Shown: piece after piece, positions 1-35,468 of the stretch | Layout: every line of letters starts with the position of its first letter | How positions within the stretch are numbered: the stretch's first letter is position 1 | Source of the DNA: a virus | IMG/VR virus record: IMGVR_UViG_3300006854_000037 | Location: 1 to 35,468 of that record | Strand: one strand, 5' to 3' | DNA length: 35,468 nt | The notes under the pieces: generated by a model | What the model saw: the letters and a program-made list of their open reading frames with translations, nothing else | What the model was told of the DNA's origin: nothing | The model's database searches: none | Translations under genes and position numbers: made by a program

Positions 1-516
1 CGCGGCACGGAGATCTACTCCCTGCGGGACAAGAACAACAACCCCCATGTGACGGTGGAGGTTAGCCCTCCGCGAGCAAGCACGGTCTTGAAAGGGCTGA
101 CGGACCAAGGGTACAGCTCTACCGCTCTGCGCAATGCGTATAACAAGACCAACGGGGCATTGTCTTGGGATCAATGGCTTATGAACAACTGGGGCCAGGA
201 AGCGCCCAAGGAAATTCAACAAATCAAAGGCAAGCAGAACGCCGCGCCAGTGGACAAGTACCTCCCCTTCGTGCAGGATTTTGTGCAGTCAGGAAACTGG
301 GGGCACGTGGGAGACTTGCGTAACACGGGGCTCGTGCCCATCGACCCGGCTTCTGAGCTAGCGGCGCACCTAGGGTCCCAGGCGCCACGCTACCTGACGC
401 AGGACGCCTTGACAAAAGCCCTTGAGGACATGCGCGCCGCAAAGGGCTTGAACTACGCCGCGGGCGGCTCCGTCCAGCATCACAACAGGAAGGCTGCGCT
501 CCTAGCGCGTCTGTAA
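1..516 (+). CDS. C-terminal end of a larger phage protein, cut by the window edge
   Basis: The reading frame is open from base 1, so the first in-frame start-like codon (GTG at 49) is internal and the true start lies upstream. The visible part is 171 residues. It opens with a EIYSLRDKNNNPHVTVEV segment, followed by QIKGKQN and a KYLPFVQDFVQSGNWG stretch. From memory, this combination occurs near the C-terminus of large multi-domain (polyvalent) phage proteins that are packed in the virion or injected. The function is not assigned. The last 20 residues carry AAGGSV (about 457-474), a short motif that recurs in several virion proteins of this phage. The portal gene starts 7 bases downstream, so this gene belongs to the head/packaging block. 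Confidence 0.75.
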   Translation, partial: RGTEIYSLRDKNNNPHVTVEVSPPRASTVLKGLTDQGYSSTALRNAYNKTNGALSWDQWLMNNWGQEAPKEIQQIKGKQNAAPVDKYLPFVQDFVQSGNWGHVGDLRNTGLVPIDPASELAAHLGSQAPRYLTQDALTKALEDMRAAKGLNYAAGGSVQHHNRKAALLARL

Positions 517-523
517 ACATACC

Positions 524-3319
524 ATGGCTGACAACTACACAGACGACGAACGTGACCGCGTCATCCCCGGCACCACGTTCGATGGCTCGGACGAGGACAA
601 CCCCACGCCCACCGCGGACGACGCCGGCCCGCTCAGCGCGGACCCCTTGGACATGACCGAAAACGACGACGGTAGCGTCACGGTCAAGTTTCAGGAGGAA
701 AAAGCGGAGCGCGCAGACACGGAGGACTTTTACGAGAACCTGGCAGAGTCGTTGATCCCGCAGGAGCAACTCGATTCTCTGGCCAGCAAGTACCTTGACC
801 TACTGGAGCAGGACGAGGAAGACCGCAAGGAGCGCGACAAGCAGTACGCCGACGGCATTAAGCGTACCGGCTTGGGCAACGAGGCGCCGGGCGGTGCGGA
901 CTTTGAGGGCGCCTCACGGGCGGTGCACCCAGTCCTGATGGAAGGCTGCATCGAGTTCGCCGCGCGCTCGATGAAGGAACTGTTCCCCGCCCAGGGGCCG
1001 GTGAAGACCGCGATCATTGGCGAGGTAACGGAGGACAAGCTCGACAAAGCCGAGCGCAAGAAGCAGTACATGAACTGGCAGTGCACGAGCCAGATCAAGG
1101 AATACCGCGCTGAGCTTCACCAGACGCTCACGCAGGTCCCGCTCGGCGGCAGCCAGTTCATCAAGGCTTGGCGTGATGACGGCTCCAAGCGCAGCAAGGT
1201 AGGGTTTATCCCCATCGACGAGATCCTTCTCCCCTACGCTGCGGCGGACTTTTACTGCGCGGAGCGCAAAACTCACCGTGAGAAAGTCACCCGCGCCACG
1301 TTCCTGAGCCGGGTGAAGGCGGGGCTGTACACGCAGCGCGCGGGGGATAACCTCTCGGACACGAGCATGACGCCGGACATGACGGATGCGGAGTCCGCCG
1401 CGGCTAAGGTGGAGGGTAAGTCCGCCCCCGCGATGAACGAGGACGGGCTGCGCGTCACATACGAGAGCTACTGTCACCTCGAGCTGGAAGACGACCCGGA
1501 AGCCGACGGCGAGCGCCGACCCTACGTGCTGTGCCTGGACAAGGACACGCGGCAGGTGATCGGGCTCTACCGCAACTGGGCGCCGGAGGACGACAAGCCC
1601 TGCCCGGAGGAGCTGGACTGGATCATCGAGTTCGGCTTCATTCCGTGGCGTGGCGCGTACAAGATTGGCCTCGCGCATATCATCGGCGGGCTCAGCGGTG
1701 CGCTCACCGGGGCGCTGCGGGCTATCCTGGATGGGGGCTTCCTACAGAGCCACCCGGGCGGTATCACGCTCAGCACCGGTAGAGTCGCGGGTAAGAACGT
1801 TCAGGGCAACCCCACGGAGTTCGTACCGCTGAACGCACCGCCCAACGTGGATGACATCCGCAAACTGGTGATGCCATACCCGTACAACGGGCCGGCGCCG
1901 GTGTTGTTTCAGCTCTTGGACTGGCTCACCAACCAGGCCAAGGGGGTGGTTAGCACCGCGTCAGAAGCCATCAGAGACGCCGGCTCCGACATGCCCGTAG
2001 GCACCGCGTTGGCGCTCATTGAGCAGGGCTCCATCACCTTCAGCTCCGTCCACGCTGGCCTACACGAGAGCCAACGGCGCCTGCTGAAGGTGCTGCACCG
2101 GCTTAACGGGCAGTACATGGAGGACGAGGAAACCATTGAGGACCTGGGGGGCCTGGTCGCGTACAAGGAGGACTTTCAGGGGCCAATGGACGTCGCCCCC
2201 GTCAGCGACCCCAACATCTTCAGTGACGCCCAGCGCTACGCGCAGAACCAGGCCGCGATGGCCATGGCGGAGAAGTTCCCGCCCGCGTTCAAGATCGACA
2301 AGCTGGTCGAGCGCGCGTTGAAGCTGATGAACTACCCGTTCTATGACGAGGTCCTCACTGCGCCCAAGCCAGCGCAGAAGATGGACGCAATCATGGAGAA
2401 CTACATCGCCTCCGAGCCTGACAGCCAGCTGAAGGCGTACCGCACGCAGGACCACTTCCAGCATCTGCAGGACCACGTCCAGTTCATCAGCTCCCCCATC
2501 TTCTGCGCCAACCCCATGATGGGGATGCCCGCGTTGCCGAAGCTCCTTGCGCACGTGAAGGAGCACCTGCTGATGCTGTACCGTGAGCACGCCCGCGCGG
2601 CGCGTGCGAGCGCCAGCGTACTGCGGCAGTCCGGCGCCCCCGCGGACGCGGACCGCATTGGTTCCGCTGCGGCGGACCAGCAGCTCGCTCAGCAGCTCGC
2701 GCCGCTCATGCCGATGCTCGAGCAGGCGCAGAAGCTCGCGCAGCAGCTGGCGCCCAAGCCCCCCGCGGACCCCACGCAGGCCGCGCTCCAGGTCGCACAA
2801 ATCCGGGCGCAGTCGGAGGCTCAGAGCGCTCAGCTCAAGGCTCAGGCCGACGCTCAGAACGCGGCGCAGGACCGACAGCTCGAGGCGGGTAAGGTCGCGG
2901 CGGAGAACGCGCGCACTACGCAGGAGATGAAGGTCGCGGCGCACAACGCGGACCTGGCGGCGCAGTCCGAGCAGGAGGAGCGGAACCTTCAGCTGGCGCT
3001 GGGCTGGCAGCGCGAGAGCAACAACAACCTGCGGGCGGAGTTGACGGCGCAGATCAACCTGCTACTCGAGGCGATGCGCCAGGGGCAGGAGAACGTCTTG
3101 CAGGCCCAGAACGACGCGAACGCGAAGACGGCGCAGATGTACACGCTCTTCCAGGAGCTGGTGAAGCACCGCGCCAATCTTGGCGAGAGCGTGGACGACA
3201 CGTTGCTCGGGCAGATGCAGGACATGGTTCAGCAGCCTGGGCTGCCGAATCCGGTTACACTTCCCTCCGTGCCCAAGGCTCCGCCGGAGCCGGAAGGCGC
3301 CCCCACCTCAGCAACCTAG
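524..3319 (+). CDS. Portal protein (podovirus type), 931 aa
   Basis: This is probably the dodecameric portal through which DNA is packaged and ejected and to which the neck attaches. The N-terminus (about residues 1-75) is acidic. The core contains GADFEGASRAVHPVLMEGC and a KELFPAQGPVKT segment, which I recognise from large portal proteins of short-tailed phages. Residues of roughly 680-880 are Gln/Ala-rich and heptad-like (QQLAPLMPMLEQAQKLAQQL and onward), so a long coiled coil is expected. This resembles the barrel or extended C-terminus of P22-type portals. At 931 aa it is long for a portal. The start at 524 has no clear Shine-Dalgarno sequence but follows the previous stop by 7 bases. Location just upstream of scaffold and capsid genes supports the call. 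Confidence 0.85.
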   Translation: MADNYTDDERDRVIPGTTFDGSDEDNPTPTADDAGPLSADPLDMTENDDGSVTVKFQEEKAERADTEDFYENLAESLIPQEQLDSLASKYLDLLEQDEEDRKERDKQYADGIKRTGLGNEAPGGADFEGASRAVHPVLMEGCIEFAARSMKELFPAQGPVKTAIIGEVTEDKLDKAERKKQYMNWQCTSQIKEYRAELHQTLTQVPLGGSQFIKAWRDDGSKRSKVGFIPIDEILLPYAAADFYCAERKTHREKVTRATFLSRVKAGLYTQRAGDNLSDTSMTPDMTDAESAAAKVEGKSAPAMNEDGLRVTYESYCHLELEDDPEADGERRPYVLCLDKDTRQVIGLYRNWAPEDDKPCPEELDWIIEFGFIPWRGAYKIGLAHIIGGLSGALTGALRAILDGGFLQSHPGGITLSTGRVAGKNVQGNPTEFVPLNAPPNVDDIRKLVMPYPYNGPAPVLFQLLDWLTNQAKGVVSTASEAIRDAGSDMPVGTALALIEQGSITFSSVHAGLHESQRRLLKVLHRLNGQYMEDEETIEDLGGLVAYKEDFQGPMDVAPVSDPNIFSDAQRYAQNQAAMAMAEKFPPAFKIDKLVERALKLMNYPFYDEVLTAPKPAQKMDAIMENYIASEPDSQLKAYRTQDHFQHLQDHVQFISSPIFCANPMMGMPALPKLLAHVKEHLLMLYREHARAARASASVLRQSGAPADADRIGSAAADQQLAQQLAPLMPMLEQAQKLAQQLAPKPPADPTQAALQVAQIRAQSEAQSAQLKAQADAQNAAQDRQLEAGKVAAENARTTQEMKVAAHNADLAAQSEQEERNLQLALGWQRESNNNLRAELTAQINLLLEAMRQGQENVLQAQNDANAKTAQMYTLFQELVKHRANLGESVDDTLLGQMQDMVQQPGLPNPVTLPSVPKAPPEPEGAPTSAT

Positions 3320-3329
3320 GAGTGTCTTC

Positions 3330-3569
3330 ATGGACAGCAAGATTCCTCAGCACAAGCGCATGGCTCAAGGCGACCGCGTGGGCTTTGCCCGCGGCGGTGC
3401 GGTACGCGCCCCCAACGTGACTCCGGTCGGAGTCCCGGCGCAGATGGTTCCCACCCCCGCGGGTAAGAGCGGCTCCCCGCTCACCTCCGCTCGCCGCAAC
3501 AACGGCATCCCGGGTATGTGCGCCGGTGGCGGTGTGCCCAAGAGCAGTAAGGGCAAGGGTAGCTGGTGA
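3330..3569 (+). CDS. Small basic virion-associated protein with GGAV motif, 79 aa
   Basis: The ATG at 3330 follows a TAGGAG ribosome site; a longer frame upstream lies inside the portal gene and is not used. The protein is basic and low in complexity, rich in Gly, Pro and Lys. It contains GFARGGAV (3381-3404) and a second glycine cluster, CAGGGVP, near the C-terminus. It has no recognisable fold. The same xxGGxV motif occurs in the proteins ending at 516, 18432 and 23915, all in the virion operon. It is therefore more likely a virion-associated or assembly protein than an enzyme. The stop overlaps the next GTG start. Confidence 0.7.
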   Translation: MDSKIPQHKRMAQGDRVGFARGGAVRAPNVTPVGVPAQMVPTPAGKSGSPLTSARRNNGIPGMCAGGGVPKSSKGKGSW

Positions 3570-3760
3570 ACGCAGTTCCGCCTCTGATGCGCTTCCTGCA
3601 AAAAGAGGTGGAGCGCATGCAGCGTGAGATCTTCGAGGCGCCCCCCACCACGTGGGAGCTGTTTCAACAGCGGCTGGGCCAGTGGCAGACGCTCATTCAC
3701 ATCCGGGATGAGGTGTCACGGGTCAGCCAGATCACTGAAGAGGAGCTAGACAAGACATGA
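3566..3760 (+). CDS. Hypothetical small helical protein, 64 aa
   Basis: Translation starts at a GTG that overlaps the previous stop (GTGA) and is preceded by AAGGGTAG. The protein is short, mostly helical in character and charged (MRFLQKEVERMQREIFEA, then RDEVSRVSQITEEELDKT). I do not recognise a family. Its place between portal and scaffold genes and its coupling to both neighbours suggest a small head-assembly or packaging accessory. That is inference from position only. Confidence 0.65.
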   Translation: MNAVPPLMRFLQKEVERMQREIFEAPPTTWELFQQRLGQWQTLIHIRDEVSRVSQITEEELDKT

Positions 3761-4002
3761 GCAAGACTTTCAAGATCACCTGGCCCAGCGGCAAGGGCAC
3801 GGAGGTAGAGACGTGTGACGCGGACACGCTCGACGCGTTCGCGATGCGACGCTTCGGCCTCAGCACTTACGAGGAGGTGCAGGAGTTCGGTACCACCGTC
3901 GAGATGTCCGACGCTCCGATGGGCGACGCCTCCACCGCCCGCAAGGCTGCGCTCATCGAGCAGGCTAAGCAGGCAGTCGCTTTCGCGAACGCGGCGCAGT
4001 AA
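3757..4002 (+). CDS. Hypothetical small acidic protein, 81 aa
   Basis: The ATG overlaps the previous stop (ATGA) and has GAGGAG upstream. The N-terminus (KTFKITWPSGKGTEVETCDA) looks like a small beta-sheet segment. It is followed by a helical region ending in Ala/Gln-rich sequence. I do not recognise a family. It lies in the co-oriented cluster between the portal and the GroES-like gene and is probably translated together with the preceding 64-aa gene. Confidence 0.65.
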   Translation: MSKTFKITWPSGKGTEVETCDADTLDAFAMRRFGLSTYEEVQEFGTTVEMSDAPMGDASTARKAALIEQAKQAVAFANAAQ

Positions 4003-4045
4003 AGCTTTCTCTCCTCCCTCCAACCACAGAAGAAAGGGCGCCGTA

Positions 4046-4489
4046 ATGGCCTCTGAGCATTTCACCGTAGAACTCCCGCAAACGCTAGACCAGGCGTTCC
4101 CCGACGTAGTGTGCCCTGCCCGCCCGCTGGGTAACCGCGTGATGGTGCAGGTGCGCCGTCAACCCAACGTTACCAAGTCAGGGCTCGTGTTGGTCGAGGA
4201 GACCAAGGAGACCGTCAAGTGGAACATGCAGATTGCGCGCATTGTCGACATGGGGCCGATTGCGTACTGTAACCGCGAGACGGGGTTGCCGTGGCCGGAG
4301 GGCAAGTGGGTCCGCGTGGGTGACTACGTGCGCGTACCCCGCTGGGGTGGCGACCGCATTGAGGTGCCGGTGCAGGGCGCCACTCACGGGCACAAGGAAG
4401 AACCCGTCACGTTCGTGTGCTTCAACGACCACGAGCTGATCAGCGTGGTTGAGGGCGACCCCCTCGCCATTAAGACCTACATTCTGTAA
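4046..4489 (+). CDS. GroES/Cpn10-like co-chaperonin fold protein, 147 aa
   Basis: The ATG at 4046 follows AAAGGG; an upstream extension of the frame overlaps the previous gene and is rejected. The sequence follows the Cpn10 order. A GNRVMVQV first strand is followed by TKSGLVLVEET (the place of the GroES mobile loop and following strand), then QIARIVDMGP. KWVRVGDYVRVPRW matches the GroES VKVGDIVIF element, and FNDHELISVVEGDP matches the ESDILAIVE terminal strand. It is longer than GroES (97 aa) because of insertions before the VGDYV element and before the C-terminal strand. It lies next to the scaffold and capsid genes. Its likely job is to help the host chaperonin fold capsid protein, as T4 gp31 does, or it may be a structural protein that reuses the fold. 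Confidence 0.65.
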   Translation: MASEHFTVELPQTLDQAFPDVVCPARPLGNRVMVQVRRQPNVTKSGLVLVEETKETVKWNMQIARIVDMGPIAYCNRETGLPWPEGKWVRVGDYVRVPRWGGDRIEVPVQGATHGHKEEPVTFVCFNDHELISVVEGDPLAIKTYIL

Positions 4490-4501
4490 GAGGATGTGAC
4501 C

Positions 4502-5635
4502 ATGAGCGACAAAGACAAGGTGAACACCGGTGACAAGCCGGAGATCGAGGTCATCGAGAACGCAGACGGCACCGTCACCGTCGGCAACCTAGACTTCACG
4601 CCGGATGAGGACCCCGACACGGCAGGCGGAGCGTCCGACGTCGCGGGCGGCAACGCTGAGGACGACGCGGAAGGCGACGGCAGTGAAACGGACACCGCCC
4701 CCGTAGCGCACGCCGACGATGAGGACCACGATGGGCCTAGCGAGGCGGAGGAATTGGCCTCCGCACGTAACGACAAGGAGCGGGCCGAGATTCGTAAGCG
4801 ACGCTCTGAGGAGCGCCGGGAGCGTCGCGCGGAGCGCCGCAACCGGGAGCGCGCCGCTCAGGCCGAACTGGCCAGTCTGCGCAACCAGGTGCAGCAGCTC
4901 AACTCCCGGCTGGGCTCGGTCGACAACAAGCTGGTCGGCACCGAGCTGGCTCAGATTGACGAAGCCATTGCGCGCTCCGGCCACGCGGCGGAAGCCTACA
5001 AGGCCCAGTACGCGCAGCTCGCCGGGGCGAATGACCACGCTAACGCCGCCGAGGCGATGCGTCAGATGGTCCGCGCCGAGGAACACGCGAACAACCTGAA
5101 GCGCGTTCGGCAGAACTACGTGTCTCAGTCCCAGACCCGCCAGAGCCCGGGTGCCGTAGCGGGGCCTGACCCGGAAATGGTACGGCAGGTGCAGACGTGG
5201 TCCAGCCGGAACGACTGGTACAACCCCAACCCCACCGGTGTGACCCAGGCCGACAACGACAGCCGCGTGGTGCGCGCGCTGGATGACGCGGTGATGGCGG
5301 AGGGGTTCAACCCCACCACTAAAGCCTATTGGGACGAACTTGACCGCCGCATCGCCAAGGTGCTTCCTCACCGGGCGGCGCGGGGTGCGGGGCGGAATGG
5401 GCGTAGTATTCCGTCCGGTAAGCAGGCCCAACGCAGTACCGTTGCTGGGGTCAGCCGCGACTCAACAGGTGCCAGTAACGGCGCCGCGGGCGCAGGCGGA
5501 TTCACCCTCTCACGTGAGCGCGTGCAGGCCATGAAGGACGCAGGGTTTTGGAACGACCCCAAAGAGCGAGCAGATCAGATCAGACGCTACCGTGAATCCG
5601 ACGCGCAGGCTGCGCGCACACAACGGCGTAACTGA
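4502..5635 (+). CDS. Scaffold-like head assembly protein, 377 aa
   Basis: The ATG at 4502 is preferred because AGAGG lies about 8 bases upstream; a GTG at 4496 would be too close. Residues 1-85 are strongly acidic (many D/E, including an IENADGTVTVGNLDF repeat-like turn). About residues 90-125 are extremely Arg/Glu-rich (RRSEERRERRAERRNRERA). A predicted coiled coil runs to about residue 210. An acidic N-terminus, charged coiled coil and position upstream of the major capsid gene are the usual signature of an internal scaffolding protein. No protease motif is seen, so P22-style scaffold exit rather than proteolysis is possible. Confidence 0.65.
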   Translation: MSDKDKVNTGDKPEIEVIENADGTVTVGNLDFTPDEDPDTAGGASDVAGGNAEDDAEGDGSETDTAPVAHADDEDHDGPSEAEELASARNDKERAEIRKRRSEERRERRAERRNRERAAQAELASLRNQVQQLNSRLGSVDNKLVGTELAQIDEAIARSGHAAEAYKAQYAQLAGANDHANAAEAMRQMVRAEEHANNLKRVRQNYVSQSQTRQSPGAVAGPDPEMVRQVQTWSSRNDWYNPNPTGVTQADNDSRVVRALDDAVMAEGFNPTTKAYWDELDRRIAKVLPHRAARGAGRNGRSIPSGKQAQRSTVAGVSRDSTGASNGAAGAGGFTLSRERVQAMKDAGFWNDPKERADQIRRYRESDAQAARTQRRN

Positions 5636-5701
5636 GTTCTAGGTTCTAGACCGCACTTAGGTTCCAGCACAAACCCCACACCACACGAGGTTCACTTTCA
5701 A

Positions 5702-6280
5702 ATGGCTACTCGTAAAGCGTCAGACTCACGATTGGTACGCAGCTCCGACAAGCGTGACGCCGTCGAGCCCAGCCGTGCACCGCGCTCCGTTGAGGATCAC
5801 GCACGCACGCAGCAGGACGGGCTCAGCATGTACACGGAAGACGAGCTGGAGCAGATGATCCGCAGCGAATTCACTCAGGAAGCCCTACCCAGCCCTCCGG
5901 CCATCCCCGGTTGGCACCTGTGCTGGCTGAGCACCACGTCGAACACCGACTCGATCGCCAAGCGCATGCGCATTGGCTACCGCCCGGTCGGTCCCGACGA
6001 GGTGAAAGGGTTCACTGCGGACCGCATGAACGGCGGGCAATTCGACGGCGCGGTCTCCTGCAACGAGATGGTGCTGTTCAAGGTGCCCGAGAAAGTCTAC
6101 CAGGCGATCATGCGCGAGTACCACCACAACCAGCCGCACCGCGAAGAGGAAGCGATCAAGGAACGCTTGTCGACCCTCAAGCAGCAGGCCGTGAGCAGCA
6201 AGGGCAACGCCTTTGAGACCTCAGTGGAAGGGTTCGAGGACTTGGCGGTGAAGCGCGCCGTGCCGGATTTCATGGCATGA
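5702..6280 (+). CDS. Conserved hypothetical phage protein, 192 aa
   Basis: The ATG at 5702 has CGAGG about 12 bases upstream. The N-terminal 45 residues are basic and low in complexity. A core follows with IPGWHLCWLSTTSNTDSIAK and RIGYRPVGPDEVKGF, then a helical C-terminus. From memory, proteins with a GWHLCWLSTTN-type core sit between scaffold and capsid genes in other short-tailed phages, but I know of no assigned function. It is most likely a head-assembly or minor head protein. The 66 bases before it carry three AGGTTC copies and no gene. Confidence 0.6.
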   Translation: MATRKASDSRLVRSSDKRDAVEPSRAPRSVEDHARTQQDGLSMYTEDELEQMIRSEFTQEALPSPPAIPGWHLCWLSTTSNTDSIAKRMRIGYRPVGPDEVKGFTADRMNGGQFDGAVSCNEMVLFKVPEKVYQAIMREYHHNQPHREEEAIKERLSTLKQQAVSSKGNAFETSVEGFEDLAVKRAVPDFMA

Positions 6281-6333
6281 CGAGCGGAACGCCGAACGTG
6301 TACAACCTTTCACCTTTGAAGGAGTAAAGAACG

Positions 6334-6897
6334 ATGTCTGCCGTCAGCGCACCGTTCGGCTTCCGCCCCGCCTACAACCCCATCGGGCTGGAGCGAGCCA
6401 AGAAATACGCCGTGGCCTCCGGCTACGGCACCGCGATGTACAAGGGCCAGCCTTGCATCCTGAACACCAACGGCACCGTCACAGTGGGCACCGCCGCAGC
6501 GGACCTGCTGGGCATCCTGGCCGGATTCGAGTTCACGGACGCCTCGGGCAAGCCCAACCTGCAGACGTTCTGGCCCGCGGGTCAGACCACGCAGAGTTCC
6601 CTGGTGGCGACCGCCTGGGTGTACGACGACCCCAATGAGGTCTACGAGGTTCAGGCCGATGGCTCGGTGGCTCAAGCGGGCATCGGGGACCAGGCCGACG
6701 TGAGCAACGTGGGCAACAACCAGCTGGGCCTGAGCACTTGCACGCTCAACTCCACGCTGGCGGGGGCAGGCGTGCAGGCGCAGTTCCGGATTGTGGGCTT
6801 CGGCCAACAGCTGGACAACGCCCCCGGCGACGCCTTCACCATTGTGCAGGTGCAGCTGGCTCGCAGCCAGTACATCAGCAACAAGGTCGCGATCTAA
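6334..6897 (+). CDS. Capsid decoration/stabilisation-like protein, 187 aa
   Basis: A strong AAGGAG ribosome site lies about 8 bases before the ATG. The protein is Gly/Thr/Val-rich and beta-sheet-like: FGFRPAYNPIGLERAKKYAV at the N-terminus, then ASGYGTAMYKGQPC, ADLLGILAGFEFTDASGK and YEVQADGSVAQAGIGDQADV. I recognise this pattern from small abundant virion proteins encoded just before or after the major capsid gene of many podoviruses. A capsid cement or decoration role fits the position and good translation signal, but no specific homologue is claimed. Confidence 0.6.
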   Translation: MSAVSAPFGFRPAYNPIGLERAKKYAVASGYGTAMYKGQPCILNTNGTVTVGTAAADLLGILAGFEFTDASGKPNLQTFWPAGQTTQSSLVATAWVYDDPNEVYEVQADGSVAQAGIGDQADVSNVGNNQLGLSTCTLNSTLAGAGVQAQFRIVGFGQQLDNAPGDAFTIVQVQLARSQYISNKVAI

Positions 6898-6921
6898 CTA
6901 ACCTCACAGGAGCACACTGAA

Positions 6922-7926
6922 ATGAGCTTTCTGAAGCAATTCGCCGTGTCCTTGTGGGCGCGGTTGGGCGCCGCACTGCTGGGCTACATGCACAGCACCG
7001 GCATGGTGCTCGCGGCGGCGCCGATGCGCAGCACCGACTTCAAGCAGATTGTCGAGCCGATCCTGAACAAAGCGTTCGACGGTGTGTACGAACTCCGCAA
7101 GGACGAGTACAAGCAGATCTTCAAGACGTCGGACGGCATCGAACGCGCCTACCACGAGGAACCCGTGCTGTACGGCTTCGGGGCGGCGCCGGAGCTGCCG
7201 GACGGCATGCCCGTCACCTACCAGCAGGGCGGCGTGCTATTCACCAAGCGCTACCTCTACAAGGTGTACGGCTTGGCCTACGCGCTGACGCAGGTGCTGG
7301 TCGAGGACGGGGACCACATCCGCATCGGCACGACTTACGCGCGGCACCTGGCGCAGTCGCTGATCGAGACCCTGGAGACGAAGTGCGCTAATGAGCTCAA
7401 CCGGGCTTTCAACGCGAGCTACCCGGGCGGCGACGGCGTCAGCCTGACCAACGCATCTCACCCCATCGTGGGTGCGACGTTCAGCAACATCCTCGCGACG
7501 CCGGCTGCCCTCAGCCAGACCAGCCTGGAGCAGATGCTGATTCAGGTGCGCCAGGCGGTCGACAACAACGGTAAGCGCATCCGGCTCACCCCGGGCAAGC
7601 TCACCGTGGCGCCGTCCAACGTCTTCCAGGCCGAGGTGCTCCTGAAGTCTGTGCTCCGCGCGGGCACGAACAACAACGACATCAACCCGGTGAAGTCGAT
7701 GGGCATCCTGGAGGAGAAGGCTGCGGTGCTGACCCGGCTCACCTCCCCGATCGCGTGGTGGGTCACCACTGACGCGCCGGAAGGCCTGAAGTGGCTGTGG
7801 CGTCGGCGCATCACCCGGAGCATGGAAGGCGACTTCGAGACTGACTCGGCGCGCTACAAGGCCACGTTCCGCGGTGAGTCCGGCTGGACGGACCCGCGCT
7901 GCACGTTCGGCACCCAGGGCGCGTAA
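6922..7926 (+). CDS. Major capsid protein (HK97-like fold expected), 334 aa
   Basis: GGAG lies upstream of the ATG at 6922. The core pattern (FDGVYELRKDEYKQIFKT, then YQQGGVLFTKRYLYKVYGLA, NASHPIVGATFSN, LEQMLIQVRQAVDNNGKR, LTPGKLTVAPS) is typical of phage major head proteins of this length. Its position after the scaffold and decoration genes, and before a strong terminator, fits the most highly expressed structural gene. The N-terminus is unusual. Residues 1-25 (including FLKQFAVSLWARLGAALLGY) are amphipathic or hydrophobic and precede the expected start of the conserved part (MVLAAAPMRSTDFK, residue 28 onward). Later ATGs at 6988 and 7003 lack ribosome sites. Confidence 0.85.
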   Translation: MSFLKQFAVSLWARLGAALLGYMHSTGMVLAAAPMRSTDFKQIVEPILNKAFDGVYELRKDEYKQIFKTSDGIERAYHEEPVLYGFGAAPELPDGMPVTYQQGGVLFTKRYLYKVYGLAYALTQVLVEDGDHIRIGTTYARHLAQSLIETLETKCANELNRAFNASYPGGDGVSLTNASHPIVGATFSNILATPAALSQTSLEQMLIQVRQAVDNNGKRIRLTPGKLTVAPSNVFQAEVLLKSVLRAGTNNNDINPVKSMGILEEKAAVLTRLTSPIAWWVTTDAPEGLKWLWRRRITRSMEGDFETDSARYKATFRGESGWTDPRCTFGTQGA

Positions 7927-7983
7927 GGCTCTCCCTCTCGAGGGGTGCCACAACCGAGCGAGCAGCGGCCCCTTCGAACTCCG

Positions 7984-8024
7984 GCGCCCCAGGGACTTTA
8001 ACACGGTACCTGGGGCGCTCTTTT
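7984..8024 (+). terminator. Intrinsic terminator after the major capsid gene
   Basis: A perfect 10-bp inverted repeat (GCGCCCCAGG at 7984-7993 and CCTGGGGCGC at 8009-8018) with a 15-base loop is followed by TCTTTT. It lies 57 bases after the capsid stop and 36 bases before the next start. It probably separates or attenuates transcription between the capsid gene and the following accessory virion genes. The rest of 7927-8059 shows no gene. Confidence 0.85.
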
Positions 8025-8059
8025 AAACGTGATTGAGATGACTCTTCAAGGAGTGTTTC

Positions 8060-8809
8060 ATGCCTCAGTTCAGTGACGATCTCTACCTCGGACCCGCGCT
8101 GGGTCCCAACCCCGGGTTCGGTTCGGACGGCAACCCGGCCCCCATGAGCCAGGGCGTCGGCCCGATGGCGCGGGACTACCTGTGGGACATCGTCCCGTTG
8201 GCCCTGGTCGCGAACAACCTCGCCACGGCGCAGGCGGTCGCCGCCGCGGGTACGCTGACGCTCACGGCGGGTACGGGCGTGACGCGCGTGACGCTGCCGA
8301 GCGGCGCGTTTGGCTACGTGCTCGACGTCCCTCGTGCGGTCAGCGTCACCTCGACCAACGCGGGCGACACGACCCAGACCGCCACGGTGCGGGGCGTGGA
8401 CCAGTACAACCAGCCCATGACCGAGAGCATCACGTTCAACGGCGCCGCGACGGTCAACGGCAAGAAGGCGTTCAAGCGCGTCGACAGCATCACGATCAGC
8501 GCCGCTCTCACGGGCAACGGCAGCGCGGGGACGACGAACATCTTCGGCCTGCCGTACCGTGTCACCGACCGCGGCTACTTGGACCCAAGCTGGAACAACA
8601 CGCTCGCCCGGGACGCGGCCACTGTGGTGGTGGCGGACACGACCAGCCCGGCGACGGCGACCACCGGCGACGTGCGCGGTACGCTCGTCCCCAGCTCGGC
8701 CGCGGACGGTTCAAAGCGCCTGATTGTGAGCATCGGGCTGCCGGGCATCGCGAGCGGCCCCAACGCCACCCGGGCCGGCGCGTTCGGTGTGACGCAGTAC
8801 GCGGGGTAA
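8060..8809 (+). CDS. Beta-rich virion protein, 249 aa
   Basis: CAAGGAG precedes the ATG by about 7 bases. The N-terminal 45 residues are Gly/Pro-rich (LGPALGPNPGFGSDGNPAP). The remainder is Ala/Thr/Val-rich and looks like beta-sandwich or Ig-like sequence (LTLTAGTGVTRVTLPSG, RAVSVTSTNAGDTTQTATVR, ITISAALTGNGSAGTTNIFG). It probably decorates the head or forms a head fibre. It is the first gene after the capsid terminator, so its expression depends on read-through or on a promoter I cannot see. The specific family is not recognised. Confidence 0.6.
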   Translation: MPQFSDDLYLGPALGPNPGFGSDGNPAPMSQGVGPMARDYLWDIVPLALVANNLATAQAVAAAGTLTLTAGTGVTRVTLPSGAFGYVLDVPRAVSVTSTNAGDTTQTATVRGVDQYNQPMTESITFNGAATVNGKKAFKRVDSITISAALTGNGSAGTTNIFGLPYRVTDRGYLDPSWNNTLARDAATVVVADTTSPATATTGDVRGTLVPSSAADGSKRLIVSIGLPGIASGPNATRAGAFGVTQYAG

Positions 8810-8812
8810 GCC

Positions 8813-9127
8813 GTGAGAGTCGCAAGTGTCTCGGTGACGGGCATTGCGGTGTCCGCCTGGCTCCCGTTGGATCAGTACACGGACGCGTTCGGGGACGGGC
8901 TGTACGTGAAGCCCGGCGCGGGCGCGACCGTGGCGGTGGAGGTTACGCCGGACGACGTGTTCAACCCCGCGGTCACGCCCACCGCCTACGCGCTGGGGGC
9001 GCCCTTCACGGGCGTCACCGCGAACATCGCGGGCCAGTTGCCCTTTGCGGTGAAGGCGGTGCGCCTCAACCAGACGGTGGGCGCCACCACCTCCACGCTG
9101 CAGGCCGCGGTACGGGGCGGCATCTAG
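8813..9127 (+). CDS. Small beta-rich virion protein, 104 aa
   Basis: The gene starts at GTG 8813, three bases after the previous stop, with GGGGTAA upstream. The protein is Val/Ala/Thr-rich (VASVSVTGIAVSAWLPLDQY, then GAGATVAVEVTPDDVF) with no charged enzyme-like motifs. Similarity in texture to the preceding 249-aa protein suggests another beta-sandwich virion component. No family is recognised. It is followed within two bases by the 330-aa gene. Confidence 0.6.
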   Translation: MRVASVSVTGIAVSAWLPLDQYTDAFGDGLYVKPGAGATVAVEVTPDDVFNPAVTPTAYALGAPFTGVTANIAGQLPFAVKAVRLNQTVGATTSTLQAAVRGGI

Positions 9128-9128
9128 C

Positions 9129-10121
9129 ATGACGACGAGCGGCACCATCGGCCGGACCACGATCGACGCCGTGTCGGTCATCGAGCACGCAGCGCGCCGC
9201 TGCGGGGTGCTCACCAGTGCTATTCCGGCCGAGGTGCTGCTCAGCGCGCGTCAGAACTTGTTCATGATTCTGACGGAGTTTTTGAACAAGGGGTTGCAGC
9301 TGTTTTGCTTGCAGAAGACAGTCTATCCCTTGCTCTCGGGACAAAAGACCCTCAGCCTGGATGTAGGTACAACGGACCTTCAGGACGTGCTCCTGCGCAC
9401 CGCGGTCAACAACGCCGCCACCGCCAGCGGCGCGGGCTTTGCGACGTATGTGCCCGCCAGCGCTGTAATGGTGTACAGCGTGGCGTTCACGGTGAGCGCC
9501 GCGGGTACGTACACGTTCGTGCTGGAGGCGAGCAACGATGGGGTCACTTGGCAAACCGCGGGTACGCGCAGCGTGAACCCGACGGGGGCGGCTACGGTGG
9601 CGTTCGACGCCGACTTGCTCACCCTCACCGCGGCGCAGTGGCGTCTGCGGGAAACCGTGGCGGGCATGCTAATTCCGCTCAGCGTGGTGTTCTACACGCA
9701 AGCCACCGAGATTCAGATGACCGCGCTGAACCGGGACGACTACGCCCTGATGCCGAACAAGGGCTTTCAGAGCCTTCAGCCGCTTCAGTTCTGGTACGAC
9801 AAGCAGTACAACCAACCCCGGTTGTGGTTCTGGCCAACGCCGCAAGACAGCACGCGTTGCGCCGTGGTGTGGGCTCAGTTCCAAATTCAAGACGTAGGGG
9901 CCTTGAGCAACACGCTCCAGGTACCGGACCGCTGGCTGAACGCAGTGATCAGCCAGCTGGCGCCTTACGTGTGCCTTGAATTGCCCAAGGAGCTGGTTCC
10001 GCAGGACCGTTACCCTATCCTCGTGGAGCGCGCTGAAACAGCGCTGCTGGCAGCACAGGAAGCCGAAGTGGACGGCAGCCCCTTGAGGTTGCGTCCGCAA
10101 ATCGGCGGGTACACTCGGTAA
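9129..10121 (+). CDS. Head-tail/neck structural protein with inserted beta domain, 330 aa
   Basis: The start is ATG 9129. Residues 1-75 are mostly helical (RTTIDAVSVIEHAARRCGVL, ILTEFLNKGLQLFCLQKT). A beta-rich insertion at about residues 95-185 includes TYTFVLEASNDGVTWQTAGT, a pattern like F5/8-type or discoidin-like binding modules. The C-terminal part (LQFWYDKQYNQPRLWFWPTP, then VPDRWLNAVISQLAPYVCLE) matches the style of phage adaptor proteins. I interpret it as a neck or virion protein related to head-tail adaptors, with a surface-exposed module inserted. The Ig/discoidin nature of the insert is inference. Confidence 0.6.
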   Translation: MTTSGTIGRTTIDAVSVIEHAARRCGVLTSAIPAEVLLSARQNLFMILTEFLNKGLQLFCLQKTVYPLLSGQKTLSLDVGTTDLQDVLLRTAVNNAATASGAGFATYVPASAVMVYSVAFTVSAAGTYTFVLEASNDGVTWQTAGTRSVNPTGAATVAFDADLLTLTAAQWRLRETVAGMLIPLSVVFYTQATEIQMTALNRDDYALMPNKGFQSLQPLQFWYDKQYNQPRLWFWPTPQDSTRCAVVWAQFQIQDVGALSNTLQVPDRWLNAVISQLAPYVCLELPKELVPQDRYPILVERAETALLAAQEAEVDGSPLRLRPQIGGYTR

Positions 10122-10137
10122 AGAGGAGAGCGCGCTC

Positions 10138-10365
10138 ATGCCGCGCTACCTGGACACCCGCGGCAAGACGACGCTGGGCATAGGCATTTGCGACCGGTGC
10201 TCTCGTAAGTTCTCGCTGACGCAGCTGCACCCAGACCGCAACTCGCCGGGGTTGATGGTGTGTGATGCGGACAACGACCTGTACGACCCCTACCGGCTGC
10301 CTGCTCGCCGCTCTGAGGACATCACCCTAGCCCACCCCCGGCCCGACGTGCCCTTAACTGACTAA
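10138..10365 (+). CDS. Small CxxC protein, 75 aa
   Basis: A GAGGAG site precedes the ATG at 10138. The protein has CDRC at residues 18-21 and a third Cys in the VCDADNDLYDPYRLPARR segment. This could be an incomplete zinc knuckle or a metal-dependent fold. Small proteins of this kind are common next to fibre or neck genes in podoviruses, with unknown function. It ends 20 bases before the fibre gene. Confidence 0.6.
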   Translation: MPRYLDTRGKTTLGIGICDRCSRKFSLTQLHPDRNSPGLMVCDADNDLYDPYRLPARRSEDITLAHPRPDVPLTD

Positions 10366-10385
10366 GAAGCGGACTAAGCACACCC

Positions 10386-13175
10386 ATGCCGAGCTACACT
10401 GACCCCTTTGGCGGCTCTACCGTACAGACCGCGCTAGTCGCCTACCGGGCGTTCACGCTCGCCGCTAACCTCGCGCTGGCGTGGCCGCAGCAGACGAGTA
10501 CGGACGCTAACGTTGCCGCGCGCACGATGGACGTGTCCCCCAGCGGGGCGGGGTTCACGTTGAACCTCCCGCAGGCCAACCAGGTGAGCGTGGGCTGGGA
10601 CCTGCTGATCACGAACCGCGGGGCAAACACCTTCACGCTGGCGGACTACGCAGGTACGTCGATCGCGACGCTCAGCGCGGGGCAGAGCAAGTACGTCCAG
10701 GTGACGAACAATGCTACCGCGGCGGGTACGTGGAATGTGATTGCGTTCGGCGTGGGTACGAGCGCGGTTGACGCGGCGTCCCTGGTCGGGCCGGGCATAG
10801 GCGCGAGTGGCTCTACGCTGTACGCTAGCGAGCCGGTGTCGACCATCTCGGTGGGGAATACGATCACCGCAGCCGACCGCGCTAAGACCTATGTGTGGAC
10901 GGGTGGGCTAGGCACTCAGCAGTTGCCCGCGGCCAGCTCGGTGACGGACTTCTTCTACTCCGTACGTAATCAGGGCACGGGAGCATTGACGGTCGCTGCT
11001 AACGGGGCAGAGCAGGTGGACGGCGCGGGCAGCATCGTACTGCAGCCGACCGAGTCCGCTACGCTACACGCGGGGGTGGGCAATTGGTACAGCGTGGGCC
11101 GTGGGCGTTCGGCACAGTTCAACTTCACGCTCTTGATCAAGAACATCACGGGCGGTACCGTTACGTTGACGACTACGGAAGCTGCTAACGTAGTGCAGCG
11201 TTACACCGGAGTGCTCGTCAGCAACGCGAACATCGTGCTCCCCTCCGTGGTGCAGGTGTACTACGTCAGTAACCAGACGACGGGCGCGTTTACCGTCACG
11301 TTCAAGACGTCCGGCGTGGGCACAACCATCAGCGTGCCCTCCAACCAGAACGCGGTGCTGTTTTGCGACGGCACGAACGTCATCAATGCGAGCACTACCG
11401 TCAGCGGCCTGACTGCGCTACTGCTCGCCCAGGGCTCAGCCACCGCACCCAGCCTGGGCTACAGCGGAGACAGCTCGACGGGCATCTACCAGCCCGCCTC
11501 CAGCCAGGTGGCGATCACCCTCGCTGGCGTGCAGCGTGTGTTGTTCGCGACGACGGGTATCACCTCTACGGTGCCAGTCCTGGGGCCGTTGGGCAGTGTA
11601 GGGGCGCCTGCGTATTCCTTCTCGTCAGACACGAACACGGGGATGTGGTCCGCAGGGGCGGACATCCTCACCTGGAGCGTGGGCGGAGTCGCTGGAATGC
11701 AGCTCCAGGCGAGTCAGGTTACACTTGCCAGCCCCTTTGTATTCGCTCCGTGGCTCGGCGCAGTCGGAACGCCAAGCTACTCCTTTAACGGGGACCTGAA
11801 TACGGGCATGTGGTCCCCTGCGGCAGATACGCTCGCTTGGAGCGTGAACGGGGCGGAGGGCGTTCGACTCACCACTACGGGCGTGGGCATCGGCATGACG
11901 CCGACGCAGAAGTTGGATGTTTCAGGCCGGATCAACGCTCTGAGTGCATACGGCTTCTCAGGCGTCACGCGCAATGCAGCAGTTTCCCGCACGATTCTTC
12001 TTGACACCACTGACGACCCGGTAGACAATAACCGCGCAATCGTAACGCTACAAACGCTTGCGGGGGCTTCCTCGTCCGACTCGCAAATATCGTTCTCTAC
12101 AAATCACTACGGCGTAAGTAGTGGCGTGAGAATGACGATTGACAGGGACGGGCAGATTCAAAGTTTGCTCGGCGCGGTCGGTACCCCGTCGTATTCCTTC
12201 ATCGGGGATACGAACACGGGCATGTGGTCTCCTGCGGCGGATACGCTGGCGTGGAGCACTGGCGGTACAGAGAAGACTCGCCTAGATAGCGCAGGAAATT
12301 TCGGTATTGGAACAACACCTCAAGCCAAGCTTGATATTGCTGGACAAGAAGTAAGGATTAGGCACGACTCAGGATTTCTCGCTTACTACAATGGCGCGAA
12401 TACAACTCGTAGCGGATATCTACAGATCAGCGCTGCCGCTACTGCGCGTCTGTGGGTGGAGATAAATCAAGCGCTTGAGTTTGGAACAAATAACGCTTCT
12501 AGGGCTACGATTACTTCAGGAGGCAACCTTCTCGTAGGTTCTACGACAAACATAGCCTCTGCTTTCAGGCTTCAAGTAGGTGATGGTTCTGCGGACACTA
12601 GATCTGCGTTTGTAGATAATCAAAAGTTTTCTGTCGCCGTCAGTCAGGGTGTAGGTAACGGAGTTTATTACTTCGGTGCTTCTGCTGCAGCCGCTCCAGA
12701 TGCTATATGGTCCAATAACGGCGGCACTACACGCTTAACGTTGACTGACGATGGTCGCCTGTATGGATCTGCCCTCCACAACAATGGCGGCTCCGTCACC
12801 GGCACCACAAATCAGTACATCGCATCTGGGACGTATACGCCGACGCTGAACAATCTTTTGAACGTCACAGCCTCTACGGCGTATCAGTGCCAGTGGATAC
12901 GCGTGGGTAACGTGGTGACCGTGTCCGGTCGGGTAGACATTCAGACCACCACAGCTAACACGAGTACTAGTCTGGGCATCTCGTTGCCCATAGCGTCTAC
13001 GTTCACTGCCCTTACTAACGCAGGGGGCTCCGGGGGTGCTGTCATTTCTTCAGGCGGGATTTCTGTGATGATACTCGCTGACAATTCAACGCCCAGATTG
13101 TTGTATCAATTCTTTAACAGCAACTCTACTGGTAACCTTGAGCATCATTTCTCGGCAACTTACTTGATCCTGTAA
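10386..13175 (+). CDS. Tail fibre / receptor-binding protein, 929 aa
   Basis: This is probably the trimeric host-recognition fibre. The N-terminal half is Ala/Thr/Val-rich beta sequence with repeated stabilising turns. The middle contains at least three copies of a module with NTGMWSxxADxLxWSxxG, two of which run into GIGxTPxxKLDxxG (shaft repeats known from phage fibres). The C-terminal 120 residues (ASGTYTPTLNNLLNVTAST, then YQCQWIRVGNVVTVSGRV and LGISLPIASTF) match a fibre-tip domain that I recognise from many phages. No peptidase S74 chaperone is present. From about 11980 the DNA becomes clearly richer in A/T than the rest of the window, pointing to exchange of the distal fibre. Confidence 0.85.
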   Translation: MPSYTDPFGGSTVQTALVAYRAFTLAANLALAWPQQTSTDANVAARTMDVSPSGAGFTLNLPQANQVSVGWDLLITNRGANTFTLADYAGTSIATLSAGQSKYVQVTNNATAAGTWNVIAFGVGTSAVDAASLVGPGIGASGSTLYASEPVSTISVGNTITAADRAKTYVWTGGLGTQQLPAASSVTDFFYSVRNQGTGALTVAANGAEQVDGAGSIVLQPTESATLHAGVGNWYSVGRGRSAQFNFTLLIKNITGGTVTLTTTEAANVVQRYTGVLVSNANIVLPSVVQVYYVSNQTTGAFTVTFKTSGVGTTISVPSNQNAVLFCDGTNVINASTTVSGLTALLLAQGSATAPSLGYSGDSSTGIYQPASSQVAITLAGVQRVLFATTGITSTVPVLGPLGSVGAPAYSFSSDTNTGMWSAGADILTWSVGGVAGMQLQASQVTLASPFVFAPWLGAVGTPSYSFNGDLNTGMWSPAADTLAWSVNGAEGVRLTTTGVGIGMTPTQKLDVSGRINALSAYGFSGVTRNAAVSRTILLDTTDDPVDNNRAIVTLQTLAGASSSDSQISFSTNHYGVSSGVRMTIDRDGQIQSLLGAVGTPSYSFIGDTNTGMWSPAADTLAWSTGGTEKTRLDSAGNFGIGTTPQAKLDIAGQEVRIRHDSGFLAYYNGANTTRSGYLQISAAATARLWVEINQALEFGTNNASRATITSGGNLLVGSTTNIASAFRLQVGDGSADTRSAFVDNQKFSVAVSQGVGNGVYYFGASAAAAPDAIWSNNGGTTRLTLTDDGRLYGSALHNNGGSVTGTTNQYIASGTYTPTLNNLLNVTASTAYQCQWIRVGNVVTVSGRVDIQTTTANTSTSLGISLPIASTFTALTNAGGSGGAVISSGGISVMILADNSTPRLLYQFFNSNSTGNLEHHFSATYLIL
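11592..12257 (+). repeat. Three 87-bp diverged repeats inside the fibre gene
   Basis: Copies lie at 11592-11678, 11757-11843 and 12171-12257. Each encodes G(S/A)VGxPxYSFxxDxNTGMWSxxADxLxWS. Copies 2 and 3 are nearly identical at the protein level but differ at many third positions. A more diverged half-copy (YSGDSSTGIYQPASS) precedes them at about 11455-11510. The spacing differs (165 and 414 bases) because an AT-richer segment is inserted between copies 2 and 3. The repeats are possible sites of recombination between fibres. Confidence 0.8.
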
Positions 13176-13180
13176 GCGGC

Positions 13181-13498
13181 ATGAACGACAACACAGAAAT
13201 CAACCACCCATGGCTGAAGTTCTTCACCGCCTGGGGTACGGTGGGGACCGCCAACTTCACGGACAAGCTGGCGCTGGGCGGGGGTTGGCTGCTCGAGCAC
13301 GCGGCGCAGATTTCCGCCGTGTTCGCGAGCGTGTACACGTTGCTGCTGATCACGGACTGGTGGTGGAAGCGGTTCTGGAAGCCCCTCCTGCTCAAGCTCG
13401 GCTGGGTGAAGGGTAAGCCCCGTCCCTTCATGAGCAGCACGGACCACACCCCGTTCGATGCCAAACCCCGCCCACCCCGCTACGACAACAAGGAGTAA
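13181..13498 (+). CDS. Small membrane protein, possible holin, 105 aa
   Basis: The ATG at 13181 follows the fibre stop by 5 bases, with no strong ribosome site. The N-terminus is soluble. One hydrophobic span at about residues 43-60 (AQISAVFASVYTLLLITD) is followed by WWWKRFWKPLLLKLGW, an aromatic/basic membrane-interface segment, and a polar tail. One transmembrane helix with a basic tail could be a holin, or a membrane-anchored virion or entry protein. No endolysin or spanin lies nearby, so the holin call is tentative. Confidence 0.6.
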   Translation: MNDNTEINHPWLKFFTAWGTVGTANFTDKLALGGGWLLEHAAQISAVFASVYTLLLITDWWWKRFWKPLLLKLGWVKGKPRPFMSSTDHTPFDAKPRPPRYDNKE

Positions 13499-13504
13499 TG
13501 CGCT

Positions 13505-14134
13505 GTGGCCGCCGTACTGACGTATGACTCCCTGGTGACGGATCTGATCACGTACTGTGAGCGGGACAACGACACCGCGTTCCAGGCTCAGATCCCTCGC
13601 CTGGTCATGTACGCGGAGAACCGCGTGGCCACGGACCTGAAGGTGGAAGGCGTGCAGCAGGTGGTGACGAACACCCTGGCCGTCGGGCAGCCCAACATGG
13701 CTAAGCCCACCGGCTGGCGCGACACGGTCAGCTTTCAGCTGACCCGCGCGGACGGTACGCGGTTCAACGTCTTCCCGCGCACCTACGAGTACGCACGGCA
13801 GTATTGGCCGGACTCTACGCAGAAGGGCGAACCGCGGTACTACGCGGAGTACAACTTCGAGAATTTCCTGCTCGTCCCCACGCCGGATATCGCGTACGCC
13901 TTCGAGCTCATCTACCACGCTAAGATTCAGGCCCTAGATACGACCAACGAGGTCAACTGGCTCACGATGAACGCACCCCAGCTGTTGTTCTACGCCGCGA
14001 TGCTGGAGGCGCAGACCTACTTGAAGAACGACGCAAAGACGCAACTGTGGGCTGGCTTTTACAACGACTCCTTGCAGGCGTTCGGTAAGGAAGACTCCGG
14101 CCGCAAGGTTGACCGCACGATTGTACCCACATGA
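13505..14134 (+). CDS. Head-tail adaptor protein, 209 aa
   Basis: GTG 13505 follows AAGGAG about 12 bases upstream. The sequence has the form of phage adaptor proteins: a helical N-terminus (LVTDLITYCERDNDTAFQAQ, then LVMYAENRVATDLKVEG), a beta middle (FNVFPRTYEYARQYWPD, YYAEYNFENFLLVPTPD) and a helical C-terminus (LLFYAAMLEAQTYLKND). It sits directly before, and overlaps by ATGA, the gp10-like tail hub, the same order as P22 genes 4 and 10. It should bind under the portal ring. The assignment to the P22 gp4-like role rests on position and general pattern. Confidence 0.65.
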   Translation: MAAVLTYDSLVTDLITYCERDNDTAFQAQIPRLVMYAENRVATDLKVEGVQQVVTNTLAVGQPNMAKPTGWRDTVSFQLTRADGTRFNVFPRTYEYARQYWPDSTQKGEPRYYAEYNFENFLLVPTPDIAYAFELIYHAKIQALDTTNEVNWLTMNAPQLLFYAAMLEAQTYLKNDAKTQLWAGFYNDSLQAFGKEDSGRKVDRTIVPT

Positions 14135-15882
14135 GCGAGCAGCTGGTCACCAACGTCTTTGTACTGACGAGTAAGCCCGGCATCAAGCGGGACGGCACTC
14201 CGCTGGACAACGAATATTACACGGACGGCCAGTGGGTGAGGTTCCAGCGCGGACGCCCCAAGAAGATGGGCGGCTTCCGCAGCATGAGCGACTTCCTCAC
14301 TGGCCCCATCCGCAATGTGTACGTGGATGCCCGCTCAGTGGCGAACACCGCGCACACGTTCAGCCCGTGGGGTATTCAGCAGCTCACGTTCGACTTCAAT
14401 GGCGCGGGTGCGGGCGTGATTGACCGTACCCCCGCGGGGCTCGCCTACAACGCGAACTACAACTGGCAGAGCGACGCCATGTTCAACAGCGGGGGCGGAG
14501 GGCTCCCCGTACTGATTGCCGCCAGCGCGCCGGACCTGGACAACATCGCTAATGAGAGCAACGGCGGTGTGTACAGCGGCGGCATTGCGGACGCCACTGC
14601 GTTCACGGCGTTAGACGACGGTACGAACCCGATCAGTGTGAGCGGTGGGTGCTGCGTGCTGCAGCCGTTCTTGTTCGTATACGGCAACAACGGCCTGATC
14701 AAGAACAGCAACGCAAACAACATCACGGGCGCCAGCGGATGGTCTGGCACGAACGCTAACACAGCCAACGTCGCCGGGTGCAAGATTGTGAAAGGGCTCC
14801 CCGTGCGCGGCGGGGGTCAGTCTCCCGCGGGGTTGTTTTGGGGTTTGGACGTGCTCATCCGAGTGAGTTACGTGGGCGGTACGGCGCTGTGGGCGTACGA
14901 TCCCTTGGGTAGCATCAGCATCGCGAGCAAATCGGGCGTCATCGAGTACGACAACATCTACTATTGGCCTGGGCTGGACAGGTTCTACGCCTATACCGGC
15001 GTGATACAAGAACTGCCGTGCGCGTTGAGCCAAAACTTCTTCTTCGACAACTTGAACTACACCCAGGCCCAGAAGATCTGGTGTATCAAGGTGCCGCGAT
15101 TCGGTGAAATTTGGTGGTTCTTCCCCACCGGCACGGCTACTGAGTGCGATCACGTATTGATCTTCAACGTGCGGGAGAACACCTGGTATGACAGCGCGCT
15201 TGCGCGTACCGCGGGCCGACCGGCGGACGTGTTCCGGTACCCGGTGATGGCGGGCGGGGAGCCCACCGCCACTGTGCTCCTCACCTACACGGCGGTGACG
15301 GGTACGTTCAATACGAACGAGGTAGTCACGGGCGGCACTAGCGGAGCGACTGGGCGCATTGTGCGCATCTTGGGCGGGCAGCTGAACTTGACGGACGCCA
15401 GCGGTACGTTCGCGAACGGTGAGACTATCACGGGCGCAAGCGGCGCTACGGGCACGGTCACGGCGGTGCCGCAGAGCCAAGAGCTAGACACGTTGTGGCA
15501 GCACGAGGTGGGGTATGACCGGGTGAAGGGGGCTTCCTTCACCGCCATCCCGTCTTACTTCGAGACCAGCAACTTCCAACTCGCCACGGGCGGACCAACG
15601 CAGGACGTACCGCAAGGCGCCACCAACCAGGTGCGGCTCACTAAGGTGGAGCCGGACTTCCTGAGCGCGGGCACACTTCAACTCACCGTGCGCGGGCAGG
15701 CGTATGCGCAGGCGCCCGTGCAGGACGGCGGGGTGATCCCGTTCGACGACACGACCACGTACCTGGCCACCCGGGAGCAGCGCCGTCAGATGAGCTTGCG
15801 AGTCGAGAGTAACGAGGTCGGTGGGTTCTACGAAGGCGGGCGCACACTCCTCCACGTCGAACCTGGGGATGAACGCGCATGA
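14131..15882 (+). CDS. P22 gp10-like tail hub / DNA stabilisation protein, 583 aa
   Basis: Translation is coupled to the adaptor gene by an ATGA overlap. The N-terminus (GIKRDGTPLDNEYYTDGQWV, then GRPKKMGGFRSM) and repeated beta segments ending in short loops fit the tail-hub proteins that close the portal after packaging. Segments such as KSGVIEYDNIYYWPGLDRFY and FGEIWWFFPTG, followed by NVRENTWYDSALART, look like beta-propeller blades. A two-copy insert at about 15290-15470 (TNEVVTGGTSGATGRIV and NGETITGASGATGTVTAV) is a Gly/Thr repeat found in many phage tail proteins and is probably surface exposed. The function is inferred from pattern and order. Confidence 0.75.
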   Translation: MSEQLVTNVFVLTSKPGIKRDGTPLDNEYYTDGQWVRFQRGRPKKMGGFRSMSDFLTGPIRNVYVDARSVANTAHTFSPWGIQQLTFDFNGAGAGVIDRTPAGLAYNANYNWQSDAMFNSGGGGLPVLIAASAPDLDNIANESNGGVYSGGIADATAFTALDDGTNPISVSGGCCVLQPFLFVYGNNGLIKNSNANNITGASGWSGTNANTANVAGCKIVKGLPVRGGGQSPAGLFWGLDVLIRVSYVGGTALWAYDPLGSISIASKSGVIEYDNIYYWPGLDRFYAYTGVIQELPCALSQNFFFDNLNYTQAQKIWCIKVPRFGEIWWFFPTGTATECDHVLIFNVRENTWYDSALARTAGRPADVFRYPVMAGGEPTATVLLTYTAVTGTFNTNEVVTGGTSGATGRIVRILGGQLNLTDASGTFANGETITGASGATGTVTAVPQSQELDTLWQHEVGYDRVKGASFTAIPSYFETSNFQLATGGPTQDVPQGATNQVRLTKVEPDFLSAGTLQLTVRGQAYAQAPVQDGGVIPFDDTTTYLATREQRRQMSLRVESNEVGGFYEGGRTLLHVEPGDERA

Positions 15883-16124
15883 GCATCCTCAAAGGAATTG
15901 TCCTCCCCGTGCCTCAGAGCGTACCCTTTGCACGGTGGGCGGTGGAGCTTTACACACAGCTCGCCGCCTATAATGTGCCTCAGCCCACCCCAGAAGCCGA
16001 ATGGGTGAGCTGGGCGACACGGGTTTGTGAGCTCCCCGTTATTGCGCAACTCGGCGCTACGGACCCCAGGCGCTTCGGGCGGTGGCAGGACTGGGCGGCT
16101 AACCTCATGCAAGTGGTGCACTGA
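15879..16124 (+). CDS. Hypothetical protein between tail hub and ejection proteins, 81 aa
   Basis: The ATG overlaps the previous stop (ATGA). The protein is short, with several Trp residues (FARWAVELYTQLAAYNVPQP, then WVSWATRVCELPV and WQDWAANLMQVV). Its spacing and size resemble small conserved genes that follow gp10-like genes in podoviruses, but I do not recognise a family. It may be a minor tail or assembly protein. Confidence 0.65.
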   Translation: MSILKGIVLPVPQSVPFARWAVELYTQLAAYNVPQPTPEAEWVSWATRVCELPVIAQLGATDPRRFGRWQDWAANLMQVVH

Positions 16125-16125
16125 T

Positions 16126-18432
16126 ATGCCTACTCACTACGACAACATAGGTGCTCTCTCCCGCATTGGCGCTATCAAGCCGGCCGACGCGCCGAATCCG
16201 GCGCCGCTCAGCCCTGCGCCCGCGCCGACTCCTGCTGCGCCCGCCGTCAACTACGACCTCACTGGCTATACCGGGGGTCCGCTCAGCGGAGATCAAATGG
16301 CGGCGAGCGTCAAGTACGCGGGCAGCAACCCGACTCTGTGGTACGACGCCTCCAAGTACGACCCGAACAACCTGCTCGCCAGCGTCAACCAGATTAATGG
16401 CCTGTACATGACGCCCGGGACAGAGGGCGGCTTGACTCAAAACTTTGGGGACCGCTCCGTGGAACAGGCGTATAACGCCCCCACTGCGCCGTACATCATC
16501 ACCTCCAACGGAACCAAGAAATTTCTCAGTGGCGACGCAACCAGCGGCTACACGTTCACCGACAACTACAACGACCCCAGCGGAAAGTCTGAGAAGGATC
16601 AGATGGGGGTCACGTACAAGTACGACCCCCGAACGGGCACGGCTATCCCCACAGCGACGCAGGGCTACTATCAGCCGAGCGACTGGGTGAGTCAGTACCG
16701 GCCCATCTTGCAGAATTTGGCCCCGGTGCTCCTGGCGGGCGTGGGCGGTGCGTACGCAGCGGGTGCGGGTGAAGCTGGGGGCGCCGCAGGTGCGACTGAG
16801 CTGAGCGGGATGGATCTCGCCGCGGACGCTGCAGTTGGCACCGGCAACAACATCTCTTACGCGGGCGGCGCATTGGGCGGCGGAGGTGCCGGTGCGGCAG
16901 GCGGCGCAGGTGAAGTGAGCGGGATGGACCTCGCTGCGGATGCAGGCGCGGGGACCGGTAACAACATCTCCTATGCGGGCAGTCAGCTCGGCGGGGCCGG
17001 CGGAGCGACCTCCTCAGTGGCGAACACCGGCTCGGACGCCCACTTCTACAACAACCCCACCGCGGCGGAAGGCGGTCTGGGGAACATGGGCGGCGCGGGG
17101 ACGGCCACTATCCCGACTGTCAACCTGGGCAGCGACCCCACGTTCCTGGACGCGCTCAAGCAGGGCGGCAGCAAGCTCGCGGACTGGGTGGCGAAGAATC
17201 CTCAGCAGGCAGCTGGACTGGCGGGAGCGATAGGCGGGCTGGGCGGTTCCGGCTCCGGGGGCAACGGGGACACCTCTGGGGGCGGCGCCTTGAGCCACGC
17301 CGTCGCGGCTCAGGACATGGGCAAGGCCGCCAAGTACGGCTACACCGGCTTCACGCCCGGCACCTTCACGCCCCGTGCGGGACACTCCCAGCTGAGCAAT
17401 GCGGTCAACGTGAATGACCCCAGCGCAGCGATGTTCGGCGTGGGGCGGACCCCTACTTACTACAAGGTGCCTGGCATGGCGGACGGCGGCAGCGTGGATG
17501 ACGTGAACTTGTGGAGTGGCGACGAGCGCGCCTACCCGAGCGCAGAGCTGCCCGCTGCCTATGCGGACACGCCCGCATCACAGGGCGGCTATCACGACCC
17601 CCAGTACGGGGACAACTCGGACGTGCGTCCGTGGTATGCCCCCGCGACGGACTGGCTCAACAAGCTGGGCAGCGGGGACAAAGGCGCGCAAAAGCAGATG
17701 GTCCTGGGCATGGGCGCCTTGGGCCTGATTGCCAGTTTGCTCAACAAGAACCGCGCCCCGGGGTTCCGCTCCGTGGCGGATATGCAGGCCGGGCTGGGGC
17801 ACAACGCCCCCATGAGCGCCGCTAACCAGGCGCGCATGGACAACTACTTCAACACCCCCGCCGCGCACTACGTACCGCCCCCGGCACCGCAGGTGCTCGT
17901 GGCGCGGGCGGACGGGGGTCGCATCGAGCCCAAGGTGGGCACGCGGGGGCCTGTGCGCACGGGCGGCACGGGGGGCGGGCTCAGCCCCGAGGCGTTGCGG
18001 TTGCTGGCGCAGGCTGAAGGGGGCTCTCCGCAGCCGTCGGGCGTCGGCGCACTGCCGGCCAACCCGGTCACTGACCCCGCCGCAATTACGGCAGCTCGCA
18101 TGCGTTCTGCTGGCTTGGCGCATGGCGGCCAGCCGGGGGGTAGCCCCGTGGTTGAGTTCAACCCTATGGCGCACGGCTCACGCGTGCCGGGGGACGGCCC
18201 AGGGCAGACCGACAGCGTAGCGGCGGCGCTGGCGCCGGGGGAGTACGTGTTCGACGCCGATACGGTGAGCGCGCTCGGGGACGGTAACAACGCCGCGGGC
18301 GCCAACGTGCTGGACCGGTTCCGTGAGCAGCTCCGCGCCCACAAGCGCAGCGCCCCTGTGAGTGACATCCCGCCGCAGGCCAAGAGCCCTCTGGCGTACC
18401 TGGCCGCAGCTAAGCAGAAGGGAGTGAAGTAA
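16126..18432 (+). CDS. Large Gly/Ala-rich internal virion protein with GGxV and APGEYV elements, 768 aa
   Basis: The ATG at 16126 lies one base after the previous stop; an extension upstream overlaps that gene and is rejected. The N-terminus is Pro/Ala-rich. The middle is a flexible Gly/Ala region containing a tandem 38-residue repeat. MADGGSVDDV (17476 onward), RADGGRI (17905 onward) and LAHGGQPG carry the recurring GG motif. The C-terminus contains GQTDSVAAALAPGEYVFDAD followed by VSALGDGNNAAGANVLDRF. I recognise this module (GQSDxxPAxLxxGEYVxxADVVSxLGNGS type) from many virion proteins of marine and soil podoviruses; its function is unknown. A role in DNA ejection or internal capsid is inferred. 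Confidence 0.7.
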   Translation: MPTHYDNIGALSRIGAIKPADAPNPAPLSPAPAPTPAAPAVNYDLTGYTGGPLSGDQMAASVKYAGSNPTLWYDASKYDPNNLLASVNQINGLYMTPGTEGGLTQNFGDRSVEQAYNAPTAPYIITSNGTKKFLSGDATSGYTFTDNYNDPSGKSEKDQMGVTYKYDPRTGTAIPTATQGYYQPSDWVSQYRPILQNLAPVLLAGVGGAYAAGAGEAGGAAGATELSGMDLAADAAVGTGNNISYAGGALGGGGAGAAGGAGEVSGMDLAADAGAGTGNNISYAGSQLGGAGGATSSVANTGSDAHFYNNPTAAEGGLGNMGGAGTATIPTVNLGSDPTFLDALKQGGSKLADWVAKNPQQAAGLAGAIGGLGGSGSGGNGDTSGGGALSHAVAAQDMGKAAKYGYTGFTPGTFTPRAGHSQLSNAVNVNDPSAAMFGVGRTPTYYKVPGMADGGSVDDVNLWSGDERAYPSAELPAAYADTPASQGGYHDPQYGDNSDVRPWYAPATDWLNKLGSGDKGAQKQMVLGMGALGLIASLLNKNRAPGFRSVADMQAGLGHNAPMSAANQARMDNYFNTPAAHYVPPPAPQVLVARADGGRIEPKVGTRGPVRTGGTGGGLSPEALRLLAQAEGGSPQPSGVGALPANPVTDPAAITAARMRSAGLAHGGQPGGSPVVEFNPMAHGSRVPGDGPGQTDSVAAALAPGEYVFDADTVSALGDGNNAAGANVLDRFREQLRAHKRSAPVSDIPPQAKSPLAYLAAAKQKGVK
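16798..16998 (+). repeat. Tandem repeat, period 114 bp, inside the 768-aa virion gene
   Basis: Two copies (16798-16884 and 16912-16998) encode E(L/V)SGMDLAADAxxGTGNNISYAGxxLGG, separated by a Gly/Ala linker. The DNA copies differ mainly at third codon positions. This is an old in-frame duplication retained as protein. Confidence 0.85.
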
Positions 18433-18433
18433 C

Positions 18434-19456
18434 ATGGCGCTGGACTTCTTGACCTCGGGCACGCCCGCGGCTAGCAACACCAACCAGGCGTCCTCGACGA
18501 CGCTGCCGGACTGGTACAACGCCTACATCCAGGGGCTGGCCGCCAAGGGGGCGGATGTGGCCAGCACGCCTTACCAGGCGTACCCGGGCCAGCGTCTGGC
18601 GGACTTCAACGACGACCAGATGAAGTCCTTCCAGCAGGTTCGGGACATGCAGGGCAGCTGGCAACCAACGCTCGACAAGGCTACCGGCGCGTTGACGCAA
18701 GCACAGACGGGCTTGGGCGCCGTGCCGGGCTTCGGTACCGCGGCCACCTCCGCGGTGAGCGGCCCCGCGCAGGGCTGGACGGATGCGGGCACGGCGGCTA
18801 AGTACATGAGCCCGTACACGCAGAGCGTGGTGGATGAGATCGGGCGGCTGGGCAACCGGAACCTGATGGAGAACATCATTCCCAACGTGGAGAGCAACTT
18901 CGTGGGCTCGGGTCAATTCGGCTCCTCCCGCAACGCGGACATCCTGGGGCGCGCGGTGCGCAGCGCGCAGGACGACATCACCGGGCAGCAGTCCACCGCG
19001 CTACAGGCGGGCTATACGGGTGCAATGGGCCAGTTCAACGCCGACGCCGCCCGGGCGCAGCAGCAAGAGCAGCTTCAGGCGACCACCAACCTGGGGGCCG
19101 GCAACCTCGCCGTGACTGGAGCCAACGCGGGTACTAACGTGGGGGGCGCGTTGGGGCAGGTCGCCAATCAGCAACAGCAACAGCAGGTGGCAGACGCCAC
19201 GGCGCTGGGCTCAATCGGCGGGCAGCAACAACAGTTGGAGCAGACAGGGTTCAACACGTCATACCAGGACTTCCTGAACCAACAGGGCTGGGACTGGTCT
19301 CAGCTGGGCAAGCTGCAGGGGCTCGTCTCTGGGGCGCAGCTGCCGACGAGCACCAGCGCTTCGAGCAGCACCGCGCAGACCCCCGCGGGCACCTCCCCCC
19401 TTCAGTGGCTCAGCGCACTCGGCGGGCTTTACAATTCGTTCAACTCCGGGGGTTGA
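18434..19456 (+). CDS. Internal virion / ejection-type protein, 340 aa
   Basis: A GGGAG site precedes the ATG at 18434. The N-terminal block (LPDWYNAYIQGLAAKGADVA, then YQAYPGQRLADFNDDQ and FQQVRDMQGSWQPTLDKAT) is a pattern I recognise from podovirus virion proteins encoded after tail-hub genes. The central part (VESNFVGSGQFGSSRNADIL) leads into a Gln/Ala-rich helical region with a run of six Gln (about 19171-19188). It has no catalytic motif. It is probably one of the proteins that leave the head with the DNA and build a channel, as P22 gp7, gp20 and gp16 do. The specific equivalence is not claimed. Confidence 0.65.
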   Translation: MALDFLTSGTPAASNTNQASSTTLPDWYNAYIQGLAAKGADVASTPYQAYPGQRLADFNDDQMKSFQQVRDMQGSWQPTLDKATGALTQAQTGLGAVPGFGTAATSAVSGPAQGWTDAGTAAKYMSPYTQSVVDEIGRLGNRNLMENIIPNVESNFVGSGQFGSSRNADILGRAVRSAQDDITGQQSTALQAGYTGAMGQFNADAARAQQQEQLQATTNLGAGNLAVTGANAGTNVGGALGQVANQQQQQQVADATALGSIGGQQQQLEQTGFNTSYQDFLNQQGWDWSQLGKLQGLVSGAQLPTSTSASSSTAQTPAGTSPLQWLSALGGLYNSFNSGG

Positions 19457-19459
19457 TTC

Positions 19460-21046
19460 ATGGCGGACCAGAGCGACGGTGGCGGTGCGCTGAGCTTGTT
19501 CAGCGGGCCGGCGCTGCCCGGCACGGACATGATCGAGCAGATGGCGCAGCGGCCCATGCTGCCGGAAAACCAGAAGTGGCTCCGGTTCACGGAGGGCATG
19601 CTGAAGCCGGGGCAGAGCTACGGCGGTGCGTTGAGCAGCGCCATCGGCGGGTACGCGGGCTCGCAGGAGAAAGAGGCGGAGCTTCAGTCCAAGTACATCC
19701 CGCTGATTGCGCAGGCGTTGCTTCAGCGGCAGATGCAGTCGCTTCAGATTCAACAGAGCCAGACCAAGCTGATGGGCGAGTGGGACAGCACGCTCACCAA
19801 CGCCGCCACCAACCTCCTCGCGCAGCAGGGGCCGATCACCCACCAGGACCTCATCGGCGCTATCAGCGCCCCCGTGCAGCAGGGCCTGGTGCCGCCGCAG
19901 ATGGCTCTACGATGGTTACAGAACGCCCCGGGTGACCCCGCGGCGTTGCGCCCCTACCTGACGCAGAAGATGGCGGGGGCGCAGAATCCGGAGGCGAAGT
20001 TCAAGAGCCTGACCCCGCAGATCGAATACAAGGACACCGGCTCGGGCATCCAGCCCGTGAACGTCAACGCCATGAGCGGCCCCACGCCGCTCGGCCCCGT
20101 GAACGCGCCTCAGGTGGGCAAGACACTCTCCCCCGCGGAAGCGGTGAAGATCGAGGAGACGCCCCACGGCAAGATGGTCGTGAGCTACGTCACAGGTAAG
20201 TCCGCCCCTGTGGGTACGCCGGACGCCGCCGCCATTATCCGGGAAACCCAAGGGCTGCTCGCCGCGGGGCCGGGCGGGGCGGCTCAGCCCCCGGTAGGCG
20301 GCGCCCCCACGCGCTCCCTGGAGTTGAACCCTGCTATGGAAAAGGCCAATGTGGCCAGCGCGGAGGACTTTGCGAAGGAGCAAGCCGCGCTCAACTCCCG
20401 GGTGGACGCGTTGCAGGACGTTCAGATGCGGCTGGGCAAGCTGCGGGAGTTGCAGACGCAATTCCGCTCCGGCGCTACGTCCGAGGTGCGCGCCACCGCT
20501 GCGGCCTACGCTAAGGACATCGCCTCCCTCTTCGGCATGCCGAAGATGGCGCAGGGCCTGGCGGACGGCATTGCGCAGGGCAAGCTCGAGGCGCTTCAGG
20601 AGTTCCAGAAACTCGCCGTTCAAGGGGCGATGGAGAACCTCAAGAGCGCCATGGCGAGCAGCACGGGTACGCAGGCGGGGCGGCTCACCCAGGCCGAATT
20701 CGGCATCTTCCAGAAGAACAGTCCCAGCATCGCGATGGATCCCAACGCGATGGAGGCGATGTTCAACTTTGCAACGGAGCAGTACAAGCGTGCGCTACAG
20801 ATGCAAAAGTTCTATGCCGACCAACGGTCTCAGGGCGTACCCCTTCATCAGATTCCTGTCAACTGGAATCAGCAGCTCGCTGCGGAGGGCCAAGCACCTA
20901 AGAACGTCACGGGTGCCGCTCAGGGCGCGCGGCAGCCCTTCAGGGCACCGGCTCCCGCTGCCCCGTCGGCTCAACGGGCCACCAGTCTTAGTGGGAAGCC
21001 GATCAAGCTAAACCCCCAGACCGGGATGTGGGAGTATGAGGAGTGA
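19460..21046 (+). CDS. Internal virion / ejection-type protein, 528 aa
   Basis: The ATG at 19460 follows the previous stop by 3 bases. The first 90 residues contain Gly-rich MADQSDGGGALSLFSGPALP and LKPGQSYGGALSSAIGGYAG. A Gln-rich helical part follows (LIAQALLQRQMQSLQIQQSQ). The centre is Pro/Gly-rich. Residues 290-440 are mostly helical, with ALNSRVDALQDVQMRLGKLR likely coiled coil. The C-terminus ends in SGKPIKLNPQTGMWEYEE. No enzyme motif is seen. Its size, order and texture fit a DNA-ejection protein. Confidence 0.65.
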   Translation: MADQSDGGGALSLFSGPALPGTDMIEQMAQRPMLPENQKWLRFTEGMLKPGQSYGGALSSAIGGYAGSQEKEAELQSKYIPLIAQALLQRQMQSLQIQQSQTKLMGEWDSTLTNAATNLLAQQGPITHQDLIGAISAPVQQGLVPPQMALRWLQNAPGDPAALRPYLTQKMAGAQNPEAKFKSLTPQIEYKDTGSGIQPVNVNAMSGPTPLGPVNAPQVGKTLSPAEAVKIEETPHGKMVVSYVTGKSAPVGTPDAAAIIRETQGLLAAGPGGAAQPPVGGAPTRSLELNPAMEKANVASAEDFAKEQAALNSRVDALQDVQMRLGKLRELQTQFRSGATSEVRATAAAYAKDIASLFGMPKMAQGLADGIAQGKLEALQEFQKLAVQGAMENLKSAMASSTGTQAGRLTQAEFGIFQKNSPSIAMDPNAMEAMFNFATEQYKRALQMQKFYADQRSQGVPLHQIPVNWNQQLAAEGQAPKNVTGAAQGARQPFRAPAPAAPSAQRATSLSGKPIKLNPQTGMWEYEE

Positions 21047-21050
21047 CGCC

Positions 21051-22910
21051 ATGGGCAACGCTGTAACGCTGTCGGACCTCCCACTCGAGCTGCGCGCGCA
21101 GTACAGCGCGAACAGCGCACCCATGACCGCATTCCGCGCTCAGCTGGAAAAGGATCACGGGCTGGCGCCTGGCGCGCTCGGCACTGCGAAGCTCGACGTG
21201 CAGCCGGGTACGGACCTGACCGGAATGTATCAGGCTATCGCCGCGGACATGGGCAAGGAGGCGCAGGCTAAGCGCGCTAAGCTGGAAGCTCAGCAAGCCG
21301 CAGACGCTAAGCTCTACAACCCCACCACGGGCGACTACGAAATTCACGGGCTGAAGATCCCCGCCTGGGCAGGTAACGCGCTCGCGGGAGCGGGTAAGTC
21401 CGTGGCGGACACGGGGCGTGGGTTGGCACAGCTGTTCGGCGCGGACAACCAGGCCGCCATCGATGAGGCAGCGCACCTGGACGAGCCGTTGATGCGCACG
21501 GGGGCGGGCCTGACGGGATACCTCGGCGGTACGCTGGGCACGATGGCCATCCCCGGCAGCGCGGTCACTAAGGCGCTCCCCATCACAACTACGGGGGTCA
21601 AGGGTGTCCCCGCGGCAGCCATCGTAGGCGCTGGCCTAGGCGCTACTCAACCGGTCGAGACGGGCGCCTCCCGCACGGGGCAGGCGATACTCGGCGCCGT
21701 GGCGGGGGGCGCAGGCCAGGCGGTTGGTGCCGGGCTTAGCGCCGCGGCGCGCCCCGCGGCTCAGGCCGCTGACGCGGTGACGCAGGCGGCTGTGCGCCGA
21801 GCCTCCGCGCTGGGCATCCCGCTCACCGCAGCTCAGATCAGTGACAACCCCGCGCTGAAGGGCGTGACGGACCTACTCGCCACGTTGCCCTTGAGTGGCG
21901 CGGACAAGGCCTCCGGAGCTCAGCAGAAAGCGTTCAACCGGGCGCTGGCCGCGTCAGTGGGTGCGGACACGGACGAGCCGCTCCTCGCGGTACGGGCGGG
22001 GCGCAAGAACCTGAGCGACGCCTACGACGCCGTCAAGTCCCGCAACGCGCTCCAGCTTGAGCCGTGGCACGTGGACGCGCTCACGGACGAGATCAACAAC
22101 TACGCCGCCAACGGGCTTAGCACCACTAAGCCCACTACGGTGAAGAACCTAAAGTCGCTCCGTGATCAGATCGTCACCCAGGCCGACGAGGAGGGCAAGC
22201 TCACCGGGGAGCAGTACAAGACGATGCGTTCTCGTATAGGGGAGTATGAGCAGCGGCAGAACGCCGCGGGCGGCGACCCCGACTACCAGAAGGCGCTCGG
22301 CAGCTTCAAGGCCACGCTGGACCAGGCGTTCAAGAGTGGGCTGAGCCCTGAGGACGCCGCGCTGCTGGCACAGACTGACCGCCAGTGGGCCAACCTCAAG
22401 ACGTTGGAGAAGATTGCGCCCGTCACCCCGGGTGGAGACTTCGACTTCAACGCGCTCGCGCGTCAGGTGACCTCTAAGCAGGTCGGGAACACTGCGCAGC
22501 GCAACGCATTTCTGTACTCACAAGGCGACCAGACACTCCCCGACCTGGCCCGCATCGGTCAGATGCTGGGGCGCACCAACCCCACGGCGAACCCGGGCCT
22601 GGTGGACCTGGCAAAGCGCGCGGGGCGCGGGGCGGTGCGTCTTGGGGCGGCGCCTACGGTGGGGCTGGGGTACTACTCACTGCAAAACCACGACGACCCC
22701 TCGGCGGCTGCGCTGAGGGCTGCGATGCTCACGGGGTTGACGGTGGGCGGGGGTCGGGCGTTGAGCGCCGGGCTGCGCAGCCGGGCGTTTGCTGAAGGGA
22801 TGCCACGTCTCGGTGCTCTCGGGCAAGCCGCACAAGCCTACCCACAGGCGGGGGTGGGTGCGTTAAATACGGCACTCCGAGGGCTCGGAGACGGCTCGGA
22901 GGGCCAGTAA
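21051..22910 (+). CDS. Internal virion / ejection-type protein with hydrophobic Gly-rich segment, 619 aa
   Basis: The ATG at 21051 is preferred over the one at 21036 because GAGGAG lies 7-8 bases before it; that ribosome site is inside the end of the preceding gene. Residues 100-245 are hydrophobic and Gly/Ala-rich (IPAWAGNALAGAGKSVADTG, GLTGYLGGTLGTMAIPGS, ILGAVAGGAGQAVGAGLSAA), suggesting segments able to enter a membrane. Residues 245-470 are helical and charged. A second glycine-rich hydrophobic stretch follows near residue 560. The amphipathic layout fits an ejection protein that lines a channel across the host envelope. Confidence 0.65.
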   Translation: MGNAVTLSDLPLELRAQYSANSAPMTAFRAQLEKDHGLAPGALGTAKLDVQPGTDLTGMYQAIAADMGKEAQAKRAKLEAQQAADAKLYNPTTGDYEIHGLKIPAWAGNALAGAGKSVADTGRGLAQLFGADNQAAIDEAAHLDEPLMRTGAGLTGYLGGTLGTMAIPGSAVTKALPITTTGVKGVPAAAIVGAGLGATQPVETGASRTGQAILGAVAGGAGQAVGAGLSAAARPAAQAADAVTQAAVRRASALGIPLTAAQISDNPALKGVTDLLATLPLSGADKASGAQQKAFNRALAASVGADTDEPLLAVRAGRKNLSDAYDAVKSRNALQLEPWHVDALTDEINNYAANGLSTTKPTTVKNLKSLRDQIVTQADEEGKLTGEQYKTMRSRIGEYEQRQNAAGGDPDYQKALGSFKATLDQAFKSGLSPEDAALLAQTDRQWANLKTLEKIAPVTPGGDFDFNALARQVTSKQVGNTAQRNAFLYSQGDQTLPDLARIGQMLGRTNPTANPGLVDLAKRAGRGAVRLGAAPTVGLGYYSLQNHDDPSAAALRAAMLTGLTVGGGRALSAGLRSRAFAEGMPRLGALGQAAQAYPQAGVGALNTALRGLGDGSEGQ

Positions 22911-23915
22911 GTGGGCGCGTTGACCGCGTTGTTTGAGGCGTTGGCGGCTAAGTCAGCTGAGGGGGCCGGCGGTAAGGCAGTGGACGCGGTGGGCAACACG
23001 TTCATGCGCGGCGCCGAGCTGCCGGGGACGTTCCAGCGGGGTAAGGAGTTTGCGAAGACCCCCGAGGGCCTAGCCGCGCAGTTCGACTGGTCCGTCCCGC
23101 AGCGTCGCTCCGACGGGGTCACCATCTACAAGGACCCCAATAGCGACGCCAACGTCTACCTGTTTGCGCAGAACTACGCCGAGCTGCTCAAGAAGGACGC
23201 TGAGCTGCGCAAGCGTCTGGGGTTGCAGGAGGGCACTACTTACAGCCCCTTCATTGACCGCGGCGACCTCCCGCAGGACGCTACGTATTACACAATCGGG
23301 GCGGGGCGCCTGGCCCAGGGCTCCGGTGCGGGCACGCGCGCCTACCCGGCTATCTACGGGGACATCCTGAACAACCCCAACGCGGTGAACATTAAGGACG
23401 GCCTGACGGGCGTCAACGAGTACCGCAACAACTACAACCTCGCCTCGGCTATCATGCGCCGCCCTGACGCCGGGGAGCGCCTACTCACCAGCCCGGAACA
23501 GTTCAGGAACGTGCTCGCGGACCCCGCCGCGCTGCGCACCGCCGCGCCGGAGACCCAGGTGGGCGCACTTCAGACCGAGGGCGCGCTGCAGACCCTTCAG
23601 CGTCTACTCGCTGCTACGACGGACAAGGCCACGCCGGAGGCGTTGCGCGCCCGGCTGGGCAACCTCACGTTCAGCAGCGACATGAGCCCCGCGGACCTGA
23701 ACGCGGCCTATGCGGCGGTGAAGGCGAGTAACAGCGCCGCGCTGAAGTCCACCGGCCCGGGCGCGCTGCGCAAGCTCGGCATTACGAGCGACGCGCTACA
23801 GGGCCGGGACGTGAACCCCGCGGCGTTCAAGGGGCTCGAGTTCAGCCACGGGGGCGCCCTGCGTAAGACCTCACCCGCTGCGTCAGTCCGCCGCGGTGGC
23901 GTGCAGCGGCGCTAG
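22911..23915 (+). CDS. Virion protein with polyvalent-protein-like segment, 334 aa
   Basis: The GTG at 22911 directly follows the previous stop. Residues 105-190 contain GTTYSPFIDRGDLPQDATYY, then GAGRLAQGSGAGTRAYPAIY and GLTGVNEYRNNYNLASAIMR. From memory, this resembles a segment in large polyvalent phage proteins and in internal virion proteins. The C-terminus carries FSHGGAL (23841 onward) and RRGGV, the recurring motif. The last 33 bases overlap the convergent deacetylase-fold gene on the other strand. The function is not assigned; a virion or injected protein is likely from context. Confidence 0.6.
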   Translation: MGALTALFEALAAKSAEGAGGKAVDAVGNTFMRGAELPGTFQRGKEFAKTPEGLAAQFDWSVPQRRSDGVTIYKDPNSDANVYLFAQNYAELLKKDAELRKRLGLQEGTTYSPFIDRGDLPQDATYYTIGAGRLAQGSGAGTRAYPAIYGDILNNPNAVNIKDGLTGVNEYRNNYNLASAIMRRPDAGERLLTSPEQFRNVLADPAALRTAAPETQVGALQTEGALQTLQRLLAATTDKATPEALRARLGNLTFSSDMSPADLNAAYAAVKASNSAALKSTGPGALRKLGITSDALQGRDVNPAAFKGLEFSHGGALRKTSPAASVRRGGVQRR

Positions 23916-24770
23916 CTCGGGGCTGGCGTAGACCACCTGCGCGGTCTTCATCGTGCGCATGTGCAGGTGAACGGTCCGCGCGCCGTTGTACCCGCCCGCG
24001 AAGTTGAAGACGCAGGGGAGGTTGTTGTTCGCGCAGTGTTGGAAAACCAGCATGTCTCGCGCCTCCCAGCCGTAGTCGTCCAGATAGCCCGCGCCGTAGG
24101 GGTCCTCCTTGTGCGCGTCGGCGCCGGCCTGGTACAGCACCAGGTCCCACTGACGCTCACGCAGCGCGCCCTTAATGCTCATCTCCCACACCACGGGGCT
24201 GATGCTGTGCCGACCCTCCCCGCGGTGCGTCAGGTTGACGATGCCCGCGAGCCCCATGCGTTCGATGATGTCGTCGGTGCCGTTGCCGTAGTGGGCGTCG
24301 CCGTCGATGACCAGCACGTTCTTAAGCGCGCCGGGGTTGTGTACGCGGTAGTCTTGCACCGCGAGCAGGAGCCCGTTGAAGGTGCAATAGCCCGCGGACT
24401 CCGCCCATCCTGCGTGATGGAACCCGCTCACGGGGGCGCAGATGATGTCTCGGCCCTGGGCCTTCACCGCCTGCCGTACCGCCTCCACCATGACGCCGCA
24501 GGAGAGCATCGCGTGCTCCACCGGGGTGCCCGGCTGGAAGCCCTCCAGCTTAGCAAAGCCGTCCAGACGGCGCCCCTTCAGCACGCCGTCTGCGTGGTGC
24601 GGAGAGTGCGCGAGGTACAGCTGAGGGTGCGCGAGCGCGTGGGCGTCAATGATCTTGCCCTTGTGGTGCGGCAGAAAGACGTTCATTACCGCGCTAGACT
24701 TAGACAAGCTGATGCGTTTGTCCTGCGCGTAGGACGCCAGGTGAGGAATCCAGACGACGTGGAGGCTCAT
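23883..24770 (-). CDS. Histone-deacetylase-fold Zn amidohydrolase, 295 aa
   Basis: AAGGAG lies 5 bases before the ATG at 24770, and the ATG overlaps the previous stop (ATGA). The arginase/deacetylase active site appears complete: the His-His dyad in SGFHHAGWAES (H118, H119), GYCTFNGLLLAV, DGDAHYGNGT (D156, D158, H160), YQAGADAHKEDPYG (D218) and AGGYN (Y261). Zn ligands are expected to be D158, H160 and D218, with Y261 completing the oxyanion site. The family removes acetyl or related acyl groups from lysine, polyamines or other amines. The substrate here is unknown. Last gene of a putative DNA-hypermodification operon that also encodes two GNATs. Candidates are an acetylated DNA base or nucleotide, acetyl-polyamine, or an acetylated protein. 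Confidence 0.85.
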   Translation of the reverse strand: MSLHVVWIPHLASYAQDKRISLSKSSAVMNVFLPHHKGKIIDAHALAHPQLYLAHSPHHADGVLKGRRLDGFAKLEGFQPGTPVEHAMLSCGVMVEAVRQAVKAQGRDIICAPVSGFHHAGWAESAGYCTFNGLLLAVQDYRVHNPGALKNVLVIDGDAHYGNGTDDIIERMGLAGIVNLTHRGEGRHSISPVVWEMSIKGALRERQWDLVLYQAGADAHKEDPYGAGYLDDYGWEARDMLVFQHCANNNLPCVFNFAGGYNGARTVHLHMRTMKTAQVVYASPELAPLHATAAD

Positions 24771-25183
24771 CTGAGCTCCTTCACGACGAACTCAATGGGA
24801 GCGTAACGTTCCGCAATGAGCTGGAGATACTGCTGCGCCCACTTCAGCTCATTGAGCGTGCTGTAGAAGCAGACAGCGCGGATGACGGCAGCTTCTTGGC
24901 TCGTGAGTTCCAGGTCATTGGCCTGCAGGAAGCGTTCCACGTCGTTGGCGTGATCCACCGGGGTGCCGTTCTGCGAAGCTTTCCAGCGTTCTTCCATCAA
25001 CTTGTCGAGGAAGTGTCCCGCCTTCTCGACGTCCTGCAACCCGTTCTTCTTGGCGTGGCGGCAGATGTACTTGGTAATCTGACCCTCGAGGTACCCCAGG
25101 CCCACGTCTTCCACAAAGTCCCAGTGCTGATAGGCAGAGCGGTAGTGCGCCCCCCCGACCTGACGTTCATTTGCTGAGCTCAT
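24767..25183 (-). CDS. DUF3310 family protein, 138 aa
   Basis: The start at ATG 25183 is supported by AGAGGGA just upstream and by alignment: MSSANERQVGGAHYRS is the usual DUF3310 beginning. The body WDFVEDVGLGYLEGQITKYI followed by CRHAKKNGLQDVEKAGHFLD is diagnostic. DUF3310 proteins are common in phage nucleotide-metabolism regions and are sometimes labelled nucleotide kinase, without firm evidence. The gene overlaps the HD nucleotidase by 17 bases upstream and the deacetylase-fold gene by 4 bases downstream. A role in handling nucleotides for the modified DNA is inference from position. Confidence 0.85.
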   Translation of the reverse strand: MSSANERQVGGAHYRSAYQHWDFVEDVGLGYLEGQITKYICRHAKKNGLQDVEKAGHFLDKLMEERWKASQNGTPVDHANDVERFLQANDLELTSQEAAVIRAVCFYSTLNELKWAQQYLQLIAERYAPIEFVVKELR

Positions 25184-25748
25184 CGAATTCCCTCTTGAGG
25201 TGGTTGAACAAAGTGAGCGCTCGGGTGCGCAGCCCACCGACGTCGGTCGCCTTAATGAGACGCTCGATGTACTCCAGGTAAGTGCGCGCGCAGCCGTTGT
25301 ACTCCCGGCTGAGGACCATTCGGTTGCCGAGGAGCGCCTCTCGCAGGCAGTAGAAGCCTCCTTCCAGCGAGTCCGCTAGCTTCAGGGTCGCAGCTTCCTC
25401 CTCCGTCAGTGGGTGCGCGCCGAGGTCGAAGTGATGCGCCACGAGGTGCGCACGCTCCGCCTCGTCGAGCATGGAGTTGAGCCGCAACGCGAGCTTGGTA
25501 GGAGCGGGAACGTCTCCCGTTCTGCGCTCCCCGGCGTCGTGCGCCAACGCCTGGATCAGCAACGCCGCAGTGGGGGCGCCTCCGGTCAGGATGTAGCAGA
25601 ACCACGCTACGTTGAAGGAGTGCTGACCCACGTCCTGCGTGCGCAGCATGACCTCCGTGTGGTAGCGCTGGGTCTGGCCGAACTGCGTAGCGGCGACCGC
25701 CTGCTTTATCAGGCGTTCCATCGCTACGGCGGTGTTGACGATGCTCAC
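25167..25748 (-). CDS. HD-domain 5'-deoxynucleotidase-like phosphohydrolase (YfbR-like), 193 aa
   Basis: The GTG at 25748 overlaps the stop of the TS-family gene (GTGA); an upstream extension of the frame lies inside that gene. The HD motif set is present: GQHSFNVAWF (first His), ALAHDAGERRTGDVPAPTK (HD pair with the GDVP element typical of YfbR-type dNMP phosphatases) and KLADSLEGGFYC (last Asp). The family dephosphorylates 5'-dNMPs. Next to a TS-family enzyme it could remove dTMP or other monophosphates so that 5-hmdUMP is favoured. That role is inference. Confidence 0.8.
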   Translation of the reverse strand: MSIVNTAVAMERLIKQAVAATQFGQTQRYHTEVMLRTQDVGQHSFNVAWFCYILTGGAPTAALLIQALAHDAGERRTGDVPAPTKLALRLNSMLDEAERAHLVAHHFDLGAHPLTEEEAATLKLADSLEGGFYCLREALLGNRMVLSREYNGCARTYLEYIERLIKATDVGGLRTRALTLFNHLKREFDELSK

Positions 25749-26791
25749 GCTGTACCCCCTACGCCGCCCGCAACCTTCAGGGCACGCTTCTCGGCGATGC
25801 GCAAGAGCCAGTCGTGACCGGCACTCAGCCAATCCCAGTTGTGCGCGCCGCGGTTGGACAGGCGCAGGATAGCGTGGCTCAGGTCACCCGCTTTGTACTG
25901 CTTGTACGCCTTGTCCATCTCGTGCGCGATGGCGCAGAACTCAGTGCTGTAAAGATGTTCCTCTCCGTCCAACACGCGGAGCACTTCCTCGTAGAACTTG
26001 GAGTCCGCAGCTCCCAGCGGGGTGGGACGCACCTTGCGTGCGGAGGTGAGTCGGTAACGATCATCGAGGAGTAGCTCAGAAGTGTTGAACAGCTTCACCA
26101 CGTCTTCGCGCTCGATGTAGGCGTGGAAGTTGTTCGCCATCTGGTAGTACGCGCCCCCCTTCACGCCCACCAGGTCCGCCACGTATTCCTGCAACACGCT
26201 GAAGTGCACAGCGTTCGCGCCGTAGGCGCCCCAGATGATGTCGTTACTGCGGTTGCACACCGTCATGTCCAACGCGCCCGCGTTGACGCGGAAGTACACG
26301 TGGGTGTTGCAGGGGACATCCTTCCCGCCCGCGATGGCGCGCTTCAGGTCGCCTTCGTAGCCCTCGACTTCATCCATGGCGTCCCACATGCTCAGCACGC
26401 AGCGCCGACTGGCGGGGTTGCGCTTGAGTTCATTGATGATTTCCCGCAACTGGTCGTAGCCGAAGTGCTCACGCCAACGGTAGCCGTAGGCGCCGTTGAG
26501 CGTCTCGGTGTCGTCGCTGTACAGCATCATCGGGGCATAGGTGTGGGGGTAGGCCACGTCATTGCGCCCGGCGAGCATCCACAGGCTCTCGAGCACGTGG
26601 AAAAACGGGTTTGCGTTGCGTTGTGCGCTGAACAGCACGCGCTCCTGCGGGCGCAGGTACTGGGTGGTCACGGGTACGGGGGCGACGAGCACCGCCCCGT
26701 TGCGGGAGTCCTCCCGTAGGCCGTGGCGCTTCAGATACTCGACCCCTGTGTAGAGGGCGTCGTTGACATTGGTGGCGTGGATGACGTGCAT
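25745..26791 (-). CDS. Thymidylate-synthase-family enzyme, likely dUMP hydroxymethylase, 348 aa
   Basis: The ATG overlaps the previous stop (TAATG) with GGAG upstream. TS landmarks are visible: ESLWMLAG (E68), AYGYRWREHF, NPASRRCVLSMWD (paired Arg), DVPCNTHVYF (nucleophile C161), CNRSNDIIWGAYGANAVHFS (N193) and NNFHAYIE. The retained Asn at the position that is Asp in dCMP hydroxymethylases argues for a uracil substrate. The sequence departs from cellular ThyA in several blocks. Sitting in one operon with 5-hmdU kinase-type genes, it most likely makes 5-hydroxymethyl-dUMP rather than dTMP. Sequence alone cannot exclude ordinary thymidylate synthase. Confidence 0.8.
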   Translation of the reverse strand: MHVIHATNVNDALYTGVEYLKRHGLREDSRNGAVLVAPVPVTTQYLRPQERVLFSAQRNANPFFHVLESLWMLAGRNDVAYPHTYAPMMLYSDDTETLNGAYGYRWREHFGYDQLREIINELKRNPASRRCVLSMWDAMDEVEGYEGDLKRAIAGGKDVPCNTHVYFRVNAGALDMTVCNRSNDIIWGAYGANAVHFSVLQEYVADLVGVKGGAYYQMANNFHAYIEREDVVKLFNTSELLLDDRYRLTSARKVRPTPLGAADSKFYEEVLRVLDGEEHLYSTEFCAIAHEMDKAYKQYKAGDLSHAILRLSNRGAHNWDWLSAGHDWLLRIAEKRALKVAGGVGGTA

Positions 26792-27660
26792 TAATGCTCC
26801 GGTGGGGGTGAGTAGCGTGAACGGGGTTTACCTTGACCTAGACGTACGCGTTCGTATTTGTCAAACTCACACAGGCAATTCTGCAGGTTTTGCCCATCGA
26901 GAAACGGCATACGGGTACGGCGGACTTCAGGCTCAATGATTGTATACAAGGCGTTGAATTCCCGAAACCAAGAATTGTGCTGCGTCCAGGATGACGTAGG
27001 CGCACGCCCGCGCACCCGGTTGAGCCCGCGTAGGCTGCCCGGCCCCGGAGTAGCCCAGGTGTCCAGGTCGGCGGCCATTTGCAGCGGAAAGGTGAAGTGC
27101 TTAGCGTCCGCCACCACCTGCCCCGCCATGAAATCGCCCATGTCTCGGTACAGCTTGAGCCGGGCGTGAAAGGCGGCTAGGGTGTCGCCCTTGCGAGGGC
27201 GGATATGCTCACGGTCCTTCCACATCGGCGTCAGGACGTACTCCGCCAAGTAAGCAGCCTTGGTGCCGCCGATTACGGCGTCCGCTCTCACCATGTACGC
27301 TCCCGTGAAGACTTTGTCCCCCGCAGCGCGGCGGGCGTCTAGCGCATCAACAAACCACTTGGGGTGCCACTTACCAGACACGCCAGGGGGAGCGCCTATC
27401 TCTTCCAGCGACGGCCACCAGTTGATCAATCGCGCCACTACGCACGCAAACCACAGGTCCGGCGCGTCGCGGTTGGGCTTCAGCCAGTTGTCGTGAATGA
27501 GCACCGTCTGCTTGTCTAGCTCGCGGTAGACGTTACAAAAGCGGTACGCCTTCAGTATGGGGTCGTCAGTCCACGGCCAAGGCATGCCGCGCTTGCGCGT
27601 CTCGTATACGGCGTGCCGCGCCTGCATGAAGCGGAACAGGGCGCGTTCCCCGTCTGTCAT
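26791..27660 (-). CDS. 5-hmdU DNA kinase helical-domain protein (hypermodification enzyme), 289 aa
   Basis: The start at ATG 27660 follows GGAGG and overlaps the previous stop (ATGA). Conserved blocks are ALFRFMQARHAVYETR, PWTDDPILKAYRFCNVYREL (residues 30-48), MGDFMAGQVVADAK, ATPGPGSLRGLNRVRGR and LQNCLCEFDKYERVRLGQGK (near 259-278). I recognise these as the helical domain that Pfam calls HMUDK_hel, associated with 5-hmdU DNA kinases and base hypermodification. It is related to the DNA-glycosylase-like alpha-glutamyl/putrescinyl-thymine pyrophosphorylase group. Here it is a separate gene next to the P-loop kinase. It probably recognises DNA or takes part in the transfer step. Family recall is from memory. 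Confidence 0.7.
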   Translation of the reverse strand: MTDGERALFRFMQARHAVYETRKRGMPWPWTDDPILKAYRFCNVYRELDKQTVLIHDNWLKPNRDAPDLWFACVVARLINWWPSLEEIGAPPGVSGKWHPKWFVDALDARRAAGDKVFTGAYMVRADAVIGGTKAAYLAEYVLTPMWKDREHIRPRKGDTLAAFHARLKLYRDMGDFMAGQVVADAKHFTFPLQMAADLDTWATPGPGSLRGLNRVRGRAPTSSWTQHNSWFREFNALYTIIEPEVRRTRMPFLDGQNLQNCLCEFDKYERVRLGQGKPRSRYSPPPEH

Positions 27661-27842
27661 AGCGCATCCTCCCACGCCCACCCAAAGCACCAACGCATCA
27701 TGAAGCGATGCGCCCACGCGGGCTTGCGCGTCATTGCGATCTTGAAGTTGCCGCCGATGCAGTAGTAGCCTATGTAAGCCGGCATCACTGCGAACGTGTA
27801 GTAGTTAAGAGGGAGCGCATCAATGCGGTCATCCTTGTTCAC
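27657..27842 (-). CDS. Small hypothetical protein, 61 aa
   Basis: The GTG start at 27842 overlaps the kinase stop (GTGA) with AAGGAG upstream, and the stop overlaps the next ATG. The sequence is rich in aromatic residues (YYTFAVMPAYIGYYCIGGNF, then RFMMRWCFGWAWEDAL). It is not clearly a membrane span and has no metal motif beyond two separated Cys. Its placement between the kinase and the helical-domain gene suggests an accessory subunit. I do not recognise a family. Confidence 0.6.
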   Translation of the reverse strand: MNKDDRIDALPLNYYTFAVMPAYIGYYCIGGNFKIAMTRKPAWAHRFMMRWCFGWAWEDAL

Positions 27843-28435
27843 GCCGGCTCCTTACTCAACCGCACCCCGAACAGCTTCAGCACGTCGGTCACCGCGTGGG
27901 TGTGGCGGATGTCCACAATGCGCACCTGGCTGCCCAGCCGACGCATCTGGTCCTTGGTCCGCGCCACGTTCTCGAACTTCACGGTGGTGTTGTGTGGGTT
28001 CAAGGGCTCGAAGTTTCCTTTAGCCGCCCGGCGTTGCTTGATGCGCTCGAGGCACAGCTCAAGGGGCGTGTCCAGGAAGGCGAAGACGGCGTTGGGTGCG
28101 TAGTGGCTCATCAACTGACCCACAGAGCCGTAGCTGGAGCTCACCAACGCGCCTTCTAGCAGAACGTGTTCGTAGTGCTTGGCGTAGTCCGCGATGCGGT
28201 CAAGTATGAGTGAGTACGGCTGGATGCCGTCCGCTCCGCCGCACTGCGTGTGATAAGAGCCTATGATGGCTAGACGTTGCTTGGGCGCTACTTGCAACAA
28301 ATACCCTTCAACACGCCCTTTCTTGTCCGGATTGATGGGCTGCCACTTGTCTTTGTGGTCGTACAAACCCAGGATGCGTTGCACGATCGTGCTCTTCCCG
28401 CTCCCGTGAGTTCCGCGAATGCTGACGATGGTCAT
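27839..28435 (-). CDS. P-loop kinase, 5-hmdU DNA kinase type, 198 aa
   Basis: The ATG at 28435 overlaps the previous stop (ATGA) with AAGGCG upstream. Walker A is GTHGSGKST (residues 8-16). LLEGALVSSSYGSVGQL follows a hydrophobic strand (Walker B-like region), and RIKQRRAAKGN provides the Arg-rich lid. The chain is about the size of deoxynucleoside-kinase-fold enzymes, and the pattern matches the P-loop proteins shown to phosphorylate 5-hydroxymethyl-dU within DNA in phages such as M6 and ViI. It would create the phosphorylated intermediate to which an amino acid is attached. A free-nucleotide kinase is the alternative, but the context favours DNA. Confidence 0.75.
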   Translation of the reverse strand: MTIVSIRGTHGSGKSTIVQRILGLYDHKDKWQPINPDKKGRVEGYLLQVAPKQRLAIIGSYHTQCGGADGIQPYSLILDRIADYAKHYEHVLLEGALVSSSYGSVGQLMSHYAPNAVFAFLDTPLELCLERIKQRRAAKGNFEPLNPHNTTVKFENVARTKDQMRRLGSQVRIVDIRHTHAVTDVLKLFGVRLSKEPA

Positions 28436-28845
28436 TCTTCGCCTTTCATGTACGCACCCCACTTAGCGTTGAACTCAGCGGCGGGGAGCCGGGCCTTGTC
28501 CTTCAGGAAGCGCCGGAACTTCCTGAGCTCGGACTTGTCATTGTCCGTCAGAGTAGACTTAGCCAGCAGGGTCTCCAGCTTAGCTGCGTTGGGCTGCATC
28601 GTGGGCGGGCGCTTCATCAACTCCCTGGTCAACGGCCCAAATGCAGCTCGGTTGCGTGCTGCGCAGAACGGGCAGCTGCCGTCCGCGTTCATGTTACCCG
28701 GCGCGGCGCCGCAACCGGCGCAGTAACCGGGGCGGGAGCTGTCGTAGTGTCCCATGGCGTTCATCTCCAGTTGAAGTAGCGTTGAGAACTTAGGCGTGCC
28801 GGCTACGTCTCCGGCGAGCCAGGCGGACATACCGCGGCGGGTCAC
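28432..28845 (-). CDS. Small zinc-ribbon protein, 137 aa
   Basis: The GTG at 28845 overlaps the flavoenzyme stop (GTGA) with GGAGGGG upstream; an ATG at residue 6 is an alternative. CAGC and CPFC, separated by about 14 residues (in a PGYCAGCGAAPGNMNADG context), form a probable four-Cys zinc ribbon. The C-terminal half is helical and basic (KSELRKFRRFLKDKARLP). A DNA- or protein-binding accessory of the modification enzymes is plausible. No family is recognised. Confidence 0.6.
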   Translation of the reverse strand: MTRRGMSAWLAGDVAGTPKFSTLLQLEMNAMGHYDSSRPGYCAGCGAAPGNMNADGSCPFCAARNRAAFGPLTRELMKRPPTMQPNAAKLETLLAKSTLTDNDKSELRKFRRFLKDKARLPAAEFNAKWGAYMKGEE

Positions 28846-29666
28846 AATCGCCCCTCCTCGACAAAACGCAGCGCCTGCGCCGCGGCGAGCAGCGTGCCGT
28901 TCTTGGCCCCGCCGGTGGATACGAACGTGCGCGGGCTGATGCGCTTGAAGAACCCCGCCTTGTGTTCCTCCACGTAGGGGCGGATGCCCTCCGTTACCTT
29001 GACGCCTTGTAGCTGGCGCAACTCCGATAGCTTCGTGATGCGCTGGACGGTGGCCGCAATGCGATTGTCTCGCTCGGCTTCCCAGGTCTTCCTGATCAGC
29101 GCGGTGCCGTCACCACCCCATGCTTCGGTCTTGTTGAGTTGAAACAGCACAGATTGACGGTATGGCGCGTAAACGCTGATTTTGGCCTGTACCCCCGTGG
29201 CCTTGAAACGCATTGATGCGCCGTACAAACCCCTGATTGGAGGCATTTCAACCAGCCGCCCACACCATACCCCAGCGGCTACCAGGACGGTCCCGCGGAG
29301 CGTGCGTCCGTCGTTCAGAGCCACAGCGCCGTCCTTGACGCTCGTAACGTCCGCCGTCACATCCGCCTTCACGCGCACGCGGTCAGGGTCCACGCGCTGA
29401 GCCTTGAAGGGGGCGCCCAGGGGGCCGGTGAACACCACGTCCTGCAGCCCGTACAGCTCGTCTAGCAGCCGCAGCCCGTGGTCCACGTCGGTCTTGTTGA
29501 GGCTCGTGAGCCAGCTGGGCGCGAGCACGCAGCCTGACGCCTTACTCGCCGCCATGGGCTCGTTGTTGCTCACCACGGTCACGTTGTGCCCGCGGGAGCG
29601 GCAGAGCGTGGCGGCGATAGAACCGAACAGACCATTGCCTACGATGATCACGTCCTTAGGTGTCAT
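28842..29666 (-). CDS. FAD-dependent DAO-type oxidoreductase / DNA-base lyase candidate, 274 aa
   Basis: The ATG at 29666 follows GGAGAAG and overlaps the previous stop (ATGA); the longer upstream frame is in other genes. The N-terminus DVIIVGNGLFGSIAATLCRS has the GxGxxG dinucleotide motif (G10, G12, G15), followed by SKASGCVLAPSWL. VLVAAGVWCGRLVEMP is the usual second FAD motif, and TGGAKNGTLLAAAQAL closes the fold. The arrangement is that of the DAO/glycine-oxidase (ThiO) family, but at 274 aa it is shorter than the usual 370 or so. In thymidine hypermodification, a flavin-dependent lyase cleaves a glycyl-type adduct to leave an aminomethyl group. This is the natural candidate for that step. 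Confidence 0.75.
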   Translation of the reverse strand: MTPKDVIIVGNGLFGSIAATLCRSRGHNVTVVSNNEPMAASKASGCVLAPSWLTSLNKTDVDHGLRLLDELYGLQDVVFTGPLGAPFKAQRVDPDRVRVKADVTADVTSVKDGAVALNDGRTLRGTVLVAAGVWCGRLVEMPPIRGLYGASMRFKATGVQAKISVYAPYRQSVLFQLNKTEAWGGDGTALIRKTWEAERDNRIAATVQRITKLSELRQLQGVKVTEGIRPYVEEHKAGFFKRISPRTFVSTGGAKNGTLLAAAQALRFVEEGRL

Positions 29667-29791
29667 TTCTTCTCCATGCAAATGCAACCGTCGCGGGTGC
29701 CGACTTTGTCCGTGACGAGATAAGCGGCTCCCATGAGCAGCGCCCCTAGCATGACGCCGCATACGAGTGCGAAGGCTTTCTTGAGGCTCAT
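29663..29791 (-). CDS. Small single-span membrane protein, 42 aa
   Basis: The ATG at 29791 overlaps the previous stop (ATGA) with GGGAGAAG upstream. The protein has a basic start (MSLKK), a hydrophobic helix of about 20 residues (AFALVCGVMLGALLMGAAYL) and a short tail with two Cys. It could be a signal-anchored inner-membrane peptide. Its presence between modification genes is unexplained. It is translated in the same coupled series. Confidence 0.6.
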   Translation of the reverse strand: MSLKKAFALVCGVMLGALLMGAAYLVTDKVGTRDGCICMEKK

Positions 29792-30006
29792 GGCTTCTCC
29801 CACCCGATGATGGTCTTGCACCCTTGGCAGATGACGGCGCAGTAGGGGAGCCGCAACCAGCGGCGCCACGTAGATTGAACCTGCCCCCGCATGAACAAGT
29901 CTCGCGGGGTGAGCTCGCGTCCACCGAATGGGTCACACTGATCACAACTCAGCCCTGTGGGAGGGGCTTTGTCTTTCAGCAACGTATATTCAATTGGCAT
30001 GGTCAT
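29788..30006 (-). CDS. Small zinc-ribbon-like protein, 72 aa
   Basis: The start is probably ATG 30006 (or ATG 30000), both inside the end of the upstream GNAT gene and without a clear ribosome site, so translation may depend on re-initiation. The protein has CDQC near the N-terminus and CQGCKTIIGW near the C-terminus, a likely four-Cys zinc ribbon with the two halves separated by about 45 residues, and a basic middle (RGQVQSTWRRWLRLPY). The function is unknown. The gene ends in the ATGA overlap with the 42-aa gene. Confidence 0.55.
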   Translation of the reverse strand: MTMPIEYTLLKDKAPPTGLSCDQCDPFGGRELTPRDLFMRGQVQSTWRRWLRLPYCAVICQGCKTIIGWEKP

Positions 30007-30562
30007 AGCGGAGGCCGCGTCGAATAAGGGAGTCAATGCTAGCCTGAGTAAGGGGTTTCGGGCTAGGGGCCTGGGGCGGAACTGCACCAGGAGGGTAGAT
30101 GTGCTCATGACCGGGTAGCGGCGAGTAGACAAACACCTCCCCTGTGGGCACTTGCCCCCAGCACCTATGCCCTAGCGCCTTGTGCAACCCCAACCCGGCG
30201 CTGGAGCCTGCTAGGCTCTTCACGTGGCGGCAGCCAGCGCGCACCGCTTCCTTTTCCATCTCGGCGTACAGCCGGTAAGCGTAGCCTTTGCGGCGGAACT
30301 CTGGTAGTGTGTAAGCTGCGTACCAATTTACGCACGGCAGCCAGACGTTGGTTTTCTTCTTCCCGAGCTTCGAAGCGTGAATGCTCAACGGTACGTCGTG
30401 GCTGTCAACGTAAGCCCAGACACGCGCGCCCCAGAAGACGTAGAGCCCCAGCTCTTGCAGGACGGGGTGACGCTCCGCGCCCGCCTCACGCATCCTCTTC
30501 ACTTGCAAGTTGACGAGCCGTTGGTCCTCCGGCACGCCCTTAGTGAGTTCGATGATCTTCAT
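29990..30562 (-). CDS. GNAT acetyltransferase, candidate base-amine acetyltransferase, 190 aa
   Basis: The ATG at 30562 overlaps the HNH gene stop (ATGA) with AAAGG upstream. The GNAT acetyl-CoA loop is RRKGYA (residues 90-95) after the strand VWLPCVNWYAAYTLPEFR, followed by the helix YRLYAEMEKEAVRAGC. A Pro-rich linker (about 160-175, GAVPPQAPSPKPLTQ) leads to a short basic helix. In the PaMx11-type pathway an acetyltransferase caps the aminomethyl group of modified dU. This gene, inside the same cassette as kinase, transferase and flavoenzyme, is the best candidate here. Resemblance to the Mu Mom branch of GNAT-like DNA modifiers is possible but not shown. Confidence 0.75.
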   Translation of the reverse strand: MKIIELTKGVPEDQRLVNLQVKRMREAGAERHPVLQELGLYVFWGARVWAYVDSHDVPLSIHASKLGKKKTNVWLPCVNWYAAYTLPEFRRKGYAYRLYAEMEKEAVRAGCRHVKSLAGSSAGLGLHKALGHRCWGQVPTGEVFVYSPLPGHEHIYPPGAVPPQAPSPKPLTQASIDSLIRRGLRYDHAN

Positions 30563-31083
30563 GCTTGGGCCTTTCTGCGGGCCCAAGCGGCGCGCATCTT
30601 AGCTTTGGTTTCTTCTGTGTGAAGCTTGCCAAACCTAGAGTGCTCAGGTCCGTGCTTACCCTTCATAGGGTTGGCTTCATTCATCCGTTTGCGCGCTGCG
30701 GCTCTGGTAGACTCAGGAATTACGTTTCCTTTGTTTGCAGCGCCTATCTTCTTGCGTGTTTCAGGGCTTAGCGGCCTGCCCGTCAACGCCTTGCTGATTG
30801 CCGAGCCCCGTTTGCGCATCTGCTCCGGTGTGATTACTTGGTTGATGTGTCTGCCTTTGGAGATAGCGTCTTGCTGGTTGTCCCTTGGCGTACCTAGAAA
30901 GTGGTGCGCATCCAAGATACAGGCAGCGTTGTCGCAGGTATGGCAGACGTACATTCCTTTAGTGGGCATCCCGTGCCTGCGCTCATACACGCGACGGTAA
31001 GCTTCGTCGGCCGGATGTTCTAGACATCCATTGCGCCAGGTAGCTTCGGCTTCGTAGTCAGACACGGACTTGTACGCCGGCAT
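30559..31083 (-). CDS. HNH homing endonuclease with NUMOD3 motifs, 174 aa
   Basis: The ATG at 31083 lies inside the last 26 bases of the transferase gene. Residues 38-66 (HGMPTKGMYVCHTCDNAACI, then HHFLGT) form an HNH nuclease core with Cys/His metal ligands. GRPLSPETRKKIGAANKG (102-119) and GKLHTEETKAKM (152-163) are NUMOD3 DNA-binding repeats typical of free-standing phage homing endonucleases. The gene, and the 3' part of the transferase gene next to it, are richer in A/T than the surroundings, a sign of recent entry. It could also cut competing phage DNA that lacks the modification, but this is speculation. Confidence 0.85.
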   Translation of the reverse strand: MPAYKSVSDYEAEATWRNGCLEHPADEAYRRVYERRHGMPTKGMYVCHTCDNAACILDAHHFLGTPRDNQQDAISKGRHINQVITPEQMRKRGSAISKALTGRPLSPETRKKIGAANKGNVIPESTRAAARKRMNEANPMKGKHGPEHSRFGKLHTEETKAKMRAAWARRKAQA

Positions 31084-31975
31084 TCAGTAGCCCCGTCTTC
31101 AGTTGTTTGGCCAAGTCTCCCCAGCCTTCTAAGCTATGCAAAACTTCTTTAGTGTCTTTACCAATCGGGTAGTGGCCTCTTCTGTAACTCTTGTACTTAC
31201 ACAGTACGGTTTCCGTTTCGAAAAGATCCGGCTTACGATGCGTCAGTCCTAGGGCCTTGTGATTGCGGAAGTGCTTGATCAGACGAGCGACCGTCGTCTT
31301 GAAATCTTCATCGCGTATCGGGTAGTCCCAAGGAGTGTCCGCGTAAGGAATCTCTCCGCCAGCCACAGGCCAACGCGCGGCGGGCTCGCTTTCGAAAAAC
31401 ACCAAAGCGGCCCCCTTGCGGGGTTCATCGTAGAATTGTAGCTCGCAGTCAGCGAAGTCCACGGGGAACCTCAGCACACGCTCGGTCATGTCAGCGATCT
31501 TGAATCCTATCCACGACCCGAACCCCCGGTGGGTTTTGACCCGGTTCATGATTTGGGTGAATGTGACCTTTTCCAGCTGTCCGTTCGTCGTCATGCCGCG
31601 TACTGCGTCCGTGGGGGTGTTGTAGCGGGATTGCAGCGAAGCCATCGAGCTGACCGCCTGCGCACCGCGGTAGTGTCGGCGCTCCGCCCCGCGGGGCCAG
31701 GGCTGGTGACCCGGCTTGTTCAGCTCGCTCACCGGGGAGTACACCGCCGCTTGCATCATCAGCGACCAGTACGCCTTGTCGGACTTTGCCTCCGCCATCT
31801 TGGCCGCGGCGCCGAGATGATAGTAGCACCAATACGCGAGGCAAAGACGGTGCAATGTCTTCTGGTCGAGCTTGGCTTCGTTTATCGCGATGTACGTGGG
31901 GTCGAGGTCACCCGACTTGAGCAGCTGCGCGCCGAAGGCCTCCACGGTGAGAGGCGGCGTAGGTATAGCGGACAA
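31058..31975 (-). CDS. Amino acid:DNA transferase-like protein (ADDT type), 305 aa
   Basis: The frame is open far upstream, but the best start is TTG 31975, six bases after AAGGAG; the region further upstream is a structured leader. Conserved blocks are GDLDPTYIAINEAKL, RLCLAYWCYYHLGAAAKM, WPRGAERRHYRGAQA (93-107) and GFGSWIGFKIADMTERVL (151-168). I recognise these from phage proteins annotated as amino acid:DNA transferase, related to the glycosylase-like aGPT pyrophosphorylase group. The expected reaction joins an amino acid to phosphorylated 5-hmdU in DNA. Both the rare start codon and the hairpins before it suggest limited or controlled expression. Confidence 0.7.
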   Translation of the reverse strand: MSAIPTPPLTVEAFGAQLLKSGDLDPTYIAINEAKLDQKTLHRLCLAYWCYYHLGAAAKMAEAKSDKAYWSLMMQAAVYSPVSELNKPGHQPWPRGAERRHYRGAQAVSSMASLQSRYNTPTDAVRGMTTNGQLEKVTFTQIMNRVKTHRGFGSWIGFKIADMTERVLRFPVDFADCELQFYDEPRKGAALVFFESEPAARWPVAGGEIPYADTPWDYPIRDEDFKTTVARLIKHFRNHKALGLTHRKPDLFETETVLCKYKSYRRGHYPIGKDTKEVLHSLEGWGDLAKQLKTGLLNAGVQVRV

Positions 31976-32000
31976 GGGTAGCTCCTTGGCTGTGGTGAAT

Positions 32001-32070
32001 TGTTTGAGGAGCCGCCTGCAGCGTTTTCTCGTCGGCAGATCACGGGACTGTGCCCGCGGCTCCTCAAACA
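32001..32070 (-). promoter_or_regulatory. Structured RNA leader with a perfect 15-bp stem
   Basis: TGTTTGAGGAGCCGC at 32001-32015 and its exact reverse complement at 32056-32070 enclose a 40-base loop. The loop can itself form two small stems (GGG/CCC at about 32054 to 32043, and CTGC/GCAG at about 32037 to 32016), giving a three-way junction. The element lies between the basic-linker gene and the transferase gene. It ends 25 bases before the TTG start and 13 bases before its ribosome site. It may be an RNA processing site, an attenuator or a translational control element. Confidence 0.6.
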
Positions 32071-32072
32071 AC

Positions 32073-32088
32073 CCTCCCCGTAGGGAGG
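32073..32088 (-). terminator. GC-rich hairpin with UACG tetraloop, possible attenuator
   Basis: On the minus strand CCTCCC and GGGAGG pair around a TACG loop. C(UACG)G is one of the extra-stable RNA tetraloops. It begins 13 bases after the stop at 32101 and is followed by GTTGTTTG, a poor U-tract. It looks like a partial terminator or mRNA 3'-end protector, and lies directly before the 15-bp stem. Confidence 0.45.
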
Positions 32089-32100
32089 TGTTGCGCCGGC

Positions 32101-32913
32101 TTATGCCGTCACCAGGATGCCGCGGGAGGCGTCCAGCGCGTACGTGACGTAAGTGCGGATCCAGCCCACGTCGCGGCCCTCGGCGCCGGGCAGGCCGCTG
32201 GCAGCTTCGAGCAGCGTGTCGACGGTGAAGCCCTTTCCGCGGGTGCCCTTCTCGAGCCCCGCAGCGCAATCGATGAACTCCAGCATGAAACCGCGCTTGA
32301 CGGTCTCGCGGTTGCCCACCTTGAGGCGGACGTCACCGCTGATGGCCGGTGCGCGACCGCGCGGAGCGCTCTCGGCTTCGGCCTTGGGCTTGCCAGCCTT
32401 CTTCGCAGCCGGAGCGGGCTCGGCCTTGGCGGCGGGGCGCTCCTTCGGGGCCTTGACGTTGTGGGGTGCCTGCGCGGAGACGACCGCGTCGGCTTCGGCG
32501 AGGGCTTCCTTCCGGGTGCGCTTGGGGGCGACGGCCACTTCTTCAGCGACCTGAGCGGCGGATTTACGAGCCATGGTAGACTTTCCTTTGGGGGTGTGGT
32601 TGAGAATCGAAAGGGCAGGGTACGCAGCGGCATCGTATGCGTAGGTCGGGTCACTGAGGATAGCCTCGAGGTGCTCTCGCGCCTCGGGGGTCACCGCCTT
32701 GTCCGGCGCACGCAAGAAAATTTCCGCCGCACGGCGCACCGGGTAGCTCGTCAGCGGGGTGTAGTCGCTGGCGAACGTTCGGTTCTCAAGCTGCCGCACT
32801 CGCACCTCGAGGGCTTCCATTGGGATGAAATACGTGTACTTCCGCTCTTCATTGATGAAGATGCAAGAGTGTCGATTCTCGTCCTGAAAGACCGCGTAGT
32901 TCGTGAACGTCAT
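32101..32913 (-). CDS. Two-part protein with basic Ala/Lys/Pro linker, 270 aa
   Basis: The ATG at 32913 has GGAG about 11 bases upstream. Residues 1-110 form a compact N-terminal part (YAVFQDENRHSCIFINEERK, then TYFIPMEALEVRVRQLENRT). Residues 114-190 are a disordered Ala/Lys/Pro/Glu linker like a histone H1 or HU tail (RKEALAEADAVVSAQAPHNV, KAGKPKAEAESAPRGRAPA). Residues 192-270 look like a small globular domain (KGFTVDTLLEAASGLPG, GRDVGWIRTYVTYALDASRG) similar in style to phage winged-helix pieces. A second in-frame start at 32574 could give a 157-aa product lacking the N-terminal part. DNA binding is inferred from the basic linker. The family is not recognised. Confidence 0.65.
   Translation of the reverse strand: MTFTNYAVFQDENRHSCIFINEERKYTYFIPMEALEVRVRQLENRTFASDYTPLTSYPVRRAAEIFLRAPDKAVTPEAREHLEAILSDPTYAYDAAAYPALSILNHTPKGKSTMARKSAAQVAEEVAVAPKRTRKEALAEADAVVSAQAPHNVKAPKERPAAKAEPAPAAKKAGKPKAEAESAPRGRAPAISGDVRLKVGNRETVKRGFMLEFIDCAAGLEKGTRGKGFTVDTLLEAASGLPGAEGRDVGWIRTYVTYALDASRGILVTA
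32572..32589 (-). promoter_or_regulatory. Internal in-frame ribosome site and ATG (32574)
   Basis: AAAGGA at 32589-32584 lies nine bases upstream of ATG 32574, in frame with the 270-aa gene. Translation from here would give a 157-aa protein beginning MARKSAAQVAEEVAV. The site is as good as, or better than, that of the full-length start, so two products from one gene are likely. Confidence 0.5.
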
Positions 32914-32938
32914 GTCTTGAGTAGCTCCGTGAGACGCG

Positions 32939-32968
32939 AGTATACCGCGGGATTTCTAGCGCCGTAAA
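32939..32968 (-). promoter_or_regulatory. Candidate sigma70-type promoter for the modification operon
   Basis: On the minus strand TTTACG (32968-32963) and TATACT (32944-32939) are separated by 18 bases, in the only intergenic gap (66 bases) upstream of the 270-aa gene. The -10 match is good and the -35 match fair. It would drive the genes from 32913 leftward. No transcription data were available. Confidence 0.35.
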
Positions 32969-32979
32969 GCCGGAACGCG

Positions 32980-34539
32980 TTAGCGGTATGCCCGCTTGCG
33001 CTCCCGGTATTCCTCTAGCGCTAGGTGCAAGGAGTCCTGCGTGCGGCGCTTGTTGTTCAGGTTCGCCCACACCGCCTCCTCCACCGTGTCCTGCGCGATG
33101 GGGATGTGTACGAACAACCGCTCCGCCGTGTTGCCTTGACGCCACAGGCGGCGGATGTACTGGTCGTACAGCTCGTAGTCCTCCGGCAGCGTGTACCAGA
33201 ACACATGATGCGCCCCGCCCTTCTGAAAGTTGAGCCCGTGGCCCACGCTGGCGGGGTGCCCAATCAGCTGCGGAAACTCCCGCGCGTTCCACCCCCGCTC
33301 GTAGGCTAGGGACTTACGGTCGCTCACGCCCCCCGCGATGAAGGGGGTGCCCTCCCCTAGCAGCTCTATCATCCGCATGCGGTCGTGACCGAACTCGTAG
33401 CCGATGAGCAGCTGCTGCCCCTGTAGCTCGTCGACCAGGTCCTCCAACGCCTCCAGCTTGCCGTCGTGCAGCTTATGCCACTTGCGCGTCCCTGTGCGCG
33501 GCATGCCGGTGAGGGGGTCGACGGGATCCTCGTACAGGGCGCCCGTGGCAATTTGCCGACACTTCATGCGCGCCGCGGCGGCGCTCACGGCGGTGAACAG
33601 CTCCTTGCCCTTCTTGCCTCCTTGATCCACGATGGCGAAAAACTCTTCCTCCATCGCGTCGTACATCTTGCGTACTTTCTCCGGCAGCTCAAACTTCAAC
33701 GGGATAGGGGGGAGCATCTCCGGCATCTTGACGTGCTTGCGCGCCTCAATGCGTAGCGCTAGGGGCTTGAGCTTTTCGTAAATGAGCTCTTCCGCGCCCG
33801 GCTTGGGCACGTACACGGGGAAGTTGGTGTCCCCTACGGGGGTGAAGAAGTTGAAGCGGAAGTGGGTGATGAACTTACCGAACGCCGCCCCAAAGTCCAG
33901 CATGTACACCTGGCCGAAAAGGTCCAGCAACCCGTTGCTCGCCGGGGAGCCAGTAAGCCCCCAGCGGCGCGAGAAGCGGTGATGCCACTGGGCCAGCAGC
34001 TTGTGCCGTAGGCTGTCGGGATGCTTCACCTTACTGAGCTCGTCTATGATCAGGACGTCGATCCAACCGTCCTTCAGCATCCGCGCCATGTGGCCGTTAT
34101 CGATGAACCACTTGAGACCCTCGTAGTTAATCGTGTAAATGTCGGCGCGTTCGAGGGCGCGGGCTTCCTTGTGGGGACCGTGCAGGACTGCAATCTTCAG
34201 GTCGTGAAAGTCAGTCCACTCCTGCTGTTCCTGCGGCCAAGTGCTAACGACTACGCGACGCGGCGCGACGACGAGCGCGCCCTTGAACATCTTTGCTTTC
34301 TTGAGTATCTTGCAGGCGGCGTAGGAAATCGAGGTCTTCCCGAGTCCGGGCGACAGGAGCAACGCTGCCCCCGCGCGCTCCACTAGGAACTTCACCGCTT
34401 GCTTCTGATATGGATGCGGCGTCCAAGCACGCCCGGAGGAAGGTGAGCCCTTCCTCGACCGAGCTGCAGACGGCGACCGAGTAACCAAGGCGCTGAAGCC
34501 GGTAGATGACGATGTCTTGGTTAGCACGGGGGTCCTCAT
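32980..34539 (-). CDS. SNF2-type superfamily 2 helicase, 519 aa
   Basis: Motifs in order are: PHPYQKQAVKFLVE (Q-like), LLSPGLGKTS (Walker A, 61-70), LVVAPRRVVVSTWPQE (Ia), VLIIDELSKVKHP (DELS box), RWGLTGSPASNGLLDLFGQV (III) and QYIRRLWRQGNTAERL (VI, with Arg fingers). Such phage SNF2 proteins are usually partnered with VRR-NUC nucleases and act in replication or recombination. The first 38 residues do not look conserved and are coded in DNA that also encodes the VRR-NUC C-terminus. No start closer to the domain exists in frame except GTG/TTG codons inside this segment, so ATG 34539 is used with modest confidence. Confidence 0.85.
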   Translation of the reverse strand: MRTPVLTKTSSSTGFSALVTRSPSAARSRKGSPSSGRAWTPHPYQKQAVKFLVERAGAALLLSPGLGKTSISYAACKILKKAKMFKGALVVAPRRVVVSTWPQEQQEWTDFHDLKIAVLHGPHKEARALERADIYTINYEGLKWFIDNGHMARMLKDGWIDVLIIDELSKVKHPDSLRHKLLAQWHHRFSRRWGLTGSPASNGLLDLFGQVYMLDFGAAFGKFITHFRFNFFTPVGDTNFPVYVPKPGAEELIYEKLKPLALRIEARKHVKMPEMLPPIPLKFELPEKVRKMYDAMEEEFFAIVDQGGKKGKELFTAVSAAAARMKCRQIATGALYEDPVDPLTGMPRTGTRKWHKLHDGKLEALEDLVDELQGQQLLIGYEFGHDRMRMIELLGEGTPFIAGGVSDRKSLAYERGWNAREFPQLIGHPASVGHGLNFQKGGAHHVFWYTLPEDYELYDQYIRRLWRQGNTAERLFVHIPIAQDTVEEAVWANLNNKRRTQDSLHLALEEYRERKRAYR

Positions 34540-34708
34540 TTGGTCTTTTCCATTCCACGAGGGCGGGGCGCCCTCCAGGGATCATGTAGATGCGGTCAGG
34601 CCACCCGCGTTTCTTCAACCCACAGCACTCGATGCCCAGTTCTAGCTGAGCGCGTTCCGTGCAGGTGTTTTGAATCTGAGCTTCACGCGGAGAGAGCTTC
34701 GTCGCCAT
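34244..34708 (-). CDS. VRR-NUC domain nuclease, 154 aa
   Basis: The ATG at 34708 lies within the end of the GNAT gene, with GGGAAG just upstream. The nuclease core is KRGWPDRIYMIPGGRPALVE followed by WKRP: the Asp of PDR and the E-x-K of VEWK are the PD-(D/E)xK residues. DIVIYRLQRLGYSVAV and SSVEEGLTFL end the usual domain at about residue 91. The frame continues for about 60 further residues that overlap the start of the helicase gene (296 bases in total). The partner helicase follows directly, as in other phages. The tail may be real, or a base error may have removed an earlier stop. Confidence 0.75.
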   Translation of the reverse strand: MATKLSPREAQIQNTCTERAQLELGIECCGLKKRGWPDRIYMIPGGRPALVEWKRPNEDPRANQDIVIYRLQRLGYSVAVCSSVEEGLTFLRACLDAASISEASGEVPSGARGGSVAPVARTREDLDFLRRLQDTQESKDVQGRARRRAASRSR

Positions 34709-35063
34709 ACGCTTCCCGCTCTTCCGGCTGCCACAGGTACCAGCCCCACTCCAACGCGGCGTAGGCGGGGCGCCACCCCAAGCGCTCATACCACTGCTCC
34801 AGCGCACCTTGGCGCATCCCTGCGTCATGAGCGTGAGGGCGGCACAGTACAGCACGGCGCAGTCTCCGAGCCTCCTCCTGCGCCATTTTGAGTAGGGCTG
34901 TGGCGTACCCTTGACCCCGGGCGCTGCGGTGCGTCCAGACCTCATCTAACACCAACGCGCCAGCGTGTTGGGGCTCATCCTTGTGCGCCGAGCGCAGGAG
35001 CACGCTAGAGGTCAGGTAGCTAAGGCTACGGCCGTGCACGCAGAAACGGCGGTAATACCTCAC
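34683..35063 (-). CDS. GNAT-family acetyltransferase, 126 aa
   Basis: The GTG at 35063 overlaps the exonuclease stop (GTGA). The acetyl-CoA loop is RGQGYA (residues 49-54) after LVLDEVWTHRSA and before TALLKMAQEEARRL. The C-terminus YERLGWRPAYAALEWGWYLW is the usual closing strand. It is short but complete. The substrate is unknown. It may act on a protein, a small molecule or the modified base. It lies far from the kinase/transferase genes but in the same leftward series. Confidence 0.75.
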   Translation of the reverse strand: MRYYRRFCVHGRSLSYLTSSVLLRSAHKDEPQHAGALVLDEVWTHRSARGQGYATALLKMAQEEARRLRRAVLCRPHAHDAGMRQGALEQWYERLGWRPAYAALEWGWYLWQPEEREAYGDEALSA

Positions 35064-35468
35064 GCCACGGCGCCCTTCAGATGCTTCAGGATGCGTACCG
35101 CGTGCTCTGCTTGCGACACGGCGTCGTCCAGTGCGTTGTGATGCGTACCCGTGCGCACAAGCTTCACAGCGGGGGCGAGGGCTTTGAGCGTCCTATAACA
35201 ACGTCCATTGTAAGGCCCCCACGGCTGCGGCAGCCCCGTGGCGGTGTAGCAGGCGCTCAGGATGGGGTTGTCAAAGTCCGCGCCGTTGCCCCACACCTGA
35301 GCCTCGCCCGCGGAGTGCGTGCGCACCCAGGTAGCAAAAGACTTAAGTACTTCGGACAGATTGGGGGCGGTCTTGATCTCCTCCCACACGCCGCGGGCCT
35401 TGCTGCCTTGGGCTTCCCACCAGGCGAGCGTGCTGGGGTCTTCGTGCAACCCTGCTATCTTGCAGCTC
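35060..35468 (-). CDS. 3'-5' exonuclease (RNase H-fold), N-terminus outside the window
   Basis: The frame stays open to the right window edge, so the TTG at 35449 is probably not the start and the first catalytic acidic motif lies outside. PSTLAWWEAQGSKAR, VWGNGADFDNPILSACY and HHNALDDAVSQAEHAV match the DnaQ-like exonuclease group with the Rv2179c-type (DUF5051) layout. The Asp of ADFDN and the H-x(4)-D of HNALDD are catalytic. It probably degrades nucleic acid during phage replication or host takeover. Confidence 0.8.
   Translation of the reverse strand, partial: SCKIAGLHEDPSTLAWWEAQGSKARGVWEEIKTAPNLSEVLKSFATWVRTHSAGEAQVWGNGADFDNPILSACYTATGLPQPWGPYNGRCYRTLKALAPAVKLVRTGTHHNALDDAVSQAEHAVRILKHLKGAVA

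Follow-up and report, generated by a model that had tools for sequence, protein, structure and literature searches.

Among the closest described counterparts of the locus analysed here is the operon of phage PaMx11 (gp46-gp53), of which M6 and Sonora carry variants in content and order. None of these three phages encodes a histone deacetylase (HDAC), and the systematic HDAC survey of Graf et al. 2024 does not mention phages or viruses (PMC11532494). The literature, with Lee 2021 and Wen 2024 covered through citations and general knowledge, gave nothing relevant that connects deacetylases with phages carrying diaminopurine or hypermodified DNA. The earlier note on this DNA had known of no thymidine-hypermodification pathway with a deacetylase, and none was found in the literature or in deposited relatives. 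Likewise, the arrangement described below was found neither in papers nor in deposited phages.

The window, which is the whole 35,468-nucleotide stretch of the viral record IMGVR_UViG_3300006854_000037, shares with PaMx11 the genes for aGPT2, flavin lyase, kinase, aGPT1, ThyA, HD and DUF3310 proteins in nearly the same order (Table 1). It differs in carrying an HDAC gene and, next to it, a partner gene (cl20-like) that our profiles, at their given sensitivity, did not detect in PaMx11, M6 or Sonora. It also has other acetyltransferases, neither of its two GNAT proteins being detectably related to PaMx11 gp48 by sequence comparison, and a podophage rather than a siphovirus backbone. With a ThyA-like hydroxymethylase, a 5-hmdU kinase, aGPT proteins and a flavin lyase all in place, the window operon is, judged by its gene content, a real thymidine-hypermodification operon, and no PurZ match that would place the phage among Z genomes was obtained in the twin contig region (L061). 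PHROGs (phrog_800) gives the 5-hmdU kinase family the misleading name ‘terminase small subunit’, and so do the deposited PaMx11 and M6 annotations.

Table 1. Features of the window discussed in the text. T, X and Z refer to phages whose HDAC lies in a thymidine-hypermodification, a dCMP-hydroxymethylase-like or a Z-genome context, respectively.
Feature	Position	Strand	Evidence or remark
Major capsid protein-like	6922..7926	+	X and Z phage capsid proteins 70-74% identical; marker of shared podophage lineage
DNA ejection protein-like	18434..19456	+	phrog_4287 2.8e-15
DNA ejection protein-like	21036..22910	+	phrog_26400 1.6e-37
Convergent partner gene (cl20-like), end of late/ejection cassette	22911..23915	+	hhalign match to Z-phage HDAC neighbour
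HDAC-superfamily deacylase, 295 aa	23883..24770	-	PF00850 3.9e-26; AF2 model; VcHdaH structural match
Codons G259-G260-Y261 (transition-state Tyr)	23988..23996	-	Invariant in 83-row alignment
Codons D218...Y225 (gatekeeper position)-G-A-G-Y229	24084..24119	-	Alignment; one-residue insertion common to T/X/Z
Codons D156-G-D158-A-H160...T165, metal-binding loop	24276..24305	-	Alignment; G157 diagnostic of T/X/Z clades
Codons of catalytic His dyad H118-H119	24414..24419	-	Invariant in 83-row alignment
DUF3310 protein, translationally coupled to HDAC	24767..25237	-	PF11753
HD-domain YfbR-like 5'-deoxynucleotidase	25167..25832	-	PF12917 7e-8
Thymidylate-synthase-family (dUMP hydroxymethylase-like)	25745..26791	-	PF00303 1.9e-20; 44-46% to PaMx11 gp51 / M6 gp58
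PF18723 protein (aGPT-Pplase1 / 5-hmdU DNA kinase helical domain)	26791..27717	-	6.4e-45
5-hmdU DNA kinase	27839..28462	-	PF18748 7e-8; 34% to PaMx11 gp49
Flavin-dependent lyase homolog (homologous from residue ~97 onwards)	28842..29945	-	PDB 8z2o 4.6e-40; PaMx11 gp47 37%
GNAT acetyltransferase 1	29990..30586	-	PF00583 2.1e-5; 49-51% to same-place homolog in L065
Second aGPT-type protein (PaMx11 gp46 / M6 gp51 homolog; similar from residue ~105 onwards)	31058..32269	-	1e-54 to 3e-57
GNAT acetyltransferase 2	34683..35063	-	PF13508 1.2e-7

The HDAC gene sits where the earlier note had placed it, at the end of a DNA-modification operon that also encodes acetyltransferases: it is coupled to the last gene of the cassette, and two GNAT-family ORFs lie in the same operon. 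The limits given in that note are exact, while the strand had to be corrected, the gene lying on the minus strand and the plus-strand frame of the interval containing a stop. Translational coupling was also upheld, the HDAC ATG overlapping the TGA of the upstream DUF3310 gene as ATGA (...AAGGAGCTCAGATGAGCC), with AAGGAG shortly 5' of the start. The protein matches PF00850 at 92.5 bits, well above the curated cutoff (27.9), and has no match in a PHROG profile search, and the full set of active-site residues (H118, H119, D156, D158, H160, D218, Y261) is present and invariant at each position of an 83-row alignment, in keeping with the complete, intact enzyme proposed from the letters. A second contig (IMGVR_UViG_3300050505_000030, 48.8 kb), which is 100% identical over positions 15840-34770 of the window and reaches further upstream, bears a sequence-identical HDAC gene. 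This copy, together with more than 90 related viral loci, places the gene far beyond chance, and the predicted product is almost certainly a competent HDAC-type deacylase.

Structure prediction, which the earlier note had proposed as a check, gave a confident HDAC model with the arginase/deacetylase fold (AF2 pLDDT 93.6, pTM 0.92). The nearest solved fold is VcHdaH (VIA Z 33.5, rmsd 2.1 over 269 residues), with Leptospira HDAC11 close by (VIA Z 32.4), and these two enzymes occupy ranks 1-3 and 1-5 in two structure searches; by these nearest folds the model would fall towards cluster 5 in the scheme of Graf et al. 2024. In the alignment, the T, X and Z enzymes differ from most bacterial relatives in having G157 (mostly C, L or F in bacteria), A or S at 219 (P), Tyr at both 225 (L) and 229 (W, F and others), and one inserted residue at 227; G157, Y225 and Y229 are the diagnostic pocket residues. 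The gatekeeper segment reads P224-Y225-G226, the Tyr occurring in every T and X row and in 21 of 22 Z rows, and by its P-x-G motif Y225 aligns with the Glu gatekeeper position of HDAC10.

Scans of IMG/VR confirmed first 41 and then 93 viral HDAC loci, and a scan of bacterial and archaeal genomes gave 92. In a tree built by a quick method with SH-aLRT support only, the window HDAC falls in a seven-member T+X clade (SH-aLRT 95), a Z clade of 26 rows (SH-aLRT 99) is placed elsewhere, and the remaining branches hold bacterial or scattered phage genes. Z-genome clusters are the commonest context, followed by the X context (4 contigs) and the T context (3 contigs); as the HDAC itself was the route by which T and X members were identified, the T/X linkage has no unbiased denominator, and many of the contigs surveyed are fragments. 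The T context comprises the window, L065 (with lyase, GNAT, kinase and both aGPTs) and L063, whose operon has PF18723, ThyA, HD and DUF3310 genes and different genes where lyase and GNAT would be. By eye, glycosyltransferase-, APH-type kinase- and nucleotidyltransferase-like genes take that place (L063:3957-6175), a resemblance that suggests a sugar-type thymidine modification. The X context (L014, L064, L066, L067) has SAM methyltransferase, MazG, ThyA-family and dCMP deaminase genes. Its ThyA-family proteins carry GLPYD, with Asp at the TS Asn177 position, a residue known to mark use of dCMP over dUMP. On sequence grounds the X operons (L014:5058-8019 and its counterparts in L064, L066 and L067) are possible cytosine-modification cassettes of dCMP-hydroxymethylase-like type. 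In more than 40 contigs of the Z context, complete 2-aminoadenine clusters run in the order DpoZ, PurZ, MazZ, DatZ and then HDAC.

Several further observations came from these surveys. The HDAC-bearing Z loci belong to a large uncultured Z-genome lineage (L016, L073, L103 and L110, besides over 40 further loci) with DpoZ at least 73% identical to that of L016, and in L103 the partner gene is present twice. Z-clade HDACs also occur on bacterial chromosomes (L144, L169, L170 and L160; Comamonadaceae and others), three of which have one common conserved gene pair beside the HDAC. Another HDAC clade (L019, L021, L022, L024, L037 and relatives) adjoins large tail-type genes on contigs that by eye look T4-like, a context unrelated to DNA modification. 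BFVD matches list HDAC/ApaH-like proteins of the giant viruses Yasminevirus, Hyperionvirus, Catovirus and CeV, and no full-length phage HDAC.

In T-, X- and Z-clade phages with enough sequence, the HDAC adjoins the partner gene, on the same strand in Z phages and convergently in T and X phages. The 3' ends of the two window genes overlap by 33 nucleotides (23883-23915), and longer convergent overlaps of about 60-110 nucleotides are seen in L063, L065, L014, L064, L066 and L067. The T/X and Z versions of the partner are related by profile-profile comparison (hhalign probability 94.7, E 6e-8), and their profiles barely detect one another. Chance adjacency was rejected, since the partner follows the HDAC also in L131, where it was detected by a profile built without L131, and the 56-kb Z contig L261 lacks the two genes together.

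What these comparisons reveal is an intact, HDAC11/VcHdaH-shaped classical deacylase kept in related podophages across three base-modification routes and beside one partner gene. Because it recurs with the same partner across quite different base chemistries, the HDAC probably serves modified-DNA phages generally, and its persistence while the modification pathway differs favours a common target over a role confined to any single base pathway. The enzyme is probably independent of the specific thymidine chemistry. Our leading explanation, held tentatively and at slightly less than an even chance, is a Zn-dependent deacylase accessory of modified-DNA podophages, with a target common to several base chemistries that is likeliest to be a protein acyl-lysine; that the substrate is a protein is rated just short of even as well. 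The His-dyad/Zn/Tyr centre would hydrolyse an N-acyl amide entering through the HDAC tunnel, whose rim would carry a Tyr gatekeeper in place of the Leu of bacterial relatives. The likeliest substrate would be acyl-lysine on a host protein altered during takeover, or on a virion or replication protein working on modified DNA. The HDAC would probably be made early, with the nucleotide-modification enzymes, and would not be a synthesis step for the modified base. Protein acyl-lysine is the most economical substrate, with N-acylated nucleotides as the main alternative. A wider variant, which we consider unlikely, is that the deacylase and its partner form a module that edits acyl groups on modified nucleotides or DNA, or on proteins handling it, possibly as an acyltransferase/deacylase pair and reversible switch; if true, phages with differing base chemistries would use a reversible acyl switch in infection.

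The concentration of Y225, G157 and Y229 in the modified-DNA clades may alternatively reflect a substrate of base or nucleotide type. One such role, unlikely in our estimate, would be to hydrolyse amines that have become N-acylated on nucleotides or on modified bases (for example 2-aminoadenine, hydroxymethylcytosine or aminomethyluracil); phages whose nucleotide pool fills with unusual amine-bearing species would have this need in common. It is the sole reading that directly links the three chemistries, and the neighbouring genes encode nucleotide enzymes (DatZ, MazZ, dCMP deaminase, HD phosphohydrolase). The Tyr gatekeeper and the Arg found at tunnel-region position 182 in 72% of Z rows also fit, although this position, taken from the alignment, lies in a poorly conserved loop. 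Against such a sanitising role, Z-clade HDACs occur on bacterial chromosomes, consistent with a substrate other than a DNA base, and have no such genes nearby there, and we know of no HDAC that acts on bases.

A role within the thymidine pathway itself, in which a GNAT acetylates the 5-aminomethyl-dU made by the lyase and the HDAC deacetylates the DNA or nucleotide, is quite unlikely. The flavin-lyase homolog should indeed yield 5-aminomethyl-dU (title of Wen et al. 2024, as cited in PMC11946847), GNAT 1 is conserved with L065 between aGPT2 and lyase, and the HDAC is coupled to the operon. However, starting from aGPT, an HDAC lies within 8 kb in only 2 of the 80 aGPT contigs nearest to the window's, many of them incomplete, and in none of the deposited relatives, so that the HDAC is no recurrent component of PaMx11-type operons. 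With PF00583 and PF13508 profiles, GNATs were detected in the window and L065 phages alone among the HDAC phages tested, and in neither L063, the four X phages nor any tested HDAC-bearing Z phage, and the HDAC is present in L063, X and Z phages without the lyase. The rarity near aGPT and the HDAC phages without a detected GNAT indicate no fixed association of the HDAC with either acetyltransferase or flavin lyase. Acetyl-thymidine trimming was accordingly rejected as the main role after the aGPT and GNAT surveys; the earlier note's general link to DNA modification has been strengthened by the T, X and Z contexts, while its acetylated-thymidine form found no support, the gene persisting under other base chemistries.

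That the partner itself is a diverged GNAT-fold acyltransferase whose acyl mark the HDAC removes appears very unlikely. Linkage and co-loss of the two genes speak for such a pair, and for the partner model (pLDDT 81) nearly all of the best 50 VIA rows, like the top Foldseek rows, are GNAT or GNAT-related acyltransferases. Those rows are within noise and serve as a lead only (best Foldseek E 0.3, best VIA Z 7.0), and the partner has no significant match in Pfam, PHROGs, Foldseek or PDB and, by eye, no GNAT CoA motif. In T and X phages it closes the ejection cassette, which suggests a virion protein.

An equally improbable alternative is a host-directed moron, a mere passenger in an insertion hot spot, the link to DNA modification reflecting common phage ancestry only. 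T, X and Z phages do share a podophage-type virion module (portal, capsid, ejection proteins and others), most virion genes being homologous, and HDAC relatives lie among tail genes in T4-like and other phages. Judged by the capsid protein, Caulobacter phage RW is one of the cultured relatives. Among 26 same-capsid contigs, an HDAC was found in one, a Z phage, and the 25 without it led us to reject the idea that the HDAC belongs to the core genes of this podophage family. Twelve same-capsid contigs (44-58 kb) without PurZ, ThyA or aGPT have neither HDAC nor partner; the resulting contrast between modified and unmodified phages (Fisher p about 2e-11) is confounded by ancestry, as the early region of these twelve is wholly different. 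Weighing against a passenger, the pocket residues are clade-specific, and the HDAC was kept in one Z lineage while modification cassettes changed across lineages. In a survey starting from PurZ, it is present in 52 of 54 contigs of that lineage (contigs with sufficient sequence only, near-identical ones counted separately) versus 0 of 18 other PurZ phages, absences that whole-record searches upheld.

ApaH and HDAC10 belong to the HDAC superfamily, a point in favour of the earlier note's option of an acetylpolyamine amidohydrolase supplying free polyamines to balance DNA charge or to form base adducts. One known hypermodified base does carry putrescine (phage phiW-14, named in PMC11550810), but this option is highly improbable, as HDAC10 and bacterial ApaH, which share the catalytic residues, have PEG and PIS gatekeepers (PMC11532494) where the window enzyme has PYG, the nearest folds are VcHdaH and HDAC11 (ApaH is not among the best 50 VIA rows, which by itself excludes nothing), and no putrescine pathway was seen in X or Z operons. 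The PYG gatekeeper favours a substrate that does not resemble acetylpolyamine and may also differ from what the bacterial enzymes act on.

On the preferred reading of a general deacylase accessory, an HDAC-type enzyme joins the accessory kit of modified-DNA phages across three base chemistries, and its recurrence points to a problem common to these phages beyond making the base. A narrow specificity signature accompanies it, namely the Leu to Tyr gatekeeper, G157 and Y229, plus the partner gene. SAHA and TSA inhibit bacterial members of the HDAC family (PMC11532494), and such inhibitors could serve as direct probes of infection.

Compared with known enzymes, the window HDAC has the same catalytic set and a similar domain size as VcHdaH of Vibrio cholerae (PDB 9GKY/9GKV; cluster 5b, PMC11532494), a bacterial de-decanoylase that is 22% identical, has DDELG in the gatekeeper region and is not described in a DNA-modification operon. 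It shares the small domain of Leptospira interrogans HDAC11 (PDB 9GZ5), a 24% identical cellular enzyme with a fatty-acid-bound structure. Among 50,697 deposited phage genomes, matches were confined to Rhodococcus phage E3 and uncultured huge phages, and E3 gp202, a ‘putative histone deacetylase’ of 34.7% identity, is the sole annotated phage HDAC that matches. It lies outside the T, X and Z clades (L033 in the tree), amid hypothetical and HNH genes, in a genome that has no PF18723 or thymidylate synthase match. The HDAC is also unlike the described components of Z-genome systems (PurZ, MazZ, DatZ, DpoZ) and is missing from other Z lineages, whereas one large Z lineage has it, together with the partner gene, directly after the cluster.

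What the first reader, a model, noticed from the sequence alone, without database searches (positions are those of the whole stretch)
25745..31975. Thymidine-hypermodification cassette with an unusual gene set
Seen: a TS-family gene, HD nucleotidase, HMUDK-type helical-domain gene, P-loop kinase, DAO-type flavoenzyme, GNAT acetyltransferase and amino acid:DNA transferase-like gene, mostly in one overlapping leftward series. Established: in phages M6, ViI and PaMx11, 5-hmdU in DNA is phosphorylated, given an amino acid, then remodelled by flavin lyases, PLP or radical-SAM enzymes and acetyltransferases. Inference: no PLP or radical-SAM gene is visible here, so an acetylaminomethyl-type dU is the predicted end product in this phage.
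Basis: partly seen in the sequence, partly recalled or inferred. Interest (0 to 1): 0.85.

Follow-up and report, generated by a model that had tools for sequence, protein, structure and literature searches.

The report
Phage thymidine-hypermodification operon, divergent acetyltransferase
This phage carries a complete set of genes for replacing some of the thymine in its DNA with a chemically decorated version, as Pseudomonas phage PaMx11 does, but the last decorating step seems to use a different, unrelated acetyltransferase.

Summary
Window 25745-31975 (- strand) encodes a TS-family gene, HMUDK_hel, a 5-hmdU DNA kinase, a flavin-dependent lyase, a GNAT and an amino acid:DNA transferase (ADDT); an HD nucleotidase follows at 25167-25748. 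Gene order matches Pseudomonas phage PaMx11 gp46-53. The transferase and flavoenzyme match the solved PaMx11 'Glycinyltransferase' and 'Flavin-dependent lyase' over full length. No radical-SAM family member or M6 PLP/radical-SAM orthologue was found in the window or in an identical overlapping contig. What is new: the GNAT is not an orthologue of PaMx11 gp48 (hhalign probability 1.3%). It is a rare phage family ('GNAT-B') found beside the lyase in three phages, on two branches of the lyase tree. Across 52 non-redundant lyase loci the amine cap is GNAT-A (12), GNAT-B (3), an amidoligase (21) or none (16), never two. An intact HDAC-like gene ends the operon (23883-24770), but relatives keep it without the cassette, so it is probably not part of the pathway. 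No chemistry could be tested.

The parts
31058..31975 (-). ADDT, amino acid:DNA transferase (predicted glycinyltransferase); TTG start with AAGGAG upstream
   Evidence: PF18724 3.4e-21; PDB 8z2m 'Glycinyltransferase' (identical in sequence to PaMx11 gp46 over the aligned part) 2.8e-51 and 25qc 7.4e-52; 34 of 36 columns that are at least 95% conserved in 55 relatives are kept
32000..32071 (-). strong RNA hairpin in the leader of ADDT
   Evidence: 21-nt arms, 90% complementary; z = -4.8 for the 136-nt leader; no Rfam match
30559..31083 (-). HNH/NUMOD3 protein of homing-endonuclease type; insertion, not part of the pathway
   Evidence: PF07460 1.4e-9; PHROG endonuclease matches; absent from the colinear locus L024
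   Evidence: PF00583 2.1e-5; orthologues between ADDT and FAD in L024 (52%) and L028 (48%); GNAT fold, pLDDT 81; R-x-x-G-x-A motif at 90-95
29788..30000 (-). 70-aa CxxC...CxxC protein, unknown
   Evidence: ORF overlapping the end of GNAT; only in this phage
29663..29791 (-). about 42-aa hydrophobic peptide ORF, unknown
   Evidence: only in this phage
28842..29666 (-). flavin-dependent lyase (DAO fold)
   Evidence: PF01266 8.9e-12; PDB 8z2o/8z79 'Flavin-dependent lyase' 2.3e-40 and 2.0e-39; all 32 columns at least 95% conserved in 60 relatives are kept
28432..28845 (-). 137-aa CxxC/CxxC protein, no family
   Evidence: only in this phage
27839..28435 (-). 5-hmdU DNA kinase (P-loop)
   Evidence: PF18748 7.3e-8; tblastn to PaMx11 gp49 1e-23; all 13 conserved columns kept
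26791..27660 (-). HMUDK_hel, helical-domain partner of the 5-hmdU DNA kinase
   Evidence: PF18723 6.4e-45; PaMx11 gp50 1e-36; all 22 conserved columns kept
25745..26791 (-). TS-family gene, predicted dUMP hydroxymethylase
   Evidence: phrog_5131 8.6e-106; 44% identity to PaMx11 gp51; best PDB match CMP 5-hydroxymethylase 7.7e-15; PC-N and R-S-N-D motifs kept
25167..25748 (-). HD-domain 5'-nucleotidase (YfbR-like)
   Evidence: PF12917 7.3e-8; all 12 conserved columns kept
24767..25183 (-). DUF3310 protein, conserved cassette neighbour
   Evidence: PF11753 1.4e-6; PaMx11 gp53 region 1e-14
23883..24770 (-). HDAC-like amidohydrolase, last gene of the operon; probably a lineage gene rather than a pathway step
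   Evidence: PF00850 3.9e-26; HH dyad 118-119, D158/H160/D218 zinc ligands and Y261 conserved; also in relatives without ADDT/FAD

Best explanation
The operon replaces part of the thymidine in phage DNA with a 5-(N-acylaminomethyl)-dU, probably 5-acetylaminomethyl-dU. Predicted order: (1) the TS-family enzyme makes 5-hydroxymethyl-dUMP, while the HD nucleotidase and DUF3310 protein trim the nucleotide pool; (2) 5-hmdU is polymerised into DNA; (3) HMUDK with HMUDK_hel phosphorylates 5-hmdU in DNA; (4) ADDT displaces the phosphate with the amino group of glycine, giving N-alpha-glycyl-thymidine; (5) the flavin lyase cuts the glycyl group, leaving 5-aminomethyl-dU; (6) GNAT-B caps the amine from acyl-CoA. 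Steps 1-5 follow from homology to enzymes characterised in M6/ViI/PaMx11 (established pathway; nothing assayed here). Step 6 is inferred from linkage, exclusivity with other amine caps and fold.
For: Profiles for every core enzyme. ADDT and lyase match solved PaMx11 enzymes over full length. Same gene order as PaMx11 and as most of 59 lyase loci. Family-conserved residues are kept in the core enzymes, with 0 of 32 lost in the lyase and 2 of 36 in ADDT. No radical-SAM family match in the window or the overlapping contig, and no M6 PLP or radical-SAM orthologue. GNAT-B lies between ADDT and lyase in three phages, overlapping the lyase start in two, and occurs on two separate branches of the lyase tree. 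Cap genes (GNAT or amidoligase) occur in 38 of 58 ADDT loci with the lyase but 1 of 33 without it (Fisher 1e-9), and GNAT and amidoligase never co-occur (p 7e-5), as expected if all use the amine made by the lyase. GNATs of both types are basic in 19 of 19 cases, whereas TS and HD are mostly acidic.
Against: No chemistry was observed. GNAT-B is not homologous in sequence to PaMx11 gp48 beyond the GNAT fold, so substrate and acyl group are not transferred by homology. A 36%-identical GNAT-B relative occurs in a 143-kb phage that has HMUDK_hel and a kinase relative but no detectable ADDT or lyase, so GNAT-B need not act on the lyase product. Association tests count related phages as independent, and about half of the lyase-free loci are short contigs.
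Confidence: 0.72

Rival explanations
1. The end product is bare 5-aminomethyl-dU (or glycyl-T), and GNAT-B acts elsewhere, for example on a host protein, tRNA or small amine.
For: 16 of 52 non-redundant lyase loci have no recognised cap gene, so capping is not obligatory; a GNAT-B relative exists in a phage without ADDT or lyase; several top structural matches are tRNA- or protein-acetylating GNATs, though Foldseek ranks within GNAT say little.
Against: GNAT-B sits between ADDT and lyase in all three lyase phages that have it, never with another cap, on two branches of the lyase tree.
Confidence: 0.2
2. GNAT-B transfers a different acyl group, or acylates the glycyl-T amine before or instead of lyase action, giving a base other than 5-acetylaminomethyl-dU.
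For: Non-orthologous to the PaMx11 acetyltransferase; placed before the lyase gene rather than after it; the conserved C-terminal SPLPGHE...PPQ.P segment is not part of the Pfam GNAT match.
Against: Retains the ordinary acyl-CoA motif and gives no hint of a specialised acyl pocket; the lyase is kept intact.
Confidence: 0.2
3. The HDAC-like enzyme is a pathway step: it removes or edits an acyl group on the modified base or nucleotide.
For: Last gene of the same operon, start codon overlapping the DUF3310 stop, catalytic residues intact; also in L024, the only other phage here with both GNAT-B and HDAC.
Against: Relatives of the same clade with 59-65 kb contigs keep HDAC without ADDT, lyase or HMUDK_hel; L028 has GNAT-B and no HDAC in its 8.7 kb; HDACs are acidic or neutral in 55 of 55 cases.
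Confidence: 0.08

Closest known systems
Pseudomonas phage PaMx11 thymidine hypermodification (gp46-gp53)
   Same: Same enzymes in the same order: ADDT, flavin lyase, GNAT, kinase, HMUDK_hel, TS, HD, DUF3310-like; 34-44% protein identity for the five core enzymes
   Different: GNAT is a different family and lies before the lyase; HNH, two small ORFs and a 137-aa ORF are inserted; HDAC-like gene follows; phage structural genes look podovirus-like (portal, DNA ejection protein)
Pseudomonas phage M6 / Salmonella phage ViI pathways
   Same: TS-family, kinase, HMUDK_hel and ADDT (M6 gp51 38% identity to the window ADDT)
   Different: M6 has a PLP enzyme (gp52, annotated threonine dehydratase) and gp53 (annotated DNA repair photolyase, taken as the radical-SAM enzyme) and no lyase in this place; neither has a relative in the window phage
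Uncultured phages L024 (IMGVR_UViG_3300000439_000035) and L028 (IMGVR_UViG_3300045993_000222)
   Same: ADDT-GNAT-B-lyase-kinase-HMUDK_hel-TS-HD-DUF3310; L024 also ends with HDAC
   Different: No HNH or 137-aa insert; L024 has a DnaJ-domain gene between kinase and HMUDK_hel
Histone deacetylase / acetylpolyamine amidohydrolase superfamily
   Same: Window 23883-24770 keeps all catalytic residues
   Different: Substrate unknown; viral acetylpolyamine amidohydrolases characterised so far are from giant viruses (PMC9992855)

Membership tests
PaMx11-type thymidine hypermodification cassette | TS-family dUMP hydroxymethylase | tested here: met
   phrog_5131 8.6e-106; 44% to PaMx11 gp51; hydroxymethylase rather than methylase activity not testable
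PaMx11-type thymidine hypermodification cassette | 5-hmdU DNA kinase plus HMUDK_hel | tested here: met
   PF18748 7.3e-8, PF18723 6.4e-45; conserved columns kept
PaMx11-type thymidine hypermodification cassette | Amino acid:DNA transferase of the glycine type | tested here: met
   Closest solved relative is 'Glycinyltransferase' 8z2m; M6 and PaMx11 ADDTs 37-38% identical; amino acid used not testable
PaMx11-type thymidine hypermodification cassette | Flavin-dependent lyase | tested here: met
   8z2o 2.3e-40, 32 of 32 conserved columns
PaMx11-type thymidine hypermodification cassette | Acetyltransferase orthologous to gp48 | tested here: not met
   tblastn none; hhalign probability 1.3%; replaced by GNAT-B
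PaMx11-type thymidine hypermodification cassette | Modified base present in virion DNA | not testable with these tools
   needs LC-MS
M6/ViI-type (PLP and/or radical-SAM remodelling) | PLP and radical-SAM genes in the cassette | tested here: not met
   PF04055 0 matches in the window record and overlapping contig; M6 gp52/gp53 tblastn no significant match; PLP families at large were not scanned
GNAT superfamily | GNAT fold and acyl-CoA motif | tested here: met
   PF00583 2.1e-5; AlphaFold model pLDDT 81, PDB GNAT matches from E 3.5e-6
HDAC-like amidohydrolase | HH dyad, D/H/D zinc ligands, catalytic Tyr | tested here: met
   alignment A4
HDAC-like gene as member of the hypermodification cassette | Occurs with ADDT/lyase and not without | tested here: not met
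   Four clade relatives have HDAC without ADDT, lyase or HMUDK_hel, one has HDAC and HMUDK_hel only

The most novel reading that the evidence does not exclude
The lyase step creates a primary amine that different phages cap with interchangeable, unrelated enzymes: the PaMx11-type GNAT, the window-type GNAT-B, or an amidoligase usually paired with a low-molecular-weight-phosphatase-like protein. The window is one setting of this slot. The amidoligase phages would carry an undescribed aminoacyl- or peptidyl-type aminomethyl-dU, and GNAT-B may transfer an acyl group other than acetyl.
Probability: 0.45. Interest if true: 0.65.

Novelty: new variant of a known kind. Interest (0 to 1): 0.45.

Why it matters
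It shows the PaMx11 route in a phage outside the Pseudomonas siphoviruses. It also defines a testable rule: a lyase-made amine in phage DNA is capped by one of several mutually exclusive enzymes. That predicts new DNA bases from gene content alone and supplies new candidate enzymes for acylating or ligating amines on intact DNA.

Tried and rejected
M6-type radical-SAM/PLP remodelling: no match. HDAC as pathway enzyme: rejected as primary because relatives keep it without the cassette. GNAT as the PaMx11 gp48 orthologue: rejected. HNH gene as part of the modification: rejected, homing-type and absent from L024. Rfam: nothing. Near DNA matches in the phage collection: none. Single-sequence scans of viral contigs returned only the identical contig, so alignments were used. 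GNAT-B in 85k bacterial and archaeal genomes: none found by pattern scan. Lee 2018, Lee 2022 and Wen 2024 papers are not in the library; the PaMx11 end product is cited from memory.
Full report
WHAT IS THERE. The window is a whole IMG/VR virus record. A second contig, IMGVR_UViG_3300050505_000030 (48831 bp), is 100% identical over its 19.6-kb overlap and extends the same phage by about 29 kb beyond the right end, adding a PolA DNA polymerase, ligase, a protein with DUF3854/DUF5906 domains (primase/helicase-like) and nucleases. On the - strand, reading leftward, the genes are: SNF2-type helicase, a 270-aa Lys/Ala-rich protein, ADDT, HNH/NUMOD3, GNAT, two small ORFs, flavin lyase, 137-aa ORF, kinase, a 61-aa ORF, HMUDK_hel, TS family, HD, DUF3310 and an HDAC-like protein. 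Structural genes run convergently from the left.

WHAT IT IS. PaMx11 has ADDT gp46, lyase gp47, acetyltransferase gp48, kinase gp49, HMUDK_hel gp50, TS gp51, HD gp52, gp53, and then PolA. The window is colinear except for the GNAT position and insertions. M6 instead has gp52 (annotated threonine dehydratase, the PLP enzyme) and gp53 (annotated DNA repair photolyase, taken here as the radical-SAM enzyme) between ADDT and kinase. Neither has a relative in the window or the overlapping contig, and the radical-SAM family has none. The chemistry of PaMx11 (glycyl-T, 5-aminomethyl-dU, then acetylation) is established knowledge.

THE GNAT. The window GNAT has the GNAT fold (AlphaFold pLDDT 81; PDB GNAT matches) and the acyl-CoA motif, but no detectable similarity to gp48 by tblastn; profile-profile probability is 1.3%. 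With the alignment-based scan, relatives exist in three other phages: L024 (52%) and L028 (48%), both between ADDT and lyase, and a 143-kb phage, L147 (36%), that has HMUDK_hel and a kinase relative but no detectable ADDT or lyase. A pattern scan of bacterial and archaeal genomes found none. On a lyase tree the window and the L024+L028 pair lie on separate branches, with two changes of label forced by well-supported forks.

A CAPPING SLOT. In 59 lyase loci (52 after removing 90%-identical copies), cap genes are GNAT-A 12, GNAT-B 3, amidoligase 21 (most with an LMW-phosphatase-like gene) and none 16, with no locus holding two. The amidoligase label rests on a sub-threshold Pfam match (PF12224, 0.0015), the phosphatase-like label on PF01451 4.9e-19. 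GNAT/amidoligase exclusivity has Fisher p 7e-5; cap presence among ADDT loci is 38/58 with the lyase and 1/33 without it, p 1e-9. These p-values ignore relatedness, and many lyase-free contigs are short, so they are indicative. The simplest account is that these enzymes all act on the amine that the lyase makes. GNAT-A and GNAT-B are basic in 19/19 cases; TS and HD are mostly acidic. Inference: the GNATs act on DNA, TS and HD on nucleotides.

THE HDAC-LIKE GENE. It is intact and closes the operon, as in L024. However, clade relatives L148, L150, L152 and L153, which share the convergent structural genes, carry HDAC after a TS-like and a dCMP-deaminase gene with no ADDT, lyase or HMUDK_hel anywhere in their contigs; L149 has HDAC with HMUDK_hel, TS, HD and DUF3310 but no ADDT or lyase. 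It is best read as a lineage gene of unknown target. In L155 the same HDAC family lies directly after an HD gene in a PurZ/MazG-like cluster typical of 2-aminoadenine phages; L167, L174, L177, L178 and L180 share clusters from that layout by sequence clustering. The recent Z-phage paper does not mention a deacetylase or amidohydrolase in its main text (PMC12884076).

HOW SURE. That the cassette hypermodifies thymidine: about 0.9 (inference from homology and synteny). That the end product is an N-acylaminomethyl-dU: about 0.7. That the acyl group is acetyl: about 0.6. Nothing chemical was shown here.

Noticed in passing
L032, L036, L042, L044, L046, L051, L052, L058, L061, L065, L008 (phage Simon): A large group of lyase cassettes carries an amidoligase-like gene (PF12224, weak) plus, in most, an LMW-phosphatase-like gene (PF01451) between lyase and kinase, predicting an undescribed ligated aminomethyl-dU.
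   Followed up: partly
L155; also L167, L174, L177, L178, L180: HDAC-like genes related to the window's lie next to PurZ, MazG-like and HD genes of 2-aminoadenine (Z) phages; PurZ and MazG-like were confirmed by Pfam in L155 only, the others share clusters.
   Followed up: partly
L022:12242-12946: FkbM-type methyltransferase between kinase and HMUDK_hel in a lyase cassette without a GNAT; possible N-methyl cap.
   Followed up: no
window 32000-32071 (-): Very stable hairpin (z -4.8 for the leader) just upstream of ADDT; possible regulatory or processing site.
   Followed up: no
window 32101-32913 (-); L024:7437-8252: A Lys/Ala-rich protein precedes ADDT in both phages; PaMx11, Epa5, Simon and M6 have a similarly built protein in that place, without detectable sequence similarity to the window's.
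   Followed up: partly
L147 (143.5-kb contig): GNAT-B relative in a large phage with HMUDK_hel and a kinase relative but no detectable ADDT or lyase: a possible different amine source.
   Followed up: partly
L149 (65.5-kb contig): HMUDK_hel (in a 521-aa open frame), TS, HD, DUF3310 and HDAC but no ADDT or lyase: a reduced or different pathway.
   Followed up: no
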